Below are positions 1 through 64,000 of a DNA stretch of 64,000 nt, piece after piece (position 1 is the stretch's first letter; the number at the start of each line of letters is the position of its first letter). Source of the DNA: Brevibacillus sp. (lineage in GTDB: Bacteria > Bacillota > Bacilli > Brevibacillales > Brevibacillaceae). The DNA lies in assembly GCA_017656235.1 (NCBI GenBank), contig JACDOF010000013.1, positions 1 through 64,000 on the forward strand, written 5' to 3'. Below the pieces are notes generated by a model. The model was given only the letters and a program-made list of their open reading frames with translations, did no database searches and was not told the origin of the DNA. The position numbers were made by a program, and so were the translations under genes.

Positions 1-53
1 GTGGGTCAGTTCTAAACCGGCGATGGTGGGTCAAAATAAAGTCGGCGTTGACA
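1..53. mobile_element. Probable terminus of an IS21-family insertion sequence
   Basis: Two copies of GTGGGTCA lie 25 bases apart (1-8 and 26-33). The segment ends in GTTGACA, so read from the other strand it begins TGTCAAC and continues with repeated TGACCCAC blocks. Termini that start with TG and carry repeated transposase-binding blocks are typical of IS21-family elements. No transposase gene is inside the window, so the element would lie to the left of base 1. The family assignment rests on recall of similar ends and is uncertain. Confidence 0.4.
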
Positions 54-202
54 CATTACATCGATTGGACAAGAGTTGAGGCTTCATCGATGCTTCATGC
101 AATGATTCTTTCCCCAAGGGATAACACTGAACTGAGAAATGTGTTGTTTAAGACAATAAGTATAACGAATAGGTAAAGCCCCCCGTTCACCACTATCTCG
201 AG

Positions 203-232
203 AGAGTACCGCAAGAGGTGCTCTTTTTGTTT
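203..232 (+). terminator. Intrinsic terminator
   Basis: AGAGTACC (203-210) pairs with GGTGCTCT (217-224), allowing one G-T pair, across a short loop. TTTTTGTTTT follows. It would end transcription coming from the left of the window. Confidence 0.55.
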
Positions 233-353
233 TGATTTCTTTTCAGCACGCACCATGGACAGGAAAAAGAGCTCCTGCTAATATTCATAGTGATAATAAT
301 TATCAATTTCGATTAATAGACATTCCTGCGCGTGATCAACGAGGTGCTGTCAG

Positions 354-798
354 ATGAACAAGTTGGAAAAGATAGAAACGTTCATTACTCTAGCCGAATG
401 CCGTTCTTTACGGAGGCGGCCAGACGTCTTCAGATCGATCGGCTGCTCCCGAAAATGGCCGAGATGGAGACACAATATCGTGAAGACCGGCAAGCTGCCA
501 TCGAGAAGCTGCAATTTTACAGTGAAATGGGCCTGGATAGATTGACGAGAGAGGAATTTGCCTTGTTTGTGGCTCAACACCTCGATCTGCAGATAGATGG
601 AAAAACCATCTATGATCTGGCTGGGGTTGTGCCGGGACCGACTGGAACGGTGGAAAAAGTGGCCGGCAGGATGCCGACCATGCGGGCAGCTCCCATCCAG
701 TCGATGCCGAAGCAGGGTTCCCCCTTGTTCCGGTGTTGATGGCGGCAATTCTGCTCCTGATTGTCTTCTTCCTTGTTTGGAACAAGAAAAAGAAATAA
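354..798 (+). pseudogene. Small membrane-anchored protein gene split over three frames
   Basis: I do not recognise the family. An ATG at 354 with a GAGGTG ribosome site begins MNKLEKIETFITLAEC. Coding-like sequence then continues in the frame of the 332-739 reading (an acidic/basic helical stretch that includes KMAEMETQYREDRQAAIEKL). After about base 655 it passes into a third frame ending at the TAA at 796-798. That last frame encodes a clear C-terminal membrane helix (VPVLMAAILLLIVFFLVW) followed by four lysines. Joined up, the product would be roughly 148 residues: a soluble helical part and a tail anchor. At least two frameshifts are needed, so it is either a decayed gene or carries sequencing indels. 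It lies next to a probable insertion-sequence end, which fits decay. Confidence 0.45.
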
Positions 799-819
799 GT
801 AGATGAAAGATCAACAGAA

Positions 820-871
820 ATCGCTCTTTCGGCAGTGTTTGGCGGTCCTTCCGTTTTACCGAAAGAGCGAT
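820..871. terminator. Perfect 13-bp stem-loop after the frameshifted gene
   Basis: ATCGCTCTTTCGG (820-832) and CCGAAAGAGCGAT (859-871) are perfect inverted repeats with a 26-base loop. There is only a short AT-rich tail (AAAAGG), so termination would be weak. It lies between the decayed gene and the Mpo1-like gene. Confidence 0.4.
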
Positions 872-934
872 AAAAGGATAATTGCCAGCGTTCGACGAAT
901 AAACTGATTATTGAGAAAAAAAGGAGGGGGCGCC

Positions 935-1270
935 ATGTCAAAAACGGAAGTAACATTTTCCTCTTACGAAGAGTTCTGGCCCTTTTATTTGTCGCAGCAC
1001 AGCAAAAAGGCAACAAGAGCGTGGCATTTCGTCGGTACAACGTTTGTCTTCATATGTGTGATTCTAGCGGTTTTCTACAGTCTTTGGTTTTTGCTTCTGG
1101 CTCCTGTTCTTGCTTACGGGCTGGCGTGGTACAGTCATTTTTTTATCGAGGGGAACAAACCGGCGACGTTTGGTCATCCATTTTGGTCGCTGCGGGCGGA
1201 TTTTCAGATGTATGGGTACATCTTGACGGGCCGGATAAATGATGAACTTAAGCGGCATCATCTCTTGTAA
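935..1270 (+). CDS. Mpo1-like (DUF962/YGL010w) membrane protein
   Basis: A 111-residue protein matching the Mpo1/DUF962 pattern. It has an N-terminal SYEEFWPFYLSQHSKKATRAWHF-type segment with conserved His and Arg residues, two membrane helices (about residues 31-60), then WYSHFFIEGNKPATFGHPFWS and DFQMY. Fungal Mpo1 is a dioxygenase of fatty-acid alpha-oxidation; the role of the short bacterial homologues is not established. The ATG at 935 was chosen because AGGAGGGGG lies just upstream; an in-frame TTG at 911 has no such site. It is a single gene, closed by the hairpin at 1291. Confidence 0.75.
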   Translation: MSKTEVTFSSYEEFWPFYLSQHSKKATRAWHFVGTTFVFICVILAVFYSLWFLLLAPVLAYGLAWYSHFFIEGNKPATFGHPFWSLRADFQMYGYILTGRINDELKRHHLL

Positions 1271-1290
1271 CAAACTCCCAATATTCTATC

Positions 1291-1348
1291 ACATGACCCA
1301 CTGGAGACAGTTTTTTCAAACTGTCCTGGATGGCGGTCATGTTTTTTT
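1291..1348 (+). terminator. Nested intrinsic terminator
   Basis: The outer stem is ACATGACC (1291-1298) with GGTCATGT (1335-1342). The inner stem is GACAGTTT (1306-1313) with AAACTGTC (1318-1325). A run of seven T follows. It ends the Mpo1-like transcript and insulates the catabolic operon downstream. Confidence 0.8.
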
Positions 1349-1452
1349 ATGTCCATATTCTGAATGTGATTCATGATTGCCAATTGCTCTCCCCATTGCA
1401 AATTAAATATTTTGAATAAAATTTAAAGATAATTAAATCAAAATGTTTGAAG

Positions 1453-1479
1453 TTGACGGACTAATGTTTCTTTTATAAT
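1453..1479 (+). promoter_or_regulatory. SigA-type promoter of the catabolic operon
   Basis: TTGACG (1453-1458) and TATAAT (1474-1479) are separated by 15 bases, slightly short, in a strongly AT-rich region. It is the only good promoter seen between the terminator at 1291-1348 and the RuBisCO-like gene, and a palindromic operator follows at the expected start of transcription. Confidence 0.6.
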
Positions 1480-1489
1480 ATGAACTTTA

Positions 1490-1512
1490 GTTAGATATAA
1501 ATTATATCTAAC
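1490..1512. promoter_or_regulatory. Perfect 23-bp palindromic operator
   Basis: GTTAGATATAA (1490-1500), one central A, then TTATATCTAAC (1502-1512) form a perfect inverted repeat with 11-bp arms. It starts 10 bases after the -10 box, over the likely transcription start. The natural candidate to bind it is the GntR/FCD regulator encoded inside the operon at 4276; repression relieved by the substrate is the simplest model (inference). Confidence 0.65.
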
Positions 1513-1586
1513 ATAGATCTATGTAATAAATTGGAATATTATACGCTGATTATTACATGCCTATTGATTAAAAGGAGGTGTCACTA

Positions 1587-2846
1587 TTGGTAGAAGATCG
1601 TATCATTGCCACCTACTTGATAGAAACAGCGTTTCCTTTGGAATACGCAGCTGAAGTCATGGCGGGGGAACAATCAACCGGAACCTTTGTGTCTGTTCCT
1701 GGGGAGACACCTGAATTGAAAGAGAAACATGCTGCCCGTGTGATCGAAGTGAAGGAATTGGAAGCGGTATCACAACCGTCGCTGCCGCATGCTAAGATTC
1801 CAAAAGGTGTTCACACCCCTGTTTACACAAGAGGGATTGTGAAACTTTCCTTCCCTCTCCAAAATATCGGCTTGTCCCTTCCCAATCTAATGACCATGGT
1901 TGCCGGAAATTTATATGAATTAAATGAATTCTCCGGATTGCGGTTACTCGATATAGATCTTCCGGATTCGTTTGCGCGTAAATATCCCGGTCCTCAATTC
2001 GGGATCGAAGGAACGCGAAAACTGGCGGGGGTATATGACCGACCGATGATTGGTACTATTGTAAAACCCAGTATCGGTCTAAAAACAGACGAGTATGGTC
2101 CGCTGGTAAGAGCGTTGGCGGAAGCCGGGATCGACTTTATCAAGGACGATGAACTTTGCGCTGATCCTCCATGTGCGCCTTTTGAGCAAAGGGTAAAGGT
2201 CGTCATGGAGGAAATCAACAGGGCAGCTGATAAAACAGGGAAAAAGGTGATGTATGCATTTAATATTACCGGAGATATCGATGAGTTGAAGCGGAAGCAC
2301 GATATCGTCTATGAGGCGGGCGGTACCTGCATCATGGTAAGTATCAACAGCGTCGGTCTCAATGCGGTGGAATACCTTCGACGATATTCACAACTGCCGA
2401 TACATGGGCACCGTAATCAGTGGGGGGCCTTAAGTCGTTATCCGATGCTTGGGTTCGGTTTTGCCGCATATCAAAAATTGTGTCGACTTGCGGGGGTAGA
2501 TCATCTCCATACGAACGGCTTAAATAGTAAATTTGCTGAAAGCAACGACAGTGTCGTTCAATCTATTAAAGATTGCTTAACGCCACTATTCGGTGGTTAT
2601 ACGGTCATGCCCGTCTTATCCTCGGCACAATGGGCAGCGAGCGCCATTCCGACGTATGAAGCGGTTCGCTCCGTCGATGTGATCCATTTGGCAGGAGGCG
2701 GAATTCTCGCACACCCGGACGGACCGAATGCTGGAGTCTTGAGCATGATAAAAGGTTGGGAGGCAGCAGTAAAAGGTATCCCTCTGGAGCAATACGCAAA
2801 ACGGCACCCCGAGCTTGCGCGAGCCATTCAAAAATTTGCGAACTAG
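1587..2846 (+). CDS. RuBisCO-like protein, probable sugar-acid-phosphate enzyme
   Basis: A 419-residue RuBisCO-superfamily protein. The barrel motifs are present: GTIVKPSIGL near residue 160 keeps the first active-site Lys, and FIKDDE near 186 keeps the Lys that is carbamylated in RuBisCO together with its metal-binding Asp/Glu. It also has HGHRNQWGAL near 276 and a glycine-rich phosphate site LAGGGILAHPDGPNAG. The second Lys of KPKLGL is Ser, and no GK of loop 6 is seen, so carboxylation of ribulose bisphosphate is unlikely. Known homologues beside DUF1537 kinases decarboxylate or cleave phosphorylated 3-oxo sugar acids (OiaX/OiaT of apiose catabolism). The same kind of reaction is inferred here, with substrate unknown. 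The TTG at 1587 was chosen because AGGAGGTG (1574-1580) lies six bases upstream; the GTG at 1578 falls inside that site. The kinase gene starts 25 bases after its stop. Confidence 0.85.
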   Translation: MVEDRIIATYLIETAFPLEYAAEVMAGEQSTGTFVSVPGETPELKEKHAARVIEVKELEAVSQPSLPHAKIPKGVHTPVYTRGIVKLSFPLQNIGLSLPNLMTMVAGNLYELNEFSGLRLLDIDLPDSFARKYPGPQFGIEGTRKLAGVYDRPMIGTIVKPSIGLKTDEYGPLVRALAEAGIDFIKDDELCADPPCAPFEQRVKVVMEEINRAADKTGKKVMYAFNITGDIDELKRKHDIVYEAGGTCIMVSINSVGLNAVEYLRRYSQLPIHGHRNQWGALSRYPMLGFGFAAYQKLCRLAGVDHLHTNGLNSKFAESNDSVVQSIKDCLTPLFGGYTVMPVLSSAQWAASAIPTYEAVRSVDVIHLAGGGILAHPDGPNAGVLSMIKGWEAAVKGIPLEQYAKRHPELARAIQKFAN

Positions 2847-2871
2847 GCAAGAAATCAGAAGGAGAAGTAAG

Positions 2872-4236
2872 ATGGAGGATCAACAATTACTGCTGGCATT
2901 TTATGGAGATGATTTTACAGGATCTACAGATGCCATGGAAGGACTGGCATCCAATGGCTATCGGACCATTCTCTTTTTGGAAGCGCCGACAGAAGAACTG
3001 GTAAGGAAATTCAAAGGAATACGCTGTATAGGCGTCGCAGGTACCAGCCGTGCCAAAGCTCCTTTGGAGATGGAGGCGGAATTGCGGCCAGTATTCGAGA
3101 AGCTGGCTCAGCTGCACGTGCCGATCGTTCATTATAAAGTTTGTTCAACATTTGACTCCTCTCCAGAAGTGGGGAGTATTGGAAAAGCTATTGAAGTTGC
3201 ACGCGACTATTTTTCAAAAGAGGCTGCGATTCCTTTGTTGGTCGGGGCCCCCTCGCTAGGACGGTACACGCTATTTGGTCAACACTTCGCGAAAATGCAC
3301 GATGAAGTGTACCGCTTGGATCGACATCCGACGATGTCGCGGCACCCGATCACACCGATGGAGGAAGCTGATCTGCGGCTGCATCTGGGGAAGCAGACGC
3401 AGGAAAAAATTGAACTCTTTAACATTCTCGAATTGGACGGTGATCCCGAAACCGTTCTGGAAAAGCTGAAAGCCAAGCTTTCACAAAAACCGGGAATCCT
3501 TCTGTTTGACGTTTTAGATGAACCCCGCTTGCTTATGGCAGGACGACTGATCTGGGAAGAAGCACATCGTATGTCCAGATTTGTTGTGGGTTCTTCAGGA
3601 GTGGAATACGCCCTGACCGCGTACTGGAAGGCTAACGAGATTCTTCCGATGGACGAACAGGTGAGCAGGGACCTTGTGAAACCTGCGGATCGGATATTTG
3701 TCATCTCCGGAAGTGCCTCACCCGTAACCAAATTGCAAATCGAAAACGCTTTACAGCAAGGTTTTTACGGAATTCGCATCCCGGTCCCTCACCTTGTCAA
3801 TTCCCGGGCGGTTCCTCAACAACTTCTGGACGAAGCGATTCAGCAATTAAATCAAGGGAAGAGTGTCATCATGTACACTGCGATGGGGCCCGATGACACA
3901 GCCATTGCCGAAACCAGGGAGCGCCTCGCTGACATGGGGATGAGGGACACCGAATCTGGGGCGTTTATCGGCAGCCAATTGGGAAAATGGACTCGAGAAA
4001 TCATGAAAGCTGCTCAACTTCGGCGTGTCGTCATTGCTGGCGGGGATACTTCCGGGTTTGTCACAAGAGAACTGAATGTATACGGTTTGGAGGTACGATT
4101 GTCAATCTCTCCGGGGGCTCCGTTGTGCAAAGCCTATTCGCATGACAAAGAGCTTGATGGCATTGAATTGGCGTTAAAAGGAGGGCAGTTGGGAAGTACT
4201 GATTATTTTGTAAGGGTGAAGCAGGCGAAATCTTAA
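2872..4236 (+). CDS. DUF1537 / OtnK-family sugar-acid kinase
   Basis: A 454-residue four-carbon acid sugar kinase. The N-terminal substrate domain opens with FYGDDFTGSTDAMEGL, the family signature. The C-terminal nucleotide domain shows VISGSASPVTKLQIENA and, near the end, IAGGDTSGFVTRELN. Characterised members phosphorylate erythronate, threonate, 3-oxo-tetronates or 3-oxo-isoapionate. In this operon it should phosphorylate a keto acid made by the dehydrogenase at 4977 and hand it to the RuBisCO-like protein or the class II aldolase. The ATG at 2872 follows AGAAGGAGAAG; the reading frame also runs upstream into the previous gene, but that part is not family-like. Confidence 0.87.
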   Translation: MEDQQLLLAFYGDDFTGSTDAMEGLASNGYRTILFLEAPTEELVRKFKGIRCIGVAGTSRAKAPLEMEAELRPVFEKLAQLHVPIVHYKVCSTFDSSPEVGSIGKAIEVARDYFSKEAAIPLLVGAPSLGRYTLFGQHFAKMHDEVYRLDRHPTMSRHPITPMEEADLRLHLGKQTQEKIELFNILELDGDPETVLEKLKAKLSQKPGILLFDVLDEPRLLMAGRLIWEEAHRMSRFVVGSSGVEYALTAYWKANEILPMDEQVSRDLVKPADRIFVISGSASPVTKLQIENALQQGFYGIRIPVPHLVNSRAVPQQLLDEAIQQLNQGKSVIMYTAMGPDDTAIAETRERLADMGMRDTESGAFIGSQLGKWTREIMKAAQLRRVVIAGGDTSGFVTRELNVYGLEVRLSISPGAPLCKAYSHDKELDGIELALKGGQLGSTDYFVRVKQAKS

Positions 4237-4275
4237 CAGGATAAAAACGTTATTGGGGAAGGTGGTTAGGTTTAA

Positions 4276-4914
4276 TTGGAGACCAAAGGACCAGCACTGT
4301 TAAAAGACATTGCCTATGAAAAAATCAAAGAAAGCATCTTAACGGAAGTATTTGCTCCTGGGCAATTTTTGTCTGAGCGGGAATTGATTGAAATGTTACA
4401 AATGAGCAAGACACCAATCAAATCCGCTCTCGTAAGATTGGAAACGGAGGGGTTCGTGACGGTTTCATCCAAGCAGGGAATTATCATCAATGACCTCTCG
4501 GTGGAGCGGATTATCGACATCTATAACCTGCGAACCGCGTTGGAAACGTTTGTGTGTGAGCAGATTTGCGGGAGGCTTTCTTCCGAGCAGATTAGGCTGA
4601 TTCAAGAGAATTTAAAAGAGACGGAAGAAAGTGTTAATGAACGAAACGCAAAAGTGTTCACCGAAAAAGATCACGCATTTCATCTGTTGTTGTGTCAGTT
4701 TTCCGGAAACCAGGAGATATATCGCATTCTGCTCAATTATCAGGATCACTTGAAACGAATCACTCTTCGGCATCTGAAAAAAGATCCGAATCGAATGAAA
4801 CGTTTTTGGATGGAGCATGAAGAAATGGTTGATTGTTTGATCAATGGAAATCAGAAAGTCATCCAACTGATGAAGGAACACTTGCAAAACTCCAAACAAA
4901 GCTTATTTGCATAA
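4276..4914 (+). CDS. GntR-family (FCD) transcriptional regulator of the operon
   Basis: A 212-residue regulator. The N-terminal winged helix (residues about 8-72) contains KESILTEVFAPGQFLSEREL and SKTPIKSALVRLETEGFV. The C-terminal part is the all-helical FCD ligand domain, with FTEKDHAFHLLL, where His and Asp normally bind a metal that contacts a carboxylate ligand. The start is TTG, with AAGGTGG a few bases upstream. It sits between kinase and dehydrogenase genes in the same direction, so it is co-transcribed. The palindrome at 1490-1512 is its likely target. Confidence 0.85.
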   Translation: METKGPALLKDIAYEKIKESILTEVFAPGQFLSERELIEMLQMSKTPIKSALVRLETEGFVTVSSKQGIIINDLSVERIIDIYNLRTALETFVCEQICGRLSSEQIRLIQENLKETEESVNERNAKVFTEKDHAFHLLLCQFSGNQEIYRILLNYQDHLKRITLRHLKKDPNRMKRFWMEHEEMVDCLINGNQKVIQLMKEHLQNSKQSLFA

Positions 4915-4976
4915 CCTTTCCTTTCATGAACAGAGATGTGGAGTGAGAGAGAAATCGTGTAGGAGGAAACATTTTG

Positions 4977-5999
4977 ATGAAAGCGGTTTTTGTAGAAGCA
5001 GCTTACCAAGTAAAGGTGAAAGAGATTGAAGAGCAGCAAGTTCGTGCTGACGAAGTGGTGATCAAGGTAAAGGCTGCAGGGATCTGTGGTTCCGATATTC
5101 ATACCTATAAAGGTCTGCATCCGTTTCGGAAACCCCCTGTGATCATTGGACACGAAGTGGCGGGGGAAATCGTGAAAGTGGGGGAAGCCGTCACGACATT
5201 GAAAATTGGTGACAGGGTCACAGTTGAACCTCAAACAGGTTGTGGAAACTGTGAATATTGTTTGAGCGGAAAGGTCAACTTCTGCGAGCAAAGAGGGGCG
5301 CCGGGAGTAGGCAATTGGTATGGCACGATGGCTGAATATTTCGTAGCACCGGAAAACTGTGTGTTCCGACTGCCGGACAATGTTGACTTGTATCAAGGTG
5401 TTCTGGTCGAACCACTTGCCGTTGGTGTTCATGCTGTACGGAAAGCGGACATCAAACTGGGGGAAAAAGTGGCAATATTGGGAGCAGGACCTATCGGGCT
5501 GCTCACATTGGAATGTGTGAAAGCTGCTGGAGCTGCTGCCATTCTGGTAACAGACGTGATGGATTATGCCTTGGAAAGTGCCAAGAAATTGGGAGCAACG
5601 TATACCCTGAACATTACAGATAAACCCAATTGGGTTCATGACATAAAGGAGCAAATTGGTTTATTCGACAAAGTTCTTGTTGCAGTAGGGGTCCCCGGAA
5701 TCATTAACCAGGCATTGGGGCTGTTGCGGAAAGGAGGCCGCGTCGTTACCATTGCCATGTTCCATGGCGATCAAACCATTGACATCGCCCATTTGCAAGG
5801 CTCTGAGAAAGAGATCGTGGGATGCATGACCTATAACAGAGAAGATACATTGACGGCAATTGATCTCATTGCAAACGGTTTCGTGCGATCCGATGTGATC
5901 ATCACGCACAAACTTCCATACGAAAAAGTGGCTGAGGCTTTTCGTATTGTGGACAAGAAAGAAGATTCTTCGATTAAAGTTCTGGTCACCTTCGATTGA
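4977..5999 (+). CDS. Zinc-dependent medium-chain alcohol/polyol dehydrogenase
   Basis: A 340-residue MDR-family oxidoreductase. The catalytic zinc site is formed by Cys of GICGSDIH, His-Glu of GHEVAGE and the acidic residue of the PLAVG region. The structural zinc site has four cysteines in GCGNCEYCLSGKVNFC. The NAD-binding fold shows GAGPIGLL. Relatives include L-threonine, galactitol and sorbitol dehydrogenases. It should oxidise a secondary hydroxyl of the imported substrate to a ketone before phosphorylation. AGGAGG at 4961 favours the ATG at 4977 (10 bases) or the in-frame TTG at 4974 (7 bases); the ATG gives the family-typical MKAVFVE start. Confidence 0.85.
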   Translation: MKAVFVEAAYQVKVKEIEEQQVRADEVVIKVKAAGICGSDIHTYKGLHPFRKPPVIIGHEVAGEIVKVGEAVTTLKIGDRVTVEPQTGCGNCEYCLSGKVNFCEQRGAPGVGNWYGTMAEYFVAPENCVFRLPDNVDLYQGVLVEPLAVGVHAVRKADIKLGEKVAILGAGPIGLLTLECVKAAGAAAILVTDVMDYALESAKKLGATYTLNITDKPNWVHDIKEQIGLFDKVLVAVGVPGIINQALGLLRKGGRVVTIAMFHGDQTIDIAHLQGSEKEIVGCMTYNREDTLTAIDLIANGFVRSDVIITHKLPYEKVAEAFRIVDKKEDSSIKVLVTFD

Positions 6000-6021
6000 A
6001 AAATGTTACCTCAACATTTTT
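5999..6021 (+). other. Intercistronic stem-loop
   Basis: AAAAATGTT (5999-6007) and AACATTTTT (6013-6021) are perfect inverted repeats with a 5-base loop, directly after the dehydrogenase stop codon. With its T tail it could act as a weak terminator or as an RNA end that allows higher expression of the transporter genes downstream. Confidence 0.5.
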
Positions 6022-6058
6022 CACATATTCAAAATACGCACAAAAGGGGGAATGTTTT

Positions 6059-7087
6059 GTGTTGAGGAGGTTCATGACTCTACTGTTAACTCTAGTCGTA
6101 GTCTTAACGGCAACCGCTTGTGGTGGAGGGGGTGACAATGGAAGCTCAGGCGCAAACACCGGTACAGGAGATGGTGCCGCACAGAAGCCTGTAAAATTAA
6201 AGCTTGGTCATATTGCCGCAGAAAACGATGCTTGGCATAAAGGTGCATTGAAATTCGCCGAATTGGTAGAGCAAAAAACGAATGGCAGTGTCGTGGTGGA
6301 AGTATTCCCAAGCTCTACACTGGGTAATGATCGCGATCTAATTGAAGGAATGCAACTGGGATCTGTTGATTTTGCCCTGGTTGCGGGTGTACTCTCTAAC
6401 TTCTATGAACCGTTATCGATTTTGGAATTGCCTTACTTGTTCCGTGATAAGGAACACTTGGAAAGCGTACTGTACGGACCGATAGGTGAGGAGCTCAAAG
6501 AAGAACTACTGAAAAATGCTCAATTACGCGGTTTGCAGTTTTGGATGAGAGGCCCTCGTGAACTGACAGCAAACAAAAAAGTGGAAACATTGGATGATTT
6601 GAAAGGAATGAAGATTCGCGTTCCAGAAATCCCCGCATCAATCGCGGCATGGGAAGCGATGGGAGCTACACCGACTCCTATGGCTTTTGGTGAAGTATAC
6701 TCTTCCCTGCAAACGGGTGTGATTGATGCACAAGAGAATCCACGTGCATTAATAAATAGCTCAAAGTTTTATGAAGTACAAAAATACTTGATGAAAACGG
6801 ACCATGTGTTTGGTTATGTACTGCTAACCATGAGCGATCTCTCGTACAACAAGTTGACTCCTGAACAACAAAAGGCAGTCGAAGAAGCCGCTAAAGAAGC
6901 GACAGAGTATGAAAACAAGCTGGTCTTTGATTTGGAAGAAGAGCTGTTGAAGAAACTGCAAGATGCAGGGATGGAGTTTGTAGAACTGGACACGAAACCG
7001 TTCATCGAGGCCGTAAAACCTGTTCACCAGGAGTTCGCGAACAAATACGGTCAAGAACTCTACGACAAAATTGTGAATACGAAGTAA
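6059..7087 (+). CDS. dctP: TRAP transporter solute-binding lipoprotein (DctP family)
   Basis: A 342-residue extracytoplasmic binding protein. It begins with a positively charged end, a hydrophobic helix and the lipobox-like TATAC at the Cys of ACGGGG, so it is probably lipid-anchored. Family hallmarks are LKLGHIAAENDAWHKGALKF near the N-terminus, GMKIRVPEIPA, FGEVYSSLQTGVIDAQENP and the C-terminal HQEFANKYG. The Arg in MKIRVPE normally pairs with the ligand carboxylate, consistent with an acidic substrate. The GTG at 6059 has AAAGGGGG eight bases upstream. The ATG at 6074 has GAGGAGG only three bases away and would lose the charged region. Confidence 0.87.
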   Translation: MLRRFMTLLLTLVVVLTATACGGGGDNGSSGANTGTGDGAAQKPVKLKLGHIAAENDAWHKGALKFAELVEQKTNGSVVVEVFPSSTLGNDRDLIEGMQLGSVDFALVAGVLSNFYEPLSILELPYLFRDKEHLESVLYGPIGEELKEELLKNAQLRGLQFWMRGPRELTANKKVETLDDLKGMKIRVPEIPASIAAWEAMGATPTPMAFGEVYSSLQTGVIDAQENPRALINSSKFYEVQKYLMKTDHVFGYVLLTMSDLSYNKLTPEQQKAVEEAAKEATEYENKLVFDLEEELLKKLQDAGMEFVELDTKPFIEAVKPVHQEFANKYGQELYDKIVNTK

Positions 7088-7100
7088 ATCAAACATTTCG

Positions 7101-7136
7101 GGAATTGGCACTCGAAACGACTCGAGTGCCAATTCC
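7101..7136 (+). other. Perfect 15-bp stem-loop between dctP and dctQ
   Basis: GGAATTGGCACTCGA (7101-7115) and its exact reverse complement (7122-7136) enclose a 6-base loop. No T tract follows, so it looks like an mRNA-stabilising 3' end rather than a terminator. It would let the binding protein be made in excess over the membrane subunits. Confidence 0.65.
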
Positions 7137-7181
7137 AACATCCAAAACGTTCCTAAACTTCCATGCAGAAGGGGATATGGG

Positions 7182-7673
7182 ATGCAACGAGCGATTAAAA
7201 TCATCGATGCCATCAACAAGATTGTCAGTATCGTGTTAAGCGTGCTCCTGGCTGCCATGACATTTCTTATTGTAACGCAAGTATTTACGCGTTATGTCAT
7301 AAATGTATCGCTCACTTGGACAGAGGAAGCAGCAAGATATGTCATGGTATATGCCGTCTTTCTGGGAGCGGCACTGGCAATACGCAAGCAAAAACATGTC
7401 GCCATCAAAATTCTTTCGGAATCCATTAATGAACAAAAACGCAAACTGTTGCAGCTCATCGTTTTACTGATCTGTATCGCGTTTTTTTTCATCTTGCTTG
7501 TAAAAGGCATTGATATGATGGAGCACGTGAGCAAACAAAAATCACCCGCATTGCGAATTCCCATGACCATACCCTACGCTGGGATCCCCATCGGAGCAGG
7601 ATTGTTGATACTCAACTCCATAGCGGTCATCCTGGAGATGTTCTCTGGCAAACAGGAGGTGAATCAATCATGA
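7182..7673 (+). CDS. dctQ: TRAP transporter small membrane subunit (DctQ family)
   Basis: A 163-residue protein with four membrane helices, at about residues 12-36, 47-68, 85-106 and 126-150. The family motif around TWTEEAARY is present after the first helix. It forms the small integral subunit that pairs with DctM. The ATG at 7182 follows AAGGGGATATGGG. The stop overlaps the next start by four bases (ATGA at 7670), so translation is coupled. Confidence 0.88.
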   Translation: MQRAIKIIDAINKIVSIVLSVLLAAMTFLIVTQVFTRYVINVSLTWTEEAARYVMVYAVFLGAALAIRKQKHVAIKILSESINEQKRKLLQLIVLLICIAFFFILLVKGIDMMEHVSKQKSPALRIPMTIPYAGIPIGAGLLILNSIAVILEMFSGKQEVNQS

Positions 7674-8944
7674 TCGTCATGTTGATGGGGTTTCTCTTGT
7701 TTTTCTTCGCAATCGGGGTTCCTGTAGCAGTAGCAATGGGGTTGGCATCCGGTCTGGCGATCTGGTGGAACGACGGAGCACCCTTGACCGTATTGGTTCA
7801 ACGTTCCTTTACTTCGATTGATTCGTTTCCCTTGATGGCGATTCCGTTTTTCATCTTGGCAGGGGTCTTGATGGAGTTCGGTGGGATTTCCAAGCGCCTG
7901 GTTAACTTTGCAAACGCTTTAACAGGGCACTTTGCGGGCGGGCTTGGTATTGTCACGGTGGTAACTTCCATGTTTTTTGCAGCGATCTCAGGGTCAAGCG
8001 CGGCAGCAACAGCCGCTTTGGGGAGTATTTTGATTCCGGCGATGATTGCGCGTGGATATCACAAGAACTTTACAGGAGCACTCCAGGCAGTATCCGGGGA
8101 ATTGGGAGTCATTATCCCGCCCAGTATTCCCATGATTTTATATGGGGTATCAACCGAAACGTCTATTGGAAAAATGTTTGTGGCTGGAGTCATTCCAGGT
8201 ATCTTAATTGGTCTTTCTCTTATCCTAACTGTTTACAGCATTGCGAAAATGCGCAAGTATGCTCGGGAGACCAAGAAATCAGGCCGCGAATTATGGCAAG
8301 CCCTAAGAGAAGCGTTCTGGGCTTTGATCATGCCTGTCATCATTCTCGGCGGTATATATGGCGGGGTGTTTACACCGACTGAAGCCGCTGGTGTTGCCGT
8401 TGTTTATGCTTTTATCGTTGGCACATTTGTGTACAAAGAGATCAAGTTTAAAGATTTGTTCACTATCTTGTCGGAATCTACCATCACCACCTCTGTTATT
8501 ATGTTTATTATTGCCAGCGCCGGATTGTTTGGATGGATTTTAACTAGAGAGGGGATCCCTCAGTTGGTAGCGAGCTTCTTTATTGACCTGTCCGACAATC
8601 CAATCGTTTTCTTGATCCTGGTTAACATTTTCTTGCTTATTGTCGGCATGTTCATGGAAACGGGCGCATCCATCATTATATTGGCTCCGCTGCTTGCACC
8701 AGTGGCTGTTCAGATGGGCATAGACCCTGTACATTTTGGGATTATTATGATCGTCAATCTGGCTTTGGGGATGTGTACTCCACCATTGGGGGTTAACCTG
8801 TTTATCTCCTGCCAGATTGCAAACATTCGACTGGAGCAAATAACCAAAGGGATGATTCCGTTTTATGCAGTCTTGTTGATAGATTTGGCGCTGATCAGCT
8901 TTGTTCCAGCCTTGTCCACCTGGATTACGCAGTTTCTGGAGTAA
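7670..8944 (+). CDS. dctM: TRAP transporter large permease subunit (DctM family)
   Basis: A 424-residue, roughly twelve-helix permease that carries the sodium-coupled transport path. Typical DctM segments are seen: FPLMAIPFFILAGVLMEFGG, ITSMFFAAISGSSAAATAA-like VVTSMFFAAISGSSAA, IPPSIPMILYGV, GVFTPTEAAG and LALGMCTPPLGVNLF. AGGAGGTG precedes its start within dctQ. With 6059 and 7182 it makes a complete TRAP system. Confidence 0.92.
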   Translation: MIVMLMGFLLFFFAIGVPVAVAMGLASGLAIWWNDGAPLTVLVQRSFTSIDSFPLMAIPFFILAGVLMEFGGISKRLVNFANALTGHFAGGLGIVTVVTSMFFAAISGSSAAATAALGSILIPAMIARGYHKNFTGALQAVSGELGVIIPPSIPMILYGVSTETSIGKMFVAGVIPGILIGLSLILTVYSIAKMRKYARETKKSGRELWQALREAFWALIMPVIILGGIYGGVFTPTEAAGVAVVYAFIVGTFVYKEIKFKDLFTILSESTITTSVIMFIIASAGLFGWILTREGIPQLVASFFIDLSDNPIVFLILVNIFLLIVGMFMETGASIIILAPLLAPVAVQMGIDPVHFGIIMIVNLALGMCTPPLGVNLFISCQIANIRLEQITKGMIPFYAVLLIDLALISFVPALSTWITQFLE

Positions 8945-8995
8945 ACGGAATTGGACGAATATGGTGAAACAATTAAGAAAGGGACTGATTGCCTG

Positions 8996-9658
8996 ATGAA
9001 TGAAAAACAGGTGATTTGCGAACTGCAAAAAACCGGCAAATACATGATGGAACATGGATTGGCTTGGGGTAATGCGGGAAATATCAGTGCCCGTATTGAT
9101 GACAAACACTATGTCATTACAGCCAGTGGAACCTTTTTAGGGGAACTGGATGAGACGGATTTTGCAGTGTGCTCTTTATATGAGCAGATCCCTCCAAAGG
9201 GGAAAAAAAAACCTTCCAAGGAAACCCCCATGCACAGAGCGATCTACGAAACGCGCCCGGATATTCAAGCTGTTTTGCATGCCTCACCTTTTTACAGCAC
9301 GCTGATTGCATGTTCTTCCATCAAGATTCCCTCTAACTGGTTTGTTGAGACCATGTATTATCTGGAGCGGGTCGAGAGGGTGCCTTATCATCATCCAGGC
9401 AGTCAGGAATTGGGTGAAGCGGTAAGGGCAAAAGCCAAGCGGGCGAACATTCTCCTTCTGGAAAATCACGGCGTGCTGGTTTATGATGTCAGCATTCGGG
9501 AAGCCAGAATGGCTCTGCAAACGTTGGAAATAGCCTGCAAAATGCTGCTGACTGCTCACCAGGCAAACGTAAACATGAACCCATTGCCTTCGGATGTCGT
9601 ATCTGACTTCTTGCTAAATGCGGGATACAAACCGAGAAGGAAATGGGAGGATTCCTAA
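8996..9658 (+). CDS. Class II aldolase/decarboxylase-like protein (FucA/OtnC/adducin family)
   Basis: A 220-residue class II aldolase-fold protein. The phosphate-binding WGNAGNISAR segment, the Glu of KETPMHRAIYE (catalytic acid position in fuculose-phosphate aldolase), the first zinc His in AVLHASPFYST and the last zinc His in ENHGVLVYD are present. The second His of the usual HxH pair is Ser, so metal binding may be altered. OtnC-type relatives decarboxylate 3-oxo-tetronate 4-phosphates and work with OtnK kinases, which fits this operon. The ATG at 8996 was taken as the start; a TTG at 8951 is in frame but adds non-conserved residues. It is the last gene before the terminator at 9691. Confidence 0.8.
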   Translation: MNEKQVICELQKTGKYMMEHGLAWGNAGNISARIDDKHYVITASGTFLGELDETDFAVCSLYEQIPPKGKKKPSKETPMHRAIYETRPDIQAVLHASPFYSTLIACSSIKIPSNWFVETMYYLERVERVPYHHPGSQELGEAVRAKAKRANILLLENHGVLVYDVSIREARMALQTLEIACKMLLTAHQANVNMNPLPSDVVSDFLLNAGYKPRRKWEDS

Positions 9659-9690
9659 CCATCAGGAGATAACGATAGCAAACAGGAACT

Positions 9691-9757
9691 ACCCCCTTTG
9701 GCTGTGTTGGCCACAAAGCCTCGTTTGAAACAATCGTAGTCCAAGGGGGAGGTTTTT
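9691..9757 (+). terminator. Operon terminator
   Basis: ACCCCCTTTGG (from 9691) pairs with CCAAGGGGGAGGT (9741-9753) around an inner hairpin based on GGCT/AGCC, followed by TTTTTT. It closes the catabolic operon. Confidence 0.65.
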
Positions 9758-9794
9758 TGACTTATCATGTACAACCAAAACGCTTATGACAAGA

Positions 9795-10232
9795 TCATCC
9801 ACGCAACTTTTTCGTAATAAAAAAACTGATTAAGTAAAGGTGGTAATAAAGCAATGAAGCAATGACTCCAAATAGGAAAAAGCCGCTGCTGTCCAAGAGT
9901 TCATCAAAAACCTTGCCACCTGATAACACAAGCAAAAAGATAAACGTTGTTAACATGCCGGCAATGGTGTAAGCAGCAATATGAAAAAAATACTTGCGAA
10001 ATACATGGGATATATTCATGTTTCGCTCTACCATATCTATCAGGATGCAACAGGGAACTCCTCCAAGCAGGTAAACGGGAGCAGCGTAGGTCAGATAAAT
10101 CATCACCAGACTGAGGAAAGAGAAATAGTAGGTGTTGGGTTCCCGTTCAAAAGCTGGCGTATACGCTGCTACTGCAAGCGACAGGCTGAAAACGACAGAC
10201 GATAACAAGGCAACGATTATCTTTCTGATCAT
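9795..10232 (-). CDS. Uncharacterised four-helix membrane protein
   Basis: A 145-residue integral membrane protein of unknown family. Four hydrophobic helices lie at about residues 5-25, 36-60, 75-100 and 112-137, and the protein ends KKLRG. A central VERNMNISHVFRKYFFH segment would be cytoplasmic. The ATG at 10232 has GAAGGAGGAACGG just upstream, so the longer reading to 10298 was not used. It stands alone between the catabolic operon and an acetyltransferase gene. Confidence 0.6.
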   Translation of the reverse strand: MIRKIIVALLSSVVFSLSLAVAAYTPAFEREPNTYYFSFLSLVMIYLTYAAPVYLLGGVPCCILIDMVERNMNISHVFRKYFFHIAAYTIAGMLTTFIFLLVLSGGKVFDELLDSSGFFLFGVIASLLYYHLYLISFFITKKLRG

Positions 10233-10308
10233 CCGTTCCTCCTTCGGAAACAGAGGGCCTGCTGCCCCCCATTGGGCGGACAGAAGGGGACATTCCAAAT
10301 GAAGAGAA

Positions 10309-10330
10309 GCGCCGTGTTCTGATTACGGCG
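10309..10330 (-). terminator. Stem-loop at the end of the acetyltransferase gene
   Basis: CGCCGT (10310-10315) and ACGGCG (10325-10330) flank a 9-base loop. Seven T follow on the plus strand, while the minus strand has only a TCTTCATTT tail. It overlaps the stop codon of the acetyltransferase gene. Confidence 0.4.
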
Positions 10331-10904
10331 TCTTTTTTTGGTGCAGCGCCCTGTACTCGTCTTCCAAAATGCTCATCAGGATCGAATCGTGGTACTGGTG
10401 GTTGTAGTATAAGGCTTCGCGCTGAACCCCTTCCCGCTTGAATCCCAGTTTTTCATAGACGTGCATCGCCCGCTCGTTGTAGGCAAAGACATTTAGTTCG
10501 ATCCGGTGCAGGTTGAGAACGCCAAAGCCGTACTCCATCAGCAGCAGCATCGCTTCGCTTCCGTATCCTTTGCCCTGGTGGTGACTTTCGTTGATCGCAA
10601 TCCGGATGCTGGCGCTGCGGTTGGCGGGATCAATCTGCTGCAGGGCGATGTCGCCGATTACTTCGTCAGTGTCCCGCAAGGCAATCAACAACAGCACGCT
10701 GGAGGTGTCCTGGGTCTTTCCCTCCAGATAGCGGTAAATCTGTTCTTTGGTAAACCACCTCTGGGTCCCGGTCAATCGTCTCATTTCAGGGTGATACAGC
10801 ATCTGGAAATAGAGCTCCGTATCGTCCAGGCTGATTGGCCGCAGGTATACTTGCTGCCCTTCCAAAAAACGCACGGCGGTGTTTGGTTGTTTTTCCGTGT
10901 GCAT
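10323..10904 (-). CDS. GNAT N-acetyltransferase, RimJ/RimL-like
   Basis: A 193-residue GCN5-related acetyltransferase. After a strand-rich N-terminus (VYLRPISLDDTELYFQM), the acetyl-CoA loop appears as HQGKGYGSEAMLLLMEYGFG. It is followed by LNLHRIELNVFAYNERAMHVYEKLGFKREG, the typical RimJ/RimL signature. It may acetylate ribosomal protein N-termini or a small molecule; the substrate cannot be told. The ATG at 10904 has GGGAGG about ten bases upstream, better than the alternative at 10922. Confidence 0.85.
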   Translation of the reverse strand: MHTEKQPNTAVRFLEGQQVYLRPISLDDTELYFQMLYHPEMRRLTGTQRWFTKEQIYRYLEGKTQDTSSVLLLIALRDTDEVIGDIALQQIDPANRSASIRIAINESHHQGKGYGSEAMLLLMEYGFGVLNLHRIELNVFAYNERAMHVYEKLGFKREGVQREALYYNHQYHDSILMSILEDEYRALHQKKTP

Positions 10905-11107
10905 GGTGGCAAGTCCTCCCATTCCCTTTTATCATCAGGATAGCGGAAAACGGTAGAAATGAAAATAGCGTGTGTGCGGATGCGTGATTCGCGTCTGGAA
11001 TAAGTGAGTGCCGCTGAAACACGTCACGGCAGCTGGTGGCTTTGATGGAGGGAGATGAGGCGAACGGGATGCCTCCGGTTCGGGGGCATTTGTTTCGAAG
11101 CAGAAAC

Positions 11108-11147
11108 ACACCCGGCTGTCTGCGTTTTTGCTTGCAGCACCGGGTGT
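11108..11147 (-). terminator. Terminator of the Met-rich gene
   Basis: ACACCCGG (11108-11115) and CCGGGTGT (11140-11147) are perfect inverted repeats. On the minus strand the stem is followed by GTTTCTG. It lies just downstream of the stop codon of the Met-rich gene. Confidence 0.45.
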
Positions 11148-11163
11148 GGGCAGCGGGGCGCCT

Positions 11164-11685
11164 TTATTTCATCATCATTGGCTCGGTCAGGTACATCTCC
11201 ACGAAGTCTTTGCTGACGTAGGTCATGTCGTTTTGCAGGATCGGGGCGTACATGATTTCTTTTGCTTCGCCATTCACCATGATTTGCTTGCTGCCGATCA
11301 TGATCGTCACCTTGTACATCTCCATCATCATCTCGGAGCCGGACATGTCCTTCTCCATATCGGAGTCGGCCATCCCCATCCCCATCTCGGAGTCGGTCAT
11401 CTCCTTCATCTTGTCCTCTTCCGACATGTCTGTCATCTTGCCTTTGTACGTGAGGGTGACAGAGCGGTCCGCCTGATTCCAACCCACCATGTAGCCGAGA
11501 GTTTCCGCTGTTTGCCGTAAAGGGACCAATTCCTGCATCTCCATCATTGTCTCCGTCGTCATGGCCGCCATCGCTGGTTTTGCCGGGGTGGCGGCCATGT
11601 CTGCTGCGCCGGCGACAGCAGCGGTCGAGACGGACAGGGAGAGTGTCAGGAGAGTGATCAAAATTGATTTTCTTCCTTTGTGCAT
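11164..11685 (-). CDS. Secreted methionine-rich protein with copper-amine-oxidase-N-like fold
   Basis: A 173-residue exported protein. The signal peptide has KGRK, a hydrophobic core and an AGA-like cleavage site near residue 27. The mature part (about 146 residues) holds roughly 28 Met, no Cys and no His. ELVPLRQTAETLGYMVGWNQ and VTLTYKG at the front and YVSKDFVEMYL at the end are the usual halves of the copper-amine-oxidase N-terminal / stalk domain. Between them lies an acidic insert full of Met (repeats such as KMKEMTDSEMGMGM). The Met side chains could soak up oxidants or bind Cu(I). The gene has its own promoter with the operator shared with the regulator operon (11729-11782). GAGGAGG precedes the ATG at 11685. 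Confidence 0.75.
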   Translation of the reverse strand: MHKGRKSILITLLTLSLSVSTAAVAGAADMAATPAKPAMAAMTTETMMEMQELVPLRQTAETLGYMVGWNQADRSVTLTYKGKMTDMSEEDKMKEMTDSEMGMGMADSDMEKDMSGSEMMMEMYKVTIMIGSKQIMVNGEAKEIMYAPILQNDMTYVSKDFVEMYLTEPMMMK

Positions 11686-11728
11686 GTGAATTCCTCCTCG
11701 CCATATCGTGTTTGGATGACACACTCAT

Positions 11729-11782
11729 ACAGTAGCGAGGACTTCTTACCATCGGCTTACGAAAATCTTACATAACTGTTAC
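11729..11782 (-). promoter_or_regulatory. Promoter and four-box response-regulator site of the Met-rich gene
   Basis: TTAC occurs at 11746, 11757, 11768 and 11779, exactly 11 bp apart. OmpR-family regulators typically bind direct repeats with this spacing. A -10-like box, TACTGT on the minus strand (11729-11734), ends 12 bases from the first TTAC. The same layout is found at 15006-15059 before the regulator operon. The last box overlaps the stop codon of the kinase gene. The -35 region falls inside the boxes, so activation is the likely mode. Confidence 0.7.
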
Positions 11783-12864
11783 GGAACGATTTCATTTTTG
11801 TAAGGACCTTCGCCAGTGCGGGACGAGGGGGTGGCTTTTGGGATCGTAAACCAGAAGCAGCTTCCTTGTCCGACCGCACTCTCCACCCCCAGACTGCCCT
11901 GATGCTCAAAGACAATCGCCCGAACGATGGCTAACCCGAGACCCGCGCCGCCTTTTGCCCGGCTGCGCGCTTTATCGGTGCGGTAAAATCGCTCAAAGAT
12001 ACGTGCCTGCTCCGCTGCGGGGATGCCTTCTCCCTTGTCGGCGATCGACACTTTGATAAAGGAATCGTCTGTTTCTTCCACACGAATCGTAATCAGGCCG
12101 CCGACGGGGGAGTGGCGAATCGCGTTTTCCACCAGGTTGGCGATGGCGCGCCTGATTTTTTCCGGCATGACCAAAACAGGCGGCAAGCGTTCCGGGATGT
12201 CCACCGCAACCTGGATCTGTTTCTCTTCGATTTGGATCGTCAAGCCCTGCAGGGTTTCGAGAATCAGGCTGTCAGCGTAAAACGGCTCCGGTCTGAATTC
12301 CTCCATCCCGGACTCCAGGCGGGAGAGGTGGAACAAGTCGTCAATCAGGCTGCTGAGCCGTTTGGTTTCCAGTTTAATCGTCCGCAAGTAGCGCTGAAAG
12401 GTCTCCTCATCCTTGATCACATCGTCCTGCAGCGCTTCCACAAACGACTGGATCGAGGCCAGCGGTGTGCGCAAATCGTGGGACACATTGGCGACCAGCT
12501 CGCGGCGGGAAGCCTCGGACGCCTGCAGTTGGCGAAAGCTTTTTTCCAGCTTGCGGGACATCTCGTTAAACTGGCTGGCCAACATGTGAAACTCACGCGG
12601 GCCGATTTGCGGAACCGCTACCGCGAAGTCTCCTTCCGCCAGCCGCCGCGACTGTTCGGTGATCCGAAGCAGCGCTTTCTCCAGCGGACGGGTCAGGAAA
12701 AAATGAAGCAGGAAAGAGAGCACTCCGGCAGTCACGGTAATGCTGCCAAGCCATATCGTCTCTTCCAGGGAGAGAAACATCTTGATGTAGCTGACCAGCA
12801 AACAGAGCAAGATCAACAAAATGCTGGAACCATTGGCGATTAACAAATAGGTGCGCAGTTTCAT
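11779..12864 (-). CDS. Sensor histidine kinase
   Basis: A 361-residue membrane kinase. Two helices lie at about residues 7-28 and 34-55 with almost no external loop, so it probably senses within or next to the membrane. A HAMP region follows (RPLEKALLRI...LAEGDFAVAVP). The phosphoacceptor His is in NVSHDLRTPLASIQSF, and the ATPase domain has NLVENAIRHSP, DKGEGIP and GAGLGLAIV. It follows the molybdoenzyme gene by 24 bases and is the partner of the regulator at 14201-14902. AAGAGGA precedes the ATG. Confidence 0.9.
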   Translation of the reverse strand: MKLRTYLLIANGSSILLILLCLLVSYIKMFLSLEETIWLGSITVTAGVLSFLLHFFLTRPLEKALLRITEQSRRLAEGDFAVAVPQIGPREFHMLASQFNEMSRKLEKSFRQLQASEASRRELVANVSHDLRTPLASIQSFVEALQDDVIKDEETFQRYLRTIKLETKRLSSLIDDLFHLSRLESGMEEFRPEPFYADSLILETLQGLTIQIEEKQIQVAVDIPERLPPVLVMPEKIRRAIANLVENAIRHSPVGGLITIRVEETDDSFIKVSIADKGEGIPAAEQARIFERFYRTDKARSRAKGGAGLGLAIVRAIVFEHQGSLGVESAVGQGSCFWFTIPKATPSSRTGEGPYKNEIVP

Positions 12865-12888
12865 GTCAAATCCTCTTTTCCAACGCTT

Positions 12889-14175
12889 CTAGGCATTTCT
12901 CTGTCGGCTGTGACCGGGCAGCCAGGCGTCCGTGTCATAACCTCTTACTTCCCAATAGCCGAGGTGTTCCTGGTCAGTCAGTTCGATGGCCGTAAGCCAC
13001 TTCACCGATTTGTAGGCGTACATCTGCGGGACGACCAGGCGAACGGGACCGCCCAGCTTTTCCGGGATCGGTTTGCCGTCCAGAAGAACCGCCACCATCA
13101 CGTCGTCCAAACGGGCCTGGTCCAATGTGAGGCAGTCGGTATAAACTCCGTCGCCTGAATACAGTTTGACGTACTTGGCCTGTGGGCGCACGCCGGCCTG
13201 ATCCAGCAATTGCTTGAGCGGAATGCCTTCCCAGGTGATCTGGTACACGGACCATCCCGTTACGCAGTGGAAGTCGCTCACCTGGACCGTACGGGGGATT
13301 TGCAAAAACGATTCCCAGTCGACGGAAATCGGACGCTCAACCAGTCCCGTGACGGCAAAGGACCACGTTTCCGGGCGAAAGGCGGGGATCTCCGTGACCG
13401 TGTAGACCCGGAAGTTGCCTTTGGCGCCGCCGCCGATCGGCGGATTGGACTGGGGCAGCGGCTGAATCGATGGCGGAGGGTTTCCCGTCTCTGTATTGGC
13501 GATCGCGTCCAGTGAAGCGCCGCCGTCGTCGGTCACGCTTTTCAACCAGCGGTAAAAGGCAGGGCCCACCAGCAGCACCAGCAGCGAACCCATTGACATG
13601 CGCACAAAAGAGCGGCGGGAAAACGCCGGACGGCGGTGCCGCCAAGCGGATTGTTCGGGGATGCCCGGCGCAGCGGCAGGAAGCGCCGCTGAAAGCGGCG
13701 GTTGCGCGGTGCGCGGGCGGTCAGCCGTTTTTACCCAGCGGCTGCGTGAGAGGGAGTGGTATACTGCCCAGGGGATTCCGACCCAGGTGAGCGCATCGTG
13801 CCAGAGAAGCGCTGTCGAATTCCAGCCGGGAAACCAATCCATCTGCCACAAGACGACCCCGGATATCGCCCAGCCGATCAGCAACAGCAGCACCACGGCC
13901 AGATTCCCCAACTGAGGAAGCCGTCCGGCAATCTGCTGCACATGCCGCCAGAGAAAAGGCAGGTAGGCCTGCAAGATCAATACAGAGAGCAGCCCCAGTC
14001 CGATGTGAAGCTGCTTGAGGGTGACGCGGATCAGTGCCGTGCTGCCGCGAATGGCAGGCAGGTACAGCAGGATTCCGCTGACGGCCAGCAGCAAAACGGT
14101 CCAGGCGTTCCAGCGGTGCAGCGCCTTCAGCTTTTTCCAATAGCCGTGGTACAATTGCTCGCTCCATCTCCGCAT
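12889..14175 (-). CDS. Fused haem-b-like membrane domain and sulfite-oxidase/MsrP-like molybdopterin domain
   Basis: A 428-residue fusion. The first part has four membrane helices with several His residues (LHRWNAW, LKQLHIGLG, LLWHDALTW, VYHSLS), like small cytochrome b561-type proteins. After a proline-rich linker comes SRRSFVRMS, a twin-arginine motif, and a fifth helix (MGSLLVLLVGPAFYRWL). The outer part is an oxidoreductase molybdopterin domain with the molybdenum-binding Cys in SDFHCVTGWSVY and VRLVVPQMYAYKSVKWL. Electrons could pass from the haem part to the molybdenum part, as MsrQ does for MsrP. The substrate (a sulfoxide, sulfite or other) is not known. The ATG at 14175 follows AGGAGGGG; an in-frame TTG at 14220 would overlap the regulator gene. 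Confidence 0.82.
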   Translation of the reverse strand: MRRWSEQLYHGYWKKLKALHRWNAWTVLLLAVSGILLYLPAIRGSTALIRVTLKQLHIGLGLLSVLILQAYLPFLWRHVQQIAGRLPQLGNLAVVLLLLIGWAISGVVLWQMDWFPGWNSTALLWHDALTWVGIPWAVYHSLSRSRWVKTADRPRTAQPPLSAALPAAAPGIPEQSAWRHRRPAFSRRSFVRMSMGSLLVLLVGPAFYRWLKSVTDDGGASLDAIANTETGNPPPSIQPLPQSNPPIGGGAKGNFRVYTVTEIPAFRPETWSFAVTGLVERPISVDWESFLQIPRTVQVSDFHCVTGWSVYQITWEGIPLKQLLDQAGVRPQAKYVKLYSGDGVYTDCLTLDQARLDDVMVAVLLDGKPIPEKLGGPVRLVVPQMYAYKSVKWLTAIELTDQEHLGYWEVRGYDTDAWLPGHSRQRNA

Positions 14176-14200
14176 GTGCACTTCCCCTCCTGTCTGTTGT

Positions 14201-14902
14201 TCACGCCTTTCTGTCTTCAAACTTGTAGCCGATGCCCCAGACCGTCTTGATGTACTGGGGATCGGAGGGCGTCTGTTCGATTTTTTCCCGCAAGCGGCGG
14301 ATGTGGACTGTCACCGTGGTCGTGTCGCCAAAGTAGTCGATCTCCCAGACGCGGCTGAGCAGTTGATTGCGGCTGAACACCTGTCCGGGATGGCTGGCCA
14401 ACAGCCACAGCAAGTCAAATTCTTTTACCGTCAGGTCGATCTCTTGCCCGCGCGCAATCACCCGGCGGGTGGTGGGGTAGATGGCCAGCTCGTCGAACAG
14501 CAAACAATCTCCAGCCGTGCTGCCTGTTTTCGACGGTTTGTGTACCCTGCGCAGGATCGCTTTGACCCTGAGCACCAGCTCCCGGGTGCTGAACGGCTTG
14601 GTGACGTAATCATCCGCGCCCATCGTCAAGCCCATCACCCGGTCAATCTCTTCGCTGCGCGCGGTCAGCATGATGATCGGGATGTCCTGGTGGTTGCGGA
14701 TTTCTTCGCATACCTGCCAACCGTCCAGCTTGGGCATCATCACATCGAGGATGATCAGGTCGGGCTGCTCTGCTTTCCAGGCACGCAGCGCGGCTTCCCC
14801 GTCGTGGGCCACCACCACCCGGTAGCCCTCCCGCTCCAGATAGCGGGTACAGACATCGGTGATATTGGTTTCATCGTCCGCGACTAATACGGTAAATGCC
14901 AT
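14201..14902 (-). CDS. OmpR-family response regulator
   Basis: A 233-residue two-component regulator. The receiver domain has the acidic pocket in VADDE, the phosphoacceptor Asp in DLIILDVMMP, Thr in LTARSEE and Lys in DYVTKPF. The C-terminal winged helix ends VTVHIRRLREKIE. It is the first gene of the minus-strand unit with the molybdoenzyme and kinase. GGAGGAGACCC precedes the ATG at 14902. Its likely binding site, four TTA boxes at 11-bp steps, lies 121-157 bases upstream (15023-15059), indicating autoregulation. Confidence 0.93.
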   Translation of the reverse strand: MAFTVLVADDETNITDVCTRYLEREGYRVVVAHDGEAALRAWKAEQPDLIILDVMMPKLDGWQVCEEIRNHQDIPIIMLTARSEEIDRVMGLTMGADDYVTKPFSTRELVLRVKAILRRVHKPSKTGSTAGDCLLFDELAIYPTTRRVIARGQEIDLTVKEFDLLWLLASHPGQVFSRNQLLSRVWEIDYFGDTTTVTVHIRRLREKIEQTPSDPQYIKTVWGIGYKFEDRKA

Positions 14903-14932
14903 GGGTCTCCTCCGATTTCACCTAAGTGTGGT

Positions 14933-14986
14933 CCGCCCAATCGGAGCGCGGAGCCGCGATACTACATTCGCATTCCGATTGGACGG
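14933..14986. repeat. Inverted repeat in the regulator leader
   Basis: CCGCCCAATCGGA (14933-14945) and TCCGATTGGACGG (14974-14986) are complementary except for one position. The repeat lies between the predicted transcription start and the regulator gene, so it would form a hairpin in the 5' leader of the mRNA. The function is unknown. Confidence 0.5.
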
Positions 14987-15005
14987 AAAACGGGTGCGTG
15001 TTGAG

Positions 15006-15059
15006 AGTATACCGGATAGAACTTAGCAAAGCCTTACGAAAAGGTTACAAATGTATTAA
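15006..15059 (-). promoter_or_regulatory. Promoter and four-box response-regulator site of the regulator operon
   Basis: TTA triplets stand at 15023, 15034, 15045 and 15056, exactly 11 bp apart, in the contexts CTTAGC, CTTACG, GTTACA and ATTAAG. The core CTTACGAAAA is shared with the site before the Met-rich gene. TATACT on the minus strand (15006-15011) is a good -10, ending 12 bases from the first box, as at 11729-11782. No good -35 is seen, consistent with regulator-dependent activation. Apart from this site, the inverted repeat at 14933 and a tiny ORF at 15205, the gap 14903-15416 shows nothing recognisable. Confidence 0.7.
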
Positions 15060-15204
15060 GGAGAGAAGGGGAAAGCCGACAGCGGGAACCGCCCGTTCCA
15101 GGTGGTCCTGTCCGTTTTGTCTCAAAGTGGATCTCCTGTAAACCAGTTTAGCATGCTGCGGTAGAGGCAGATAGTCTGCTTCTGTCAAGACAGGGGGAGA
15201 ACAA

Positions 15205-15303
15205 ATGAAAAGAAGCAGCTGCGAAGAGAGGCAGGCCGCTGAGGTGCTCAAGCCGATTGCCTGCAGTGAGACGCTGAAGTCCTCCCGTATGGAAATCCGT
15301 TGA
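15205..15303 (+). CDS. Possible 32-residue small protein
   Basis: AGGGGGAG lies six bases before an ATG that opens a short frame beginning MKRSSCEERQAAEVLK with two Cys residues. There is no homology I recognise and no clear promoter. It is listed only because of the strong ribosome site. Confidence 0.2.
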   Translation: MKRSSCEERQAAEVLKPIACSETLKSSRMEIR

Positions 15304-15416
15304 GGTGACAGGATCTGAGGAAATGTGATGGAATGATTCAGGAAGAAAAGGAAAATGATGCTTGTCTCACCCTTTAAATCGGCTATAATGGGGAAAAACG
15401 AGAGGAGCACAGAACC

Positions 15417-16079
15417 GTGAGTACGAATCTCCGTCCCCCTTTTACGGTCGATCTGTCGGTCGAAGAGTTTCGCGCCCATTACTGGTACAAGCAAGAACTG
15501 GCCGCCATCTGCCGCCAGCACGGGCTGCCCGCCTCCGGCACCAAAGCGGAGTTGGAAGAACGGCTGGTGCACTTCTTGACGGGTACGGCTGAACCGGCGG
15601 CGGCTCCCCGAGCCAAGGCGACCAACCTGCGCCGCAAAGCGACCAATCCGCCAATCAGCCTGGAGACGAGGCTGATTCCCGACGGATTCAAGTTTAACAA
15701 GGAAGCGCGGGAATTTTTTCAAAACTACTACGGGGTCCAGAAGTTCTCCTTTACCAAAGAGATGGCTGCGGCCCTGCGTGATGCAGAGGCGCGAGGCGAT
15801 TACGCGATGACCGTCGCCGATCTGATCGCCGTATACGAGAGCAGCCGCAAGCGGGGAAAGCAGAGCGGCGTCCCGGCAACTGCCGAAGAAAAGACGTACC
15901 AGTGGAATGCGTTCGTGCGGGATTTTCACGCTGATCCACGCACAAAAAAGTGGAAAAACAAGATGGAAATCGCGGCGTTCTTGTGGCGGCAGGTACGGGA
16001 TCGCAAAGGCGCCAAGCAGTATGATCCTTCGTTGGTGGACGAGTTCCGGGAACAGATCGGGCGGATCGAAAGGGGATGA
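15417..16079 (+). CDS. SAP-domain protein with DUF6434-like C-terminus
   Basis: A 220-residue protein. Residues about 10-50 form a SAP motif (LSVEEFRAHYWYKQELAAICRQ and GTKAELEERL), a small helix-loop-helix usually found in DNA-binding proteins. A basic linker (KATNLRRKATNPP) follows, then a helical region with FKFNKEAREFFQNYYG and TYQWNAFVRDFHADPRTKKW that resembles DUF6434. The role is unknown; nucleic-acid binding is likely. The GTG at 15417 has GAGGAG nine bases upstream. It ends about 200 bases before the first CRISPR array, and there is no sign that it belongs to the CRISPR system. Confidence 0.7.
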   Translation: MSTNLRPPFTVDLSVEEFRAHYWYKQELAAICRQHGLPASGTKAELEERLVHFLTGTAEPAAAPRAKATNLRRKATNPPISLETRLIPDGFKFNKEAREFFQNYYGVQKFSFTKEMAAALRDAEARGDYAMTVADLIAVYESSRKRGKQSGVPATAEEKTYQWNAFVRDFHADPRTKKWKNKMEIAAFLWRQVRDRKGAKQYDPSLVDEFREQIGRIERG

Positions 16080-16122
16080 CATCATTTAATTGGCAAGCTT
16101 AATGGGAAAACAAAACCTTGCC

Positions 16123-16292
16123 CTTGTCGTCGACCTCCAGTCGTGCAGTAACCCCGGGGGATCGACGACAAGCTGTTTTTTGGTGGATTGCTTGTGGGAT
16201 AAGGGATTTAGGAGGTTTCGGGCAAGCGTCTGGAATTTTTTTCTGTGATCATGTATGCTAAAAGAAAGCTGACAGTACAAGGGTTTTTTGGG
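16123..16292 (+). promoter_or_regulatory. Leader of CRISPR array 1
   Basis: The segment shares blocks with the leader of array 2: GTCGTCGACCTCCAGT, GGGGATCGACGACAA, GGGATAAGGGATT, AAAAGAAAGCTG and GGTTTTTTGGG right before the first repeat. CTTGTCGTCGA (16123-16133) and TCGACGACAAG (16162-16172) are a perfect 11-bp inverted repeat followed by a T run, 120 bases before the first repeat. TATGCT near 16255 is a candidate -10 for pre-crRNA transcription. Leaders direct new spacer insertion by Cas1-Cas2. The hairpin could also end transcription from the SAP gene. Confidence 0.7.
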
Positions 16293-17453
16293 GTTTTGAT
16301 CGTACCTATGAGGGATTGAAACCATGGCTCTGAAAATCTCCTGGTGTTCGGGTTTGGCGTTTTGATCGTACCTATGAGGGATTGAAACAAAAGCTGACGG
16401 TAGAAGTTTCGGATGTGAAACGGAGGGTTTTGATCGTACCTATGAGGGATTGAAACAGACGATGCAACAGGTTGAGCCGAAACAGGAGGATGTTTTGATC
16501 GTACCTATGAGGGATTGAAACTTACTCTCATGCTCATATGCAGAAAGATACAGAACCTTGTTTTGATCGTACCTATGAGGGATTGAAACTCGGATGGTGT
16601 GGGAGAGGGTGAAGAAAGGAGGTTATGTTTTGATCGTACCTATGAGGGATTGAAACAACCGCCCCATTTCTATATCAATACTTTGGAAGGCGTTTTGATC
16701 GTACCTATGAGGGATTGAAACTTCGTTTTTCGCTTTTCTTACTAAGCCGATTTCGTGTTTTGATCGTACCTATGAGGGATTGAAACGCGACGTTCGTCAC
16801 TTCTTGGACGGACGGGCCAAACAGTTTTGATCGTACCTATGAGGGATTGAAACAAACCGGTACTCAGGGTGTTCGTGCAGCCGAACTGGTTTTGATCGTA
16901 CCTATGAGGGATTGAAACTCTGCGGTGTCAGTCGAACACGTCACATTGGCGTTTGTTTTGATCGTACCTATGAGGGATTGAAACCTTTCCACACTTGGCC
17001 GGGCTTGTTCACCCATTTTGTTTTGATCGTACCTATGAGGGATTGAAACAATTAAATAAAAAAAGCCCATGATCTGGGCTTATTGTTTTGATCGTACCTA
17101 TGAGGGATTGAAACTCGGTCAAGCATTTCCCTGGAGGACAAAGGACGGCAGGGTTTTGATCGTACCTATGAGGGATTGAAACGTTCTATCCAGGTGTACT
17201 ATGACCATCCGGTTGAACCGGTTTTGATCGTACCTATGAGGGATTGAAACCGTCACGTTTTAATGCAGACTCAGTAAACCCGCATTGGGTTTTGATCGTA
17301 CCTATGAGGGATTGAAACATGACTACGATGCGAAGACGTCCGACCACGCGAACAGTTTTGATCATACCTATGAGGAATTGAAACATTTTGTAATATGCGC
17401 ATATTTCTTTAATGTCGATTTGGGTTTAGATCCTACCTATGAGGAATTGCCCC
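16293..17453 (+). CRISPR. Type I-B CRISPR array 1 (18 repeats, 17 spacers)
   Basis: The 30-base repeat starts GTTTTGATCGTACC and ends TATGAGGGATTGAAAC. Sixteen copies are identical. Repeat 17 (17355-17384) has two changes. Repeat 18 (17424-17453) is strongly decayed and ends GAGGAATTGCCCC. Spacers are 35-39 bases long. Decay at the right end and the leader on the left show transcription on the plus strand. The 3' eight bases, ATTGAAAC, are the expected 5' handle of the crRNA after Cas6 cutting. Confidence 0.97.
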
Positions 17454-17704
17454 CCAAAAAATCCAGTCATGCCCCGCTAGTAGAAAATATCCCGACAGTA
17501 AAATATTGACCTAGGCATTCACAAGTCCGCCAGTGAGTACTCTTTTTCCCCCAATGAAAGCGTGAGAAGTTTTTTGAAACGTAACCCCCAACCATTTTTT
17601 CCACCAATTTTTCGGGAAATCTACACATGACTTTCTTCCTATGTTAAAATAGTGTTAAATGACAAAATCTGATAAATCATTACATTGTTGCTAGGAGTCA
17701 TTCT
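17454..17704. other. Gap between array 1 and cas6
   Basis: A 250-base AT-rich gap that must hold the promoter of the cas operon. TTAAAAT near 17646 is a possible -10, but I see no matching -35. No gene or further repeat is visible. Confidence 0.4.
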
Positions 17705-18436
17705 ATGCGCTTCAAACTAACGCTTCAATCAGAAAATGGGACAATTGAACTTCCTGCCCACTACAATCACATGATTCAGGCGGCAATATACCGCAACCTT
17801 AGTCCTGAATTTGCTGCTTTCCTGCACGATCAGGGCTACGTGATCGGGAAGAGGCGGTTTCCCTTGTTTGTGTTTTCACGAATGTTCGGTTCTTATACCT
17901 ACGATTCCTCTCAGAAGGTACTCCGCTTTCAAAACCCGGTCCATTTGTACATCTCATCTCCCGTTAGCCAGTTTGTCCACGACATGGCGCAAATCTTTCT
18001 GCGTGACGGGATTCAACTTGGCAAGCAACGACTTCACGTCACAGAAGTAGAAACATCCTCTTTAACCGTCCAACAAGATGAAATCACGGTGCAAACGATG
18101 TCTCCGGCCGTTGCCTACTCCACTCTGTTGCGTCCTGACGGGCGAAAGTATACGCTGTATTTTCATCCCAAATCCAGTGACTTCAAGCGAATTGTCTGTG
18201 AAAATCTCGTCCGTAAAGCAAAGTTGATTTACGGGGAAAGTGTAGAGTTTTCGCCCTTGCTGATACAGGAAGTGGCTTCCTACAAAAAAAGCGTCGCCTT
18301 TTATAAATCTACCGTGATCGAGGCATACAGCGGCAAATTTTTGCTGCAAGGCGACAGGCGGCTATTGCAAACGGCGATAGATGTAGGCCTGGGGAGCAAG
18401 AACTCAATGGGCTTTGGCATGGTTCGGCTGTGCTGA
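17705..18436 (+). CDS. cas6: Cas6 pre-crRNA endoribonuclease
   Basis: A 243-residue RAMP-fold nuclease. The N-terminal LPAHYNHMIQAAIYRNL holds the His/Tyr/Asn region where the catalytic His of Cas6 proteins lies. The glycine-rich C-terminal loop is GLGSKNSMGFGMVRL, diagnostic for the family. It cuts the repeat to leave the ATTGAAAC handle. It is the first gene of the operon and starts 251 bases after array 1. CTAGGAGTC gives the ribosome site. Confidence 0.93.
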   Translation: MRFKLTLQSENGTIELPAHYNHMIQAAIYRNLSPEFAAFLHDQGYVIGKRRFPLFVFSRMFGSYTYDSSQKVLRFQNPVHLYISSPVSQFVHDMAQIFLRDGIQLGKQRLHVTEVETSSLTVQQDEITVQTMSPAVAYSTLLRPDGRKYTLYFHPKSSDFKRIVCENLVRKAKLIYGESVEFSPLLIQEVASYKKSVAFYKSTVIEAYSGKFLLQGDRRLLQTAIDVGLGSKNSMGFGMVRLC

Positions 18437-18475
18437 CCTTGATGATGTTCTGAAAAGTATAAGGGAGGTGATCCT

Positions 18476-20524
18476 TTGCTGACCGAAATGATGATTCGTG
18501 TGGGACAGGCTGTGAAACACAGCAGCTACTCCGTTCAGGAACGAATCGAACTGCTTACCGACGTACATAGCGTAAATTGTAAAAATTACTTTCAAAATGT
18601 ATTCGTTGTAGAAATTGATGAAGAGCAAACAAACTTATCCTATCTAACTGTAGGAACTCATCAAGAGAAAAACGAGTTTGTGGTCGATCAAAAGTGGAGT
18701 CTCTCCTTTCCAATCATCTACCCGAACGGAGGCAATCCGCTCAAAGCCCAGGGTGTTTATCCGATTCCTTGCTACCTTCTCTACGATCCGCATATAAAAA
18801 GTTTTTCCGATGCTGCCCGATTCGTCCAGGATTTCTTGCTCCCCAGATTAAACAGTACCGTCAGTTATAAAAGCTATTCACCTGAGCAGCGGGAACAATT
18901 GGCTGAACGTATCGCTTGCGAGATTGCCGATAAGGCGACGATCCGTGTGAAAGAAGAGGAGAGACAGCTTGGCATCCTGATGATTGTTGACCGTCGGTTG
19001 CCGGAGTTTCGTTACCACCAACATAAAGAGGACCTCGCCAACCAGTTGTGGATTATGGAAAGCAGCCTGTTTCCCGATCATCATGTCTACCTGGATGGGG
19101 AGACTGCTTTGCAACAAATTAGCGAAGCGAAGTTTGTGGAAGCCGGTTCGCTCGGTCGTGAACAGAAAGCGGTCTCTACCTTTACGAACCAGTTGGTAGA
19201 CGAAGTCGTCTCCGTCTACAACAAATCGTGGCTCTGGCTTTCCCCCACCTGGGACATGCCAAAACCGCTGCATTGGAAAGATACGGAGTGGACGAAAGGA
19301 ATTAAACTGGATCGGGACAGCTATGAATCCTTCTTATACGGCACGCAGGCGGTAAAGAAAATCACACAGCCTCTCGTCAGTGCCGTGCTGAAAGAGATGT
19401 TTGCTCCTATAAACAATTCAGAGGCCAAGAAACACATGAAAGCAACCAGCTTTGAGCAGGTATACGGAGCGCCGATCCTCCTGCCGCTGCTAAACAAGCA
19501 GCATGAAGATACTTTCCGGAATCTCAAACACCTCTTAAAAAAAGAAAAGAATAAAAACAAAAACGCTCTGCAATTAAAAGTGATTGCCGGCCTGGAATTT
19601 GACTTGCTGATGAAAGATCATCCCTTGGACGACTATCGGCTGACGTTACTTTATTATTCCGGTGATCTGTCCAGAGGAAACATGCACATCCGGGCAGTGA
19701 TAGAAGATGTCGTACCGAGTGTTGCCAGCCAAATCGAAGACATTTTACAAAACCTGAATCAAATCGAATTACCCGACATAAATGCGTTCCTTGGTATAAA
19801 CGGGGTAAACCAGGATCGGCGTCTGGAAACGCTGCCATCTCTTCTGGCCAATGCTTACGGTCCGGGGTACGTCTGGAGTTCACTGGAGAAAGCCCTGCAC
19901 CGACAACCCTTGACCGCTGACCGAGTGATTCGTTCCACGGCCACAAGGTTAAACGAACTGGCAAACAAACGAGATCATTGGGGCATCAGGCTGGAATTGT
20001 TGTTCTACTTTGGGTTCATGTACTTTCTGCGGGAGTATACGCAACGTGTTGTGAATGAGAAAGAGAGGAGCGTGAACGATTTGAGCCAATGGAAAGAGAT
20101 CATGGAACGGTATCACCAGGGAGAGATTGACGAAGAAACCATGTACTCGATCGATGCTCTCGGGTTTGTTACCGGTCTGATGTTGAAGCAGTTTGAGAAT
20201 TCATACTATCACAAAACCAATAAAAAGGAATTCTTCGCGCAGCGGGTCATGAAGTTCGGTGCCAAACTAACCCCGGAGATGATCTGGAAGAACGGTGTTC
20301 TGCAATGTCCCGCATTGGAGCATAAGTGGAAGTTGAAACTGGCAGGAAATTTTCACAAAGTTCGCCCGGCAGTTCACTTTGGTTTCAACCATTTTCGCCA
20401 AACAGGTGAACTTGTATCCAAAGCACCCGATTTTATCAACATGTTTTGGGCAGGTTTTTACAGCTATCAAAATCCGAACAAACAAGACCAGATCAAGGAG
20501 GAGACAGAAAATGTCCATTCGTAA
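18476..20524 (+). CDS. cas8b: Cas8b (Csh1/TM1802 family), Cascade large subunit
   Basis: A 682-residue protein placed between cas6 and cas7, as in type I-B loci. The sequence is diverged, as usual for Cas8, but VYGAPILLPLLNKQHEDTF and the C-terminal SYYHKTNKKEFFAQRVMKFG / PDFINMFWAGFY segments suit the TM1802/Csh1 group. It recognises the PAM and recruits Cas3. The TTG at 18476 lies five bases after GGGAGGTG; the first ATG (18488) is too far away. The gene overlaps cas7 by 14 bases. Confidence 0.85.
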   Translation: MLTEMMIRVGQAVKHSSYSVQERIELLTDVHSVNCKNYFQNVFVVEIDEEQTNLSYLTVGTHQEKNEFVVDQKWSLSFPIIYPNGGNPLKAQGVYPIPCYLLYDPHIKSFSDAARFVQDFLLPRLNSTVSYKSYSPEQREQLAERIACEIADKATIRVKEEERQLGILMIVDRRLPEFRYHQHKEDLANQLWIMESSLFPDHHVYLDGETALQQISEAKFVEAGSLGREQKAVSTFTNQLVDEVVSVYNKSWLWLSPTWDMPKPLHWKDTEWTKGIKLDRDSYESFLYGTQAVKKITQPLVSAVLKEMFAPINNSEAKKHMKATSFEQVYGAPILLPLLNKQHEDTFRNLKHLLKKEKNKNKNALQLKVIAGLEFDLLMKDHPLDDYRLTLLYYSGDLSRGNMHIRAVIEDVVPSVASQIEDILQNLNQIELPDINAFLGINGVNQDRRLETLPSLLANAYGPGYVWSSLEKALHRQPLTADRVIRSTATRLNELANKRDHWGIRLELLFYFGFMYFLREYTQRVVNEKERSVNDLSQWKEIMERYHQGEIDEETMYSIDALGFVTGLMLKQFENSYYHKTNKKEFFAQRVMKFGAKLTPEMIWKNGVLQCPALEHKWKLKLAGNFHKVRPAVHFGFNHFRQTGELVSKAPDFINMFWAGFYSYQNPNKQDQIKEETENVHS

Positions 20525-21479
20525 TGGAGAAATCTTGTTCATCAAATCGGTGAAAGACGGTATTCCCAATCGCGATCCGCTTAATGACAGTGATGCCAGG
20601 CGGTTGTTCCCGGAGGAAGATGGGCGCATCTCACTGTCCGATGTGAGTATAAAGCGCGACGTGCGCGATTTTGTCAGCAGTGCGTATGAAAACGGAGGAC
20701 CTGAACGGAAACATTACGTCTTTGTCCAGCAAATGATGAATGAGAAAGGAAAGCTGCTCGGACGGAAAAGCATAGCTGAATGGATTGCCCAGGAAGCGGG
20801 GAAAGAAAAAGAAGCAAAGCAGGATCTGAAACGTGTATTGTTGGACCACTGCTTCGATGTCCGTACCTTCGGCATCGTTTACTCGGTAAATCCCAAGTTT
20901 CATCTAACCGGACCGGTACAGTTCGGATGGGCGCATTCCATGCATCCTGTAGACAGCCACTATGTGCAGGGGACGGTCGTGATGCCAAGCACAGATGCTT
21001 CGTCAGGAGACGATGGCAAGGAAGAAGGGAAGACTCAGGGAACGATTTGGACCACCTATACCGTCCCCTTTGCGGTATTCGCCATGCCGGGGGTTATCAA
21101 TGCCAAAAATGCGGAACATACCGGAATGACAGAAGAGGATCAGGAATTGCTGCTCAGGGCTTTGTGGCAGGGAACGCAGCATCGGCAGGCCAGAGGAAGA
21201 GGTCAGCAGCAGCCGTTGGTATTGGTACATATTGAATACAATGATCCTTATTACCGGATCGGGTATTTAGAGGAGCTGGTTTCCCTTGTACCTGATGTGA
21301 ATGAATGGAGAATGCAGCAAAGACAACCTGCTTCCCTGCAGGATGTCAAGATCAATCTTGAGAGATTGGTACGTGCAATTGAAGAGCATCAATCCAAAAT
21401 TGCAAGGTGCCGAATCTGGTGTCATCCGTCTGTGGATGTGTTGGGTGAGTGGACGCCGTATCAACAACCATTGTGGTAG
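20511..21479 (+). CDS. cas7: Cas7 (Csh2-type) Cascade backbone protein
   Basis: A 322-residue backbone subunit that coats the crRNA. The N-terminal IRNGEILFIKSVKDGIPNRDPLND and DVSIKRDVRDFV are typical of type I-B Cas7. The middle has FDVRTFGIVYSVNP and TGPVQFGWAHSMHPV, and the C-terminal half is RIWCHPSVDVLGEW. AAGGAGGAGAC lies just before the ATG at 20511, inside the end of cas8b. The longer frame back to 20379 is only overlap with cas8b. Confidence 0.93.
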   Translation: MSIRNGEILFIKSVKDGIPNRDPLNDSDARRLFPEEDGRISLSDVSIKRDVRDFVSSAYENGGPERKHYVFVQQMMNEKGKLLGRKSIAEWIAQEAGKEKEAKQDLKRVLLDHCFDVRTFGIVYSVNPKFHLTGPVQFGWAHSMHPVDSHYVQGTVVMPSTDASSGDDGKEEGKTQGTIWTTYTVPFAVFAMPGVINAKNAEHTGMTEEDQELLLRALWQGTQHRQARGRGQQQPLVLVHIEYNDPYYRIGYLEELVSLVPDVNEWRMQQRQPASLQDVKINLERLVRAIEEHQSKIARCRIWCHPSVDVLGEWTPYQQPLW

Positions 21480-21493
21480 ATTGAGGGATTCGC

Positions 21494-22183
21494 ATGAAGG
21501 TTTTGGCTTTCGACGTCACAGGGGCATTGGCTCATTTCCGCAAGCCGGATACGACCGCCACACAGTTGACCTATCCGTTCATCACACCGACAGCGGCAAA
21601 AGGGTTGGTTGGTGCCATTTTGGGACTCTCTGATTTTCGCACGAGGGATCGAGTCGGCATTCAGTTGCTGCGTCCCGTGAGACAGTCGGCACAGCAGATG
21701 TCCATGCTGGGGAAAGATGGGGGACAAGTGTTTAACCGTCCGACTACCATCGAGTTATTGGTACAGCCCGGCTATCGAATCTATTATGCCGGTGACGAAT
21801 ACAGTGATGATCTGCACGACTTTTTACTAAAGGAGCATGCAGTTTATCCAACGTATTTAGGGGTTGCCTTTGCCCTGACAAAGCCCAAGCTTGTACAAGT
21901 GTTTGAACAGGTCTCACCTGTACAAGATCGCTTGGAACAGATCGTGACAAAAACAGTTGTTCCCGCAGAGATCGTTCAGGACCTTGTGATAGAACCTGAT
22001 CGGCATTACAGCCGGGCGGGCGGTTTCCTTCGACAATACTTGGGCGACCGTACCTTTGAAAAATCCGTGGACTTTATCTACGAACGGCAGGGAAAGCCGA
22101 TGTCCGTACGCTTGGCGGATGATTTCTTGTCCTCAGATGTGCAAATTGTTCGTTTGGGAGATGAATACGTATGTCTGGTTTGA
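21494..22183 (+). CDS. cas5: Cas5 (type I-B) Cascade subunit
   Basis: A 229-residue RAMP protein that caps the 5' handle of the crRNA. The start MKVLAFDVTGALAHFRKPDTTATQLTYPF-type region and PTAAKGLVGAILGL are the family hallmark (beta strand and glycine-rich loop). It begins 14 bases after cas7 with GAGGG upstream and overlaps cas3 by 13 bases. Confidence 0.93.
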   Translation: MKVLAFDVTGALAHFRKPDTTATQLTYPFITPTAAKGLVGAILGLSDFRTRDRVGIQLLRPVRQSAQQMSMLGKDGGQVFNRPTTIELLVQPGYRIYYAGDEYSDDLHDFLLKEHAVYPTYLGVAFALTKPKLVQVFEQVSPVQDRLEQIVTKTVVPAEIVQDLVIEPDRHYSRAGGFLRQYLGDRTFEKSVDFIYERQGKPMSVRLADDFLSSDVQIVRLGDEYVCLV

Positions 22184-24549
22184 CCCCGTTTGCTTCGTGT
22201 ATAGCACGTCCTGATGAGGGAGAGCGGAGATACCCTCTTGAGCAGCACCTGCTTAATGTCAAGCAGTACATGGAAGAGTGGGTTCGCGCCAGCGGGATCT
22301 ATCGGGAACAGCAAGGATTGATACAACTTATGGGACTGGCCGGTTGCTGTCACGACATCGCCAAGTCTCACCGGAAATGGCAAGCGTACATTCGTAGTCG
22401 TTCTAACAACGTCAAAGGCCCCCCGCACGCTCCGGCAGGGGCCTTTCTTTTTTCCTACCTGGCTTATCACCTGTTACACGCGAGAGGGGAGTGGCGGGAC
22501 TATAAACGGCACTGGCTCTGGATGATCCGTGACGTGGCTGACCATCACGGCAGGCTCAAGGATTTGTCGGAGGTTGCATGGGTGTACAAATACGAATGGA
22601 ATGAGATGGATCTAGAGGGGATTGAAGCGTTTTTCAAAAGAGAGTATCGTGAGTTAGCCAATGTCAGCATTTCCGTGTCTGGATTGATTGAGTGGATAAA
22701 AGAGGTTCGTCTTCACATTCGCCAGGTTGAGTGGGAACTGTTTGCCCAGCCGGATCAAACATACATGGAAGCGATGAGAGAATTGCAGCGCCTTCGACAT
22801 CTTAGCACCGGTTTGATCGCAGGGGATCGTTTTGACATTGTATCTACTAACAACCCGATGTTGACGGATGAGCAATTAAAGAGATCTAACCTGCATATGG
22901 ACCGTTACTGTAACAGCAAGCAGCTGCACCGGTTGGCAAACGAGCGGAAACGGGCCCAACATGCCATTCTTGCCCAACTGGCAGCAAACCCGCAGCGCAA
23001 AATGTATACGCTGGAGATGCCGACCGGATACGGAAAAACGATTACCTCTCTCAAACTGGCTGTCTGGCTAGCCCAGCAGCAACGATACCACAAAATCGTC
23101 TATGTAGCTCCCTATATTTCCATCCTGGAACAGACCGCTGAGGTGATCCGGGATGCAATGGATATGGCGGCACTTGAGCACCATTCGTTAGCGGTATGGG
23201 ACGACGACCAAATCGAACAACGAACCGGCAAAAGCCAACTCACAATGGAATCCTGGGCCCATGAAGTTGTCTGCACCAGCTTCCAGCAATTTGGCAAAGC
23301 AATCTTCCCCAAACGAGCACAGGATTTGCTGCGCAGGGCTTTTCTGCAAGACAGCATCATCCTCATTGACGAACCACAGATTTTCTCGCCGGAAGGCTGG
23401 AATCTCTTTTTGTGCGGGTTGGAATCGATGGCGGAACAGCACAATCTGCGTGTGATTTTTTTGTCTGCAACAATGCCGCCCTTTCATGAAGGATTAACGA
23501 CTCCTCCTACACCGCTTCGCTACAAACCGGAGAAGACACAGGAGCGATACGAAGTATGGTGCCAGTCTGAATCCATGGATGAGCAGCAGTTGGCTGCCTT
23601 TTTGCTGGGGCGTCACGAACGGAAACAAGCAGCAATCCTGAATACCATTGAGGATGCCGTGCGTGTACACCAATGGGTAACAGAACTGGCTCCAGAAATC
23701 GATACTCGACTTGTGCACGGTCTGATGATTCCGTTACATAAAAAAATCGCTATCCGCAGCATTCAGCACCACTTGACTGATTGCCGGGATCACCCGTTGA
23801 TCGTGGTTTCCACCCAAGTGCTCGAAGCGGGTGTAGATGTCAGTTTTCAACATGTGGCCAGAGCTTTGCCGATTATGCCTTCCGTAGTGCAGGCCGCAGG
23901 TCGTGTCAATCGCCATGGTGAAGCGGAAAGAGGAATTTTGACATTATTCCGTTTTTTACGAAACGGCGAGAAAGATACACGTTCTTCTATCTACCGCCAT
24001 CATCTGCTCAGCATTACGGACGATTTGCTTCAGCGCCGACAGGTGTGGACTGAATCCCAGATGAACGAACTGATTGAAACCTACTACCGTACCATGTTCA
24101 AAGAGAACCGCTTTACGGCCAGCATGAACACCATACTGGATGCGTATCGGGGGGAATGGTCGGAGGTAAGCAAGTTTGAGCCGTTTGGTCAGGATTTGAT
24201 GCGTTTGCCCCTGTTCGTCCCGTGGCAATACGATGAAGCGGCGAGATGCTTTTTGCCGGAGCAGTTTGTCCGCTTGCAGGAAAGGTTTGCGCTTTTTACA
24301 CCAGAGAAAATTTATGAATGCTATCGGGATCGTGATTACTGGAAGCGACGTGATATGGCGGAGCGGAAGCAGTTTATGATTTTGTTCAATCACTACGTTT
24401 TAAACGTTCCCGTGAAGGTTGCTCTAGATTGTGTGGGGAAGGAGGATTACCTGGACAATCGCATTCCGTACTTGGAGGACACAGATGCGTACGATCATTG
24501 GAAGGGCTTGATCAGACACTTTGATGAAGTCGGTGATACCATCATCTAG
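22171..24549 (+). CDS. cas3: Cas3 nuclease-helicase (HD plus DExH)
   Basis: A 792-residue effector. The N-terminal HD nuclease has GCCHDIAKSHRKW near residue 52 and VADHHGRL near 128. The superfamily-2 helicase shows PTGYGKT (near 288) for ATP binding, ILIDEPQIF as Walker B, FLSATMPP as motif III and QAAGRVNRHGE as motif VI. It degrades DNA bound by Cascade. The ATG is inside the end of cas5, which indicates coupled translation. Both domains look complete. Confidence 0.95.
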   Translation: MSGLTPFASCIARPDEGERRYPLEQHLLNVKQYMEEWVRASGIYREQQGLIQLMGLAGCCHDIAKSHRKWQAYIRSRSNNVKGPPHAPAGAFLFSYLAYHLLHARGEWRDYKRHWLWMIRDVADHHGRLKDLSEVAWVYKYEWNEMDLEGIEAFFKREYRELANVSISVSGLIEWIKEVRLHIRQVEWELFAQPDQTYMEAMRELQRLRHLSTGLIAGDRFDIVSTNNPMLTDEQLKRSNLHMDRYCNSKQLHRLANERKRAQHAILAQLAANPQRKMYTLEMPTGYGKTITSLKLAVWLAQQQRYHKIVYVAPYISILEQTAEVIRDAMDMAALEHHSLAVWDDDQIEQRTGKSQLTMESWAHEVVCTSFQQFGKAIFPKRAQDLLRRAFLQDSIILIDEPQIFSPEGWNLFLCGLESMAEQHNLRVIFLSATMPPFHEGLTTPPTPLRYKPEKTQERYEVWCQSESMDEQQLAAFLLGRHERKQAAILNTIEDAVRVHQWVTELAPEIDTRLVHGLMIPLHKKIAIRSIQHHLTDCRDHPLIVVSTQVLEAGVDVSFQHVARALPIMPSVVQAAGRVNRHGEAERGILTLFRFLRNGEKDTRSSIYRHHLLSITDDLLQRRQVWTESQMNELIETYYRTMFKENRFTASMNTILDAYRGEWSEVSKFEPFGQDLMRLPLFVPWQYDEAARCFLPEQFVRLQERFALFTPEKIYECYRDRDYWKRRDMAERKQFMILFNHYVLNVPVKVALDCVGKEDYLDNRIPYLEDTDAYDHWKGLIRHFDEVGDTII

Positions 24550-24576
24550 CGTGTTGCAAAAAGAGGAGGGGAGATC

Positions 24577-25089
24577 GTGACAGTGGAATTGCCTGTGACA
24601 GGCACGGACATTTGGTACTACTTTATCTGCAAACGGGAGTGCTGGTTGATGATCCACCGAATCGCTCCCGATGAAGAAGATGAAAATCTGGAGATTGGAC
24701 GTTTCATTCATGAGTACCGATTGGGCAGACAAAAAAAGGAGCTTTCCGTTGATTCCGTTCAGTTGGATCGGATCAAGAAAGTAGGTGATCACTTGATTGT
24801 ACAGGAGATCAAGAAATCGTCACGCTTTCTCGAAAGCTCCCGGTATCAGCTGCTGTACTATTTGCAAACGTTGAAGAAGATGGGGATTGAGGCGAAGGGG
24901 GAATTGGTGTTCCCGGAAGAGAGAAAGAAAGAGTCGGTGATATTGACCCCGGAAGAGGAGCGGGTTCTGGATCGGGCGGTGGCAGAGATTCGCCATATCG
25001 CCAGGCAGCCTGTTCCTCCTCCCCCGAAAAAGATTAATTATTGTCGGAAATGCGCGTACCGGGACTACTGTTGGGCCGGGGAGGAGTAA
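24577..25089 (+). CDS. cas4: Cas4 adaptation exonuclease
   Basis: A 170-residue RecB-like protein. Cys residues of the iron-sulfur cluster are in FICKRECWLM near residue 18 and YCRKCAYRDYC at the C-terminus. The nuclease core has IGRFIHEYR, IVQEIKKSSR and SRYQLLYYL. Cas4 trims prespacers and selects the PAM side. GGAGGGGAG precedes the GTG start. cas1 follows four bases after its stop. Confidence 0.93.
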   Translation: MTVELPVTGTDIWYYFICKRECWLMIHRIAPDEEDENLEIGRFIHEYRLGRQKKELSVDSVQLDRIKKVGDHLIVQEIKKSSRFLESSRYQLLYYLQTLKKMGIEAKGELVFPEERKKESVILTPEEERVLDRAVAEIRHIARQPVPPPPKKINYCRKCAYRDYCWAGEE

Positions 25090-25093
25090 AATT

Positions 25094-26098
25094 GTGAAAC
25101 GAACCTTGTACATTTTTCAAAACGGAGAGCTGCGTCGTAAAGACAACAGTATTTACTTTGAGGCAGAGGAGCGAAAGCGTTACATTCCGGTGGAGGATAC
25201 CAACGATATTTACTTGTTTGGAGAGGTGGATGTAACGAAGAAGTTCCTGGAGTTTATTTCGCATAAGCACATCATCTTGCACTACTTTAACTATTACGGG
25301 GAGTATGTCGGATCGTTTTATCCGAGAGAACACTACAACGCTGGTCACGTCGTGTTAAAACAAGCGGAACACTATCTGAACCTTGAGCGACGGTTGGTTT
25401 TGGCCAGGACGTTCGTTCGTGGGGCAATCGCTCAAATGGGACAGGTTGTCAGGTATTACCGTTCGAGGGTGGAACAGAATCGCGAACGTTTGGATGAACT
25501 ACTGAGTAATTTGAAACAGATGCCGGAAAGTTTGAACGAAGTCGCCACCATTGAACAGTTGATGGCTGTGGAAGGACATGCCCGCGAACGGTATTATACT
25601 GCTTTTGATGTGATTTTGGCTCATCCTGACTTTCCGTTTGAAAAACGAAGCAAGCGTCCACCCTTGAATCGCTTAAACGCGTTGATCAGTTTTGGAAATG
25701 CGATCTGTTATACGATGGTCCTAAGTGAGATTTATAAAACGTATTTGGACCCGCGGATCGGCTACTTGCATGCTACCAACTTTCGCAGATTTTCGTTGAA
25801 TTTGGATGTGGCCGAAATCTTTAAGCCGATCATGGTTGATCGACTCATCTTTACCCTGATCAACAAGAAGATGATCACGAAAAAGGATTTTGATCAACAC
25901 ACGGATCGGATTCTTTTATCTGAATCAGGCAAAAGGAAGTTTATCGCCGAACTGGACAAGCGGATGAAAACCACCGTCAATCATCGGCATCTGGGGAAAT
26001 CAGTCTCCTATCGCCGTCTGATTCGGTTGGAGCTGTATAAGCTGCAGAAGCATGTGATGGGGGAGAAAGCGTACGAGCCGTATCAATCATTGTGGTAA
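25094..26098 (+). CDS. cas1: Cas1 integrase
   Basis: A 334-residue spacer integrase. Metal ligands are the Glu in MAVEGHARERYY, the His in YLHATNFRRFSLNLD and the acidic residue in DVAEIFKPIMVDR. The N-terminal beta domain begins LYIFQNGELRRKDNSIYF. The start is GTG, with GGGGAGGAG upstream. It forms the Cas1-Cas2 complex that inserts spacers next to the two leaders. Confidence 0.97.
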   Translation: MKRTLYIFQNGELRRKDNSIYFEAEERKRYIPVEDTNDIYLFGEVDVTKKFLEFISHKHIILHYFNYYGEYVGSFYPREHYNAGHVVLKQAEHYLNLERRLVLARTFVRGAIAQMGQVVRYYRSRVEQNRERLDELLSNLKQMPESLNEVATIEQLMAVEGHARERYYTAFDVILAHPDFPFEKRSKRPPLNRLNALISFGNAICYTMVLSEIYKTYLDPRIGYLHATNFRRFSLNLDVAEIFKPIMVDRLIFTLINKKMITKKDFDQHTDRILLSESGKRKFIAELDKRMKTTVNHRHLGKSVSYRRLIRLELYKLQKHVMGEKAYEPYQSLW

Positions 26099-26175
26099 TG
26101 GTCTGGCTTCCATGATAGAACAAGACTTATCTCGACTTTTACTCTTGCTAAGGAATGGAAGAGGCAGGTGGTAGG

Positions 26176-26439
26176 GTGTTCGTGATTTTAGTTTATGATT
26201 TTGCCGAAAAACGGGTAGGACGGGCTTTAAAAATCGCGAGGAAATACCTGCATTGGGTACAAAACTCGGTATTGGAAGGGGAAATATCGCAGGCCAACTA
26301 CGTGAAGTTGAAAACAGAGCTGAGCAAACTGATGGACCCGGAGGAAGATTCAATCATTTTTTATACATTTCGGACTCAAAAATACTCAAACCGGGAGACG
26401 TTGGGGCTTCAAAAAGGCGGAGATGAAAATATCCTGTAG
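26176..26439 (+). CDS. cas2: Cas2 adaptation protein
   Basis: An 87-residue ferredoxin-like protein beginning VFVILVYDFAEKRVGRAL, with the conserved Asp after the first strand, and containing YLHWVQNSVLEGEIS. The GTG at 26176 gives the family length and has AGGTGG just upstream; an ATG at 26155 adds seven non-conserved residues. It is the last cas gene, 22 bases before the leader hairpin of array 2. Confidence 0.93.
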   Translation: MFVILVYDFAEKRVGRALKIARKYLHWVQNSVLEGEISQANYVKLKTELSKLMDPEEDSIIFYTFRTQKYSNRETLGLQKGGDENIL

Positions 26440-26460
26440 GTGTTTCAGAAGGAGTTAAAC

Positions 26461-26627
26461 TGTCGTCGACCTCCAGTAGAGTAGAAAACCTTGGGGATCG
26501 ACGACAATTTGTTTTTTCTCAGAATGCTTGCGGGATAAGGGATTGGCGGTTTTGGTGGAAACATATGGCGTTTTTGTAGGAGATGGTGTATTGTTAAAAG
26601 AAAGCTGGTGTATTAAGGTTTTTTGGG
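26461..26627 (+). promoter_or_regulatory. Leader of CRISPR array 2
   Basis: It shares several blocks with leader 1. TGTCGTCGA (26461-26469) and TCGACGACA (26498-26506) form the same inverted repeat, again followed by a T run, and its end is 121 bases from the first repeat (120 in leader 1). AAAAGAAAGCTG and GGTTTTTTGGG stand directly before the array. The conservation marks the bases needed for spacer acquisition or transcription. Confidence 0.7.
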
Positions 26628-28887
26628 GTTTTGATCGTACCTATAAGGAATTGAAATCTGTTTTGTGAAATCTGCCCGCGCGATGACGACCATGTGTTTT
26701 GATCGTACCTATAAGGAATTGAAATACAACATACCGTGCGTTTTGTGCGATCGAGCGCTCCGTTTTGATCGTACCTATAAGGAATTGAAATTTTTCCATG
26801 ACAGGTGTTTCTGATCGGGTGGAGACAGGTTTTGATCGTACCTATAAGGAATTGAAATCCTTCTGAAAAAACTTTTTCATGAAAATTCCTCCTTACTGTT
26901 TTGATCGTACCTATAAGGAATTGAAATAGGGCGTCCGGGTTGTTGAGCAGCCCGAAGAGCTGAGTTTTGATCGTACCTATAAGGAATTGAAATTTATTCT
27001 GACGATAGGATGAACGAAGATTTGCCAACTGGGTTTTGATCGTACCTATAAGGAATTGAAATTTTCGTGATAGGCATACAGTTCTGACTCTATGTGCTGA
27101 AAGTTTTGATCGTACCTATAAGGAATTGAAATCATTCCGGATGAGTTGTTGCAGGATGAGCGGGGGATCGTTTTGATCGTACCTATAAGGAATTGAAACA
27201 TATTTCTAGCTCTTGCCATCGCTCATCTTCCCTCCCGTTTTGATCGTACCTATAAGGAATTGAAACTGACCAAAGATGATGAACATATCTATAAGGCCAC
27301 TCTTGGTTTTGATCGTACCTATAAGGAATTGAAACACGTTGGTTTCGAGCCAGGCGCCCCATTCGCCGTGTGGTGTTTTGATCGTACCTATAAGGAATTG
27401 AAACCGAGATACCGCACCACGTCGAGAATCGAGTCGATGTTCGTTTTGATCGTACCTATAAGGAATTGAAACTCGGGGTGCTCGACGATGAGGTGTACGT
27501 GATTGAGAACCGGTTTTGATCGTACCTATAAGGAATTGAAACGAGCAGTTGTCCGTGAGGAATTGAAACGCCGGAGAAAGGTTTTGATCGTACCTATAAG
27601 GAATTGAAACAGTAAATGATTCTTCTAGCCCAACCGGGCTTTTCTTGTTTTGATCGTACCTATAAGGAATTGAAACAATCATCTCCCTCTTCACACCATG
27701 TGACGTGGAACATTGTTTTGATCGTACCTATAAGGAATTGAAACCCGTTACAATGTGAAACACGCCCGGTGAGAAACGGCTTGCGTTTTGATCGTACCTA
27801 TAAGGAATTGAAACACGATATTGAGAAAGGCGTGGTCAAACGTCCGAATCTTTCAGTTTTGATCGTACCTATAAGGAATTGAAACTTGTTCAAGCTGATA
27901 CCCCCCCTCTCTATTCTGTACTGTTTTGATCGTACCTATAAGGAATTGAAACCCCGTTGAATGGTCACTTTTTATCACCGCCTCGGTACGTTTTGATCGT
28001 ACCTATAAGGAATTGAAACCATTCTCATACACAATGGCCGCCTGCGTTTTTTGTGTGGGTTTTGATCGTACCTATAAGGAATTGAAACTACTCCCAAATC
28101 TCTAAAGTACGATGCGATGTTTTGTTTTGATCGTACCTATAAGGAATTGAAACACCATCTCCATCCCCATCATGATCGCCGGCATGTCCTGTTTTGATCG
28201 CACCTATAAGGAATTGAAACGCGTGTTTCTCTACTCATCCCCTTCCTCCCCCCCTGTTTTGATCGTACCTATAAGGAATTGAAACGATTTGTACAAGCAC
28301 TATTTCGCGTTTGATCCAACGTTTTGATCGTACCTATAAGGAATTGAAAGACGCGAAGGTGGCAGAGTGTTTGGGGTGGACACACAGTTTTGATCGTACC
28401 TATAAGGAATTGAAAGCCAGTTTTAAGATGTTTTCCTTTGAATACTCAAAGTGGTTTTGATCGTACCTATAAGGAATTGAAATGGAGCTGGCTCCCATTC
28501 GCCCATGTCTTCTGTCTGGTTTTGATCGTACCTATAAGGAATTGAAATGTAATAGTTGGTTCCCAGTCTCCTATGTCTTCTGTGTGCGTTTTGATCGTAC
28601 CTATAAGGAATTGAAACGATGATGGCTCGATTGCTATCGAGGATCCCATCCCGTATGTTTTGATCGTACCTATAAGGAATTGAAACCCCAGAATCTTCGG
28701 ACATATGCCACGGGTCATGAGATGTTTAGTTTGTACCTATGAGGAATTGAAACTTTGCTCCAACAGGAAAGGCAAGTAAGCGGATGAGTGGTTTAGTTTG
28801 TACCTATGAGGGATTGAAACATCTCCAGCTCACACCTAATAATCTGATTCGCCCTTTGTTTTGATCGTACCCATAAGAAATTGCCCC
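26628..28887 (+). CRISPR. Type I-B CRISPR array 2 (34 repeats, 33 spacers)
   Basis: The 30-base repeat starts GTTTTGATCGTACC and continues TATAAGGAATTGAAA plus a last base that varies: T in repeats 1-8, C in 9-25, G in 26-27, T in 28-29, then C. Repeat 24 has one inner change. The last three repeats (28724, 28791 and 28858) are diverged. Two of them read GTTTAGTTTGTACCTATGAG, like the array 1 type, and the final one ends AAGAAATTGCCCC. Spacers are 35-41 bases long. Transcription is on the plus strand, away from cas2. Confidence 0.97.
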
Positions 28888-28972
28888 TCCACTTCTCCCC
28901 ATTCCCCTCCTCACAAAATAGGCGCTCCCTTTCGCCCGCCCGACAATAAGATTGAATAGGGGCATTTACACT

Positions 28973-30169
28973 ATGATGAAGTCGGGTGAAAGCATGGAAA
29001 ATGTTTTAGGAGTCATGACCAATCGGCTGACCAACCGCGATTTGTTTCGGGCGTTTCATGCGGTCGCGACGGAAGAGGGATTTGATGATCTGCTGATCTT
29101 TACGCCGGACGGGGTGGATGTCAAGCGCAAGCGCATCAGCGGCTATACGGTTCGCAACGGCGAATTGGTCAAAAAAGTGGCCGGTTACCCCGCGATCTCC
29201 TATGACATCGGGTACTACAGCCACCCCCGGACAGTGGCCCAGGTACGCAAGATCAAGCAGTCTCCGGCCATTCCGTTTATCAACTACGGCTTGGGCAACA
29301 AGTGGACAATTCACAGAAAGTTGTCGATGTTCAGCGAACTGCGCCCTCACCTTATCCCAACCGTGCCGATCCGTGACACGCGACATGTCAGGCAGCTGCT
29401 GGAGAAGTACGGCACGCTGATGCTCAAACCGATCAACGGCAAAAAGGGGAAGGGAATCGTCCGCTTGAGCAAACTGGGCGGTGGATACCTGCTGGAGAAG
29501 GAAGTGCAAAAGATAGCGGTTCCCACGGCGGCCCAACTGTCCCGGAGAGTAGGCAGCCTGCTCGGCAAAGGCAAGTACATCGGTCAAAAATGGATCGACA
29601 TCCACAACCGGGAAGGCATCCCATTCGACATCCGCTCGCTTGTGCAGAAAAACAGGCAGGGGGAGTGGCGGTTGGTGGGAATGGCCGTACGGCAGGGAGA
29701 AAAGGGGAAAGTCACGTCCAACCTGATGGACGGAGGGACGCCCTATTCCGTACTGCCGTATCTGCAAAATCTGTTCGGTAAAAAACAAAGCCGCCTGTTG
29801 TACGAGCAATTGGTGAAACTGTCGCTTGCTATCCCTCCTTGTCTGGAACTGGCTTATCAACGGCCGCAGGCCGATCTGGGAATTGATCTGGCCATCGACA
29901 AAGCAGGCCATCTTTACATTATTGAAGTGAACATCAAGCCGGGAAAGCTTCCCTTAAAAGACGTGATTGGCCTGGAAAAGCGGGAAGACGTCATACGTCT
30001 GCCGGTGCAGTATGCCGGTTACTGCCTGCGAAGGGGAAGCAGGGGCACATCGCCAATCGCGATACCCGCATCGGGAGTGCCGGCTGCCAAAGACGAACTG
30101 CCTTCCATCGAGGAATCTGCATACCGAGATGGGGAGATGGCAAGAAAAACGAAGAAAAGAAGAGTCTGA
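28973..30169 (+). CDS. YheC/YheD-family ATP-grasp protein (spore coat-associated)
   Basis: A 398-residue protein. Residues about 85-345 form an ATP-grasp fold: FINYGLGNKWTIHRKLS, LMLKPINGKKGKGIVRLSK, QKWIDIHNREGIPFDIRSLVQK, GMAVRQGEKGKVTSNLMDGG and DLAIDKAGHLYIIEVNIKPGK. This is the YheC/YheD pattern of spore-forming Bacillales, linked with the spore coat; the ligated substrate is unknown. The C-terminal 50 residues are low complexity and basic (ARKTKKRRV). The ATG at 28973 was chosen for AGGGG ten bases upstream; ATGs at 28976 and 28994 are possible. Confidence 0.82.
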   Translation: MMKSGESMENVLGVMTNRLTNRDLFRAFHAVATEEGFDDLLIFTPDGVDVKRKRISGYTVRNGELVKKVAGYPAISYDIGYYSHPRTVAQVRKIKQSPAIPFINYGLGNKWTIHRKLSMFSELRPHLIPTVPIRDTRHVRQLLEKYGTLMLKPINGKKGKGIVRLSKLGGGYLLEKEVQKIAVPTAAQLSRRVGSLLGKGKYIGQKWIDIHNREGIPFDIRSLVQKNRQGEWRLVGMAVRQGEKGKVTSNLMDGGTPYSVLPYLQNLFGKKQSRLLYEQLVKLSLAIPPCLELAYQRPQADLGIDLAIDKAGHLYIIEVNIKPGKLPLKDVIGLEKREDVIRLPVQYAGYCLRRGSRGTSPIAIPASGVPAAKDELPSIEESAYRDGEMARKTKKRRV

Positions 30170-30180
30170 ATGGTACTGTT

Positions 30181-30220
30181 CAGCCGCTTGCGATGCCTGC
30201 AAGCGGCTGTTGATGTTTTA
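30181..30220 (+). terminator. Stem-loop after the YheC/D gene
   Basis: CAGCCGCTTGC (30181-30191) and GCAAGCGGCTG (30199-30209) are a perfect 11-bp inverted repeat with a 7-base loop, followed by a short T-rich stretch. Confidence 0.65.
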
Positions 30221-30376
30221 AGGGGCATCCGTGTGCGCACGGATGGACATTGAGGGATAAGGGGGGGCACAGTCTCGCATACTAACACAAGATGCGGACA
30301 CGGATTCCGATATGAGGTGGCCCGGCACAATTGCCAATCGTAGTGATTCCAGTCGATCATGAGAGGGAGGGAACGT

Positions 30377-31288
30377 ATGAACATGAGGCAGAAATGGTTG
30401 GCCGCCCTGACTGCCGCCGTGCTGCTGGTTGGCGGCTGCAGCGGAAACAATGCGGGTCAGGACGCACAGCAGGCACAAAGGCAGGAGGAAAGAAACGAGC
30501 AGGCGCTGACGGCCAAGCGATCAGAAGGTCAGACGGCCCAAAGGCGAACCCCCAACCTGGCGGGCGGCAAGGAATCCAAGGTAAGGGAACCGCATCCGAT
30601 GACACTTGCCGAGTTACATATGCACTATCCAACCACCTTTCGCTTAAATGGACCGTTGGATAAGCGGCAGGTGTCGCTTACCTTCGACGATGGGCCGGAT
30701 ACGGTGTTTACGCCAAAAGTGTTGGATGTGCTGAAACAGCACAACGTGAAAGCCACCTTTTTTCTGATAGGCAACCGGATCGAAGCGCACCCCGAGATCG
30801 TGAAACGCATCATTCGGGAAGGGCATGAGGTGGGGAACCATTCGTACAGCCATCCCAACCTCCCCAAGCTTAAGCCGAACCAGTTTCACGCCGAGGTTTT
30901 GCGGACACAGGATTTGATCGCCCGCCACAGCGGGTACCGCCCCAAGTTTATCCGTCCGCCGTATGGAGCGATTAACGAAGAGCAGGTCAAGTGGCTGGCC
31001 AGCCAGGGGTTTACCATGGTCAATTGGAACGTCGATTCACTTGACTGGAAAGGGTTAACCGCCGATCAAGTAGCGGACAACGTGTTGAGCAATATTCGTC
31101 ATGGTTCGATTATCCTGCAGCACAGCGCGGGTGGACATGGCGAGGACTTGAGCGGTTCCGTGCAGGCGCTGCCAAAGATCATCAAGAAGCTGAAAGAGGA
31201 CGGGGTGTCGTTCGTAACCGTCTCGGAACTGCTGCAGCTGCCGAAAGGGTTTAAAGGAGCGGGGACAAAAACCGCTCCGGTGAAATGA
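30377..31288 (+). CDS. Polysaccharide deacetylase lipoprotein (NodB domain)
   Basis: A 303-residue carbohydrate esterase family 4 protein. The signal peptide ends in the lipobox LVGGC, so it is anchored outside the membrane. A Gln/Arg-rich linker leads to the NodB domain with SLTFDDGPD (catalytic base and metal Asp), GNHSYSHPNL (metal His pair), RPPYGA, VNWNVDSLDWKG and ILQHSAGGH. It should remove acetyl groups from peptidoglycan or another cell-surface glycan. GAGGGAGGG precedes the ATG at 30377. Confidence 0.92.
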   Translation: MNMRQKWLAALTAAVLLVGGCSGNNAGQDAQQAQRQEERNEQALTAKRSEGQTAQRRTPNLAGGKESKVREPHPMTLAELHMHYPTTFRLNGPLDKRQVSLTFDDGPDTVFTPKVLDVLKQHNVKATFFLIGNRIEAHPEIVKRIIREGHEVGNHSYSHPNLPKLKPNQFHAEVLRTQDLIARHSGYRPKFIRPPYGAINEEQVKWLASQGFTMVNWNVDSLDWKGLTADQVADNVLSNIRHGSIILQHSAGGHGEDLSGSVQALPKIIKKLKEDGVSFVTVSELLQLPKGFKGAGTKTAPVK

Positions 31289-31309
31289 CGCAAACCTGTT
31301 TCGCAATAA

Positions 31310-31353
31310 CCCGCTGTTTGTGGAGAACGGTCGTCCAAACAGCGGGCTTTTTT
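31310..31353 (+). terminator. Intrinsic terminator
   Basis: CCCGCTGTTTG (31310-31320) pairs perfectly with CAAACAGCGGG (31336-31346), followed by a T run. It ends the deacetylase transcript. Confidence 0.8.
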
Positions 31354-31394
31354 ATCTGGGTGCTTTCTCCGGGTGCTTTCGTTGACGGCGGCAC

Positions 31395-32306
31395 TCAACG
31401 GACGGACGGTACTGACTTGATGCTCCGCCGCCATTCCTGCCAGTCTTTGAGGTTGATCAGCACGACCCCGGAGATAACCAGCAGCGTCCCCAACACGCTG
31501 ACCGGATCAATCGGTTCGCCCAATGCCCACCACCCAACGATCAGCGCGATGACAGGCGATACGTACAGCCAGGTGGAAGGGAACAGCGGATTGGTCCGGT
31601 TTACCAGCCAGTAGTAGATTCCGGAAGCGACAATGGAACCGAAGACAATCAGGTACATCAGCGAGCCGATGGCTTGGGCGGCGGCAACCGATGCGGGCGC
31701 TGGTTCAAACAGCAGTGAAACCAGCAGCAGGCCAAGGCCGCCAAAAAACATCTGAAAGCCGTTGACCGAAAGCGGCGACAAACCGTCGGAGAGCAGCTGT
31801 TTGGAAACGAGTGCTCCCCACGCGTAAGCGATTTCCGACAGCAGAATGACAGCCGCCGATACGAACCACTCGGCGGATGCACCCCACTCCAGATTGGGCA
31901 GGACGACCAGAAACAGCCCCAGAATTGCCACCGCAAGCCCCCACTGCTGAGAGGGAACGGGCCGTTTCCGTTCGAGCAGCAAACCAAGCACGACGACATG
32001 GACCGGACCGGTTGCGCTCAACAGTGCGGCGGTTCCGGAGGAGATGTGCTGTTCCCCCCAGTAAAGTGCGGCAAATGGCAGAAAAGTCATGCACATTCCG
32101 ACGCGCAACAGACCAAAGCAAGCGTTTTTGCGGGCAGGCAGGGCACGCTTGCACAACAGGAGATAGCCGATGATCAGCATACCGGCAGTCGCAAAGCGGA
32201 GGCCGGCGGACCAAAAGGGAGGAAGCCCCGCGACAAGCCCCACTTTAATGGCCATAAACGTGGTGCCGTAAATGAAACACATCAGCAGGTAAGCGTAAAT
32301 TGTCAT
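31395..32306 (-). CDS. EamA/DMT-family transporter
   Basis: A 303-residue protein with ten predicted membrane helices in two EamA repeats, beginning MTIYAYLLMCFIYGTTFMAIKVGL. It contains FLPFAALYWGEQHISSGTAALLSATGPV in repeat one and FGSIVASGIYYWLVNRTNPL / SPVIALIVGWWALGE in repeat two. Relatives export amino acids or metabolites. It is divergent from the MocR regulator at 32417, its probable controller. GAGGAGCG lies about nine bases before the ATG at 32306. Confidence 0.88.
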   Translation of the reverse strand: MTIYAYLLMCFIYGTTFMAIKVGLVAGLPPFWSAGLRFATAGMLIIGYLLLCKRALPARKNACFGLLRVGMCMTFLPFAALYWGEQHISSGTAALLSATGPVHVVVLGLLLERKRPVPSQQWGLAVAILGLFLVVLPNLEWGASAEWFVSAAVILLSEIAYAWGALVSKQLLSDGLSPLSVNGFQMFFGGLGLLLVSLLFEPAPASVAAAQAIGSLMYLIVFGSIVASGIYYWLVNRTNPLFPSTWLYVSPVIALIVGWWALGEPIDPVSVLGTLLVISGVVLINLKDWQEWRRSIKSVPSVR

Positions 32307-32327
32307 TCGCACATCGCTCCTCACCCG

Positions 32328-32409
32328 AAAGGTGTTATAATCTGTTTAGCCAAAATTTAGCGGAAAATAGTCCATAACAGTCAAGGTGAGAATATAACAC
32401 TAAAGGTGT
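32328..32409. promoter_or_regulatory. Operator region between transporter and MocR regulator genes
   Basis: AAAGGTGT occurs twice in the same direction (32328-32335 and 32402-32409), and GTGTTATA (32332-32339) is the inverted copy of TATAACAC (32393-32400). TATAAC on the minus strand is a possible -10 for the transporter. Repeats of this kind in a divergent region are typical binding sites of MocR regulators. Confidence 0.5.
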
Positions 32410-32416
32410 GGTAGCT

Positions 32417-33907
32417 GTGCAAATCAACCTCAATCGTCAATCAGGAGTGCCGCTGGTCAGACAGCTGTATCAGGAAATGGCTGACCGGATTCGTTCCGGC
32501 CTGCTGGAAGAGGGCGCGCCTTTGCCTTCTATCCGTCATCTCTCCCGACAGGCCAACGTGAGCTTCATGACCGTGGTGCAAGCCTATGAACTGCTGGAAC
32601 AGGAAGGGCTGATCACGCGGGTACAGGGGAAGGGCACTTACGTAAGGAGGACAAACCGAAGAGATGGAACGGTAGAGCGAAAAGATTCCGGATACGATTG
32701 GCAGCATACCATCGCCGACTACCTGCCGCGGGCTCAATTCTGGCGACAGCTTCAGCAAAATACGCTGCCCGATACGGAAATCTCATTCTCGCTGATCTCA
32801 CTGTCTCCCGATCTGGTACTCCAGCTCGATTGGGCGAAGATGATGCAGCGGATTGTGGCCGACGATCCGGCCGTCTTGTTCTCCTATGGTCCGGTACAGG
32901 GGGATGCAGTCCTGCGGGAGGCGGCGGCAGTCTATCTGCGATCGTTTGGCCTTGCGCTCCGGCCGGAAGAGATGATCGTGATGAACGGAGCGCAGCAGGG
33001 CATTGATCAGGTGGCTCGTTGTTTTGTAGGACCGGGGGACACCGTGGTGACCGAAGCTCCGACGTACAGCGCAGCCATCGATGTTTTTCGCGGACGGGGA
33101 GCGCTGGTGCGGAGCGTCCCGGTCGACGAAGAGGGGATGCGCGTTGACCTGCTGGCTGCCATGTTTGACGACAAGCCTCCCAAACTGATCTATACCGTTC
33201 CCACCTACCACAACCCGACTGGAACGGTGATGAGCGCCCGGCGGCGTGCCCAGCTGTTGGAGCTGGCGGAAAGCTGCCGCTGCCTGATCCTCGAAGATGA
33301 CCCCTGGAGCGAAATCTGTTTTGGCAGCAAGCCGCCCGCTCCGATAAAAAGTATGGATCGGCATGGACATGTGATCTACTTGAAAAGTTTCAGCAAATTC
33401 CTGGCACCCGGCTGCCGGGTGGCGATCCTGGCCGCAACCGGCACCATTCTCAACCGGCTGGCTGCGGCCAAAGCGCTGACCGATCTGGGCAGTCCGCTTC
33501 TGACTCAGCGGGTGGTAGCGGCATGTTTGACGTCTCCGTTGATGAACAGGTACCTCAGGCAGCTTCAAACAGAGCTGCGCAAGCGCCGGGACCGCGTGTT
33601 GACCCTGCTTCAACGGCACGCTTCCAACAAGGTACGCTGGACGGTGCCGCAGGGCGGTTTTTTTCTCTGGCTGACCATGCCTGACCGGATCTCCGCCGAC
33701 GAATTGTTGATTGCAGCCAGACAGCGGCAGATTGACTTTCTGCCCGGTTCTGTCTGCTATCCGGGCGAGCCGGAAGCCAACCATCTGCGAATCTGCTTCT
33801 CCAATGCGGAGGAAGCCAAACTGGATGAGGGAATCAGCCGTTTGTGCGACCTGATTGACGAGTCAATGGAAAGAGCGCCGCATGCCGTCAGGCCACCGGT
33901 GATGTAG
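32417..33907 (+). CDS. MocR-family regulator (GntR helix-turn-helix fused to aminotransferase)
   Basis: A 496-residue fusion. Residues about 5-72 are a GntR winged helix (LVRQLYQEMADRIRSG, PSIRHLSRQANVSFMTVVQAYELLEQEGLI). The rest is a fold-type I aminotransferase domain with the PLP-binding Lys in YLKSFSKFLAPGCR, VPTYHNPTG and LEDDPWSE. MocR proteins use PLP or PLP-amino acid adducts as signals. It probably controls the divergent EamA exporter and itself. The GTG at 32417 has AAGGTG eight bases upstream; a GTG at 32408 is less well placed. Confidence 0.92.
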   Translation: MQINLNRQSGVPLVRQLYQEMADRIRSGLLEEGAPLPSIRHLSRQANVSFMTVVQAYELLEQEGLITRVQGKGTYVRRTNRRDGTVERKDSGYDWQHTIADYLPRAQFWRQLQQNTLPDTEISFSLISLSPDLVLQLDWAKMMQRIVADDPAVLFSYGPVQGDAVLREAAAVYLRSFGLALRPEEMIVMNGAQQGIDQVARCFVGPGDTVVTEAPTYSAAIDVFRGRGALVRSVPVDEEGMRVDLLAAMFDDKPPKLIYTVPTYHNPTGTVMSARRRAQLLELAESCRCLILEDDPWSEICFGSKPPAPIKSMDRHGHVIYLKSFSKFLAPGCRVAILAATGTILNRLAAAKALTDLGSPLLTQRVVAACLTSPLMNRYLRQLQTELRKRRDRVLTLLQRHASNKVRWTVPQGGFFLWLTMPDRISADELLIAARQRQIDFLPGSVCYPGEPEANHLRICFSNAEEAKLDEGISRLCDLIDESMERAPHAVRPPVM

Positions 33908-33917
33908 ATGTTTTCAG

Positions 33918-33962
33918 GCGGGGGTTATACCTTTGCTTGGGGGTTACACCCCCGCTTCTTTT
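33918..33962. terminator. Terminator between convergent genes
   Basis: GCGGGGGT (33918-33925) and ACCCCCGC (33948-33955) pair, followed by TTCTTTT on the plus strand. It serves the MocR gene and overlaps the end of the DinB-like gene. Confidence 0.6.
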
Positions 33963-34435
33963 ACCAGCAGTTTCATACTGCTTATACAGCCTTGGTGCAT
34001 GCCTTCGTGAATCAGGCTGAAGTTGAGAATCTCGCCGATGGTTTTCATTTCGACACCCTCCCGGAGCACAAACGGCCGGCGGGCTGTTTCACCCAGGCGG
34101 CTGCGAAATGTTTCTTCAATCCGCGTCGTCTGCGTGTTCAACAGCGCGCGCAGCGTGTCCAGAGAGGGAGGGGCAGCCTGCCAGTCAGCCGGTTTTGTCC
34201 CTCGGCCAAACATGCGAAAGTAATCCTCGGTTAACAAGAGCGCTTCTCCGGTCAGGCGGAACAGCAAAAACTCCTGGATCACCAGAATATGCCCCAGGTG
34301 CCAGCAGATGTTGTTGCGGAACCCCGGGGGGATGTGGGCCGCCTGCGCTTCACTGACGTCGGATGCGGTGTGAAGCGTTCCCTTCCGAATGATGTTCATC
34401 TGTTGAAACAGCATTTCTTCCGTCAATCCAACCAT
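33944..34435 (-). CDS. DinB-like four-helix metalloprotein
   Basis: A 163-residue DinB/YfiT-type bundle. Metal-binding His residues are in NICWHLGHILVIQEF near residue 46 and in LIHEGMHQGCI near 142. Members include thiol transferases (bacillithiol or mycothiol dependent) and many of unknown function. AAAGGAGGA precedes the ATG. It is a single gene. Confidence 0.8.
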   Translation of the reverse strand: MVGLTEEMLFQQMNIIRKGTLHTASDVSEAQAAHIPPGFRNNICWHLGHILVIQEFLLFRLTGEALLLTEDYFRMFGRGTKPADWQAAPPSLDTLRALLNTQTTRIEETFRSRLGETARRPFVLREGVEMKTIGEILNFSLIHEGMHQGCISSMKLLVKEAGV

Positions 34436-34735
34436 TCCTCCTTTTCTTGGTTGAATGAGGGTCTAAGCTGTCTATGGAACCTGCCCTGTCACAACCGTTA
34501 TTGTTGGAATTATCAATCAATTACGGCTCAATCGTACCATATCCTTCAGATGATCTCAATAAAAGGGAATGGTGAAAAGTGCTGCTTTCATGTCCAATTT
34601 TCTCATAAACGGAGGGGGATCATACTGCCCCGTAACGAACAACTCCCGCAGATCCTGTATCACAGGATGCGGGAGTTTTTTCAACTGCACTCCTGGCCCG
34701 GGCCAAAAGCGCGAGCCGGTCGCGGACTGCCTGCG
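34436..34735. other. Intergenic gap between DinB-like and TetR genes
   Basis: A 300-base gap without a supportable gene. It contains the strong hairpin at 34642-34682 and should contain the promoter of the DinB-like gene. Confidence 0.5.
34642..34682 (+). terminator. Strong intrinsic terminator facing the plus strand
   Basis: ACTCCCGC (34642-34649) pairs with GCGGGAGT (34669-34676), and ATCCTGT (34652-34658) pairs with ACAGGAT (34662-34668), giving a long hairpin followed by TTTTTTC. On the minus strand the tail is not T-rich, although the TetR gene ends just to the right and reads toward it. Confidence 0.7.
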
Positions 34736-35407
34736 TCAGCGCTGACTGATCCCGTTCATCAGGATGTCTACGGTCAGGTCGATCTGTTCTTCTTCCGGCA
34801 GGCTGGCGAACTCCTCTTTCCCCACTACGTATTTAAAGGCAACCATGCCCAGCAGCAGTGAGAGTACAATCCGCATCAGCACTTCCGGAGGCAGCGGGCG
34901 CAGTTCGCCGGCTTCGATTCTTTGTTCCACGAATCGTTGGATGATCTGTTTCCCTTCTTTGGCGACGGTCTGAAGCAGCGTCTCGCGCAGTTCTTCGTGA
35001 AAGAATGCCTCCTGGATCAGGATCCGAAAGTGTTTCTCGTTGGCCTCAAGGAGGGAAAGCCGGTTTCGGTACAGTTCGGTGACGATGTCGGCAAACGATT
35101 TTTCCGCCCGGGCCTCGGTAATGGTGCGGATATCTTTCAGGATGTACGGCGCGGCAATCTTGACGATGACCGGGGCAACGGCAGCGATCAGGATGTCCTT
35201 CTTCGTCTTGTAGTGACGAAAGATCGTACCTTCGGCGACCCCCGCTTCCCTGGCGATTTCACTGGTTGAGCTGGCATGAAAGCCTTTGGAGGCAAACAGC
35301 TTGATGGCCGCCTCCAGGATGCTGCGCTGCTTTTCGGTCATCTGATCTTCCTGTTTGATCTCCTCGATAAATGCTTGCAGGCGATCTTCAAAACGTTGTT
35401 CGTCCAT
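34736..35407 (-). CDS. TetR-family regulator of the efflux operon
   Basis: A 223-residue repressor. The helix-turn-helix lies at about residues 26-70 (RSILEAAIKLFASKGFHASSTSEIAREAGVAEGTIFRHYKTKKDIL), with a long ligand-binding C-terminal half. It is the last gene of a four-gene operon with membrane-fusion protein, ATPase and permease, so it is probably autoregulated through the palindrome at 38565-38582. A second start at 35341 (MTEKQRS) has AGGAAG close by and would remove 22 residues. Confidence 0.88.
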   Translation of the reverse strand: MDEQRFEDRLQAFIEEIKQEDQMTEKQRSILEAAIKLFASKGFHASSTSEIAREAGVAEGTIFRHYKTKKDILIAAVAPVIVKIAAPYILKDIRTITEARAEKSFADIVTELYRNRLSLLEANEKHFRILIQEAFFHEELRETLLQTVAKEGKQIIQRFVEQRIEAGELRPLPPEVLMRIVLSLLLGMVAFKYVVGKEEFASLPEEEQIDLTVDILMNGISQR

Positions 35408-35443
35408 GGGGCATCCGTGTTCCTCTCTTTCCTTGGATAAACC

Positions 35444-36583
35444 CTACTCGATCTGTTTGCGGAAGCGCAGGATGGCCAGCGTGATGACCAGCAGACAGAA
35501 AATCATCATGCCAAGTGTATCTTTCCACAAAGCGGTGAGATCCACACCCTTGAGAAAAATTCCGCGCAAGATCTCCAAAAAGTAGGTGAGGGGGACAAGT
35601 CCTCCCAACCATTTTATCAAAAACGGCATCGTTTCGCGCGGAAACATGAACCCCGACAACAGCACACTTGGCAGGATGAAGGCAAAGGCGACCTGCATGG
35701 CCTGCAGCTGCGTGCTGGCGACGGTTGAGATAAAGATGCCCAGGGTGAGCGTGGTGATCAGGAACAGGACGGACAGCACGACCAAGAGCGGCAGGCTCCC
35801 TTTGACCGGGACGCCGAACCAATACGTTCCGAGCAAAAGGACGATGCAAAACGAGAGCGAGCCGATAAAGACGTACGGCGTGATCTTCCCGACCAGCAGT
35901 TCCAACGGGCGAACCGGCGTGACGATCAGCTGTTCCATCGTGCCTCGTTCCTTTTCACGGACCAGCGAAAAGGCGGTCAGGATCATCGTCACGTTCTGCA
36001 TGATAATCCCGATCAGCCCCGGAACGTTGAAAACGATGCTTTTCATGTCGGGGTTGAACAGGACGCGAGTCTCGAGGGCAAGCGGCATTTCCAGTTCGCC
36101 CAACCCTTGTTTCTTCAGTTTCTGTTCCTGAATGCTGATCGCCTTGTTCTGAATGATCAGCTGGGCATTGGACGAAGCCGTTCGGGCGATGTTGGGGTCA
36201 GAACCGTCAATCAGCAGTTGGACCGAGACCGGCTGATCGCTGTCCCGCTTGTTGGCGTAGTCGGGCGGGATCACGATGCCGACGCGGGCACTGCCTTCAT
36301 CGATCAACCGCTCCAGCTCGTCGTAGCCGGAGACGTAGGTGGTGACCTCAAACACCTCCGTATTCACAAAGTTCCGTACCAGTTCACGGCTGGCGGCTGA
36401 TTGGCTTTGATCCCAGACCGCGGTGGCGATGTGATCCACGTCCGTATTGACGGCGTATCCAAACAAAAACAGCATCATGAACGGCATTACCAGTGCGATT
36501 GCCAGGCTGGGTTTGTCCCGCCTGATTTGAATGATCTCTTTTTTGACGACGGCCAGGTAGCGGGACAGTTGAAATCGTTTCAT
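35444..36583 (-). CDS. ABC-2 type efflux permease (YbhR/YbhS-like)
   Basis: A 379-residue membrane protein. One helix near the N-terminus (PSLAIALVMPFMMLFLFGYAV) is followed by an external domain of about 140 residues. Five more helices end in FILPSVLLSGFMFPRETMPFLIKWLGG, the ABC-2 signature. It overlaps the ATPase gene by four bases. It works with the ATPase and fusion protein to pump out drugs or other hydrophobic compounds. Confidence 0.9.
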   Translation of the reverse strand: MKRFQLSRYLAVVKKEIIQIRRDKPSLAIALVMPFMMLFLFGYAVNTDVDHIATAVWDQSQSAASRELVRNFVNTEVFEVTTYVSGYDELERLIDEGSARVGIVIPPDYANKRDSDQPVSVQLLIDGSDPNIARTASSNAQLIIQNKAISIQEQKLKKQGLGELEMPLALETRVLFNPDMKSIVFNVPGLIGIIMQNVTMILTAFSLVREKERGTMEQLIVTPVRPLELLVGKITPYVFIGSLSFCIVLLLGTYWFGVPVKGSLPLLVVLSVLFLITTLTLGIFISTVASTQLQAMQVAFAFILPSVLLSGFMFPRETMPFLIKWLGGLVPLTYFLEILRGIFLKGVDLTALWKDTLGMMIFCLLVITLAILRFRKQIE

Positions 36584-37353
36584 TGGATCCGCCCCTTTTC
36601 ACCAGGAGACACCCGGTTATCCCCGGATTCCGCCTGACGGACCAGGGCGATAAACACATCTTCCAGATTGGCGGCGTCCATTTGTGCGATCAGCTCGCGC
36701 GGGGATCCTTTGGCCAGCAGATTGCCGAAAAAGATAAAGCCGATTTCGTCACAGGTTTCTGCTTCATCCATGTAGTGGGTGCTTACCAACACGGTCATTC
36801 CTTCCTTGGCCAGGCGGTGGATCACCTCCCAAAATACGCGGCGCGAGACAGGATCGACACCGGCTGTCGGCTCATCCAGAATCAGCAGTTCGGGCTGGTG
36901 CAGGAGGGCGCAGGAGAGGGCCAGCCGCTGTTTCCAGCCTCCGGAGAGCGAACCGGCCAGCTGTTTCTCCCGCCCCTCAAGACCGGCCATCGCAATCAGC
37001 TCTGCTTTGCGCTCTTCTAGCCGCGCTCCGCTGATGCCGTAAATCCCCGCATAGAATTGCAGGTTTTCTTCCACCGTCAGATCTTCGTACAGGCTGAACT
37101 TTTGGGACATGTAGCCAATTCGCTGCTTGATTTCTTCGCTCTCCGTGGTCACGTCAAAGCCGAGTACGGTGCCGGAACCGGAAGTGGGCAGCAGCAGTCC
37201 GCACAGCATCCGGATGGTGGTGGACTTGCCGGAGCCGTTGGGACCGAGAAAGCCGAAGATCGTCCCTCTCCGGATGGACAGGGTCAGGTTGTTGACGGCT
37301 ACGCGCTGTTGAAAGGTCTTGGTTAGATTTTGGCACTGGATGGCGTAGGTCAT
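36580..37353 (-). CDS. ABC transporter ATPase (YbhF-like)
   Basis: A 257-residue nucleotide-binding subunit. Walker A is GPNGSGKST (near 37), the Q-loop region is YMSQKFSLYEDLTVEEN, the signature is LSGGWKQRLAL, Walker B is LILDEPTAGVDP and the switch His is in VSTHYMDEAE. It powers the permease at 35444. The start overlaps the end of the fusion-protein gene by four bases. Confidence 0.94.
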   Translation of the reverse strand: MTYAIQCQNLTKTFQQRVAVNNLTLSIRRGTIFGFLGPNGSGKSTTIRMLCGLLLPTSGSGTVLGFDVTTESEEIKQRIGYMSQKFSLYEDLTVEENLQFYAGIYGISGARLEERKAELIAMAGLEGREKQLAGSLSGGWKQRLALSCALLHQPELLILDEPTAGVDPVSRRVFWEVIHRLAKEGMTVLVSTHYMDEAETCDEIGFIFFGNLLAKGSPRELIAQMDAANLEDVFIALVRQAESGDNRVSPGEKGRIQ

Positions 37354-38540
37354 GAGGTCACCTCCTGCTCTGTCAGGTAGACGTCTGCGGGCATCCCGGG
37401 ACGCAGTTTGTCAAAGCCGTCTCGCAGTTGAATGGTTACGGCGAAGACCAGCTTTGTCCGTTCTTCCCTGGTCTGTACGTTTTTCGGCGTAAATTCTGCC
37501 TTGTCGGAGATGGCGGTGATCGTACCGGTAAAGCGCTGGTCGGGATAGGCGTCCACGCGGACTGTGACCGTTTGGCCTTCCTTGACCAGATCCAGGTCCG
37601 CCTGAGGAATGTACACCTGCAGCTTGAGGCTGTCTTTTTGCATCATGGTAAACAAGGTGGCGCCAGCTTTCACCACTTCTCCCGCGGCGACGTTGCGGCG
37701 CAGCAGCGTCCCATCCACGGGGGCGGTCAAGGTCGTCTTTTCAAGCTGCAGTTTGGCAGCTTCCAGTTTGGCGCGTGCTTGCTTCTCGGCGGCCAGCAGC
37801 GCTTTGATCGTATAGCTGGTACTGCCTTCGCGCAGCAGATCAAGCTGGGCGGAGGCCTGGTCAGCCTGCGCTTGGGCCGCGTTCAGTTGGGCTTGCGCCG
37901 CTTCCGCTTCGCTTTCAGCCGCTGCCGCTTGGGTCCGATAGGCTGAGACCTGCGCGGTAAGCTGGTCCACCTGGGTCTGTGCCTGGTTGACTGCCTCCTG
38001 TTGGGTCTCATAGTCGCGTTTGGAGGCGGCCCCTTGCTCGTAGAGGCGGGTCGCCTCGGCGAGACGGGACTGATGATAGGCGAGTGTCCGTTTGGCGCCA
38101 TCCAATTGGGCCTGTATCTGCTGAAGCTGTTCGTGCGCCCGGGTGACATTGGATTTGGCCTGCTGCAGGCGAGCTTCCGCCTGCCGGACATTGGCTTCCG
38201 CTTGCTGTACGGATGCGGCTGCTTGAGCCAACGTCTGATCGCGGGTGCCTGCTTTGGCTTCTTCCAGCCTGGCTGTGGCCTGGGCCAGGACGGCTTCCGC
38301 TTCTTCTACCTGCAGAGCGTAAACCCTGTCATCGATCTGCGCGATCGTCTGCTGTTTCTTCAGCACGGCTCCTTCGTCAGCCGCGATGGATTGAATCATG
38401 CCGCCAACCTCGGCGACGATCGGCAGTTCTTCCGCTTCGATCGTACCGGAGAGGATGACTTCGTTCTCATCGTTCAACGAGCAGGCTGTCAATAACAGGA
38501 GTGAGAAGAAAAGGATGAAGGGCAAAAATCGGGTGTTCAC
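37350..38540 (-). CDS. HlyD-family membrane-fusion lipoprotein of the efflux system
   Basis: A 396-residue protein. The signal peptide ends in the lipobox LLTAC, so it is lipid-anchored. A lipoyl-like half (VAEVGGMIQSIAADEGAVLKKQQ) is followed by a long coiled-coil hairpin rich in Ala, Gln and Glu (about residues 75-245), the second lipoyl half (APVDGTLLRRNVAAGEVVKAG) and a beta-barrel. It links the permease to the outside. The GTG start has AAGGAGG eight bases upstream. First gene of the operon. Confidence 0.9.
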   Translation of the reverse strand: MNTRFLPFILFFSLLLLTACSLNDENEVILSGTIEAEELPIVAEVGGMIQSIAADEGAVLKKQQTIAQIDDRVYALQVEEAEAVLAQATARLEEAKAGTRDQTLAQAAASVQQAEANVRQAEARLQQAKSNVTRAHEQLQQIQAQLDGAKRTLAYHQSRLAEATRLYEQGAASKRDYETQQEAVNQAQTQVDQLTAQVSAYRTQAAAAESEAEAAQAQLNAAQAQADQASAQLDLLREGSTSYTIKALLAAEKQARAKLEAAKLQLEKTTLTAPVDGTLLRRNVAAGEVVKAGATLFTMMQKDSLKLQVYIPQADLDLVKEGQTVTVRVDAYPDQRFTGTITAISDKAEFTPKNVQTREERTKLVFAVTIQLRDGFDKLRPGMPADVYLTEQEVTS

Positions 38541-38564
38541 AGGATATGCCTCCTTGCTTTTTGA

Positions 38565-38599
38565 AGTGAGTAATCACTCGCTAATACACCTTCATTATA
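38565..38599 (-). promoter_or_regulatory. Promoter and TetR-type operator of the efflux operon
   Basis: AGTGAGT (38565-38571) and ACTCGCT (38576-38582) form an inverted repeat with one mismatch and a 4-base centre, a common shape for TetR operators. On the minus strand TATAAT (38594-38599) lies just upstream, so the repeat covers the transcription start. Binding by the TetR protein at 34736 would block the operon. Confidence 0.6.
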
Positions 38600-38831
38600 C
38601 CTTCATCTGGTTTGTTTGCCTATCCCGTCTTTTTTGCTGACGGCCTCCACCTGCTGCCGCCCGGGACTTCTTCGTTCATCACATGCAGGGCGCGGGGGGC
38701 GCAAGGTATTTGGCGCTTTCTCCCGCTGACGGAGGGACTTGCGGTAAGCAGCCTGCCCTTTTTATGTGCCGGAGAATCGATTAAGATAGGTAGAAGAGAG
38801 ATACCATTGAACCGGGAGAAAGGAGAGAGCC

Positions 38832-39608
38832 ATGCCGTACAGCATCGTTTTTTTCGACATTGACGGTACGCTGCTGAACAAGGAGAATGTCATCCCCGAC
38901 GACACCAGGGAAGCCGTACTGCGCCTGAAGGAGAAAGGAACAAAAGTAGCGATTGCGACCGGCCGCTCCCCGTATCATTTGCGGCCGATTGCCGATGAGT
39001 TGGGAATTGATACGTTTGTCAGTTTTAACGGGTCTTACGTCGTCCACGCGGGCCAGGTCGTCTACGAGCAGCCGCTGAAGCAAGAAGCAATATCAGCCCT
39101 TGAGGAAAAAGCGGCAGCCAATAACCACCCGCTCGTCTACCTCAGTGCAGAAAATTGTTATGCCAATACGATCAATCATCCGCAGGTGATCGAATCGTTT
39201 CATTACCTGTCCCTGCAACCACCTGCATACCGCAAGCATTACTGGCGTGAAAAAAAGATTTACCAGGCGTTTCTGTATTGTCAACCGCATGAGGAAGGGC
39301 AGTATCTGGAGGCATTTGCCGATCTGGCCTATGTTCGCTGGCACCCCTATGCGATGGACATTTTGCCGGGCGGAGGGTCAAAGGCGCGGGGGATTGCCGC
39401 TTTGCTCAAGTACCTTGGGATCTCTCCCGAGGATGCGGTGGCCTTTGGCGACGGGTTAAACGACAAGGAGATGCTCTCCTTCGTCGGCATGGGCATCGCG
39501 ATGGGAAATGCGCATGAAGAATTGAAGCCGTATGCCAAGTGGACCACACGCCATGTGAGCGACGGCGGAATCCGATACGGACTGCAGCAGATCGGGCTGA
39601 TTGAATGA
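38832..39608 (+). CDS. Cof-type HAD-superfamily phosphatase
   Basis: A 258-residue hydrolase of HAD class IIB. Motif I is FFDIDGTLLNKE (nucleophile Asp), motif II IATGRSP, motif III the Lys in GGGSKARGI and motif IV FGDGLNDKEML. Members dephosphorylate sugar phosphates or flavin precursors. GAAAGGAGAGAG precedes the ATG. It is a single gene; its substrate cannot be told from sequence. Confidence 0.9.
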   Translation: MPYSIVFFDIDGTLLNKENVIPDDTREAVLRLKEKGTKVAIATGRSPYHLRPIADELGIDTFVSFNGSYVVHAGQVVYEQPLKQEAISALEEKAAANNHPLVYLSAENCYANTINHPQVIESFHYLSLQPPAYRKHYWREKKIYQAFLYCQPHEEGQYLEAFADLAYVRWHPYAMDILPGGGSKARGIAALLKYLGISPEDAVAFGDGLNDKEMLSFVGMGIAMGNAHEELKPYAKWTTRHVSDGGIRYGLQQIGLIE

Positions 39609-39744
39609 CACTGCATGGTCCTGCTCGCGCTGCTGCCAGGCCAAAAAAAGATGCACACTGCCCGCTGTGAAACGATCCGCGGGGAGAGGGCAAACCCCTC
39701 AGCATCTCAGGGCAGCGCCGAGCTATCCTCGCTTTTCCCCGCGT

Positions 39745-39885
39745 TCACGTGAAGTGTTCGTACAAGGTTCGCTTGCTGCTCCCAAGCTGTGCTGCCAGAT
39801 CAGCCATGGTAAACTTGATCCCGTTTCGCTGAATCAACTCGATCGCCGCTTGAAGAATTCTCGATGCATACCTTTCGCCTCACTT
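39745..39885 (-). pseudogene. Remnant of a TetR-family regulator gene
   Basis: Read on the minus strand, 39745-39860 encodes ILQAAIELIQRNGIKFTMAD and then LAAQLGSSKRTLYEHFT before a stop, which is a TetR helix-turn-helix. The likely start (ATG near 39874 after GAAAGG) is in another frame, so a frameshift separates it from this part, and the ligand-binding domain is missing. No longer functional. A promoter and palindrome at 39914-39935 still stand upstream. Confidence 0.6.
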
Positions 39886-39913
39886 TTCTGAAACCAACAA
39901 AACGATTTTGGTT

Positions 39914-39935
39914 TTTTCGGTACCGGAAAAGTATA
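39914..39935 (-). promoter_or_regulatory. Promoter -10 and palindrome of the decayed TetR gene
   Basis: TTTTCGGTACCGGAAAA (39914-39930) is a nearly perfect palindrome. TATACT on the minus strand (39930-39935) directly precedes it as a -10. This is the usual layout of an autoregulated repressor gene. The remainder of 39609-40072 shows nothing else recognisable. Confidence 0.45.
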
Positions 39936-40072
39936 GCATGATGAAAACTGGACATGGCAACGGCCAATCATCGAACAGCAGGAATCCGTCATGTCGTCAT
40001 GCAGGAGGATAGCACGGGGAGTCGGCGGGTACGATATGGGAGAAAATCTCAGCAGAATCGGGTGAGGGTGCA

Positions 40073-40550
40073 GTGTTTCTATACGTAGGGAAGGTCATCC
40101 TGTTATTTCTGGTGTCTGTCGTTGTCATCAGGATTATGGGCAAAGCGGCGCTCGCCCAACTGACCGCCCACGATCTGACGGCGATCGTTTTTTTGGGTGC
40201 GTTCCGGCGGGTACCCCGACATCCGGGACGTGGAGTACGCGATCCTGGAGCCGACGGGAGAAATCAGCATCCTGCCCAAACCGGACGTAATCGCCGTCAC
40301 TCCGCGCCATCTCAACCTGCAGGTGGAGTATGAGGGGTTGCCGATTGCGGTCGTGATCGAAGGGAAGATTCAGCAGCACAATCTCAAACTGATCAACAAG
40401 GATGAGCGTTGGCTGCGTGAACAGCTGCAATCGCTGGGCGTGACCGATCTGAGCCGGGTCTTTTACGCTTCGGTGCGCGATACGGATCACTCATTGACGG
40501 TTGACACGGGAGAAGGGGACGTGTCGGATTTTCGCCCTGCCGGAGACTAG
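40073..40550 (+). pseudogene. DUF421 (YetF-like) membrane protein gene with internal deletion and frameshift
   Basis: The first frame gives VGKVILLFLVSVVVIRIMGK and AALAQLTAHDLTAIVFLG, the N-terminal helices of DUF421 proteins. At about 40200 the coding frame changes, and the sequence resumes with GGYPDIRDVEYAILEPTGEI, normally found far downstream in the soluble domain. It then runs to GEGDVSDFRPAGD. About 90 residues (the remaining helices and the start of the soluble domain) are missing. The start is GTG at 40073. The protein cannot be made in normal form. Confidence 0.75.
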
Positions 40551-40596
40551 GAGGCGCATCAGAAAGAGGGCTGTCCGCGATTACAGTTGGGTGATA

Positions 40597-41346
40597 CTAT
40601 TGCGCGGTCAGGATCAGCGGGCCGTCACGCGTGATGGCGATGGTGTGTTCGTATTGGGCGGCCAGGCTGCCGTCGGCCGTGCGCGCCGTCCAGCCGTCAT
40701 CGTCGATGCGGACGTCGTACGAACCGGCAGTCAGCATCGGTTCGACCGTGATAACCATGCCTTCTTTCAGGCGAACCCCTCTGCCGGGCGGGCCGAAATG
40801 AGGTACGTACGGGTCTTCGTGAATCTTCTGTCCGATGCCGTGGCCGGTGAATTGGCGAACCACACCGCAGCCGCGGCTTTCGGCGTACGTTTGAACTGCA
40901 TGGGAGATATCGCCAATCCGCTTGCCGGGGAGCGCTTGCTCAATGCCTGCGTACAATGCTGCTTTGGTCACGTTCAGCAGCTGTCTGGCCTTTCGGGAAA
41001 TGGCGCCAACGGGGTAGGACCAGGCGGAATCGGCCAACCAGCCGCCGAAGTTGACCACCATGTCAATGGTGACGATATCCCCTTCCTGCAGTGGTTCCTT
41101 GCTGGGGAACCCATGGCAGATGACGTCATTTACCGAAGCGCAGGTGGCGTAGGGGTAGCCCTGATAGCCTTTTTGTTCGGGCACAGCACCGTGCCTGGCC
41201 AGGAACCGCTCGACAAACTGGTCGATCTCCCAGGTTGTCACACCGGGGCGAATTCGCTTGGCGATCGCTCGATGACAGGCGGCCAGAATCCTGCCCGCCT
41301 GCGCCATCTGCTCGATTTGTGCTCTCGTCTTCAGGGTAATCAACAC
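40597..41346 (-). CDS. map: Methionine aminopeptidase, type I
   Basis: A 249-residue metalloprotease that removes the initiator Met. Metal ligands are the two Asp of VTIDMVVNFGGWLADSAW, the His of TGHGIGQKIHEDP, the Glu of ITVEPML and the Glu of AAQYEHTIAI. His of VICHGFPS is also present. It is a stand-alone copy, not in the ribosomal protein cluster, so it may be a second (MapB-like) enzyme. GGGAGGTAGC precedes the GTG start. Confidence 0.95.
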   Translation of the reverse strand: MLITLKTRAQIEQMAQAGRILAACHRAIAKRIRPGVTTWEIDQFVERFLARHGAVPEQKGYQGYPYATCASVNDVICHGFPSKEPLQEGDIVTIDMVVNFGGWLADSAWSYPVGAISRKARQLLNVTKAALYAGIEQALPGKRIGDISHAVQTYAESRGCGVVRQFTGHGIGQKIHEDPYVPHFGPPGRGVRLKEGMVITVEPMLTAGSYDVRIDDDGWTARTADGSLAAQYEHTIAITRDGPLILTAQ

Positions 41347-41379
41347 GCTACCTCCCGATTGAAAATGGATTCCATCCTT

Positions 41380-42621
41380 CTAACCCGCAGCGGTGGTGGC
41401 TGCCTCGTCCTGTTTCATTCTCGTGTTCGTCCTTCCGCCTACTTGCCACAACAATCTGCACTGCGCCGCGCCGCAGACCAGGAGCAGTACCGCCACGGCG
41501 GAGAACATGGCTTCTCCTCCATAACCGGAGAAGATGAGCCCGCCCAAAAAGGGACCGACTGCTTTGGCAACCTGCCAGTTAAGACCGAAGATGGCAAAGT
41601 AACGACCGCGCATCTCTGGCGGGGCCAGGACGGAGACGGCTTTCTGCATATGGGGGCCGCTCAGCATTTCCCCTATCGTAAACAGGATTTCGACCAGCAC
41701 CAGCAGCGCGAACACCTTGCCGAAGCCATAGCCGAAAGCGACCGCGGCAAACAGCAGGTATGCAAGCAGAATTACCTTGTGCATCGCCAGATGTTCCGTT
41801 TTTTTGGTCAACCAGATTTGCAGCAGAATCACCATTGTTCCGTTGATGGTCATCAGCCAGACGAACACAGTCTCATAGTTTGCAAAGTTGGCTTTTAGGT
41901 GAAGCGGAAGCGTCGATTCCACCTGGGAATACAAGAGGCCGACGGGAGTGGCGAACAGCGTCATCCACAGCAGCGTTTTATGCTGGCTCAGCTTCATTTT
42001 TCTGCTGCTAACGGGACGAATGCTCGGAAGACGCAGATGGGAGGGCAGCGTCTCCGGGATTTTCCACAAGACAGCCAGCAGGTAGAGGAAAGAGGCTGCC
42101 GCTGCACAGCCAAAGACAAGCGACGGATTATGCCGGAACAGGGCCAGTCCAAGCAGTGGGCCGCAGGCGGCGCCTACGTTGAGGGCGGTATGCAGGAGGG
42201 CAAAAACTTCTGCCCGCTGTGATTCCGGCACCACGTCCGTCACCTGGGCGTTGGCCGCCGGGAAAAAGAGCGCCATCCCCAGCCCGTTCAACAGCGTAAG
42301 AGCGGCAAACTCCCACACCGACTCGGCAAAGACGAATCCGGTCATTGAAAGGGACTGGATGATCAAGGCAGCCGTCATCAGCGGTTTTCTGCCAAAGCGG
42401 TCGGCCAACCCGCCGCCCCATAATGTAAGGATGATGCCGGTTACCGGCTGCATCCCGACCACCAACATCGGCAGCAGGACTGAACCCTCCAGTTTGTCGT
42501 ACAGGTACAGCACCAGAAACGGACGCAGCATAAAACCGGTCAGTGTGGTAAGCACGGTGCCGAACACCCTGACCCAGATCGCGGTATCGTACCGCTTGAC
42601 AATCGCCTGCCATCTGTTCAT
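41380..42621 (-). CDS. Major facilitator superfamily transporter
   Basis: A 413-residue protein with about twelve helices. The MFS signature between helices 2 and 3 is GGGLADRFGRKPLM. Helix 5 has NVGAACGPLLGLALF, suggesting a drug-efflux type antiporter. The ATG at 42621 has AGAGGATC upstream. The map gene follows 33 bases after its stop and may be co-transcribed. Substrate unknown. Confidence 0.88.
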   Translation of the reverse strand: MNRWQAIVKRYDTAIWVRVFGTVLTTLTGFMLRPFLVLYLYDKLEGSVLLPMLVVGMQPVTGIILTLWGGGLADRFGRKPLMTAALIIQSLSMTGFVFAESVWEFAALTLLNGLGMALFFPAANAQVTDVVPESQRAEVFALLHTALNVGAACGPLLGLALFRHNPSLVFGCAAAASFLYLLAVLWKIPETLPSHLRLPSIRPVSSRKMKLSQHKTLLWMTLFATPVGLLYSQVESTLPLHLKANFANYETVFVWLMTINGTMVILLQIWLTKKTEHLAMHKVILLAYLLFAAVAFGYGFGKVFALLVLVEILFTIGEMLSGPHMQKAVSVLAPPEMRGRYFAIFGLNWQVAKAVGPFLGGLIFSGYGGEAMFSAVAVLLLVCGAAQCRLLWQVGGRTNTRMKQDEAATTAAG

Positions 42622-42747
42622 CTTGATCCTCTTTTCTCGATAAAATCGCTTTGATCATAGATTAATGGGATGTCAGGCGTTCTGCAACAACTATCTGGAA
42701 AAATTTTTTAACAGGTCAAGCGGATCGGGGAAAGAGAGAGGCGGGGT

Positions 42748-43515
42748 TCAGAGCAGTTTCAGTCCGGTAAAAAAGATGATGGTTGAAATGGCACAGCGCA
42801 AAAGAAGTGTTGGAACCCGCGTCGCCAGAATGCTGCCGATAAACACACCGGGGATGGAACCGGCCAGGAGTTGGAATACGATCGGGTAATCCACCGTTCC
42901 GTAACCCATGTGGACCAAGCCCGCTGCCGTTACCAGGATGAAGGCGTGGCCGATGTCGGTTCCTACCACTTCTTTTCCGCTCATCCGGAAGAAGTACATC
43001 AAGGCCAGCGCAAACAGCGAACCACTGCCGATGGAGGTGAGGCCGACAATAAAGCCGAGCACCGCTCCAATGGCGATGGTGATTGTGCGCTTTTCGCCGA
43101 TGTCCATCTGCTGCCAGCGGTTGGGATGAGGTTCGCGCCTGTCCTGAATCGTTTTGACAATCATGACAACGGGAATGAGGATCAAGGCAAATCCCAGCAC
43201 TTTTTTGAGGATGACGTCGGCGTCGCCGTAGAGTTGTTCGATCCACTGGATACAGTTGACGGCCAGTACGGCGCTGGGGACGCTTCCGAGCGCAAAGTAG
43301 AAGACGATTTGCAGGTTGATTGTGCGCTGCCGCCAGTGTTGAAGGGTACCAAACACCTTGGTGATCGAGTTGTAAACGAGGTCGGTTCCAACGGCAATCG
43401 TCGGCTGTATTCCCAGCATCACCAGGATTGGCGTCAGCAGCGCTGCACCGCCAACACCGGTTAGGCCGACGAGGAAACCGACAAACAGGCCGATGCTGAT
43501 CAGTTGAAAGTCCAT
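42748..43515 (-). CDS. TauE/SafE-family (sulfite exporter-like) permease
   Basis: A 255-residue protein with seven to eight helices. The first repeat begins GLFVGFLVGLTGVGGAALLTP and the second has GFIVGLTSIGSGSLFALALM, both typical of TauE/SafE proteins. Members move sulfite, sulfoacetate or other anions. The ATG at 43515 follows AAGGAAGGG; the longer frame to 43689 is not family-like. Confidence 0.88.
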   Translation of the reverse strand: MDFQLISIGLFVGFLVGLTGVGGAALLTPILVMLGIQPTIAVGTDLVYNSITKVFGTLQHWRQRTINLQIVFYFALGSVPSAVLAVNCIQWIEQLYGDADVILKKVLGFALILIPVVMIVKTIQDRREPHPNRWQQMDIGEKRTITIAIGAVLGFIVGLTSIGSGSLFALALMYFFRMSGKEVVGTDIGHAFILVTAAGLVHMGYGTVDYPIVFQLLAGSIPGVFIGSILATRVPTLLLRCAISTIIFFTGLKLL

Positions 43516-44006
43516 GTGGGTTATCCCTTCCTTAATGTCGTTTTGTTCCTGGTCACGTGGTCGAGCATCCGCTGCTGTCCCGTAGACTACTATCACAGTA
43601 TGGGTGTCCGGCGAGCCTGGTGCCTTGCCTGGCGAAAATAGGCTTATATTTCCAATGTTTTGCGGTTGGCAGTGTAATAAAATTGTCACGATTGCATTCG
43701 TCTTGTGACTGCTGTTTCTGATACAGTTACAGTAAGGGAGTTTCTGGTCTGATAATGGCCTGAGAGTATCGGGCCGCGCCTGAAACCGAGGGCGAACCCA
43801 TCATGCAGACATGCGGGAGAAGCGCGGAGCATCCGCTCTCCAAGTTGACTCCGTCGGTATCATTTCGCTACAATGAGAGGCGTATCGAACGGGTCTTCTT
43901 TTGTTGTTTATTGCGTTTAGGACGTTGAACGATAGATGCCCGGGCGGCGGCAGGCAGCATGGCTGTTCTGCCCTGCAGTACTCATCTTGTAAGGGGGCTA
44001 GGAAAG
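43516..44006. other. Intergenic region before ctaB
   Basis: A 490-base divergent gap. It has a promoter for ctaB at 43845-43874 and a GC-rich hairpin at about 43814-43840 that lies upstream of that promoter. No gene or known riboswitch could be supported. Confidence 0.4.
43845..43874 (+). promoter_or_regulatory. Promoter of ctaB
   Basis: TTGACT (43845-43850) and TACAAT (43869-43874) with an 18-base spacer, about 130 bases before the ctaB start. Confidence 0.55.
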
Positions 44007-44942
44007 ATGGACCAACAGGCTACTTGCGACCAATCCGAGAGTCTCGCCTTGGAAACGGACACCAATGTTGGCGCGCAGCCGGCTACATGGAGTGACTATC
44101 TGCATCTGACAAAGCCGGGAATCACCCTGTCCAATCTGCTTACCACGTTTACTGGTTTTTGGCTGGCTGCGTTTACCTATGGTACGAGATTTGAGCTGGA
44201 TACCCTCTTTTGGACACTGCTGGGTACAGCGTTTGTGATTGCCTCCGGGGCGACACTCAACAACTACTGGGACCGGGAACTGGATGCCAAGATGAAGCGG
44301 ACCCAAAACCGGGCCATCGCCGCCGGCCGAATTCACCCCCGGCATGCGCTGGCGATTGGAATTGTACTCTTGGTGCTCGGACTGGTCGTGCTCGCCGTGT
44401 TTGCCAATCCTCTTGCCGCTGTACTGGGGCTGCTCGGTCATATCTTCTATGTGTTGGTCTATACTCCGCTCAAGCGGGTAACCACGTTAAACACCGTGAT
44501 CGGTGGCATCTCCGGGGCAATCCCGCCCATGATCGGATGGGCCGCTGTCACCCAAAACGTGGAGATGGGGGCGTGGCTGTTGTTTCTGATTTTGTTCCTT
44601 TGGCAGCCGCCGCACTTCCTGGCCCTGGCCATGCTGAAGGCGGAGGAGTACCGTGCCGGCGGCATTCCGATGCTGCCCGTGGTCAAGGGCTTTGAGGTAA
44701 CCAAGCGGCAGATGTTCAACTATGCTGCGCCAATGGTACCGGCCTCCATTTTGCTGATGCTGTATGCCAACCTCGGCTACGTCTACCTGGCTGCGGCACT
44801 TGTACTCGGGGCAGGATACCTGTACATTCTGCTGAAGGGCTTTACAGCCGAAGACGATCTGGTCTGGGCGCGAAAAGCGTTCGGCTACTCGCTGATCTAC
44901 CTGACTGTCATGTGTTTTGCCATGATCGTCAGTGCACTGTAA
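44007..44942 (+). CDS. ctaB: Protohaem IX farnesyltransferase (haem O synthase)
   Basis: A 311-residue UbiA-family prenyltransferase that adds a farnesyl group to haem B. The Asp-rich substrate motif NNYWDRELDAKMKRTQNR lies near residue 78 and is followed by further helices with YTPLKRVTTLNTVIGGISGA and LFLWQPPHFLALA. The ATG at 44007 (MDQQATCD) is preceded by GGGGGCTAGGAAAG; an upstream ATG at 43959 has no such site. With ctaA downstream it makes haem A for cytochrome oxidase. Confidence 0.95.
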   Translation: MDQQATCDQSESLALETDTNVGAQPATWSDYLHLTKPGITLSNLLTTFTGFWLAAFTYGTRFELDTLFWTLLGTAFVIASGATLNNYWDRELDAKMKRTQNRAIAAGRIHPRHALAIGIVLLVLGLVVLAVFANPLAAVLGLLGHIFYVLVYTPLKRVTTLNTVIGGISGAIPPMIGWAAVTQNVEMGAWLLFLILFLWQPPHFLALAMLKAEEYRAGGIPMLPVVKGFEVTKRQMFNYAAPMVPASILLMLYANLGYVYLAAALVLGAGYLYILLKGFTAEDDLVWARKAFGYSLIYLTVMCFAMIVSAL

Positions 44943-44957
44943 ACCGAACGAGAGTTG

Positions 44958-44982
44958 GGCAAACCGCTTGCGTTTGCCTTTT
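44958..44982 (+). terminator. Weak terminator between ctaB and ctaA
   Basis: GGCAAAC (44958-44964) and GTTTGCC (44972-44978) pair over a 7-base loop, followed by TTTT. Confidence 0.5.
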
Positions 44983-45112
44983 CAGGGGTTACGGCGCCAT
45001 TGTTGCGAAGGCATCCGCTGCCATCACGGCTTTGCGGATGCCGCGTTATTGTGATTCGGGAAGCGGCCATTGACGTGCACCTTTTCACAGGTGAAGAAAA
45101 GAGGTGACAGAC

Positions 45113-46081
45113 ATGCGAAGAGGAGACAAGTGGCTGACGTGGCTGGCGGTGTCGGCTACCGTGCTGATGTTCTTGACGATGCTGGCCGGTTCGCTGGTGA
45201 CCAAGACCGGATCCGCGCTCGGCTGCGGCAACGACTGGCCGTTGTGCAACGGTAAGTGGGTTCCCGAGTATACGCTGGAATCGCTGATTGAATATTCGCA
45301 TCGCCTGATCACGGGCTTGGCCGGATTGGTTGTTATCCTCTTCTCCGCACTGGCCTGGCGCCGATTCCGTGGCAATCAGGAAGTGCAGGTGCTGGCGTTG
45401 ATCGGCCTTTTCTTCATCGTACTGGAGTCGATTTTGGGGGCGTCCGCGGTTATCTGGCCCCAGTCTTCCGCCGTATTGGCCCTTCACTTCGGGTTTTCGC
45501 TGCTCGCCTTCAGCGGCGTATTGCTGCTGACCCTGTTCGTCCTGCAGCGGGAGCGAATCAATCGGTATGTGCGCCAGCCGGTGTCATCGCGTTTCCGCAA
45601 TCTGGTCTGGGGAATCGCTGTCTATGCGTACGGGGTGGTGTACCTCGGGGCATACGTGCGGCATACCGGTTCCAACATGGGGTGCTCCGACTGGCCGCTC
45701 TGCCAGGGACAGCTGATTCCCGAACTGACCGGCCAGGTGGCAATTCATTTCATGCACCGGGCAGCGGCTGCCGTCCTGTACCTGCTGCTGATGGCGCTGT
45801 TCATCTACGCATACCGGCAGTACCGGCAAACGCGCCGCGACATCTACCTGGCCAGCCTGCTGGCGTTTGTCCTGATGACGGTACAGGTGTTGAGTGGAGG
45901 TCTGGTTGTCTGGTTTAAGCTGCACCTGTATGCCACGATGTTTCACTCAGCAGTCATCACCTGCCTGTACGGCGTACTTTGCTATCTCTGCCTGCAGTCG
46001 CTGAAGCAGCCGGATGCGGCACGCCGGGAGCGGCAGGCGGCGGACTTTGGGCAGCAGGTCGTATCGCTGACCAAAGGGTAG
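45113..46081 (+). CDS. ctaA: Haem A synthase
   Basis: A 322-residue membrane protein with eight helices in two repeats. Each half has the loop with paired Cys and conserved residues (CGNDWPLCNGKW and CSDWPLCQGQ) and a haem His (YSHRLITG, HFMHRAAA, plus HFGFS and MFHSAVI). It oxidises haem O to haem A. Bacillus-type Cys pairs are present in both halves. The ATG at 45113 follows AGAGGTGA; a GTG at 45104 lies in that site. Confidence 0.95.
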   Translation: MRRGDKWLTWLAVSATVLMFLTMLAGSLVTKTGSALGCGNDWPLCNGKWVPEYTLESLIEYSHRLITGLAGLVVILFSALAWRRFRGNQEVQVLALIGLFFIVLESILGASAVIWPQSSAVLALHFGFSLLAFSGVLLLTLFVLQRERINRYVRQPVSSRFRNLVWGIAVYAYGVVYLGAYVRHTGSNMGCSDWPLCQGQLIPELTGQVAIHFMHRAAAAVLYLLLMALFIYAYRQYRQTRRDIYLASLLAFVLMTVQVLSGGLVVWFKLHLYATMFHSAVITCLYGVLCYLCLQSLKQPDAARRERQAADFGQQVVSLTKG

Positions 46082-46100
46082 AGGAAGGTCAGGCGAACAG

Positions 46101-46140
46101 AACGTCCCGCTCATTCATGACGAGCGGGACGTTTGTGTTT
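46101..46140. terminator. Bidirectional terminator
   Basis: AACGTCCCGCTC (46101-46112) and GAGCGGGACGTT (46122-46133) form a perfect 12-bp stem between the convergent ctaA and 46165 genes, with a T-rich tail on the plus strand. Confidence 0.75.
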
Positions 46141-46164
46141 TTGGGGAGAAGGATCATCGCACAA

Positions 46165-47595
46165 TCACGACTGTACTTCTGCCACCCGATACAGGCCATC
46201 TCTCTTTTTCAGCGTAATCCACTCATCTTTTGTGTGAATGATCCCCATATCGGATACGGCCTCATGCATGCGGACGTGATAGGTGACGGTGTCCTCCTGT
46301 TTGTCGGCGGACAGCAGATCGTAGCTTTCCAGATGGGGATTGGACACCCCGATCAACGACAGGTAGCCGTCTTCCCGGGCTTTGCTCTCTATCTCCCCGG
46401 TGAGCAGTTTTTCGATCTCCTTCACATCTCGCTTGATTCTCGCCTCCAGAAACGAGCGCAGGACGGCCAAACTGCTCTCGTCTGCCTCTGGCAGGGTCAA
46501 GTCGCGCAGCGGATGTTGGGAGAGGCGTGTGACGCCTGTGACGCGCCAGTCCTCTCCATTTTTTTCGACGAGCAGTTCTTCCCGTTCCAGCGAGAGTGTC
46601 GTGCGGTGGTTGCCGAGGAACAGCAGCACCTCGTAACGGATGGCTTCTTCTCCCGCCGGTGTTGACGCTTCAATCCGGTAATCCAGCAGGTGCGGATTGG
46701 GTTGACCGATCAGCCACGGGCTGGCGGCCAACAGTTTTTCGCTGGAGGTGCGCATCAGCCCAACCGGGTTACGGCTGATACGTGCTTCCATAAAGGCACT
46801 CAGTGCGGAGTACGGAGTATCGGTGGAGAAGACAAATGTTTTTCCGTCAAAGGCGTACGTTTTGAGATGGGTCTCAGCATGCTGCAGTCGTTCCAATCCT
46901 GCTCCAAACGGCGATTCTCCGATCGTTTCCCAGACGAGCAGGAGCGGCTTTTCTCCTTCTTCCACGATTTGATACTCCCCGTAACGCAAATGGGTGGGTT
47001 CGTTCGGCACGGACACACGTTCCGTCAGCGTGCCTCTCCAGGCTTCCTTTAGCTCTCCGTTTTCCACATAACAGAGGTGCACATCGTAGCTGTCCAGTCC
47101 CGTACCTCCCGTTCGATTGATCACTTCAAACAGCCGTATTCCCGCTACCTTGCCAATCTCGTCGGCATCCTTGACGTTCCATTCGCCGTTGTCAAAACGC
47201 CGGAAGTCCCACCGGTCCGGGTCAAAGTGCGGCAGGTTCCAGGCTCTTTCCGCTATCAGCCGGTACGTTCCGTTCTGGCGATCCAGCAGGTAAAAGGAAC
47301 CGATATGAACGGCGCCGTTGGTATAGGCCGCGATCTCCGGATCGGAGTCGTCGTCCAGGTTGGCCGCCTGAACCAGCAGCTTTGCATCGTCGTCCACTTG
47401 CATTTTGGCTGAAGCGTTAATCAGCGCTTTGAGCTGCTCCTGATCAGGGAGTTCCGACGCGATCTGGGGTGAATCGGCAGAATGCGGCACAGGGGACGCA
47501 GCTTGCGAATATCCGTCAGCTTCAAACAGTCCTGCTTGCAGGGCTGCTGCCAGTACACCGGCCGCAACAGCCAGCGAGAGTCGGGTTTTGTTCAT
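46165..47595 (-). CDS. Secreted protein with two tandem NTF2-like-type repeats, function unknown
   Basis: A 476-residue exported protein (signal peptide NKTRLSLAVAAGVLAAALQA). I do not recognise a named family. Residues about 55-240 include ANLDDDSDPEIAAYTNGAVH, like the Asp-rich repeats of VCBS/FG-GAP-type propeller proteins. The last 220 residues hold two copies of a domain. Copy 1 starts ALSAFMEARISRN and has IGQPNPHLLDYRI and EELLVEKNGEDWRVTGV. Copy 2 starts VLRSFLEARIKRD and has IGVSNPHLESYDL and EWITLKKRDGLYRVAEV. These resemble NTF2-like or DUF4829 domains. Single gene, convergent with ctaA. Confidence 0.7.
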   Translation of the reverse strand: MNKTRLSLAVAAGVLAAALQAGLFEADGYSQAASPVPHSADSPQIASELPDQEQLKALINASAKMQVDDDAKLLVQAANLDDDSDPEIAAYTNGAVHIGSFYLLDRQNGTYRLIAERAWNLPHFDPDRWDFRRFDNGEWNVKDADEIGKVAGIRLFEVINRTGGTGLDSYDVHLCYVENGELKEAWRGTLTERVSVPNEPTHLRYGEYQIVEEGEKPLLLVWETIGESPFGAGLERLQHAETHLKTYAFDGKTFVFSTDTPYSALSAFMEARISRNPVGLMRTSSEKLLAASPWLIGQPNPHLLDYRIEASTPAGEEAIRYEVLLFLGNHRTTLSLEREELLVEKNGEDWRVTGVTRLSQHPLRDLTLPEADESSLAVLRSFLEARIKRDVKEIEKLLTGEIESKAREDGYLSLIGVSNPHLESYDLLSADKQEDTVTYHVRMHEAVSDMGIIHTKDEWITLKKRDGLYRVAEVQS

Positions 47596-47668
47596 GAGAG
47601 ATCATCCTTTCCGCCATGGATGCCAGTTTTTCCACTTGTCAATTCTGACGACAAGGCTGCCTTCGATG

Positions 47669-47697
47669 TTACACAGCTTCTTCTCATCTGGTACAAT
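47669..47697 (+). promoter_or_regulatory. Promoter of the sbcDC-addBA operon
   Basis: TTACAC (47669-47674), a 17-base spacer and TACAAT (47692-47697), 34 bases before sbcD. Confidence 0.55.
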
Positions 47698-47730
47698 AAA
47701 AAGGCAAACACGTGATCGGATTGAGGTGGA

Positions 47731-48999
47731 ATGATGCGGATCTTACATACTGCCGACTGGCATTTCGGCCGCACGCTGGAAGGGAGGGAGCGGCGGCAGG
47801 AACAAACCGCTTTTGTGGACGAGCTGTGCCGGATCGCTGATGATCAGGCTGTTGATCTGGTGCTGATCGCAGGTGACGTATACGATTCGGTCAATCCGCC
47901 GGCCTGGGCGGAGGAGTTGTTTTACGAAGCGCTGGAGCGGCTGTCGCGAGGAGGAAGACGCGGCGTGATCGCCATCGCCGGCAACCACGACCAGCCGGAG
48001 CGGATTCGCGCCGCCGCACCGCTGGCCCACAAACAAGGCATTGTGCTGCTCGGACTGCCCAAAGAAGCGCCATTTGTCAGTGACGTTGGCGGCGAGCGTC
48101 TGGCGGAGCGGGTAAGAATCGTTGCCGCTGGCCCTTCCTGGCTGGAGATGGCCATTCCCGGTGTTCCCCACCACGCGGTGGTCATTGCCCTGCCCTACCC
48201 GTCGGAATCCCGGCTGAAGGAACTTCTCAGCGAGCATTTTACTGCGGAAGAGATGCAGGCAGCCTTTTCTGAGCGGATCGCCGCCTTGCTCGCGGAGAAG
48301 GCCAGGGCTTTTCGCCGCGATACAGTCAACCTGGTGATGAGTCATTTGTTCGTCATGGGCGGGGCGGAAAGCGAGTCGGAACGGCCGATACAGCTGGGCG
48401 GCACCTCTGTCGTCCCTCCGTCCGCCTTCCCCAGGGAAGCTGACTATGTGGCACTCGGCCATCTGCACCGCCCCCAGAAACTGTCGGAAAAGCCGCTGAT
48501 TCGCTACAGCGGCTCCCCTCTCGCTTACAGTTTTACCGAGGCAGGGCACAGCAAGGCGGTGGTGCTGATCGATGCGGTGCCGGGTGAGCCGGTGCGGGAC
48601 GAGCTGATCTACCTGACCAGCGGCCGGCGCCTTGTCCGCTGGAAAGCGACGGAAGGCATCGCCCAAGTGGAGCAGTGGCTGGCGGAAGGGCGTGATGCGG
48701 GCTGCTGGATCGACCTGGAGCTGCATGTCTCCGATGTGATCGATCCGGCTGAATTTCAGCGGCTGCGCAAATTAAGTGACGACTTTGTCAAAATCCAGCG
48801 TGTGCTGGTTGTCCCCCGGAATGAACATGAGCAGGAAGAAGAGGAAAGGCAGTCGTTGGCCGGTTTGAATCCGGAACAGTTGTTTCGCCGTTTTTACGAG
48901 CGAAAGCGAGGCGTTCAACCGGACCCGCAGGTGGTGGAACTGTTTGCACGCTTGATGACAGGCGAGCAGGCCGTGCATGGGGGTGGTGAAGCGGGATGA
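47731..48999 (+). CDS. sbcD: SbcD nuclease subunit (Mre11 homologue)
   Basis: A 422-residue metallophosphoesterase. Motifs are ILHTADWHFGR, LIAGDVYDSVNPP, IAGNHDQPERI, NLVMSHLF and YVALGHLHRPQ. With SbcC it cuts hairpin and protein-blocked DNA ends. The ATG at 47731 (or 47734) has GAGGTGG upstream. It overlaps sbcC by four bases. Confidence 0.95.
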   Translation: MMRILHTADWHFGRTLEGRERRQEQTAFVDELCRIADDQAVDLVLIAGDVYDSVNPPAWAEELFYEALERLSRGGRRGVIAIAGNHDQPERIRAAAPLAHKQGIVLLGLPKEAPFVSDVGGERLAERVRIVAAGPSWLEMAIPGVPHHAVVIALPYPSESRLKELLSEHFTAEEMQAAFSERIAALLAEKARAFRRDTVNLVMSHLFVMGGAESESERPIQLGGTSVVPPSAFPREADYVALGHLHRPQKLSEKPLIRYSGSPLAYSFTEAGHSKAVVLIDAVPGEPVRDELIYLTSGRRLVRWKATEGIAQVEQWLAEGRDAGCWIDLELHVSDVIDPAEFQRLRKLSDDFVKIQRVLVVPRNEHEQEEEERQSLAGLNPEQLFRRFYERKRGVQPDPQVVELFARLMTGEQAVHGGGEAG

Positions 49000-51900
49000 G
49001 ACCGATTCAATTGAAACTGGCCGGTCTGCACAGCTATCGGGAGATGCAGGTGATTGACTTTGAGCGCCTGTGTGAGGCTGGTCTGTTTGGCATATTTGGT
49101 CCGACGGGCAGCGGCAAGTCGACGATCCTTGATGCGATTACACTGGCGCTGTACGGACAGGTGGTGCGCATGGGGGGCGCTACGCATCCGCTCCAGGTGC
49201 TGAACCAGTTGGAGGAGCGGCTGTTTGTCTCGTTCACGTTTGAACTGGGGCGTGACGGATCGCGGCGACGCTACACCATTGAGCGCGAATTCGGGCTGGA
49301 TAAAAAGGGGAACAGGCGACCGCCGGAAGTGCGATTGATCGAGCGCGGCCTTGCCCCGGACGAGGCCGATCGGGTGCTGGAGTCAAAAGCAACCGCGGCG
49401 ACAGCGGCTGTCGAGCAGCTGATCGGCCTGACCATTCACGATTTCACCCGTGCCGTGGTTCTGCCGCAGGGGCAGTTTTCCCGCTTCCTGACGCTGAGGG
49501 GCAGCGAACGCAACGAAATGCTGCAGCGCATCTTTCAACTGGAGGAGTACGGGGAAAAGTTGAATGAACGCATCCGTACCCGTTACGAGTGGAACAAGGC
49601 GGAGCGGCACCGCCTGGAGCTGGAACTGGCCGGGCTGGGGGACGCCGGGCCGGAAGCGCTGCAGGCGGCGACAGCCGAATGGAACGAGGCGTCCCGCCTG
49701 GAACGGGGACTTGTCGACGAGTGGCAGGCGCTTGCCGAGAAGAAAAAGGAGCTGGACCAGCTCCGCGAGTGGCAAAAGGAGCGGGAAACGATCATCCGCA
49801 AGCTGGATGAGCTGGCGGGCAAGCAGCCGGAGATTGAGCAGATGACGCAGCTGATCGCGCAGATCGAACGGAGTCTCTCCCTGTGGCCGCGAATCGAGCG
49901 GCTCAGGCAGTTGGCGGCGGAACGCGCCGAACTGGCACAGCGCTGTGAACAACTGCGGGTTGGGCGGGAAGCAGCCAGTGCAGAGGTGTGTGGGGCGGAG
50001 GAGCAGCTTCGGGCCGTGCAGACCCGCGTGCGCACGGAAGAACCGCTTTTGCATGAGCAAAGAAGCAGGTTGGCCTTAGGGATTGAGTGGGAGAAAGAAC
50101 TGGAGGGGCTGACCCAGGAGCTGGGCCGTTTAACAACGGAACAGTCCCGGCTCCAGGAAGAGCGAAAAGAAGTGGAAAGCCGCCTGCTCGAAGCGGAACG
50201 TCAGGCCTCTGTCTGCGCGGAAGAGTGGAATCGGCTTGAGCAGCTGGAGCAGGAACTGACGGCTGCCGCAGGCCAACGGGGTTGGCTGCAGGCCCTGCGT
50301 GATGCCAAGCTGAGTTGGCAGGGCGAAGAGCAAAAGCTGAGCGATGCGAGACGGGAGTTGGCAGAGCTCGAACGGAAACGGCAGGAGGCGCAGGCCGAGG
50401 TAGAGCGTCAGCGCGCCGCGTGGGAAGGGGCAGCCGCTTTTCGCGAACAGGCGCAGGCCGCGTTGGGCGAAGTCGAGGAGAAGCTCGGCCAGACCGCAGC
50501 GGAACAGGAATTGGACGAACTGCGCCAGCAGTTGGTGCAGGTACGCACGATCGGGAAAGCCTGGCGGGAGTGGACGCAGGCACGGCATGCCTGGGAGAAG
50601 CGGCAGAGCGACTGGCATCAGCGGCTGCGCGAGGCGGAGAAGCGGGCAGAAGAGGCGGAAGCGGCTTGGCGCCGGGCGGATACGCTGTGCAAGGAGCGGG
50701 AAAGGGAGCGGCAGGAAGCGGAACATGCACGCCTGGAGTGGCAGAAGGCCAACATGGCGCTCGCCCTGCGGCGTGCGCTCAGGGATGGGGAGCCCTGTCC
50801 CGTGTGCGGCTCACTCCATCACCCGCATCGGCTTGCGGAACCCCCGACCGGAATGGTCCCGGACGACCAGCCGCTTGCTGAACACGAGTGGCAGCGGGAA
50901 GAGGCGGAACGGATCGCTCGCGTCGATCGCGCCGTCCTCGCCCTGCGTGAAGCGGAGACCGTCTCTCGTCAGGCTTATGAGCGGCTGCTGCAGGCGAAGA
51001 CAGCTCTGAAATCGCTGCGCGAACAAGAGCAGGCGCTGCGAGAAGAGGAAGACGCGCTGAACCAACGCCTGGCTGCGATCAGGTCGGAATTGGCCCGACT
51101 GGATGAGCGGTGGACGGTTGACGATGTCGATACGCTCTCCATCCGTTATCAACAGACGGAACGCGATCTGGCGCAAATGATGGAGAAGCGCAGTGCGCTG
51201 CGCCAGCAGCTTGAACAGCTTCAACAGCGTGCAGCCGGATTGCGTGAACGCGAGCTGGAGCAAAAAGGACAGTACGAAAAGCAGATGGCGCTGCTGGAGC
51301 GGCTTGACGAAGCGGTGGCCGCGGCGAGCGAGCGGGTGACGACCAGTCAAAGGGGTGTCGAATTGGCTGTTCGTCGGCTGGACGAGCTGCGCGGAACACT
51401 GCCTGTAGAGGAAATTGATCCGCAATACGCCCGTCTGGCAGAGCTGGATACACAGCTTCAACAGCTTCGCGAGCAGCGCCGACAGTTGGAGCGTGACAGG
51501 CGGCAGATCGAGGAGAAGCGGCAGGTGGACAGCGAGCGCCAGCTGCAGTTGGCCGCGCGGGAATCTGCGCTGAACGAAAAGCTTTCGGAGATAAGGGATG
51601 CCTGGGAAAACAAGCGGAAGCAGCTGCATGCGCTGACGGGAGGAGAGCAGGCCGCTGCCTGTCTCGCCGCCGTTGAGCGGCAATTGGAGCAGCTTCAATC
51701 CGCATTCGGGCAGGCGGAGCAGGCCCACCAGGAGGCGGTGACGCGTCTGCAAGCCGTGCAGGAATCCTTGTGGAAGTCTGAAGAGGCCCTTACCCATCTG
51801 ATACGACGGTATGAAGACGAGTCGGCGGCAATCACGGAAGAGATCGCTTCGAGCGGGCTGGAATCGCTTGAGCAAGTGTCTGTACTCTACGCAAAGCGTG

Positions 51901-52682
51901 AATCGCTTGACAGCTATCGCAAACAGGTGGAACAGTTCCGAACCTTGTCGCAGCAGCTGCGCTACGACGAACAACGTTTGCGCGAACGGCTGAACGGACG
52001 CCAGGTGACCACAGAGGAGTGGCAGCAGCTTGCACAGGCGCTGGAAGAGATGGAGATGGCACTGGCCAACAGCAGGGAGCGGGCGGCAGTGGCCAGACAG
52101 ACGCTGGCCAGGATCGAACAAAACCATCAGCGCTGGCTGCAGCTGTATGCCCGGCTGGGCGACCTGGAGGCGGAACAGAGCCGGCTGGAAGAGTTAAAGA
52201 AGCTGTTTGAAGGCAAGGCGTTTGTCCAGTTTATCGCCGAGGAGAAGCTCACATCAATTGCCCGGGATGCTTCCTATCACCTGGCTCGGATGACGCAAAA
52301 CCGCTACGCGCTGGAGATTGGTGCGGATGGGGAATTCGTCTTGCGCGACGAGGCGGCAGGCGGGTTGAAGCGGCCGGTCAGCACCCTCTCCGGCGGGGAG
52401 ACATTCCTGACCTCGCTGGCGCTGGCGCTGGCTCTCTCCGTGGAGATTCAGATGCGCGGGGGCAAGCTGGAGTTTTTCTTTCTCGACGAGGGGTTTGGCA
52501 CGTTGGACCCGGAGCTGCTTGACGTCGTGCTCCATGCATTGGAGCGGCTGCGCATGGATGACTTTACAATTGGGCTGATCAGCCATGTGCCGGAGATGCG
52601 GGCACGGCTGCCGCGTCGGCTGATTGTGACACCGGCAGAGCCGATGGGGGCGGGCAGCAGGATTCAATTGGAGATTGAGTAG
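48996..52682 (+). CDS. sbcC: SbcC ATPase subunit (Rad50 homologue)
   Basis: A 1228-residue SMC-like ATPase. Walker A is GPTGSGKSTILDAI near residue 34. Two long coiled-coil arms flank the zinc hook CPVCGSLHHPH near 605. The signature is LSGGETFLTSLALALALS and Walker B is FFFLDEGFGTLD. It is about 100 residues longer than the Bacillus subtilis protein as I recall it, mostly coiled coil. Confidence 0.96.
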   Translation: MRPIQLKLAGLHSYREMQVIDFERLCEAGLFGIFGPTGSGKSTILDAITLALYGQVVRMGGATHPLQVLNQLEERLFVSFTFELGRDGSRRRYTIEREFGLDKKGNRRPPEVRLIERGLAPDEADRVLESKATAATAAVEQLIGLTIHDFTRAVVLPQGQFSRFLTLRGSERNEMLQRIFQLEEYGEKLNERIRTRYEWNKAERHRLELELAGLGDAGPEALQAATAEWNEASRLERGLVDEWQALAEKKKELDQLREWQKERETIIRKLDELAGKQPEIEQMTQLIAQIERSLSLWPRIERLRQLAAERAELAQRCEQLRVGREAASAEVCGAEEQLRAVQTRVRTEEPLLHEQRSRLALGIEWEKELEGLTQELGRLTTEQSRLQEERKEVESRLLEAERQASVCAEEWNRLEQLEQELTAAAGQRGWLQALRDAKLSWQGEEQKLSDARRELAELERKRQEAQAEVERQRAAWEGAAAFREQAQAALGEVEEKLGQTAAEQELDELRQQLVQVRTIGKAWREWTQARHAWEKRQSDWHQRLREAEKRAEEAEAAWRRADTLCKERERERQEAEHARLEWQKANMALALRRALRDGEPCPVCGSLHHPHRLAEPPTGMVPDDQPLAEHEWQREEAERIARVDRAVLALREAETVSRQAYERLLQAKTALKSLREQEQALREEEDALNQRLAAIRSELARLDERWTVDDVDTLSIRYQQTERDLAQMMEKRSALRQQLEQLQQRAAGLRERELEQKGQYEKQMALLERLDEAVAAASERVTTSQRGVELAVRRLDELRGTLPVEEIDPQYARLAELDTQLQQLREQRRQLERDRRQIEEKRQVDSERQLQLAARESALNEKLSEIRDAWENKRKQLHALTGGEQAAACLAAVERQLEQLQSAFGQAEQAHQEAVTRLQAVQESLWKSEEALTHLIRRYEDESAAITEEIASSGLESLEQVSVLYAKRESLDSYRKQVEQFRTLSQQLRYDEQRLRERLNGRQVTTEEWQQLAQALEEMEMALANSRERAAVARQTLARIEQNHQRWLQLYARLGDLEAEQSRLEELKKLFEGKAFVQFIAEEKLTSIARDASYHLARMTQNRYALEIGADGEFVLRDEAAGGLKRPVSTLSGGETFLTSLALALALSVEIQMRGGKLEFFFLDEGFGTLDPELLDVVLHALERLRMDDFTIGLISHVPEMRARLPRRLIVTPAEPMGAGSRIQLEIE

Positions 52683-52705
52683 GGAATGGGGAGGAGGAAT
52701 CACAG

Positions 52706-55700
52706 GTGGCTGTCCGATTTGTTCTTGGCAGAGCCGGAACAGGCAAGACAACCTGCATGATGCAACAGATGGACGATCGGCTTTCCGCAGGAGCCGACGG
52801 AAACCCGCTGATCTACCTGGTGCCGGAACAAGCGACGTTCCAGGCGGAGTACGGACTTGCCACCCGCTCGAAAAGCGGAGCATTGACCAGGGTGCAGGTG
52901 CTCAGTTTTGGCCGTCTCGCCTACCGGATCATGCAGGAGGAGGGCGGCGGAGCCAGGATTGCCGTCGACGAACGGGGCAAACAGATTGTCCTGCGCATGC
53001 TTTTGGAAAAGCATCGTGACGAGCTGCAAATCTTTCAGCGCGCATCGCTGAAGCCGGGGTTTGCCGGACAACTTGCCAAGATGATCAGCGAGTGCAAACG
53101 CTATGGGATCGCGCCGGAGCTGTTGGACGGACAAGAGTGGGGAGAGGGGACGCTGGCCGGCAAACTGCACGACTTGCGCCTGATCATGGCTGCCTATGAT
53201 GGCTACCTGAGCGGGCGGTATTACGACACGGACGACATGTTGACGCTGGTGACGCAAAAAATCGCCTCCTCGCAGTACATAGGTCAGGCAGAGGTGTGGG
53301 TCGACGGGTTCAGCGGTTTTACCCGCCAGGAGTACATGGTGCTGCAGCAGTTGATGCGCCATGCCCGCAATGTGACCATCGCCCTCTGCCTCGACCCGGA
53401 TGAACGGGAACAGGCACATGACGAGCTGTCCCTGTTTTACCCGACCATGGAGACGTATCGGCGGCTGACCCAGCTAGCTGATGAAGCGGGCGTGGAGGTA
53501 GCCCAACCGGTTACGCTGCACCAACCCAGGCGCTTCTCCGCCAGTCCCTGGCTGGCCAGACTGGAAGAATCCTACTTTGGCTGGACCAAAGCGGATTCCT
53601 GTCCTCCTGCCGCCAGAGGGGACGAGGTGGCACTGGTGACGGCGGCCAACCGGCGGGCGGAGGTGCAGGCGGCCGCGCTGCAGATTCTGGCCTTGACCCG
53701 CGAGGAGGGGTACCGGTGGCGGGATGTCGCCGTGCTGGTCAGGGAGATCGGGACGTACGCGGATGAAGTGAAAAGCGTCTTCCGCGAGTACGGCATTCCC
53801 TTTTTCCTCGACCAAAAGCGCTCCGTCCTGCACCATCCGCTGGTGGAACTGGTTCGCTCCGCCCTGGAAGTGGTCACCTCGCGCTGGAAGTACGAGGCTG
53901 TCTTTCGCTGTTTAAAGACCGATTTATGCCGTCCTGACGAAGAGACAACACTTCATGAGATGCGTCGTGAGATCGACCTTTTGGAGAACTACGTCCTGGC
54001 GTACGGGATCCAGGGGGCGGACTGGGCGGCGGATACGGCGTGGCAGTATCATTCCCTGCGCGATCCGCGTTACCGCGATATTGACAGCATACGCCGCCGG
54101 TACGCGCGGCCGCTGCTTGAACTGGAACGGGCGCTGCGAGCGGCGGCAAAGCAGGATGTGCGTGCGATAACCACTGCGCTGTACCAGTTTCTCGCCGATC
54201 TAAGGGTGCCGGAAACGTTGGAAGATTGGCAGCGGGAAGCGGAGCGGGGCGGCGACCTTGAAACGGCCCGCGAGCATCCACAGGTGTGGAACGATCTGAT
54301 GAGGCTGTTTGACCAGGTGGTAGAGGTGCTGGGAGACCAGCGGATCGAGCTGATCAGTTACGCGCGTATCCTGGAGAGTGGATTGGAGAGCATTCAGCTT
54401 GGGTTGGTGCCGCCAGCGCTGGATCAGGTGCTGATCGGCTCCATGGAGCGCTCCCGTCAGCCAGACGTCAAGGCGTTGTTTGTGCTGGGCGTCAACGATG
54501 GTGTGATTCCCCTGCGCCCGCGGGAGGACGGGATTCTGGACGAAACGGAGCGGGAGCGGCTTGCCGCTGCCGGCCTGGAGTTGGCTCCGGGAGCCAAACA
54601 GCGCCTGTTGGCTGAGCAGTTTTTGCTGTACCAGGCGTTTACCCGTCCTGCGGAACGGCTGTGGCTAAGCTGCGCACTGGCTGACGAGGAAGGAAAGGGA
54701 CTGCTGCCTTCTTCTGTCTTTCAGCGGGTAAAAGAAACGCTGCCCGAGGTGACCATTCGCTTCTTTGCCGATGAACCGAGCGGTCAGCCTGAAACTGATG
54801 TGCACCTTTTGGGGACGCCGCAGCAGGCTTTCGGCAAGCTGCTGCTCCTTTTCCGGCAGGCGCAAAAGGGAACCCCGCTTCCCCCTTTCTGGTGGGCGGT
54901 TTACGATTGGTTCGTCGAACGGGCGGCAGCAGCTTCACGTGAACGCTGGCTGCTCTCGGGACTTCGCTACAGCAACCAGGCCGCTCCGCTCTCTCCCGAG
55001 GTGAGCCGCAGCTTGTACGGACGGGAACTGATGATGAGTGTATCGCGGCTGGAACGTTTCCAATCCTGTCCGTTTTCCCACTTTGCGTCACACGGCTTGC
55101 GGCTGGCGGAGCGGGAATTGTATCGGCTGGAGCGCTTTGACGTGGGAGAGCTGTTCCACGCTTCACTGAAGCGGGCGGTGGAACGGATGCAGCAGGAACG
55201 TCTTGATTGGGCTGGCATGGACGAGCAGAGCGGCATGGCCTTGGCCGACCGCGTGGTGGAGGAGATTGTGCCCAAGATGCGCGGAAGCATTCTGAGCCGA
55301 ACTGCCCGCTACCGCTTCCTGGCGGGCAAGCTGAAGCGCGCGGTGGGCCGGGCCATTGTGGTGCTTGGCGAACACGCTCGCCGCAGCAAGTTTGTGCCGG
55401 TAGGGCTGGAAGTGGCGTTTGGGCCGGATGGCGAACTGCCGGGACTGGTGCTTGAGTTGGAAGAGGGCATCACGCTGCAGTTGATCGGACGAATCGACCG
55501 TGTCGACCAATCCGTCGGAGAAGGAAGACGGATTTTGCGGGTAATCGACTACAAGTCGGGCAGCCGGAAGCTGTCGCTGACCGATGTATGGAACGGACTC
55601 AACCTGCAGCTGCTCGTCTACCTGGACGTGGTCATCACCCACGCCGAGCAGTGGCTGGGGGAAAAAGCCGATATCGGCGGCGTGTTTTACTACCAGGTGG

Positions 55701-56245
55701 CCGATCCCTTTATTACCGCCAAAAGCATCCTCACTGCTGAAGAAGTGGCCCAGGAGCGGAGCAGGAAGCTGCGCATGAAGGGGTTGATGCTGGAGGACGT
55801 CGAGGTGGCCCGGCTGATGGATTCACAGGTGAGTGTGGGCAGCTCCGATATTCTGCCGTTCGGGTTGAAGAAAGATGGCGGGTTTACGGCCCGCTCCTCC
55901 ACGGCAACGCCAGAACAGTTTTCCCTATTGACCTCCTACGTCCGAAAAACCGTCAAACAGATCAGCAAACGGATGACAGACGGTGAGATCAGCATCGCCC
56001 CCTATGTACAGGGCCCGTATTTGGCCTGTCAGGGCTGCGCGTACAAGCCGGTCTGCCAGTTTGACCCGCTGCACGGCAACAGTCCGCGGCCGTTGGCAGC
56101 ACACGTCCAGGATGACGACCTTTGGGCACTGATGCAGCAGGTTGTTTTTCCTGCCGCCGAAGAGCGCGGCGGTGCTTGCGCGAAGCTGGTGAAACACGAA
56201 GAGGAAGGGAGCGACAGGGATGGCCGAACAGACAGCAAAGCCTGA
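52706..56245 (+). CDS. addB: AddB helicase-nuclease subunit
   Basis: An 1179-residue subunit of the double-strand-break resection enzyme. Walker A is GRAGTGKTTCMM near residue 8. The C-terminal nuclease domain has LGRIDRVD-type segments (IGRIDRVDQS, VIDYKSGSRKLS) and iron-sulfur Cys residues in RFQSCPFSHF and CQGCAYKPVCQF. It recognises Chi-like sites with AddA. The start is GTG after GAGGAGGAATCACAG. It overlaps addA by 26 bases. Confidence 0.95.
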   Translation: MAVRFVLGRAGTGKTTCMMQQMDDRLSAGADGNPLIYLVPEQATFQAEYGLATRSKSGALTRVQVLSFGRLAYRIMQEEGGGARIAVDERGKQIVLRMLLEKHRDELQIFQRASLKPGFAGQLAKMISECKRYGIAPELLDGQEWGEGTLAGKLHDLRLIMAAYDGYLSGRYYDTDDMLTLVTQKIASSQYIGQAEVWVDGFSGFTRQEYMVLQQLMRHARNVTIALCLDPDEREQAHDELSLFYPTMETYRRLTQLADEAGVEVAQPVTLHQPRRFSASPWLARLEESYFGWTKADSCPPAARGDEVALVTAANRRAEVQAAALQILALTREEGYRWRDVAVLVREIGTYADEVKSVFREYGIPFFLDQKRSVLHHPLVELVRSALEVVTSRWKYEAVFRCLKTDLCRPDEETTLHEMRREIDLLENYVLAYGIQGADWAADTAWQYHSLRDPRYRDIDSIRRRYARPLLELERALRAAAKQDVRAITTALYQFLADLRVPETLEDWQREAERGGDLETAREHPQVWNDLMRLFDQVVEVLGDQRIELISYARILESGLESIQLGLVPPALDQVLIGSMERSRQPDVKALFVLGVNDGVIPLRPREDGILDETERERLAAAGLELAPGAKQRLLAEQFLLYQAFTRPAERLWLSCALADEEGKGLLPSSVFQRVKETLPEVTIRFFADEPSGQPETDVHLLGTPQQAFGKLLLLFRQAQKGTPLPPFWWAVYDWFVERAAAASRERWLLSGLRYSNQAAPLSPEVSRSLYGRELMMSVSRLERFQSCPFSHFASHGLRLAERELYRLERFDVGELFHASLKRAVERMQQERLDWAGMDEQSGMALADRVVEEIVPKMRGSILSRTARYRFLAGKLKRAVGRAIVVLGEHARRSKFVPVGLEVAFGPDGELPGLVLELEEGITLQLIGRIDRVDQSVGEGRRILRVIDYKSGSRKLSLTDVWNGLNLQLLVYLDVVITHAEQWLGEKADIGGVFYYQVADPFITAKSILTAEEVAQERSRKLRMKGLMLEDVEVARLMDSQVSVGSSDILPFGLKKDGGFTARSSTATPEQFSLLTSYVRKTVKQISKRMTDGEISIAPYVQGPYLACQGCAYKPVCQFDPLHGNSPRPLAAHVQDDDLWALMQQVVFPAAEERGGACAKLVKHEEEGSDRDGRTDSKA

Positions 56246-59200
56246 TCAATGGACCGACGAGCAGTGGCAGGCCATTACCGTCAGAGGGGAGAACGTGCTG
56301 GTTGCGGCGGCGGCCGGATCGGGAAAAACATCCGTACTCGTCGAGCGGCTCATCCGGCGCATTACCGACCTGAACGATCCCGTCAGTGTGGACAGCCTGT
56401 TGGTGGTGACGTTTACCAACGCGGCGGCTGCCGAGATGCGGCATCGGATCGGCCATGCCCTGCACAAGGCGGTGGAGCAAAACCCGACCAGCGCCCATCT
56501 GCGCCGGCAGCTGGCGCTTCTGCAGCGGGCGACGATTACCACCCTCCACTCCTTTTGTCTGGGGCTGCTGCGGCAGTATTACTACACGGTTGATGCGGAC
56601 CCCGACTTTCGGATCGCGGATGAGATGGAAGGGGAGCTGCTGCGCCGCGACGTGCTGGAATCGCTGCTGGAAGAGTGGTACGAGCAGGACGCGGACTTTC
56701 TCCAACTGGCTGACTGTTTCGTCGATGAGCAGGGCGACAGTCGGCTGGAGGAACTGATTTTGTCACTGTACGACTTCTCCCGCAGCCATCCTGATCCGAA
56801 CGGTTGGCTTAAGCAGGCAGCTGCGATGTTTGAGGTGGAGGAAACGGCATCGCTGGACGATTTGCCGTGGACGCACAGTTTGCTGACGATTGTCCGGCTG
56901 GAGCTCCGCCGTGCCTTGTCCGCCCTTGAGCGGGCACTGGAACTGGCGGAGGCAGCGGAAACGCTGGCTGCATACGTGACACACATCGGACAGGAAAAAG
57001 CTTCCGTCGCGGCTGCCAGCCGGGCGTGTGCAAAAAGCTGGACCGAGACCAAACAGGCCGTAGAGGAGATTTCTTTTGGCCGCCTGCCCCAGATCAGAGG
57101 GCTTGACCCGCTGGATGCGCCGGTTAAGGAGCGGGTACAGGCATGGCGCAACCAGGCGAAGGACATCTTGAACAAACTGCGTGACGACTTCTTTTCCCAC
57201 CAGACGACGGTGATCCTGCGCGACCTGAAGCGGATGGCGCCGTTGATGAAGACGCTGGCCCGACTGGTGGCGACGTTCGGGGAGGCGTTCCAGCGGGAGA
57301 AACAAGCCCGCTCGATGGTCGATTTCAGCGATCTGGAACACCTGGCGCTGCGCATCCTGACCGAACGCGACGAAACGGGTCGAATCAAACCGTCTCCCAT
57401 CGCCGAACAGCTGCAGGAACAGTTTGCGGAGGTGCTGGTCGACGAGTATCAGGATATCAACCTGGTTCAGGAGACAATTCTGGAGATGGTTTCGCGCAAG
57501 CCGACGTCCGGCCGTCCGGCCAACCGATTCATGGTTGGCGACGTGAAACAGAGCATCTACCGTTTCCGATTGGCGGAACCGAAGCTGATTATGCAGAAGT
57601 ATCTGTCCTACCGACGCTTGGGAAGTTCGGCGGAACAGGTGACGGATGCAGGGAATGGCAGAGAGAAGATGGGGCGGCAGGAACCGCAGGCAGCCGCTGG
57701 TTGGGGCCAGGAGGACGGTCGGCTGCAGGGTGAAGCCGGCGGGATGCGAATCGATCTGGCAGCCAACTTCCGCAGCAGGCGCGAAGTGGTGGATGCGGTC
57801 AACTACCTGTTTCGGCTGATCATGTCACCCGGTGTTGGTGAACTGGATTACGACAAGTCAGCCGAGCTGATCTGTCGTGCCGCTTATCCGCAGGCGGTGG
57901 ACGACCAGCTGGATGTGGAAGTCCACTTGATCGACCGCACCCTGGCCGTGGGAGAGGCGGAAATGGTGGCAGGTGCGGCTCCCTCCAGGGCGGCCGAAAG
58001 CGAAAGTGATCCAGCGCAAGGACTGGTGGAGGAGAGTCCTGCCGAGGAGACGACCGCCGCTCAGTTGGAAGCCAGACTGATCGCCCGAAAAATCCGCAGC
58101 TGGATGGAACCGGGCCAGGGGGGACAGCCGCTGCTGGTCTATGACAAACAGAAGAACAGCATGCGTCCGGTCCGCTACCGGGATATTGTGGTTCTGCTCA
58201 GGGCAACCGCTGGGTGGGCCCAGCCGATGATCGAGGAGTTTCGCGCCGCCGGCATACCGGTGTACGCGGAGCAGAGTGCGGGGTATTTCGCAGCCACGGA
58301 AGTGGAGGTGATGCTCTCCCTGCTGCGGGTCATCGACAATCCCCGTCAGGATATACCGCTGGCAGCGGTCCTTCGTTCGCCGATCGTCGGGCTTGGCGAA
58401 GGCAAACTGGCAGAGATTCGCCTTCATTATCCGACGCTCCCCTTCCACGAGGCGGTGGAGCGGATGGTCAGCAGCGGCGAGGCGGAGCAAGCGGGGTGGC
58501 TGGAACGACTGCGTCAATTCATGCGGCGGTTGGAGCGCTGGCGCACGACGGCCCGACGCCGCTCGTTGGCTGAACTGATCGCCGAGATTTATCGCGAAAC
58601 CGGTTACGTCGATTATGTGGCGGCGCTGGAAAACGGCAGGCAGCGGCAGGCCAATCTGCGCGCACTGTACGACCGCGCCCGCCAGTTTGAGGCTGGTTCG
58701 CACCGGGGCTTGTTCAGATTTCTGCGCTTCATTGACCGTCTCAAGGAACAAGGCAGCGACTTGGGCGAAGCGCGTACGATCGGCGAGAGTGAAGACGTGG
58801 TCCGCATCATGACCATACACAAGAGCAAGGGACTCGAATTCCCGGTGGTATTTGTCGCCGGTCTGGGCAAGCGGTTCAACACGCGTGACCTGCAGCAGCA
58901 GTTCCTGGTACACAAAGATTTGGGCTTCGGCCCATACGTAGTTGACACCGCATCGCGGCTGCGCTATCCGTCCATTGCCCACAGCGGCATCAAGGAAAAG
59001 CTTCGCCTGGAGATGCTGGCCGAAGAGATGCGCGTTCTCTACGTTGCCTTGACCCGGGCCAGGGAGAAATTGCTGCTCGTCGGTTCCACAAAAGGACTTG
59101 CCGAAGCGGCAGCCCGCTGGTGCGACCAGTCCGACTGGGGGGAGAGACTGGCCGATCAGGATCTGGTTCAGGCGCGATGCTGCCTGGATTGGATCGGACT

Positions 59201-60212
59201 CGCGCTGGTTCGCCACCCATCTGCTGCCATGCTGCGCGAGTTGGCCGGGAGGGGCGATCAAACCGATCCGATCCCCGTGCTGTCCGACTCCTCCCGGTGG
59301 CAGTTCCATTTGTATCAGGCAAGTGACCTGCCTGCCGCCGCGGAAGCAGCACCGCTGGACGAAGAGATTTTGCGGCGCATCCTGCGGCTGGAGCCGGTTC
59401 CTGTCAATGTGGACACAGCGCCGTACAAACAGATGGTAGCCGAGCGCCTCGGCTGGCGGTACCCGGTGCCAGAGGCAAGTCAGACAGCAGCGAAGTGGAG
59501 CGTCAGCGACTTGAAACACGTCTTGTCGCGCCAGACGGAGGAGGACGCGGCGTTGTGGACTCCCACGGCGCGCAGGCCGATCCGGTTGCCCCAGATCACG
59601 AAGCGGCCCCGTTTTCTGACGGGTGCCGGAGAGCAGGGCCCGGCGGCTGCGGCGGCCCGCTTTACGAGTGCGGAGATCGGTACCATTTTCCACCTGGTGA
59701 TGCAGCATGTGGACGTGGAACGAGTAGGTGATGAGCGCGATGTACGGGAGCAGCTGAACCGGCTCGTGGAGCGGCAGTTTCTGACCCCGGAAGAGGCGGA
59801 GATGGTGCAGGTGGAACGGATTGCGGCATTCTTCCGGGGTCCGCTGGGCGAGACCCTGAGGAAAGCCCGCCGTCTGTACCGCGAACTGCCGTTTACGATG
59901 GCAGTGCCGGTGCGTGAGCTGAATCCGTCCTGCCGCGAAGAGGACGAGTACGTGCTCGTGCAAGGTGTTATTGATTGTTTGGTGTTTGGTGAGGATGGAC
60001 GTTTGACGTTGATCGACTACAAGACGGATGCGGTGCAGGGAGAATGGAACGAGCGGATGAAGCGACAGATGGTGGATCGTTACCGCGAACAAATCGGCCT
60101 GTACGCCAGGGCGGTTGCGAAGGCTTATGGACGCCCTGTAGACGAGTGCTATCTATACTTTTTTGCCCGTGATGCGGCGCTGCCGGTGTTTCTCGATCCA
60201 TCTCGAACCTAA
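56220..60212 (+). CDS. addA: AddA helicase-nuclease subunit
   Basis: A 1330-residue UvrD-type helicase with C-terminal nuclease. Motifs are QWTDEQWQAI (Q motif), AAAGSGKTSVLVERLI (Walker A), FTNAAAAEM, LVDEYQDIN (Walker B), GDVKQSIYRFR, TIHKSKGLEFPVVF and ALTRAREKL. The nuclease has LTLIDYKTDAV. Low-complexity inserts (around residues 475-510 and 590-615) make it longer than the B. subtilis enzyme. The order sbcD-sbcC-addB-addA differs from addB-addA-sbcD-sbcC in B. subtilis, but the four genes are the same. Confidence 0.96.
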   Translation: MAEQTAKPDQWTDEQWQAITVRGENVLVAAAAGSGKTSVLVERLIRRITDLNDPVSVDSLLVVTFTNAAAAEMRHRIGHALHKAVEQNPTSAHLRRQLALLQRATITTLHSFCLGLLRQYYYTVDADPDFRIADEMEGELLRRDVLESLLEEWYEQDADFLQLADCFVDEQGDSRLEELILSLYDFSRSHPDPNGWLKQAAAMFEVEETASLDDLPWTHSLLTIVRLELRRALSALERALELAEAAETLAAYVTHIGQEKASVAAASRACAKSWTETKQAVEEISFGRLPQIRGLDPLDAPVKERVQAWRNQAKDILNKLRDDFFSHQTTVILRDLKRMAPLMKTLARLVATFGEAFQREKQARSMVDFSDLEHLALRILTERDETGRIKPSPIAEQLQEQFAEVLVDEYQDINLVQETILEMVSRKPTSGRPANRFMVGDVKQSIYRFRLAEPKLIMQKYLSYRRLGSSAEQVTDAGNGREKMGRQEPQAAAGWGQEDGRLQGEAGGMRIDLAANFRSRREVVDAVNYLFRLIMSPGVGELDYDKSAELICRAAYPQAVDDQLDVEVHLIDRTLAVGEAEMVAGAAPSRAAESESDPAQGLVEESPAEETTAAQLEARLIARKIRSWMEPGQGGQPLLVYDKQKNSMRPVRYRDIVVLLRATAGWAQPMIEEFRAAGIPVYAEQSAGYFAATEVEVMLSLLRVIDNPRQDIPLAAVLRSPIVGLGEGKLAEIRLHYPTLPFHEAVERMVSSGEAEQAGWLERLRQFMRRLERWRTTARRRSLAELIAEIYRETGYVDYVAALENGRQRQANLRALYDRARQFEAGSHRGLFRFLRFIDRLKEQGSDLGEARTIGESEDVVRIMTIHKSKGLEFPVVFVAGLGKRFNTRDLQQQFLVHKDLGFGPYVVDTASRLRYPSIAHSGIKEKLRLEMLAEEMRVLYVALTRAREKLLLVGSTKGLAEAAARWCDQSDWGERLADQDLVQARCCLDWIGLALVRHPSAAMLRELAGRGDQTDPIPVLSDSSRWQFHLYQASDLPAAAEAAPLDEEILRRILRLEPVPVNVDTAPYKQMVAERLGWRYPVPEASQTAAKWSVSDLKHVLSRQTEEDAALWTPTARRPIRLPQITKRPRFLTGAGEQGPAAAAARFTSAEIGTIFHLVMQHVDVERVGDERDVREQLNRLVERQFLTPEEAEMVQVERIAAFFRGPLGETLRKARRLYRELPFTMAVPVRELNPSCREEDEYVLVQGVIDCLVFGEDGRLTLIDYKTDAVQGEWNERMKRQMVDRYREQIGLYARAVAKAYGRPVDECYLYFFARDAALPVFLDPSRT

Positions 60213-60345
60213 CCGTCACGCTTGCGGTATTCCCTGCGCTGCAGGTCCAGCGTCCACGCCGCTCTGCTGGCTGGTCATTCCGGCTTGTGTACACCTGGAA
60301 AAAACGATCCCTCCCGGCCAACAATAATGTTTGTCTACAAGCTTG

Positions 60346-60370
60346 GAGCCCGGTGTGCCGGGCTCTTTGT
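60346..60370 (+). terminator. Terminator after addA
   Basis: GAGCCCGG (60346-60353) and CCGGGCTC (60358-60365) pair over a 4-base loop, followed by TTTGT. Confidence 0.7.
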
Positions 60371-60770
60371 CATTGTTTCATCAGAAGCGTGGAGATCAGA
60401 CTGCACGTGAACACGAGTGGGGCGTTTTTGCGCTTACTTGCGGTGGCCAACCCGCGAAGAAGCAGCCCAGGATCGCTCCACGACGATCCGCAGGGGCAGC
60501 GGCAAAACGATGTCCCGCTGCCGCCGTGATGCTGTTGCCGCTGCGATTTCCCTGCGGATACGCCGTTTCGCTGGCAGGTTGGCCAAACCGTTCGCTGGCG
60601 AAAACCGCCCGCACTCGTTTCCATGCGAAAGCTATCCAGACACTTTGTCTGAACGCTGCACAGAGGAGCGCCGTCAGCGGGCAGTCGTGCATCCTTGCTG
60701 GCCAGGCAGCAGAGCGAGCAGGACATTTGGCCCCTTCTGACCGGGAAAATGGACCCCACACATCCCACAG
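60371..60770. other. Gap with no supportable gene
   Basis: A 400-base GC-rich stretch in which open frames overlap in four or more readings on both strands. None has a good ribosome site, recognisable domain or known family. It may be decayed sequence. Confidence 0.5.
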
Positions 60771-60830
60771 TTGACAGCGGGCTGTAACTTTAGTAGGATG
60801 TGAACAAACGTCGTATCAATGAACAAATGT
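60771..60830 (+). promoter_or_regulatory. Promoter and direct repeats before the SorC-type regulator
   Basis: TTGACA (60771-60776), a 17-base spacer and TAGGAT (60794-60799) form a good promoter. Directly after it, TGAACAAACGT (60801-60811) and TGAACAAATGT (60820-60830) are near-identical repeats 19 bp apart, a likely site for autoregulation. Confidence 0.6.
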
Positions 60831-60853
60831 GCGGAAGGGAGGGGAGAGTCACA

Positions 60854-61828
60854 GTGGGTAATCTCGCGGAGGAGCGAAAGAGGCTTCTGGTAAAAGTAAG
60901 CAAGCTCTATTACGTAGACGGATTTAACCAGCAGGAAATAGCCGAACGTCTGCGGATTTCGCGGCCTAACGTCAGCAGGATGCTGAGCGAAGCGAGATCG
61001 GAAGGAATCGTTTCGATCACCATCAAGAATCCGTACGAAGAGGAACAGCAGCTGGAGCGAGCCATTGCCGAAACCTTTGGTATTCACGATGTAATTGTTC
61101 ACAGCTCCGCTGAGAACGACCCTGCGGCATTGGAACGTCAGTTGGCTCTGGCCGCTGCCGCGCTGTTGGAGACGACCTTGAAAGACAACGATATTGTCGG
61201 CGTCATGGCCGGCAGGGCGATTGCCGCACTCGGAAAAGAAGTAGAGTTCTTTTCGCGCAAACAGCTGCAGTTTGTTCCGCTGGTCGGGGGTTGGGGAATT
61301 GAGCGCGCCGATTGGCATGCCAATACGAATGCTCGTGTCCTGGGGGAAACGTTTCGCAGCAAGTACTGGCAGCTTAATGCACCGGCTGTAGTGTCGTCAA
61401 AGGAGACACGGGACGCTTTAATCAACGAACCGGAGATCCAGGAAGTGCTGGGGATTGCCCGGCGCGCAACGGTTGCGCTGTTGGGAATCGGACAGATCTC
61501 GGAAGAGGCTACGATCGTACAGTCCGGATATCTCAATTCCAAGGAACTGTACACCATCCAGCGGAGAGGGGCTGTGGCCAATCTCTGTGCATCGTTCCTG
61601 GACGAGCAGGGCAACATTCTTGACTTGCCGGTTACGGAACGCATGATTGGTGTCACCTTGCCTGAACTGCGTCGGCATACCCAGGTGATCGGTATCGCCA
61701 GTGGGAAGGACAAGGTGCCGGCGATCACAGCCACGCTTCGCGGAAGGTGGATTGACGTGTTGGTGACCGACTATGACACCGCCAAGAACATTCTGGATTG
61801 GAATCGCGCACACCCGGTCACGACATAG
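60854..61828 (+). CDS. SorC-family sugar-responsive transcriptional regulator
   Basis: A 324-residue regulator. The N-terminal helix-turn-helix is FNQQEIAERLRISRPNVSRMLSEAR. The large C-terminal domain is the SorC sugar-phosphate-binding fold, with VGVMAGRAIAALG, FVPLVGGWG, ALLGIGQIS and the closing VIGIASGKDKVPAITATLRGRWIDVLVTD. It should control the ABC transporter genes downstream. GGGAGGGGAGA precedes the GTG at 60854; the longer frame from 60800 overlaps the operator repeats. Confidence 0.88.
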   Translation: MGNLAEERKRLLVKVSKLYYVDGFNQQEIAERLRISRPNVSRMLSEARSEGIVSITIKNPYEEEQQLERAIAETFGIHDVIVHSSAENDPAALERQLALAAAALLETTLKDNDIVGVMAGRAIAALGKEVEFFSRKQLQFVPLVGGWGIERADWHANTNARVLGETFRSKYWQLNAPAVVSSKETRDALINEPEIQEVLGIARRATVALLGIGQISEEATIVQSGYLNSKELYTIQRRGAVANLCASFLDEQGNILDLPVTERMIGVTLPELRRHTQVIGIASGKDKVPAITATLRGRWIDVLVTDYDTAKNILDWNRAHPVTT

Positions 61829-61882
61829 GTCGGGGCAGCTGCTGCTATTCTTGTTTACCAGCAAATCAGGGGGGAGATCTCA

Positions 61883-62836
61883 TTGAAAAAAGCCATTCTT
61901 TTCTTGCTGACGCTTTGTCTTGCTGCAGCTTTGACCGCCTGCGGCGGCAGTTCCGGCGGTTCTGAAAATACGGACAATCCTGATCAGAAGAAAATCGCCA
62001 TCTTGACGCCGTACCTGTCCTCGGTCACGACCAACGAGATGGTGGCGGAACTGACACGTCAGGCTGCCGATCGCGGATGGAAGGCGAACGCCATCGATAC
62101 CAAGGGTGACTTCGGCCAACTGGCCAGCCGCATGGAAGACGTCATTGCGTCCAACGTTGATGCGATCGTACTCGTCAGCACGGACCCGAACCAGGTCAAG
62201 AGCCAAATCAAACAGGCCCATGAAAAGGGAATTCCTGTGTTTGGCTGCGATTCCGGTTACATTGAAGGTATGACCATGAACGCAACCAGCGACAATCAGG
62301 AAATGTCGCGAATGATCACGGAATACCTGTTTGAAGCCATGAATTACAAAGGAAAGCTGATTGTGCTCACACACCGTCCGCACCCCGGCGTACTGAAACG
62401 CACCGAGCAGCTTGATGCGATGCTGAAAGAGCATCCGGAAATCGAAGTCATTACGGAACAACAGGTACAAGTACCCGGTCCGATTGAAAATGCCCGCAAG
62501 CAGATGGAAAGTCTGCTGTTGGCCAACCAGGAGGAAGGCTCGATTACGGCTGTGTGGGCTGGCTGGGATGAACCGGCCATCGGTGCGGCCCAGGCGATTA
62601 AAACCGCCAACCGGAACAATATCGTGGTAACCGGTATCGACGGGACGAGCCAGGCCGTGGAAATGATCAAGGAAGATTCCCCGCTGAAGGCGACGGTTAA
62701 GCAAAACTTTGTCGGCATGGCTCAAATCGTCGCCGAACAAATGCAGTTGGTCTTCGACGGCAAACAGGTAGAGGGAACGGAACTGTACGCGCCTGCAACA
62801 CTGGTTACCAAAGAAAACGCGTCGCAAATCCAATAG
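61883..62836 (+). CDS. Sugar ABC transporter binding lipoprotein (RbsB-like)
   Basis: A 317-residue periplasmic-binding protein of the ribose/LacI-like group. The signal peptide ends in LTACGG (lipobox). Domain features are KKIAILTPYLSSVTTNEMV, DAIVLVSTDPNQVKSQIKQAHEKGIPVFGCDSG-type hinge region and NIVVTGIDGTSQAVEMIKEDS. It binds a sugar outside the cell. The TTG start follows GGGGGGAG. The sugar cannot be named. Confidence 0.9.
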   Translation: MKKAILFLLTLCLAAALTACGGSSGGSENTDNPDQKKIAILTPYLSSVTTNEMVAELTRQAADRGWKANAIDTKGDFGQLASRMEDVIASNVDAIVLVSTDPNQVKSQIKQAHEKGIPVFGCDSGYIEGMTMNATSDNQEMSRMITEYLFEAMNYKGKLIVLTHRPHPGVLKRTEQLDAMLKEHPEIEVITEQQVQVPGPIENARKQMESLLLANQEEGSITAVWAGWDEPAIGAAQAIKTANRNNIVVTGIDGTSQAVEMIKEDSPLKATVKQNFVGMAQIVAEQMQLVFDGKQVEGTELYAPATLVTKENASQIQ

Positions 62837-62848
62837 CCATCACGAATG

Positions 62849-62888
62849 CGATAAAAACGGGGGAAGCAGGCCAACCCCCCGTTTTTAT
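62849..62888 (+). terminator. Hairpin between binding-protein and ATPase genes
   Basis: GATAAAAACGGGGG (62849-62862) pairs with CCCCCGTTTTTATC (62875-62888). It probably lets only part of the transcripts continue, so that the binding protein exceeds the ATPase. Confidence 0.65.
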
Positions 62889-62910
62889 CTAAACAGGGAG
62901 GTAAACCGCT

Positions 62911-64000
62911 CATGCCTCTGTTGAGTGTGAAACAACTGGATAAGATGTTTGGGCAGCATTATGCCCTGAAAGATGTGTCCATTGAGATCGAGGCGGGAGA
63001 AGTTCACGCCCTGGTAGGGGAAAACGGGGCGGGCAAGTCAACATTTATCAAAATCATCACAGGCGTCTATCAGCCTACGGCAGGACAAATATTCTGGAAT
63101 GGACAAGAAGTGCAGATTGACAGTCCCGCTGCGGCACGCCAACTGGGCATCAACGTCATTCATCAGGAACGTCATCTCATTCCATCGTTTAGCGGGACGG
63201 AAAACTTGTTTCTCGGCTTGCCGTATCCGCGCCAAAAGTGGTGGCCGGGAATTCGCTGGAAAGAGATGGAGCGCCGCGCGGAACAGGTGAAAGCGGAGCT
63301 TGGCATCGACATCCCCCTGCACCTGCCGGTTGCGGAGATGTCACCTCCGGAGCGAACCCTGTTGGAGATATTGCGGGCCATGCTGCTGGATTGCAAGCTG
63401 CTGTTTCTTGATGAACCGACCGCATCGCTGACGGACCAAGAGGCTGAACTCCTCTTTTCATTGATCAATCGTCTGCAGTCACAGGGCACAGCCATCATCT
63501 ACGTCTCTCATCGACTGGACGAGGTGTTTCGCCTGTCTGATCGAATCACGGTTTTGCGGAACGGGAAAAAAGCGGGTATGCTGACCCGGGCGGAAGCCAA
63601 TCGCGAACGGCTGATTCGGCTGATGACGGACGAGGAGAAGGTCGCGGTGCCTCAGCAACGACAGACGCGCGAAGTGTCGCAGGAGCCGATTGTGCTGGAC
63701 GTGAAAGACCTGGCGACACTGGACGGAAAGGTGAAAAAAGCCTCCCTCCAGGTACGGCGGCGGGAGATTGTCGGAATATTTGGATTAGCCGGCGCCGGGA
63801 GAACGGAACTGCTGGAGGCGATTTACGGATTGCGTCCGCTCAAGCGGGGCGTGATTACTGTCATGGAACGGCAGACGAGCAGCCCCACTCCCGCCCAATC
63901 TCTAAAAAATGGGGTCGTGCTGATTCCGGAAGACCGGAGAGGGCACGGCCTGGTCATGAATATGTCCATTAGAGAAAACATGACCCTGCCGATATTGTCT
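62911..64000 (+). CDS. Sugar ABC transporter ATPase (RbsA/MglA type), 3' end outside the window
   Basis: The frame from the ATG at 62911 (after GGGAGG) is open to the window end: 363 codons of an expected 500 or so. The first ATPase domain has Walker A GENGAGKSTFIK, Q-loop VIHQERHLIPSFSGTENLFLG, Walker B LLFLDEPTASLT and VSHRLDEVF. Its signature reads EMSPPERTLLEIL instead of the usual LSxGQ form. The second domain begins with GIFGLAGAGRTELLEAIYG and has VLIPEDRRGHGLVM. It powers uptake with the lipoprotein at 61883; permease genes should follow. Confidence 0.9.

Follow-up and report, generated by a model that had tools for sequence, protein, structure and literature searches.

A Brevibacillus operon joining a RuBisCO-like protein, a DUF1537 kinase and a class II aldolase homolog: a possible route with two exits for small sugar acids

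Within the window, by which we mean the whole 64,000-nucleotide stretch of Brevibacillus sp. DNA analysed, eight forward-strand genes (1590–9658) make up an operon that is a new arrangement of known enzyme kinds, and not something wholly new. We tentatively favour reading it as a GntR-controlled operon for small sugar acids, in which a single dehydrogenase and a single kinase serve two parallel exits. A TRAP transporter would import the sugar acid, a zinc-dependent dehydrogenase of the MDR type would oxidise its C3 hydroxyl to give a 3-oxo acid, and a DUF1537 kinase would place a phosphate on the end carbon. For an acid carrying a C2-hydroxymethyl branch (isoapionate type), an OiaT-like RuBisCO-like protein (RLP) would then convert an intermediate resembling 3-oxo-isoapionate-4-phosphate to 3-phosphoglycerate and glycolate; for an unbranched tetronate, an OtnC-like class II aldolase homolog (ALD2) would remove CO2, leaving dihydroxyacetone phosphate. 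We infer the oxidised carbon, both exit reactions, the substrates and the parallel running of the exits; the substrate is probably a small plant-derived sugar acid, and we are not aware of a natural source for isoapionate. Few functions are known for RuBisCO-like proteins, and the present lineage is accompanied by several exchangeable enzyme sets: ApnO, an MDR with ALD2, or a racemase-like protein. Knowing the roles of the MDR and ALD2 would define functionally an aldolase subfamily that has no name, reveal how Bacilli exploit plant sugar acids that are branched or have four carbons, and decide whether a single kinase can supply both RuBisCO-like and aldolase-like exits.

Domain matches bear out the gene list and single orientation of the original prediction (Table 1), including the presence in one operon of an OtnC-like class II aldolase homolog and an RLP, as well as an MDR enzyme in the position that ApnO or LtnD would normally fill. 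Gaps between genes are 25–94 bases, and DctQ and DctM overlap by 4 (start codons were chosen by us). An identical gene order recurs in six loci, all from other genomes (L021, L022, L032, L041, L042 and L043), so the arrangement is more than chance. A palindrome and a hairpin flank the genes; a promoter scan returned 17 sites of the kind seen at 1453 against 15.3 expected, and those hexamers are consequently no evidence by themselves. A second site related to the palindrome overlaps it at 1503–1521. Sites of the form TAGATCTA lie within 200 bases upstream of six of the seven GntR/TRAP-type operons (the exception being L042), of both operons of RLP-kinase-ApnO-GntR type (L034 and L035) and of the RLP-less L140; none was found over that distance in the five sigma-54-type operons tested, or in L046. 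The operator is shared by the window operon with several of its relatives, and the GntR regulator probably controls the operon through the palindrome. The hairpin folds at -26 kcal/mol (z -2.0, with 9 of 200 shuffles folding equally well) and was not listed by a terminator scan that considers loops of 3–8 only.

Table 1. Features of the operon and its flanks, with positions in the window
Feature	Position	Strand	Basis
Promoter-like hexamers TTGACG...TAATAT	1453–1481	+	Consensus match alone
Perfect palindrome GTTAGATATAAATTATATCTAAC, probable GntR operator	1490–1512		0 matches in 100 shuffles
RuBisCO-like protein (RLP), OiaT-like active site	1590–2846	+	RuBisCO_large PF00016, 226 bits; tree; residues
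DUF1537 (SBD_N/NBD_C) sugar-acid kinase, OiaK-like	2872–4236	+	PF07005 and PF17042; OiaK model; kinase tree
GntR/FCD transcriptional regulator	4276–4914	+	GntR-FCD domain match
Zinc-dependent MDR dehydrogenase, kin of L-threonine 3-dehydrogenase / sorbitol dehydrogenase	4974–5999	+	PF08240 and PF00107
TRAP solute-binding protein DctP	6059–7087	+	Profile match; nearest solved sequence 4pc9/4pcd
TRAP small permease DctQ	7182–7673	+	Profile match
TRAP large permease DctM	7670–8944	+	Profile match
Class II aldolase homolog (ALD2), OtnC-like, H-A-S replacing HxH	8996–9658	+	Aldolase_II PF00596; OtnC model; alignments
Probable terminator: long hairpin, then a T run	9686–9756	+	Folding energy

The RLP scores best against the OiaX model (NF042437) and still misses its cut-off, with 476.3 bits against 700. 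On a tree of RLPs from 105 of 107 loci (L074 and L037, the latter with a stop codon inside its RLP frame, were left out), the four rows that PGAP names OiaX form their own clade, with the window RLP outside it. In all four, positions 60, 123, 327 and 379 (spinach numbering) read D, G, Q and G/C, whereas the window RLP keeps E60, N123, H327 and S379, as do six Xanthobacteraceae rows. The missed cut-off, the separate clade and these residues led us to reject OiaX. The catalytic residues are complete and RuBisCO-type, as in Xanthobacteraceae (OiaT-type) RLPs, a set that is without X. autotrophicus itself. Counting against our reading, of the 69 columns that set OiaX and Xanthobacteraceae apart, the window agrees with the latter at 34, with OiaX at 17 and with neither at 18. 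The tree favours OiaT no more than OiaX, since an 80-row group (99) holds both the OiaX and the Xanthobacteraceae rows and excludes the window together with the other Bacilli rows; the 14 state changes on this tree refer to its 75 single-state rows. We slightly lowered our confidence because the tree by itself leaves OiaT and OiaX undistinguished here; an OiaT-like RLP is nevertheless rather probable, and this assignment is more secure than the role of ALD2.

The D-apiose/D-apionate pathway with OiaK and OiaT or OiaX is reportedly due to Carter et al. 2018. As far as the consulted part of the source describes it, the pathway employs OiaK with OiaT in the Xanthobacter type or with OiaX in the Agrobacterium type (PMC6302742). 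The window resembles it in that the RLP adjoins a DUF1537 kinase whose best model is OiaK (NF042436, 489.3 bits), as OiaX is that of the RLP; it differs in that both proteins fall below the curated cut-offs (700 bits for OiaK), and in having an MDR and a class II aldolase homolog in a genome with no match to ApnO (PF16896) or ApnL (NF049900). The same ApnO search matches in control genomes G511, G549 and G685, and the ApnL model matches below cut-off in control genome G783, that of L047. Relatives of the RLP adjoin apiose genes of the ApnO, ApnL and Gfo-Idh types, which, together with the best models and the OiaT-like active site, makes the earlier view that substrate and step order were not predictable too pessimistic. 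The tetronate pathways of LtnD, OtnI, OtnK and OtnC are reportedly the work of Zhang 2016. The window shares with them, to the extent that the consulted portion of the source sets them out (PMC12540250), a dehydrogenase, a DUF1537 kinase and an Aldolase_II protein with OtnC as its best model; unlike them, it has an MDR replacing LtnD, lacks OtnI in the operon and adds an RLP. Its kinase is nearer OiaK than OtnK (195 bits; the kinase tree comprised 45 hand-chosen rows), and its ALD2 lacks HxH.

ALD2 reaches 128.2 bits against the OtnC model NF043034 (cut-off 250). HxH is the metal-ligand motif of class II aldolases; it reads H-A/S-S in all 19 ALD2 copies examined, with the second histidine lost, and the L013 protein that PGAP names OtnC has H-L-H. 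OtnC chemistry is therefore not assured, and the missed cut-off and motif led us to reject a plain OtnC. The predicted structure is weak (mean pLDDT 67, residues 97–123 below 50) and for that reason silent on the altered metal site. Alignment shows the window ALD2 keeping the SKE and GNxGNxS residues, which we take to be phosphate-site residues of the family. Every one of the 19 copies shares its cluster with a DUF1537 kinase, and 13 with an RLP. L140 and L142 lack an RLP but still have the MDR, kinase and ALD2; L037, with its interrupted RLP frame, retains all three; and in L143 ALD2 sits beside a dehydrogenase like LtnD or tartronate-semialdehyde reductase and a kinase 54% identical to that of the window. 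These contents, the constant company of the kinase, the OtnC model and the retained residues suggest that ALD2 acts on the kinase product, and the window and L140/L142, otherwise matching operons with and without the RLP, offer a natural comparison.

That the MDR would be the C3 oxidase is suggested by threonine 3-dehydrogenase, which ranks with its best models (206 bits, 208 for the highest) and among its 11 nearest solved sequences. Glycolate and 3-phosphoglycerate are proposed as RLP products because L046, another Bacilli locus (racemase-RLP-kinase-TRAP), continues with a GlcD that exceeds its cut-off (597 bits) and with GlcF, and because enolase and/or pyruvate kinase lie near RLPs in L012, L013, L107, L099 and L113. 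GlcD and GlcF could instead oxidise the substrate in L046, which would count against the reading with two exits, as does the position of RLP, kinase and ALD2 below their family cut-offs. The solved sequence nearest to DctP scores 267 bits (the next 191) and belongs to 4pc9/4pcd, presumably solute-binding structures holding D-mannonate and L-galactonate; a literature search by the name 4PCD found no paper on that structure, and the predicted DctP structure has a mean pLDDT of 71.

Distribution was assessed in 100 RLP loci; of 552 relatives the best 80 were kept, and the loci consequently lean towards the window's own kind. Genes were counted by tblastn with bit thresholds of our choosing, since with simple ORF calling no more than 77 RLPs from these loci were clustered. 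RLP, kinase, MDR and ALD2 occur together in 13 of the 100, in two gene orders, and the combination is not peculiar to this genome. A kinase over threshold is missing in nine loci, several on short contigs. No relatives were found in the viral contigs searched.

The same counts bear on a reading that we initially favoured and now consider somewhat unlikely, having marked it down because matching operons without an RLP exist. Here the MDR would oxidise C2 of D-apionate to 2-oxo-apionate, and ALD2 would rearrange this to 3-oxo-isoapionate by a retro-aldol/aldol sequence with formaldehyde held in the site, before or after phosphorylation; kinase and RLP would then act in series as OiaK and OiaT, with MDR and ALD2 together replacing the one-enzyme oxidoisomerase ApnO. 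ApnO, here equated with the PGDH_C protein (PF16896), is present in 42 of all 100 RLP loci and in none of the 13 with ALD2 (Fisher p 5e-4, kinship ignored). Among 398 genomes of the window's class, 11 have the RLP: eight with ALD2 and no PF16896, three with PF16896 and no ALD2. Besides sharing the operator, L034 and L035 are close to the window in kinase (53–54%), RLP (66–67%) and GntR (52%). Rhodoferax loci place a racemase-like gene after DctM, near where ALD2 stands in the window, and racemase-like genes in RLP loci tend to avoid ApnO (alongside in 2 of 26). The avoidance of ApnO by ALD2 and the Rhodoferax gene fit this replacement of ApnO at least as well as the two exits. Against it, the RLP-less L140 and L142 would be left with a dead end, and ALD2 also clusters with other dehydrogenases (L141, L143, L144 and L145, three of them with a racemase-like gene too). 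We know of no class II aldolase that carries out a rearrangement of this type. The wider proposal, that the class II aldolase-fold subfamily of ALD2, short of one metal histidine, is a sugar-acid isomerase which, with a zinc MDR, replaces ApnO and feeds an RLP transcarboxylase/hydrolase in Bacilli, is doubtful.

Kim 2018, whose title is said to speak of an oxygenase, is the reference given for the RLP of hamamelose breakdown. In the consulted part of the account of the Ochrobactrum anthropi pathway, an RLP is the last step and is connected with 3-phosphoglycerate and glycolate (PMC8914248), a likeness to the window RLP that is by description only. It is the precedent for a series in which MDR, kinase and an ALD2 decarboxylation would yield a keto-sugar phosphate, cleaved by RLP and O2 to the same two products. 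The invariable kinase partner of ALD2 agrees with such a series, which the absence of ALD2 from 87 of the 100 RLP loci (42 of those with ApnO) renders improbable, the RLP not generally needing ALD2 upstream. Very improbable is an OiaX-type RLP yielding L-erythrulose-1-phosphate, split by ALD2 as a true aldolase into dihydroxyacetone phosphate and formaldehyde: Foldseek places a fuculose-phosphate aldolase first for the weak ALD2 structure and OiaX is the best RLP model, against which stand the missing OiaX changes at the four active-site positions, the altered metal motif and the occurrence of ALD2 without an RLP.

The RuBisCO-like MtnW and the class II aldolase homolog MtnB are paired in methionine salvage, and such an operon, suggested by the same pairing and a common RuBisCO superfamily, is scarcely credible here: the RLP scores far below the MtnW cut-off (TIGR03332, 172.4 bits against 513.6) and ALD2 below that of MtnB (77 against 137), the kinase and TRAP genes would be out of place, and the genome encodes a second, different RuBisCO-family protein, which together with the low scores disposes of an MtnW identity, as the original prediction had wished to see checked. 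Elsewhere in the genome are a second DUF1537 kinase (contig C3) and a weaker, second OtnC-like match (contig C1), where tetronates could be handled, a point against the reading with two exits.

The operon comprises eight co-directional genes; every enzyme family in it is already known, and their combination is a conserved variant, of which no description was found in the literature listings, abstracts and passages searched. Neighbourhoods were compared across 100 loci encoding a RuBisCO-like protein (RLP): the window, eight plasmid loci, 11 stretches from genomes of the same class and 80 named contigs (the best 80 of 552). An OtnC-like class II aldolase homologue (ALD2) occurs in 13 of these, and a zinc dehydrogenase (MDR) scoring above 250 bits accompanies it in 13/13, versus 3/87 of the others (Rhodoferax L085, L087 and L096), with weaker MDR matches in some further loci. 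ALD2 loci fall into two architectures: RLP-kinase-GntR-MDR-DctPQM-ALD2 (the window, L021, L022, L032, L041-L043), and ALD2-MDR-RLP-MFS-kinase (L036-L038, L040, L044, L045), the latter accompanied by a divergent sigma-54 activator. That transporters and regulators differ around the same four genes argues that RLP, DUF1537 kinase, MDR and ALD2 serve one pathway.

The top NCBIfam model for the window RLP is OiaX, a decarboxylase of 3-oxo-isoapionate-4-phosphate, at 476 bits (cut-off 700, not reached); MtnW was rejected, at 172 bits against a cut-off of 513.6. The nearest named relatives of the window RLP are from Bacilli, and a second RuBisCO-family protein is encoded on a separate contig of the same genome. 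In a tree of 105 RLPs, the window joins six loci of its own architecture (support 99) and then L052 (85), close to another 14 Bacilli rows that form a set of their own (91); an 80-row group (99) leaves out all of these. Two kinds of reference rows fall inside that group: the four PGAP-named OiaX rows, which form a single clade with support 100 and branch length 1.0, and the Xanthobacteraceae rows (five Ancylobacter loci and one Xanthobacteraceae locus), a stand-in for the OiaT type in which X. autotrophicus is not included. The tree alone is therefore mute on whether the window RLP functions as OiaX or as the transcarboxylase/hydrolase OiaT. The residues are more telling. The catalytic RuBisCO positions E60, N123, H327 and S379 (spinach numbering) are altered in all four OiaX rows of the alignment and all retained in 12/12 ALD2-linked and 6/6 Xanthobacteraceae rows; in the 69 columns that tell the latter from OiaX, the window sides with Xanthobacteraceae 34 times, with OiaX 17 times and with neither 18 times. 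By sequence, the window RLP seems OiaT-like, short of a proven OiaT. The related genomes G399 and G547 hold extra RuBisCO-family frames (476 and 444 aa) distant from the window type, that of G547 close to an aldolase-family frame.

OtnC is the top model for ALD2, at 128 bits (cut-off 250, not reached); where the OtnC of L013 has H-L-H, 19/19 ALD2 copies have H-A-S or H-S-S, with the glutamate and last histidine retained. A DUF1537 kinase shares the cluster in all 19 and an RLP in 13, five of the latter carrying lower weight because they were retrieved via the RLP. Among 13 copies retrieved irrespective of RLP from 398 genomes of the window's class, eight have an RLP in the same operon, one (L037, genome G701) with an internal stop in its frame. 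L140 is the window operon minus RLP, and L142 the second architecture minus RLP; the L142 kinase nests among RLP-linked kinases in the kinase tree, so RLP was probably lost there. No other window-type RLP was found in the genomes of these two loci, G547 having one distant RuBisCO-family frame and G581 none. In L143, a second locus of G399, ALD2 stands beside TRAP genes, an LtnD/tartronate-semialdehyde-reductase-like protein and a kinase sharing 54% identity with that of the window; in L141, L144 and L145 its partners are a racemase-like protein, an isopropylmalate-dehydrogenase-type protein and a different type of DUF1537 kinase (family models run on L144 only).

The PGDH_C protein (PF16896) is presumably ApnO, the oxidoisomerase of the apiose/apionate pathway, an assignment based on its position in apiose-type clusters; two PGDH_C proteins matched no NCBIfam model at E 1e-20. 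This ApnO-type protein occurs in 42/100 RLP loci (one member also matching KARI_N) and an Asp/Glu-racemase-like protein (PF01177) in 26, two of them with ApnO; 21 have none of ApnO, ALD2 or racemase-like protein. The 398 genomes include 11 with RLP, 11 with ALD2 and eight with both; PF16896 had no match in those eight and matched in the remaining three RLP genomes (G511, G549 and G685, in the last some 30 kb from the RLP). GntR genes are related among window-type operons, ApnO-type L034/L035 and RLP-less L140, and TAGATCTA sites lie 5' of 6/7, 2/2 and 1/1 of these respectively, with none 5' of five tested sigma-54-type operons or L046. The lactonase ApnL had no match in the window's genome, and the imported compound is therefore likely an acid rather than apiose.

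The racemase-like protein recurs near RLP and DUF1537 kinase, mainly in ApnO-less loci and at times near GH127 genes; in Rhodoferax its gene lies 3' of TRAP DctM, the position of ALD2 in the window, with a histidine-phosphatase gene in between in L085. It is a candidate for a further enzyme of the same pathway. In Pontibacter, a ketopantoate-reductase-like protein (PF02558) is encoded 5' of RLP-kinase-racemase and, pantoate being similar to apionate, may be the C2 dehydrogenase. L033 has an RLP of the window's family beside an enolase-superfamily (MR_MLE) protein, with no kinase match and with ALDH, SDR and MDR genes near, possibly yet another use of RLP.

The tetronate route runs through LtnD, OtnI, OtnK and OtnC to DHAP, and 3-OtnC contains an Aldolase_II domain (PMC12540250). 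Given the clustering of ALD2 with the kinase and the RLP-less ALD2 loci, we favour ALD2 acting on the kinase product and able to finish the pathway without RLP, which would be an added exit. 3-Oxo-isoapionate-4-phosphate is 3-oxo-tetronate-4-phosphate plus a hydroxymethyl at C2, and one dehydrogenase and one kinase could therefore serve both. A single such pair would handle branched and unbranched acids alike, the unbranched 3-oxo-acid phosphate passing to ALD2 and the branched one to RLP. That ALD2 and RLP are two exits from one such route is put forward tentatively, and a second DUF1537 kinase on another contig of the genome counts against it. Less probably, MDR and ALD2 instead perform ApnO's job together, with kinase and RLP following in series; the avoidance of ApnO in ALD2 loci and the placement of the Rhodoferax racemase-like gene favour this rival.

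As to the RLP products, L046 (Aquibacillus halophilus, of the 14-row Bacilli set) has the order racemase-like gene, RLP, kinase, DctP, DctQ, DctM, GlcD, GlcF, its GlcD exceeding the curated cut-off (597 vs 567.9), and L012, L013, L107, L099 and L113 encode enolase and/or pyruvate kinase in the vicinity of RLP. These neighbours would fit 3-phosphoglycerate and glycolate as products; alternatively, GlcD/GlcF of L046 could oxidise the substrate itself. None of these genes lies within the window's operon; three full-length GlcD-like frames occur elsewhere in its genome, the best at 560 and none above 567.9.

Coordinates of the operon, its flanks and related features in other loci (L) and genomes (G; G000 is the window's own)
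Feature	Source	Coordinates	Remark
RLP, DUF1537 kinase, GntR/FCD regulator, zinc MDR dehydrogenase, TRAP DctP, DctQ, DctM, ALD2	window	1590-9658	gene order
Perfect palindrome	window	1490-1512	just 5' of operon
Long hairpin and T run	window	9686-9756	
Mpo1-like protein (PF06127)	window	911-1270	5' of operon
CRISPR arrays	window	16275-17452; 26610-28886	
Cas3-like helicase frame	window	22171-24549	between the arrays
Second DUF1537 kinase	G000, C3	36255-36917	
Racemase-like protein	L046	9113-9931	
Racemase-like protein	L085	11205-11879	
Racemase-like protein	L116	12651-13310	
Ketopantoate-reductase-like protein	L116	8446-9387	Pontibacter
RLP beside MR_MLE protein	L033	4974-7460	
Extra RuBisCO-family frame	G399, C1	3404271-3405101	
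Extra RuBisCO-family frame	G547, C6	96864-97700	

GC content is 0.44-0.50 across 1-10 kb, against 0.53-0.59 at 10-16 kb and 0.54-0.63 at 30-64 kb; this is compatible with acquisition, though 16-30 kb is likewise low (0.42-0.51). The two CRISPR arrays share the near-identical repeat GTTTTGATCGTACCTATRAGGRATTGAAAC.
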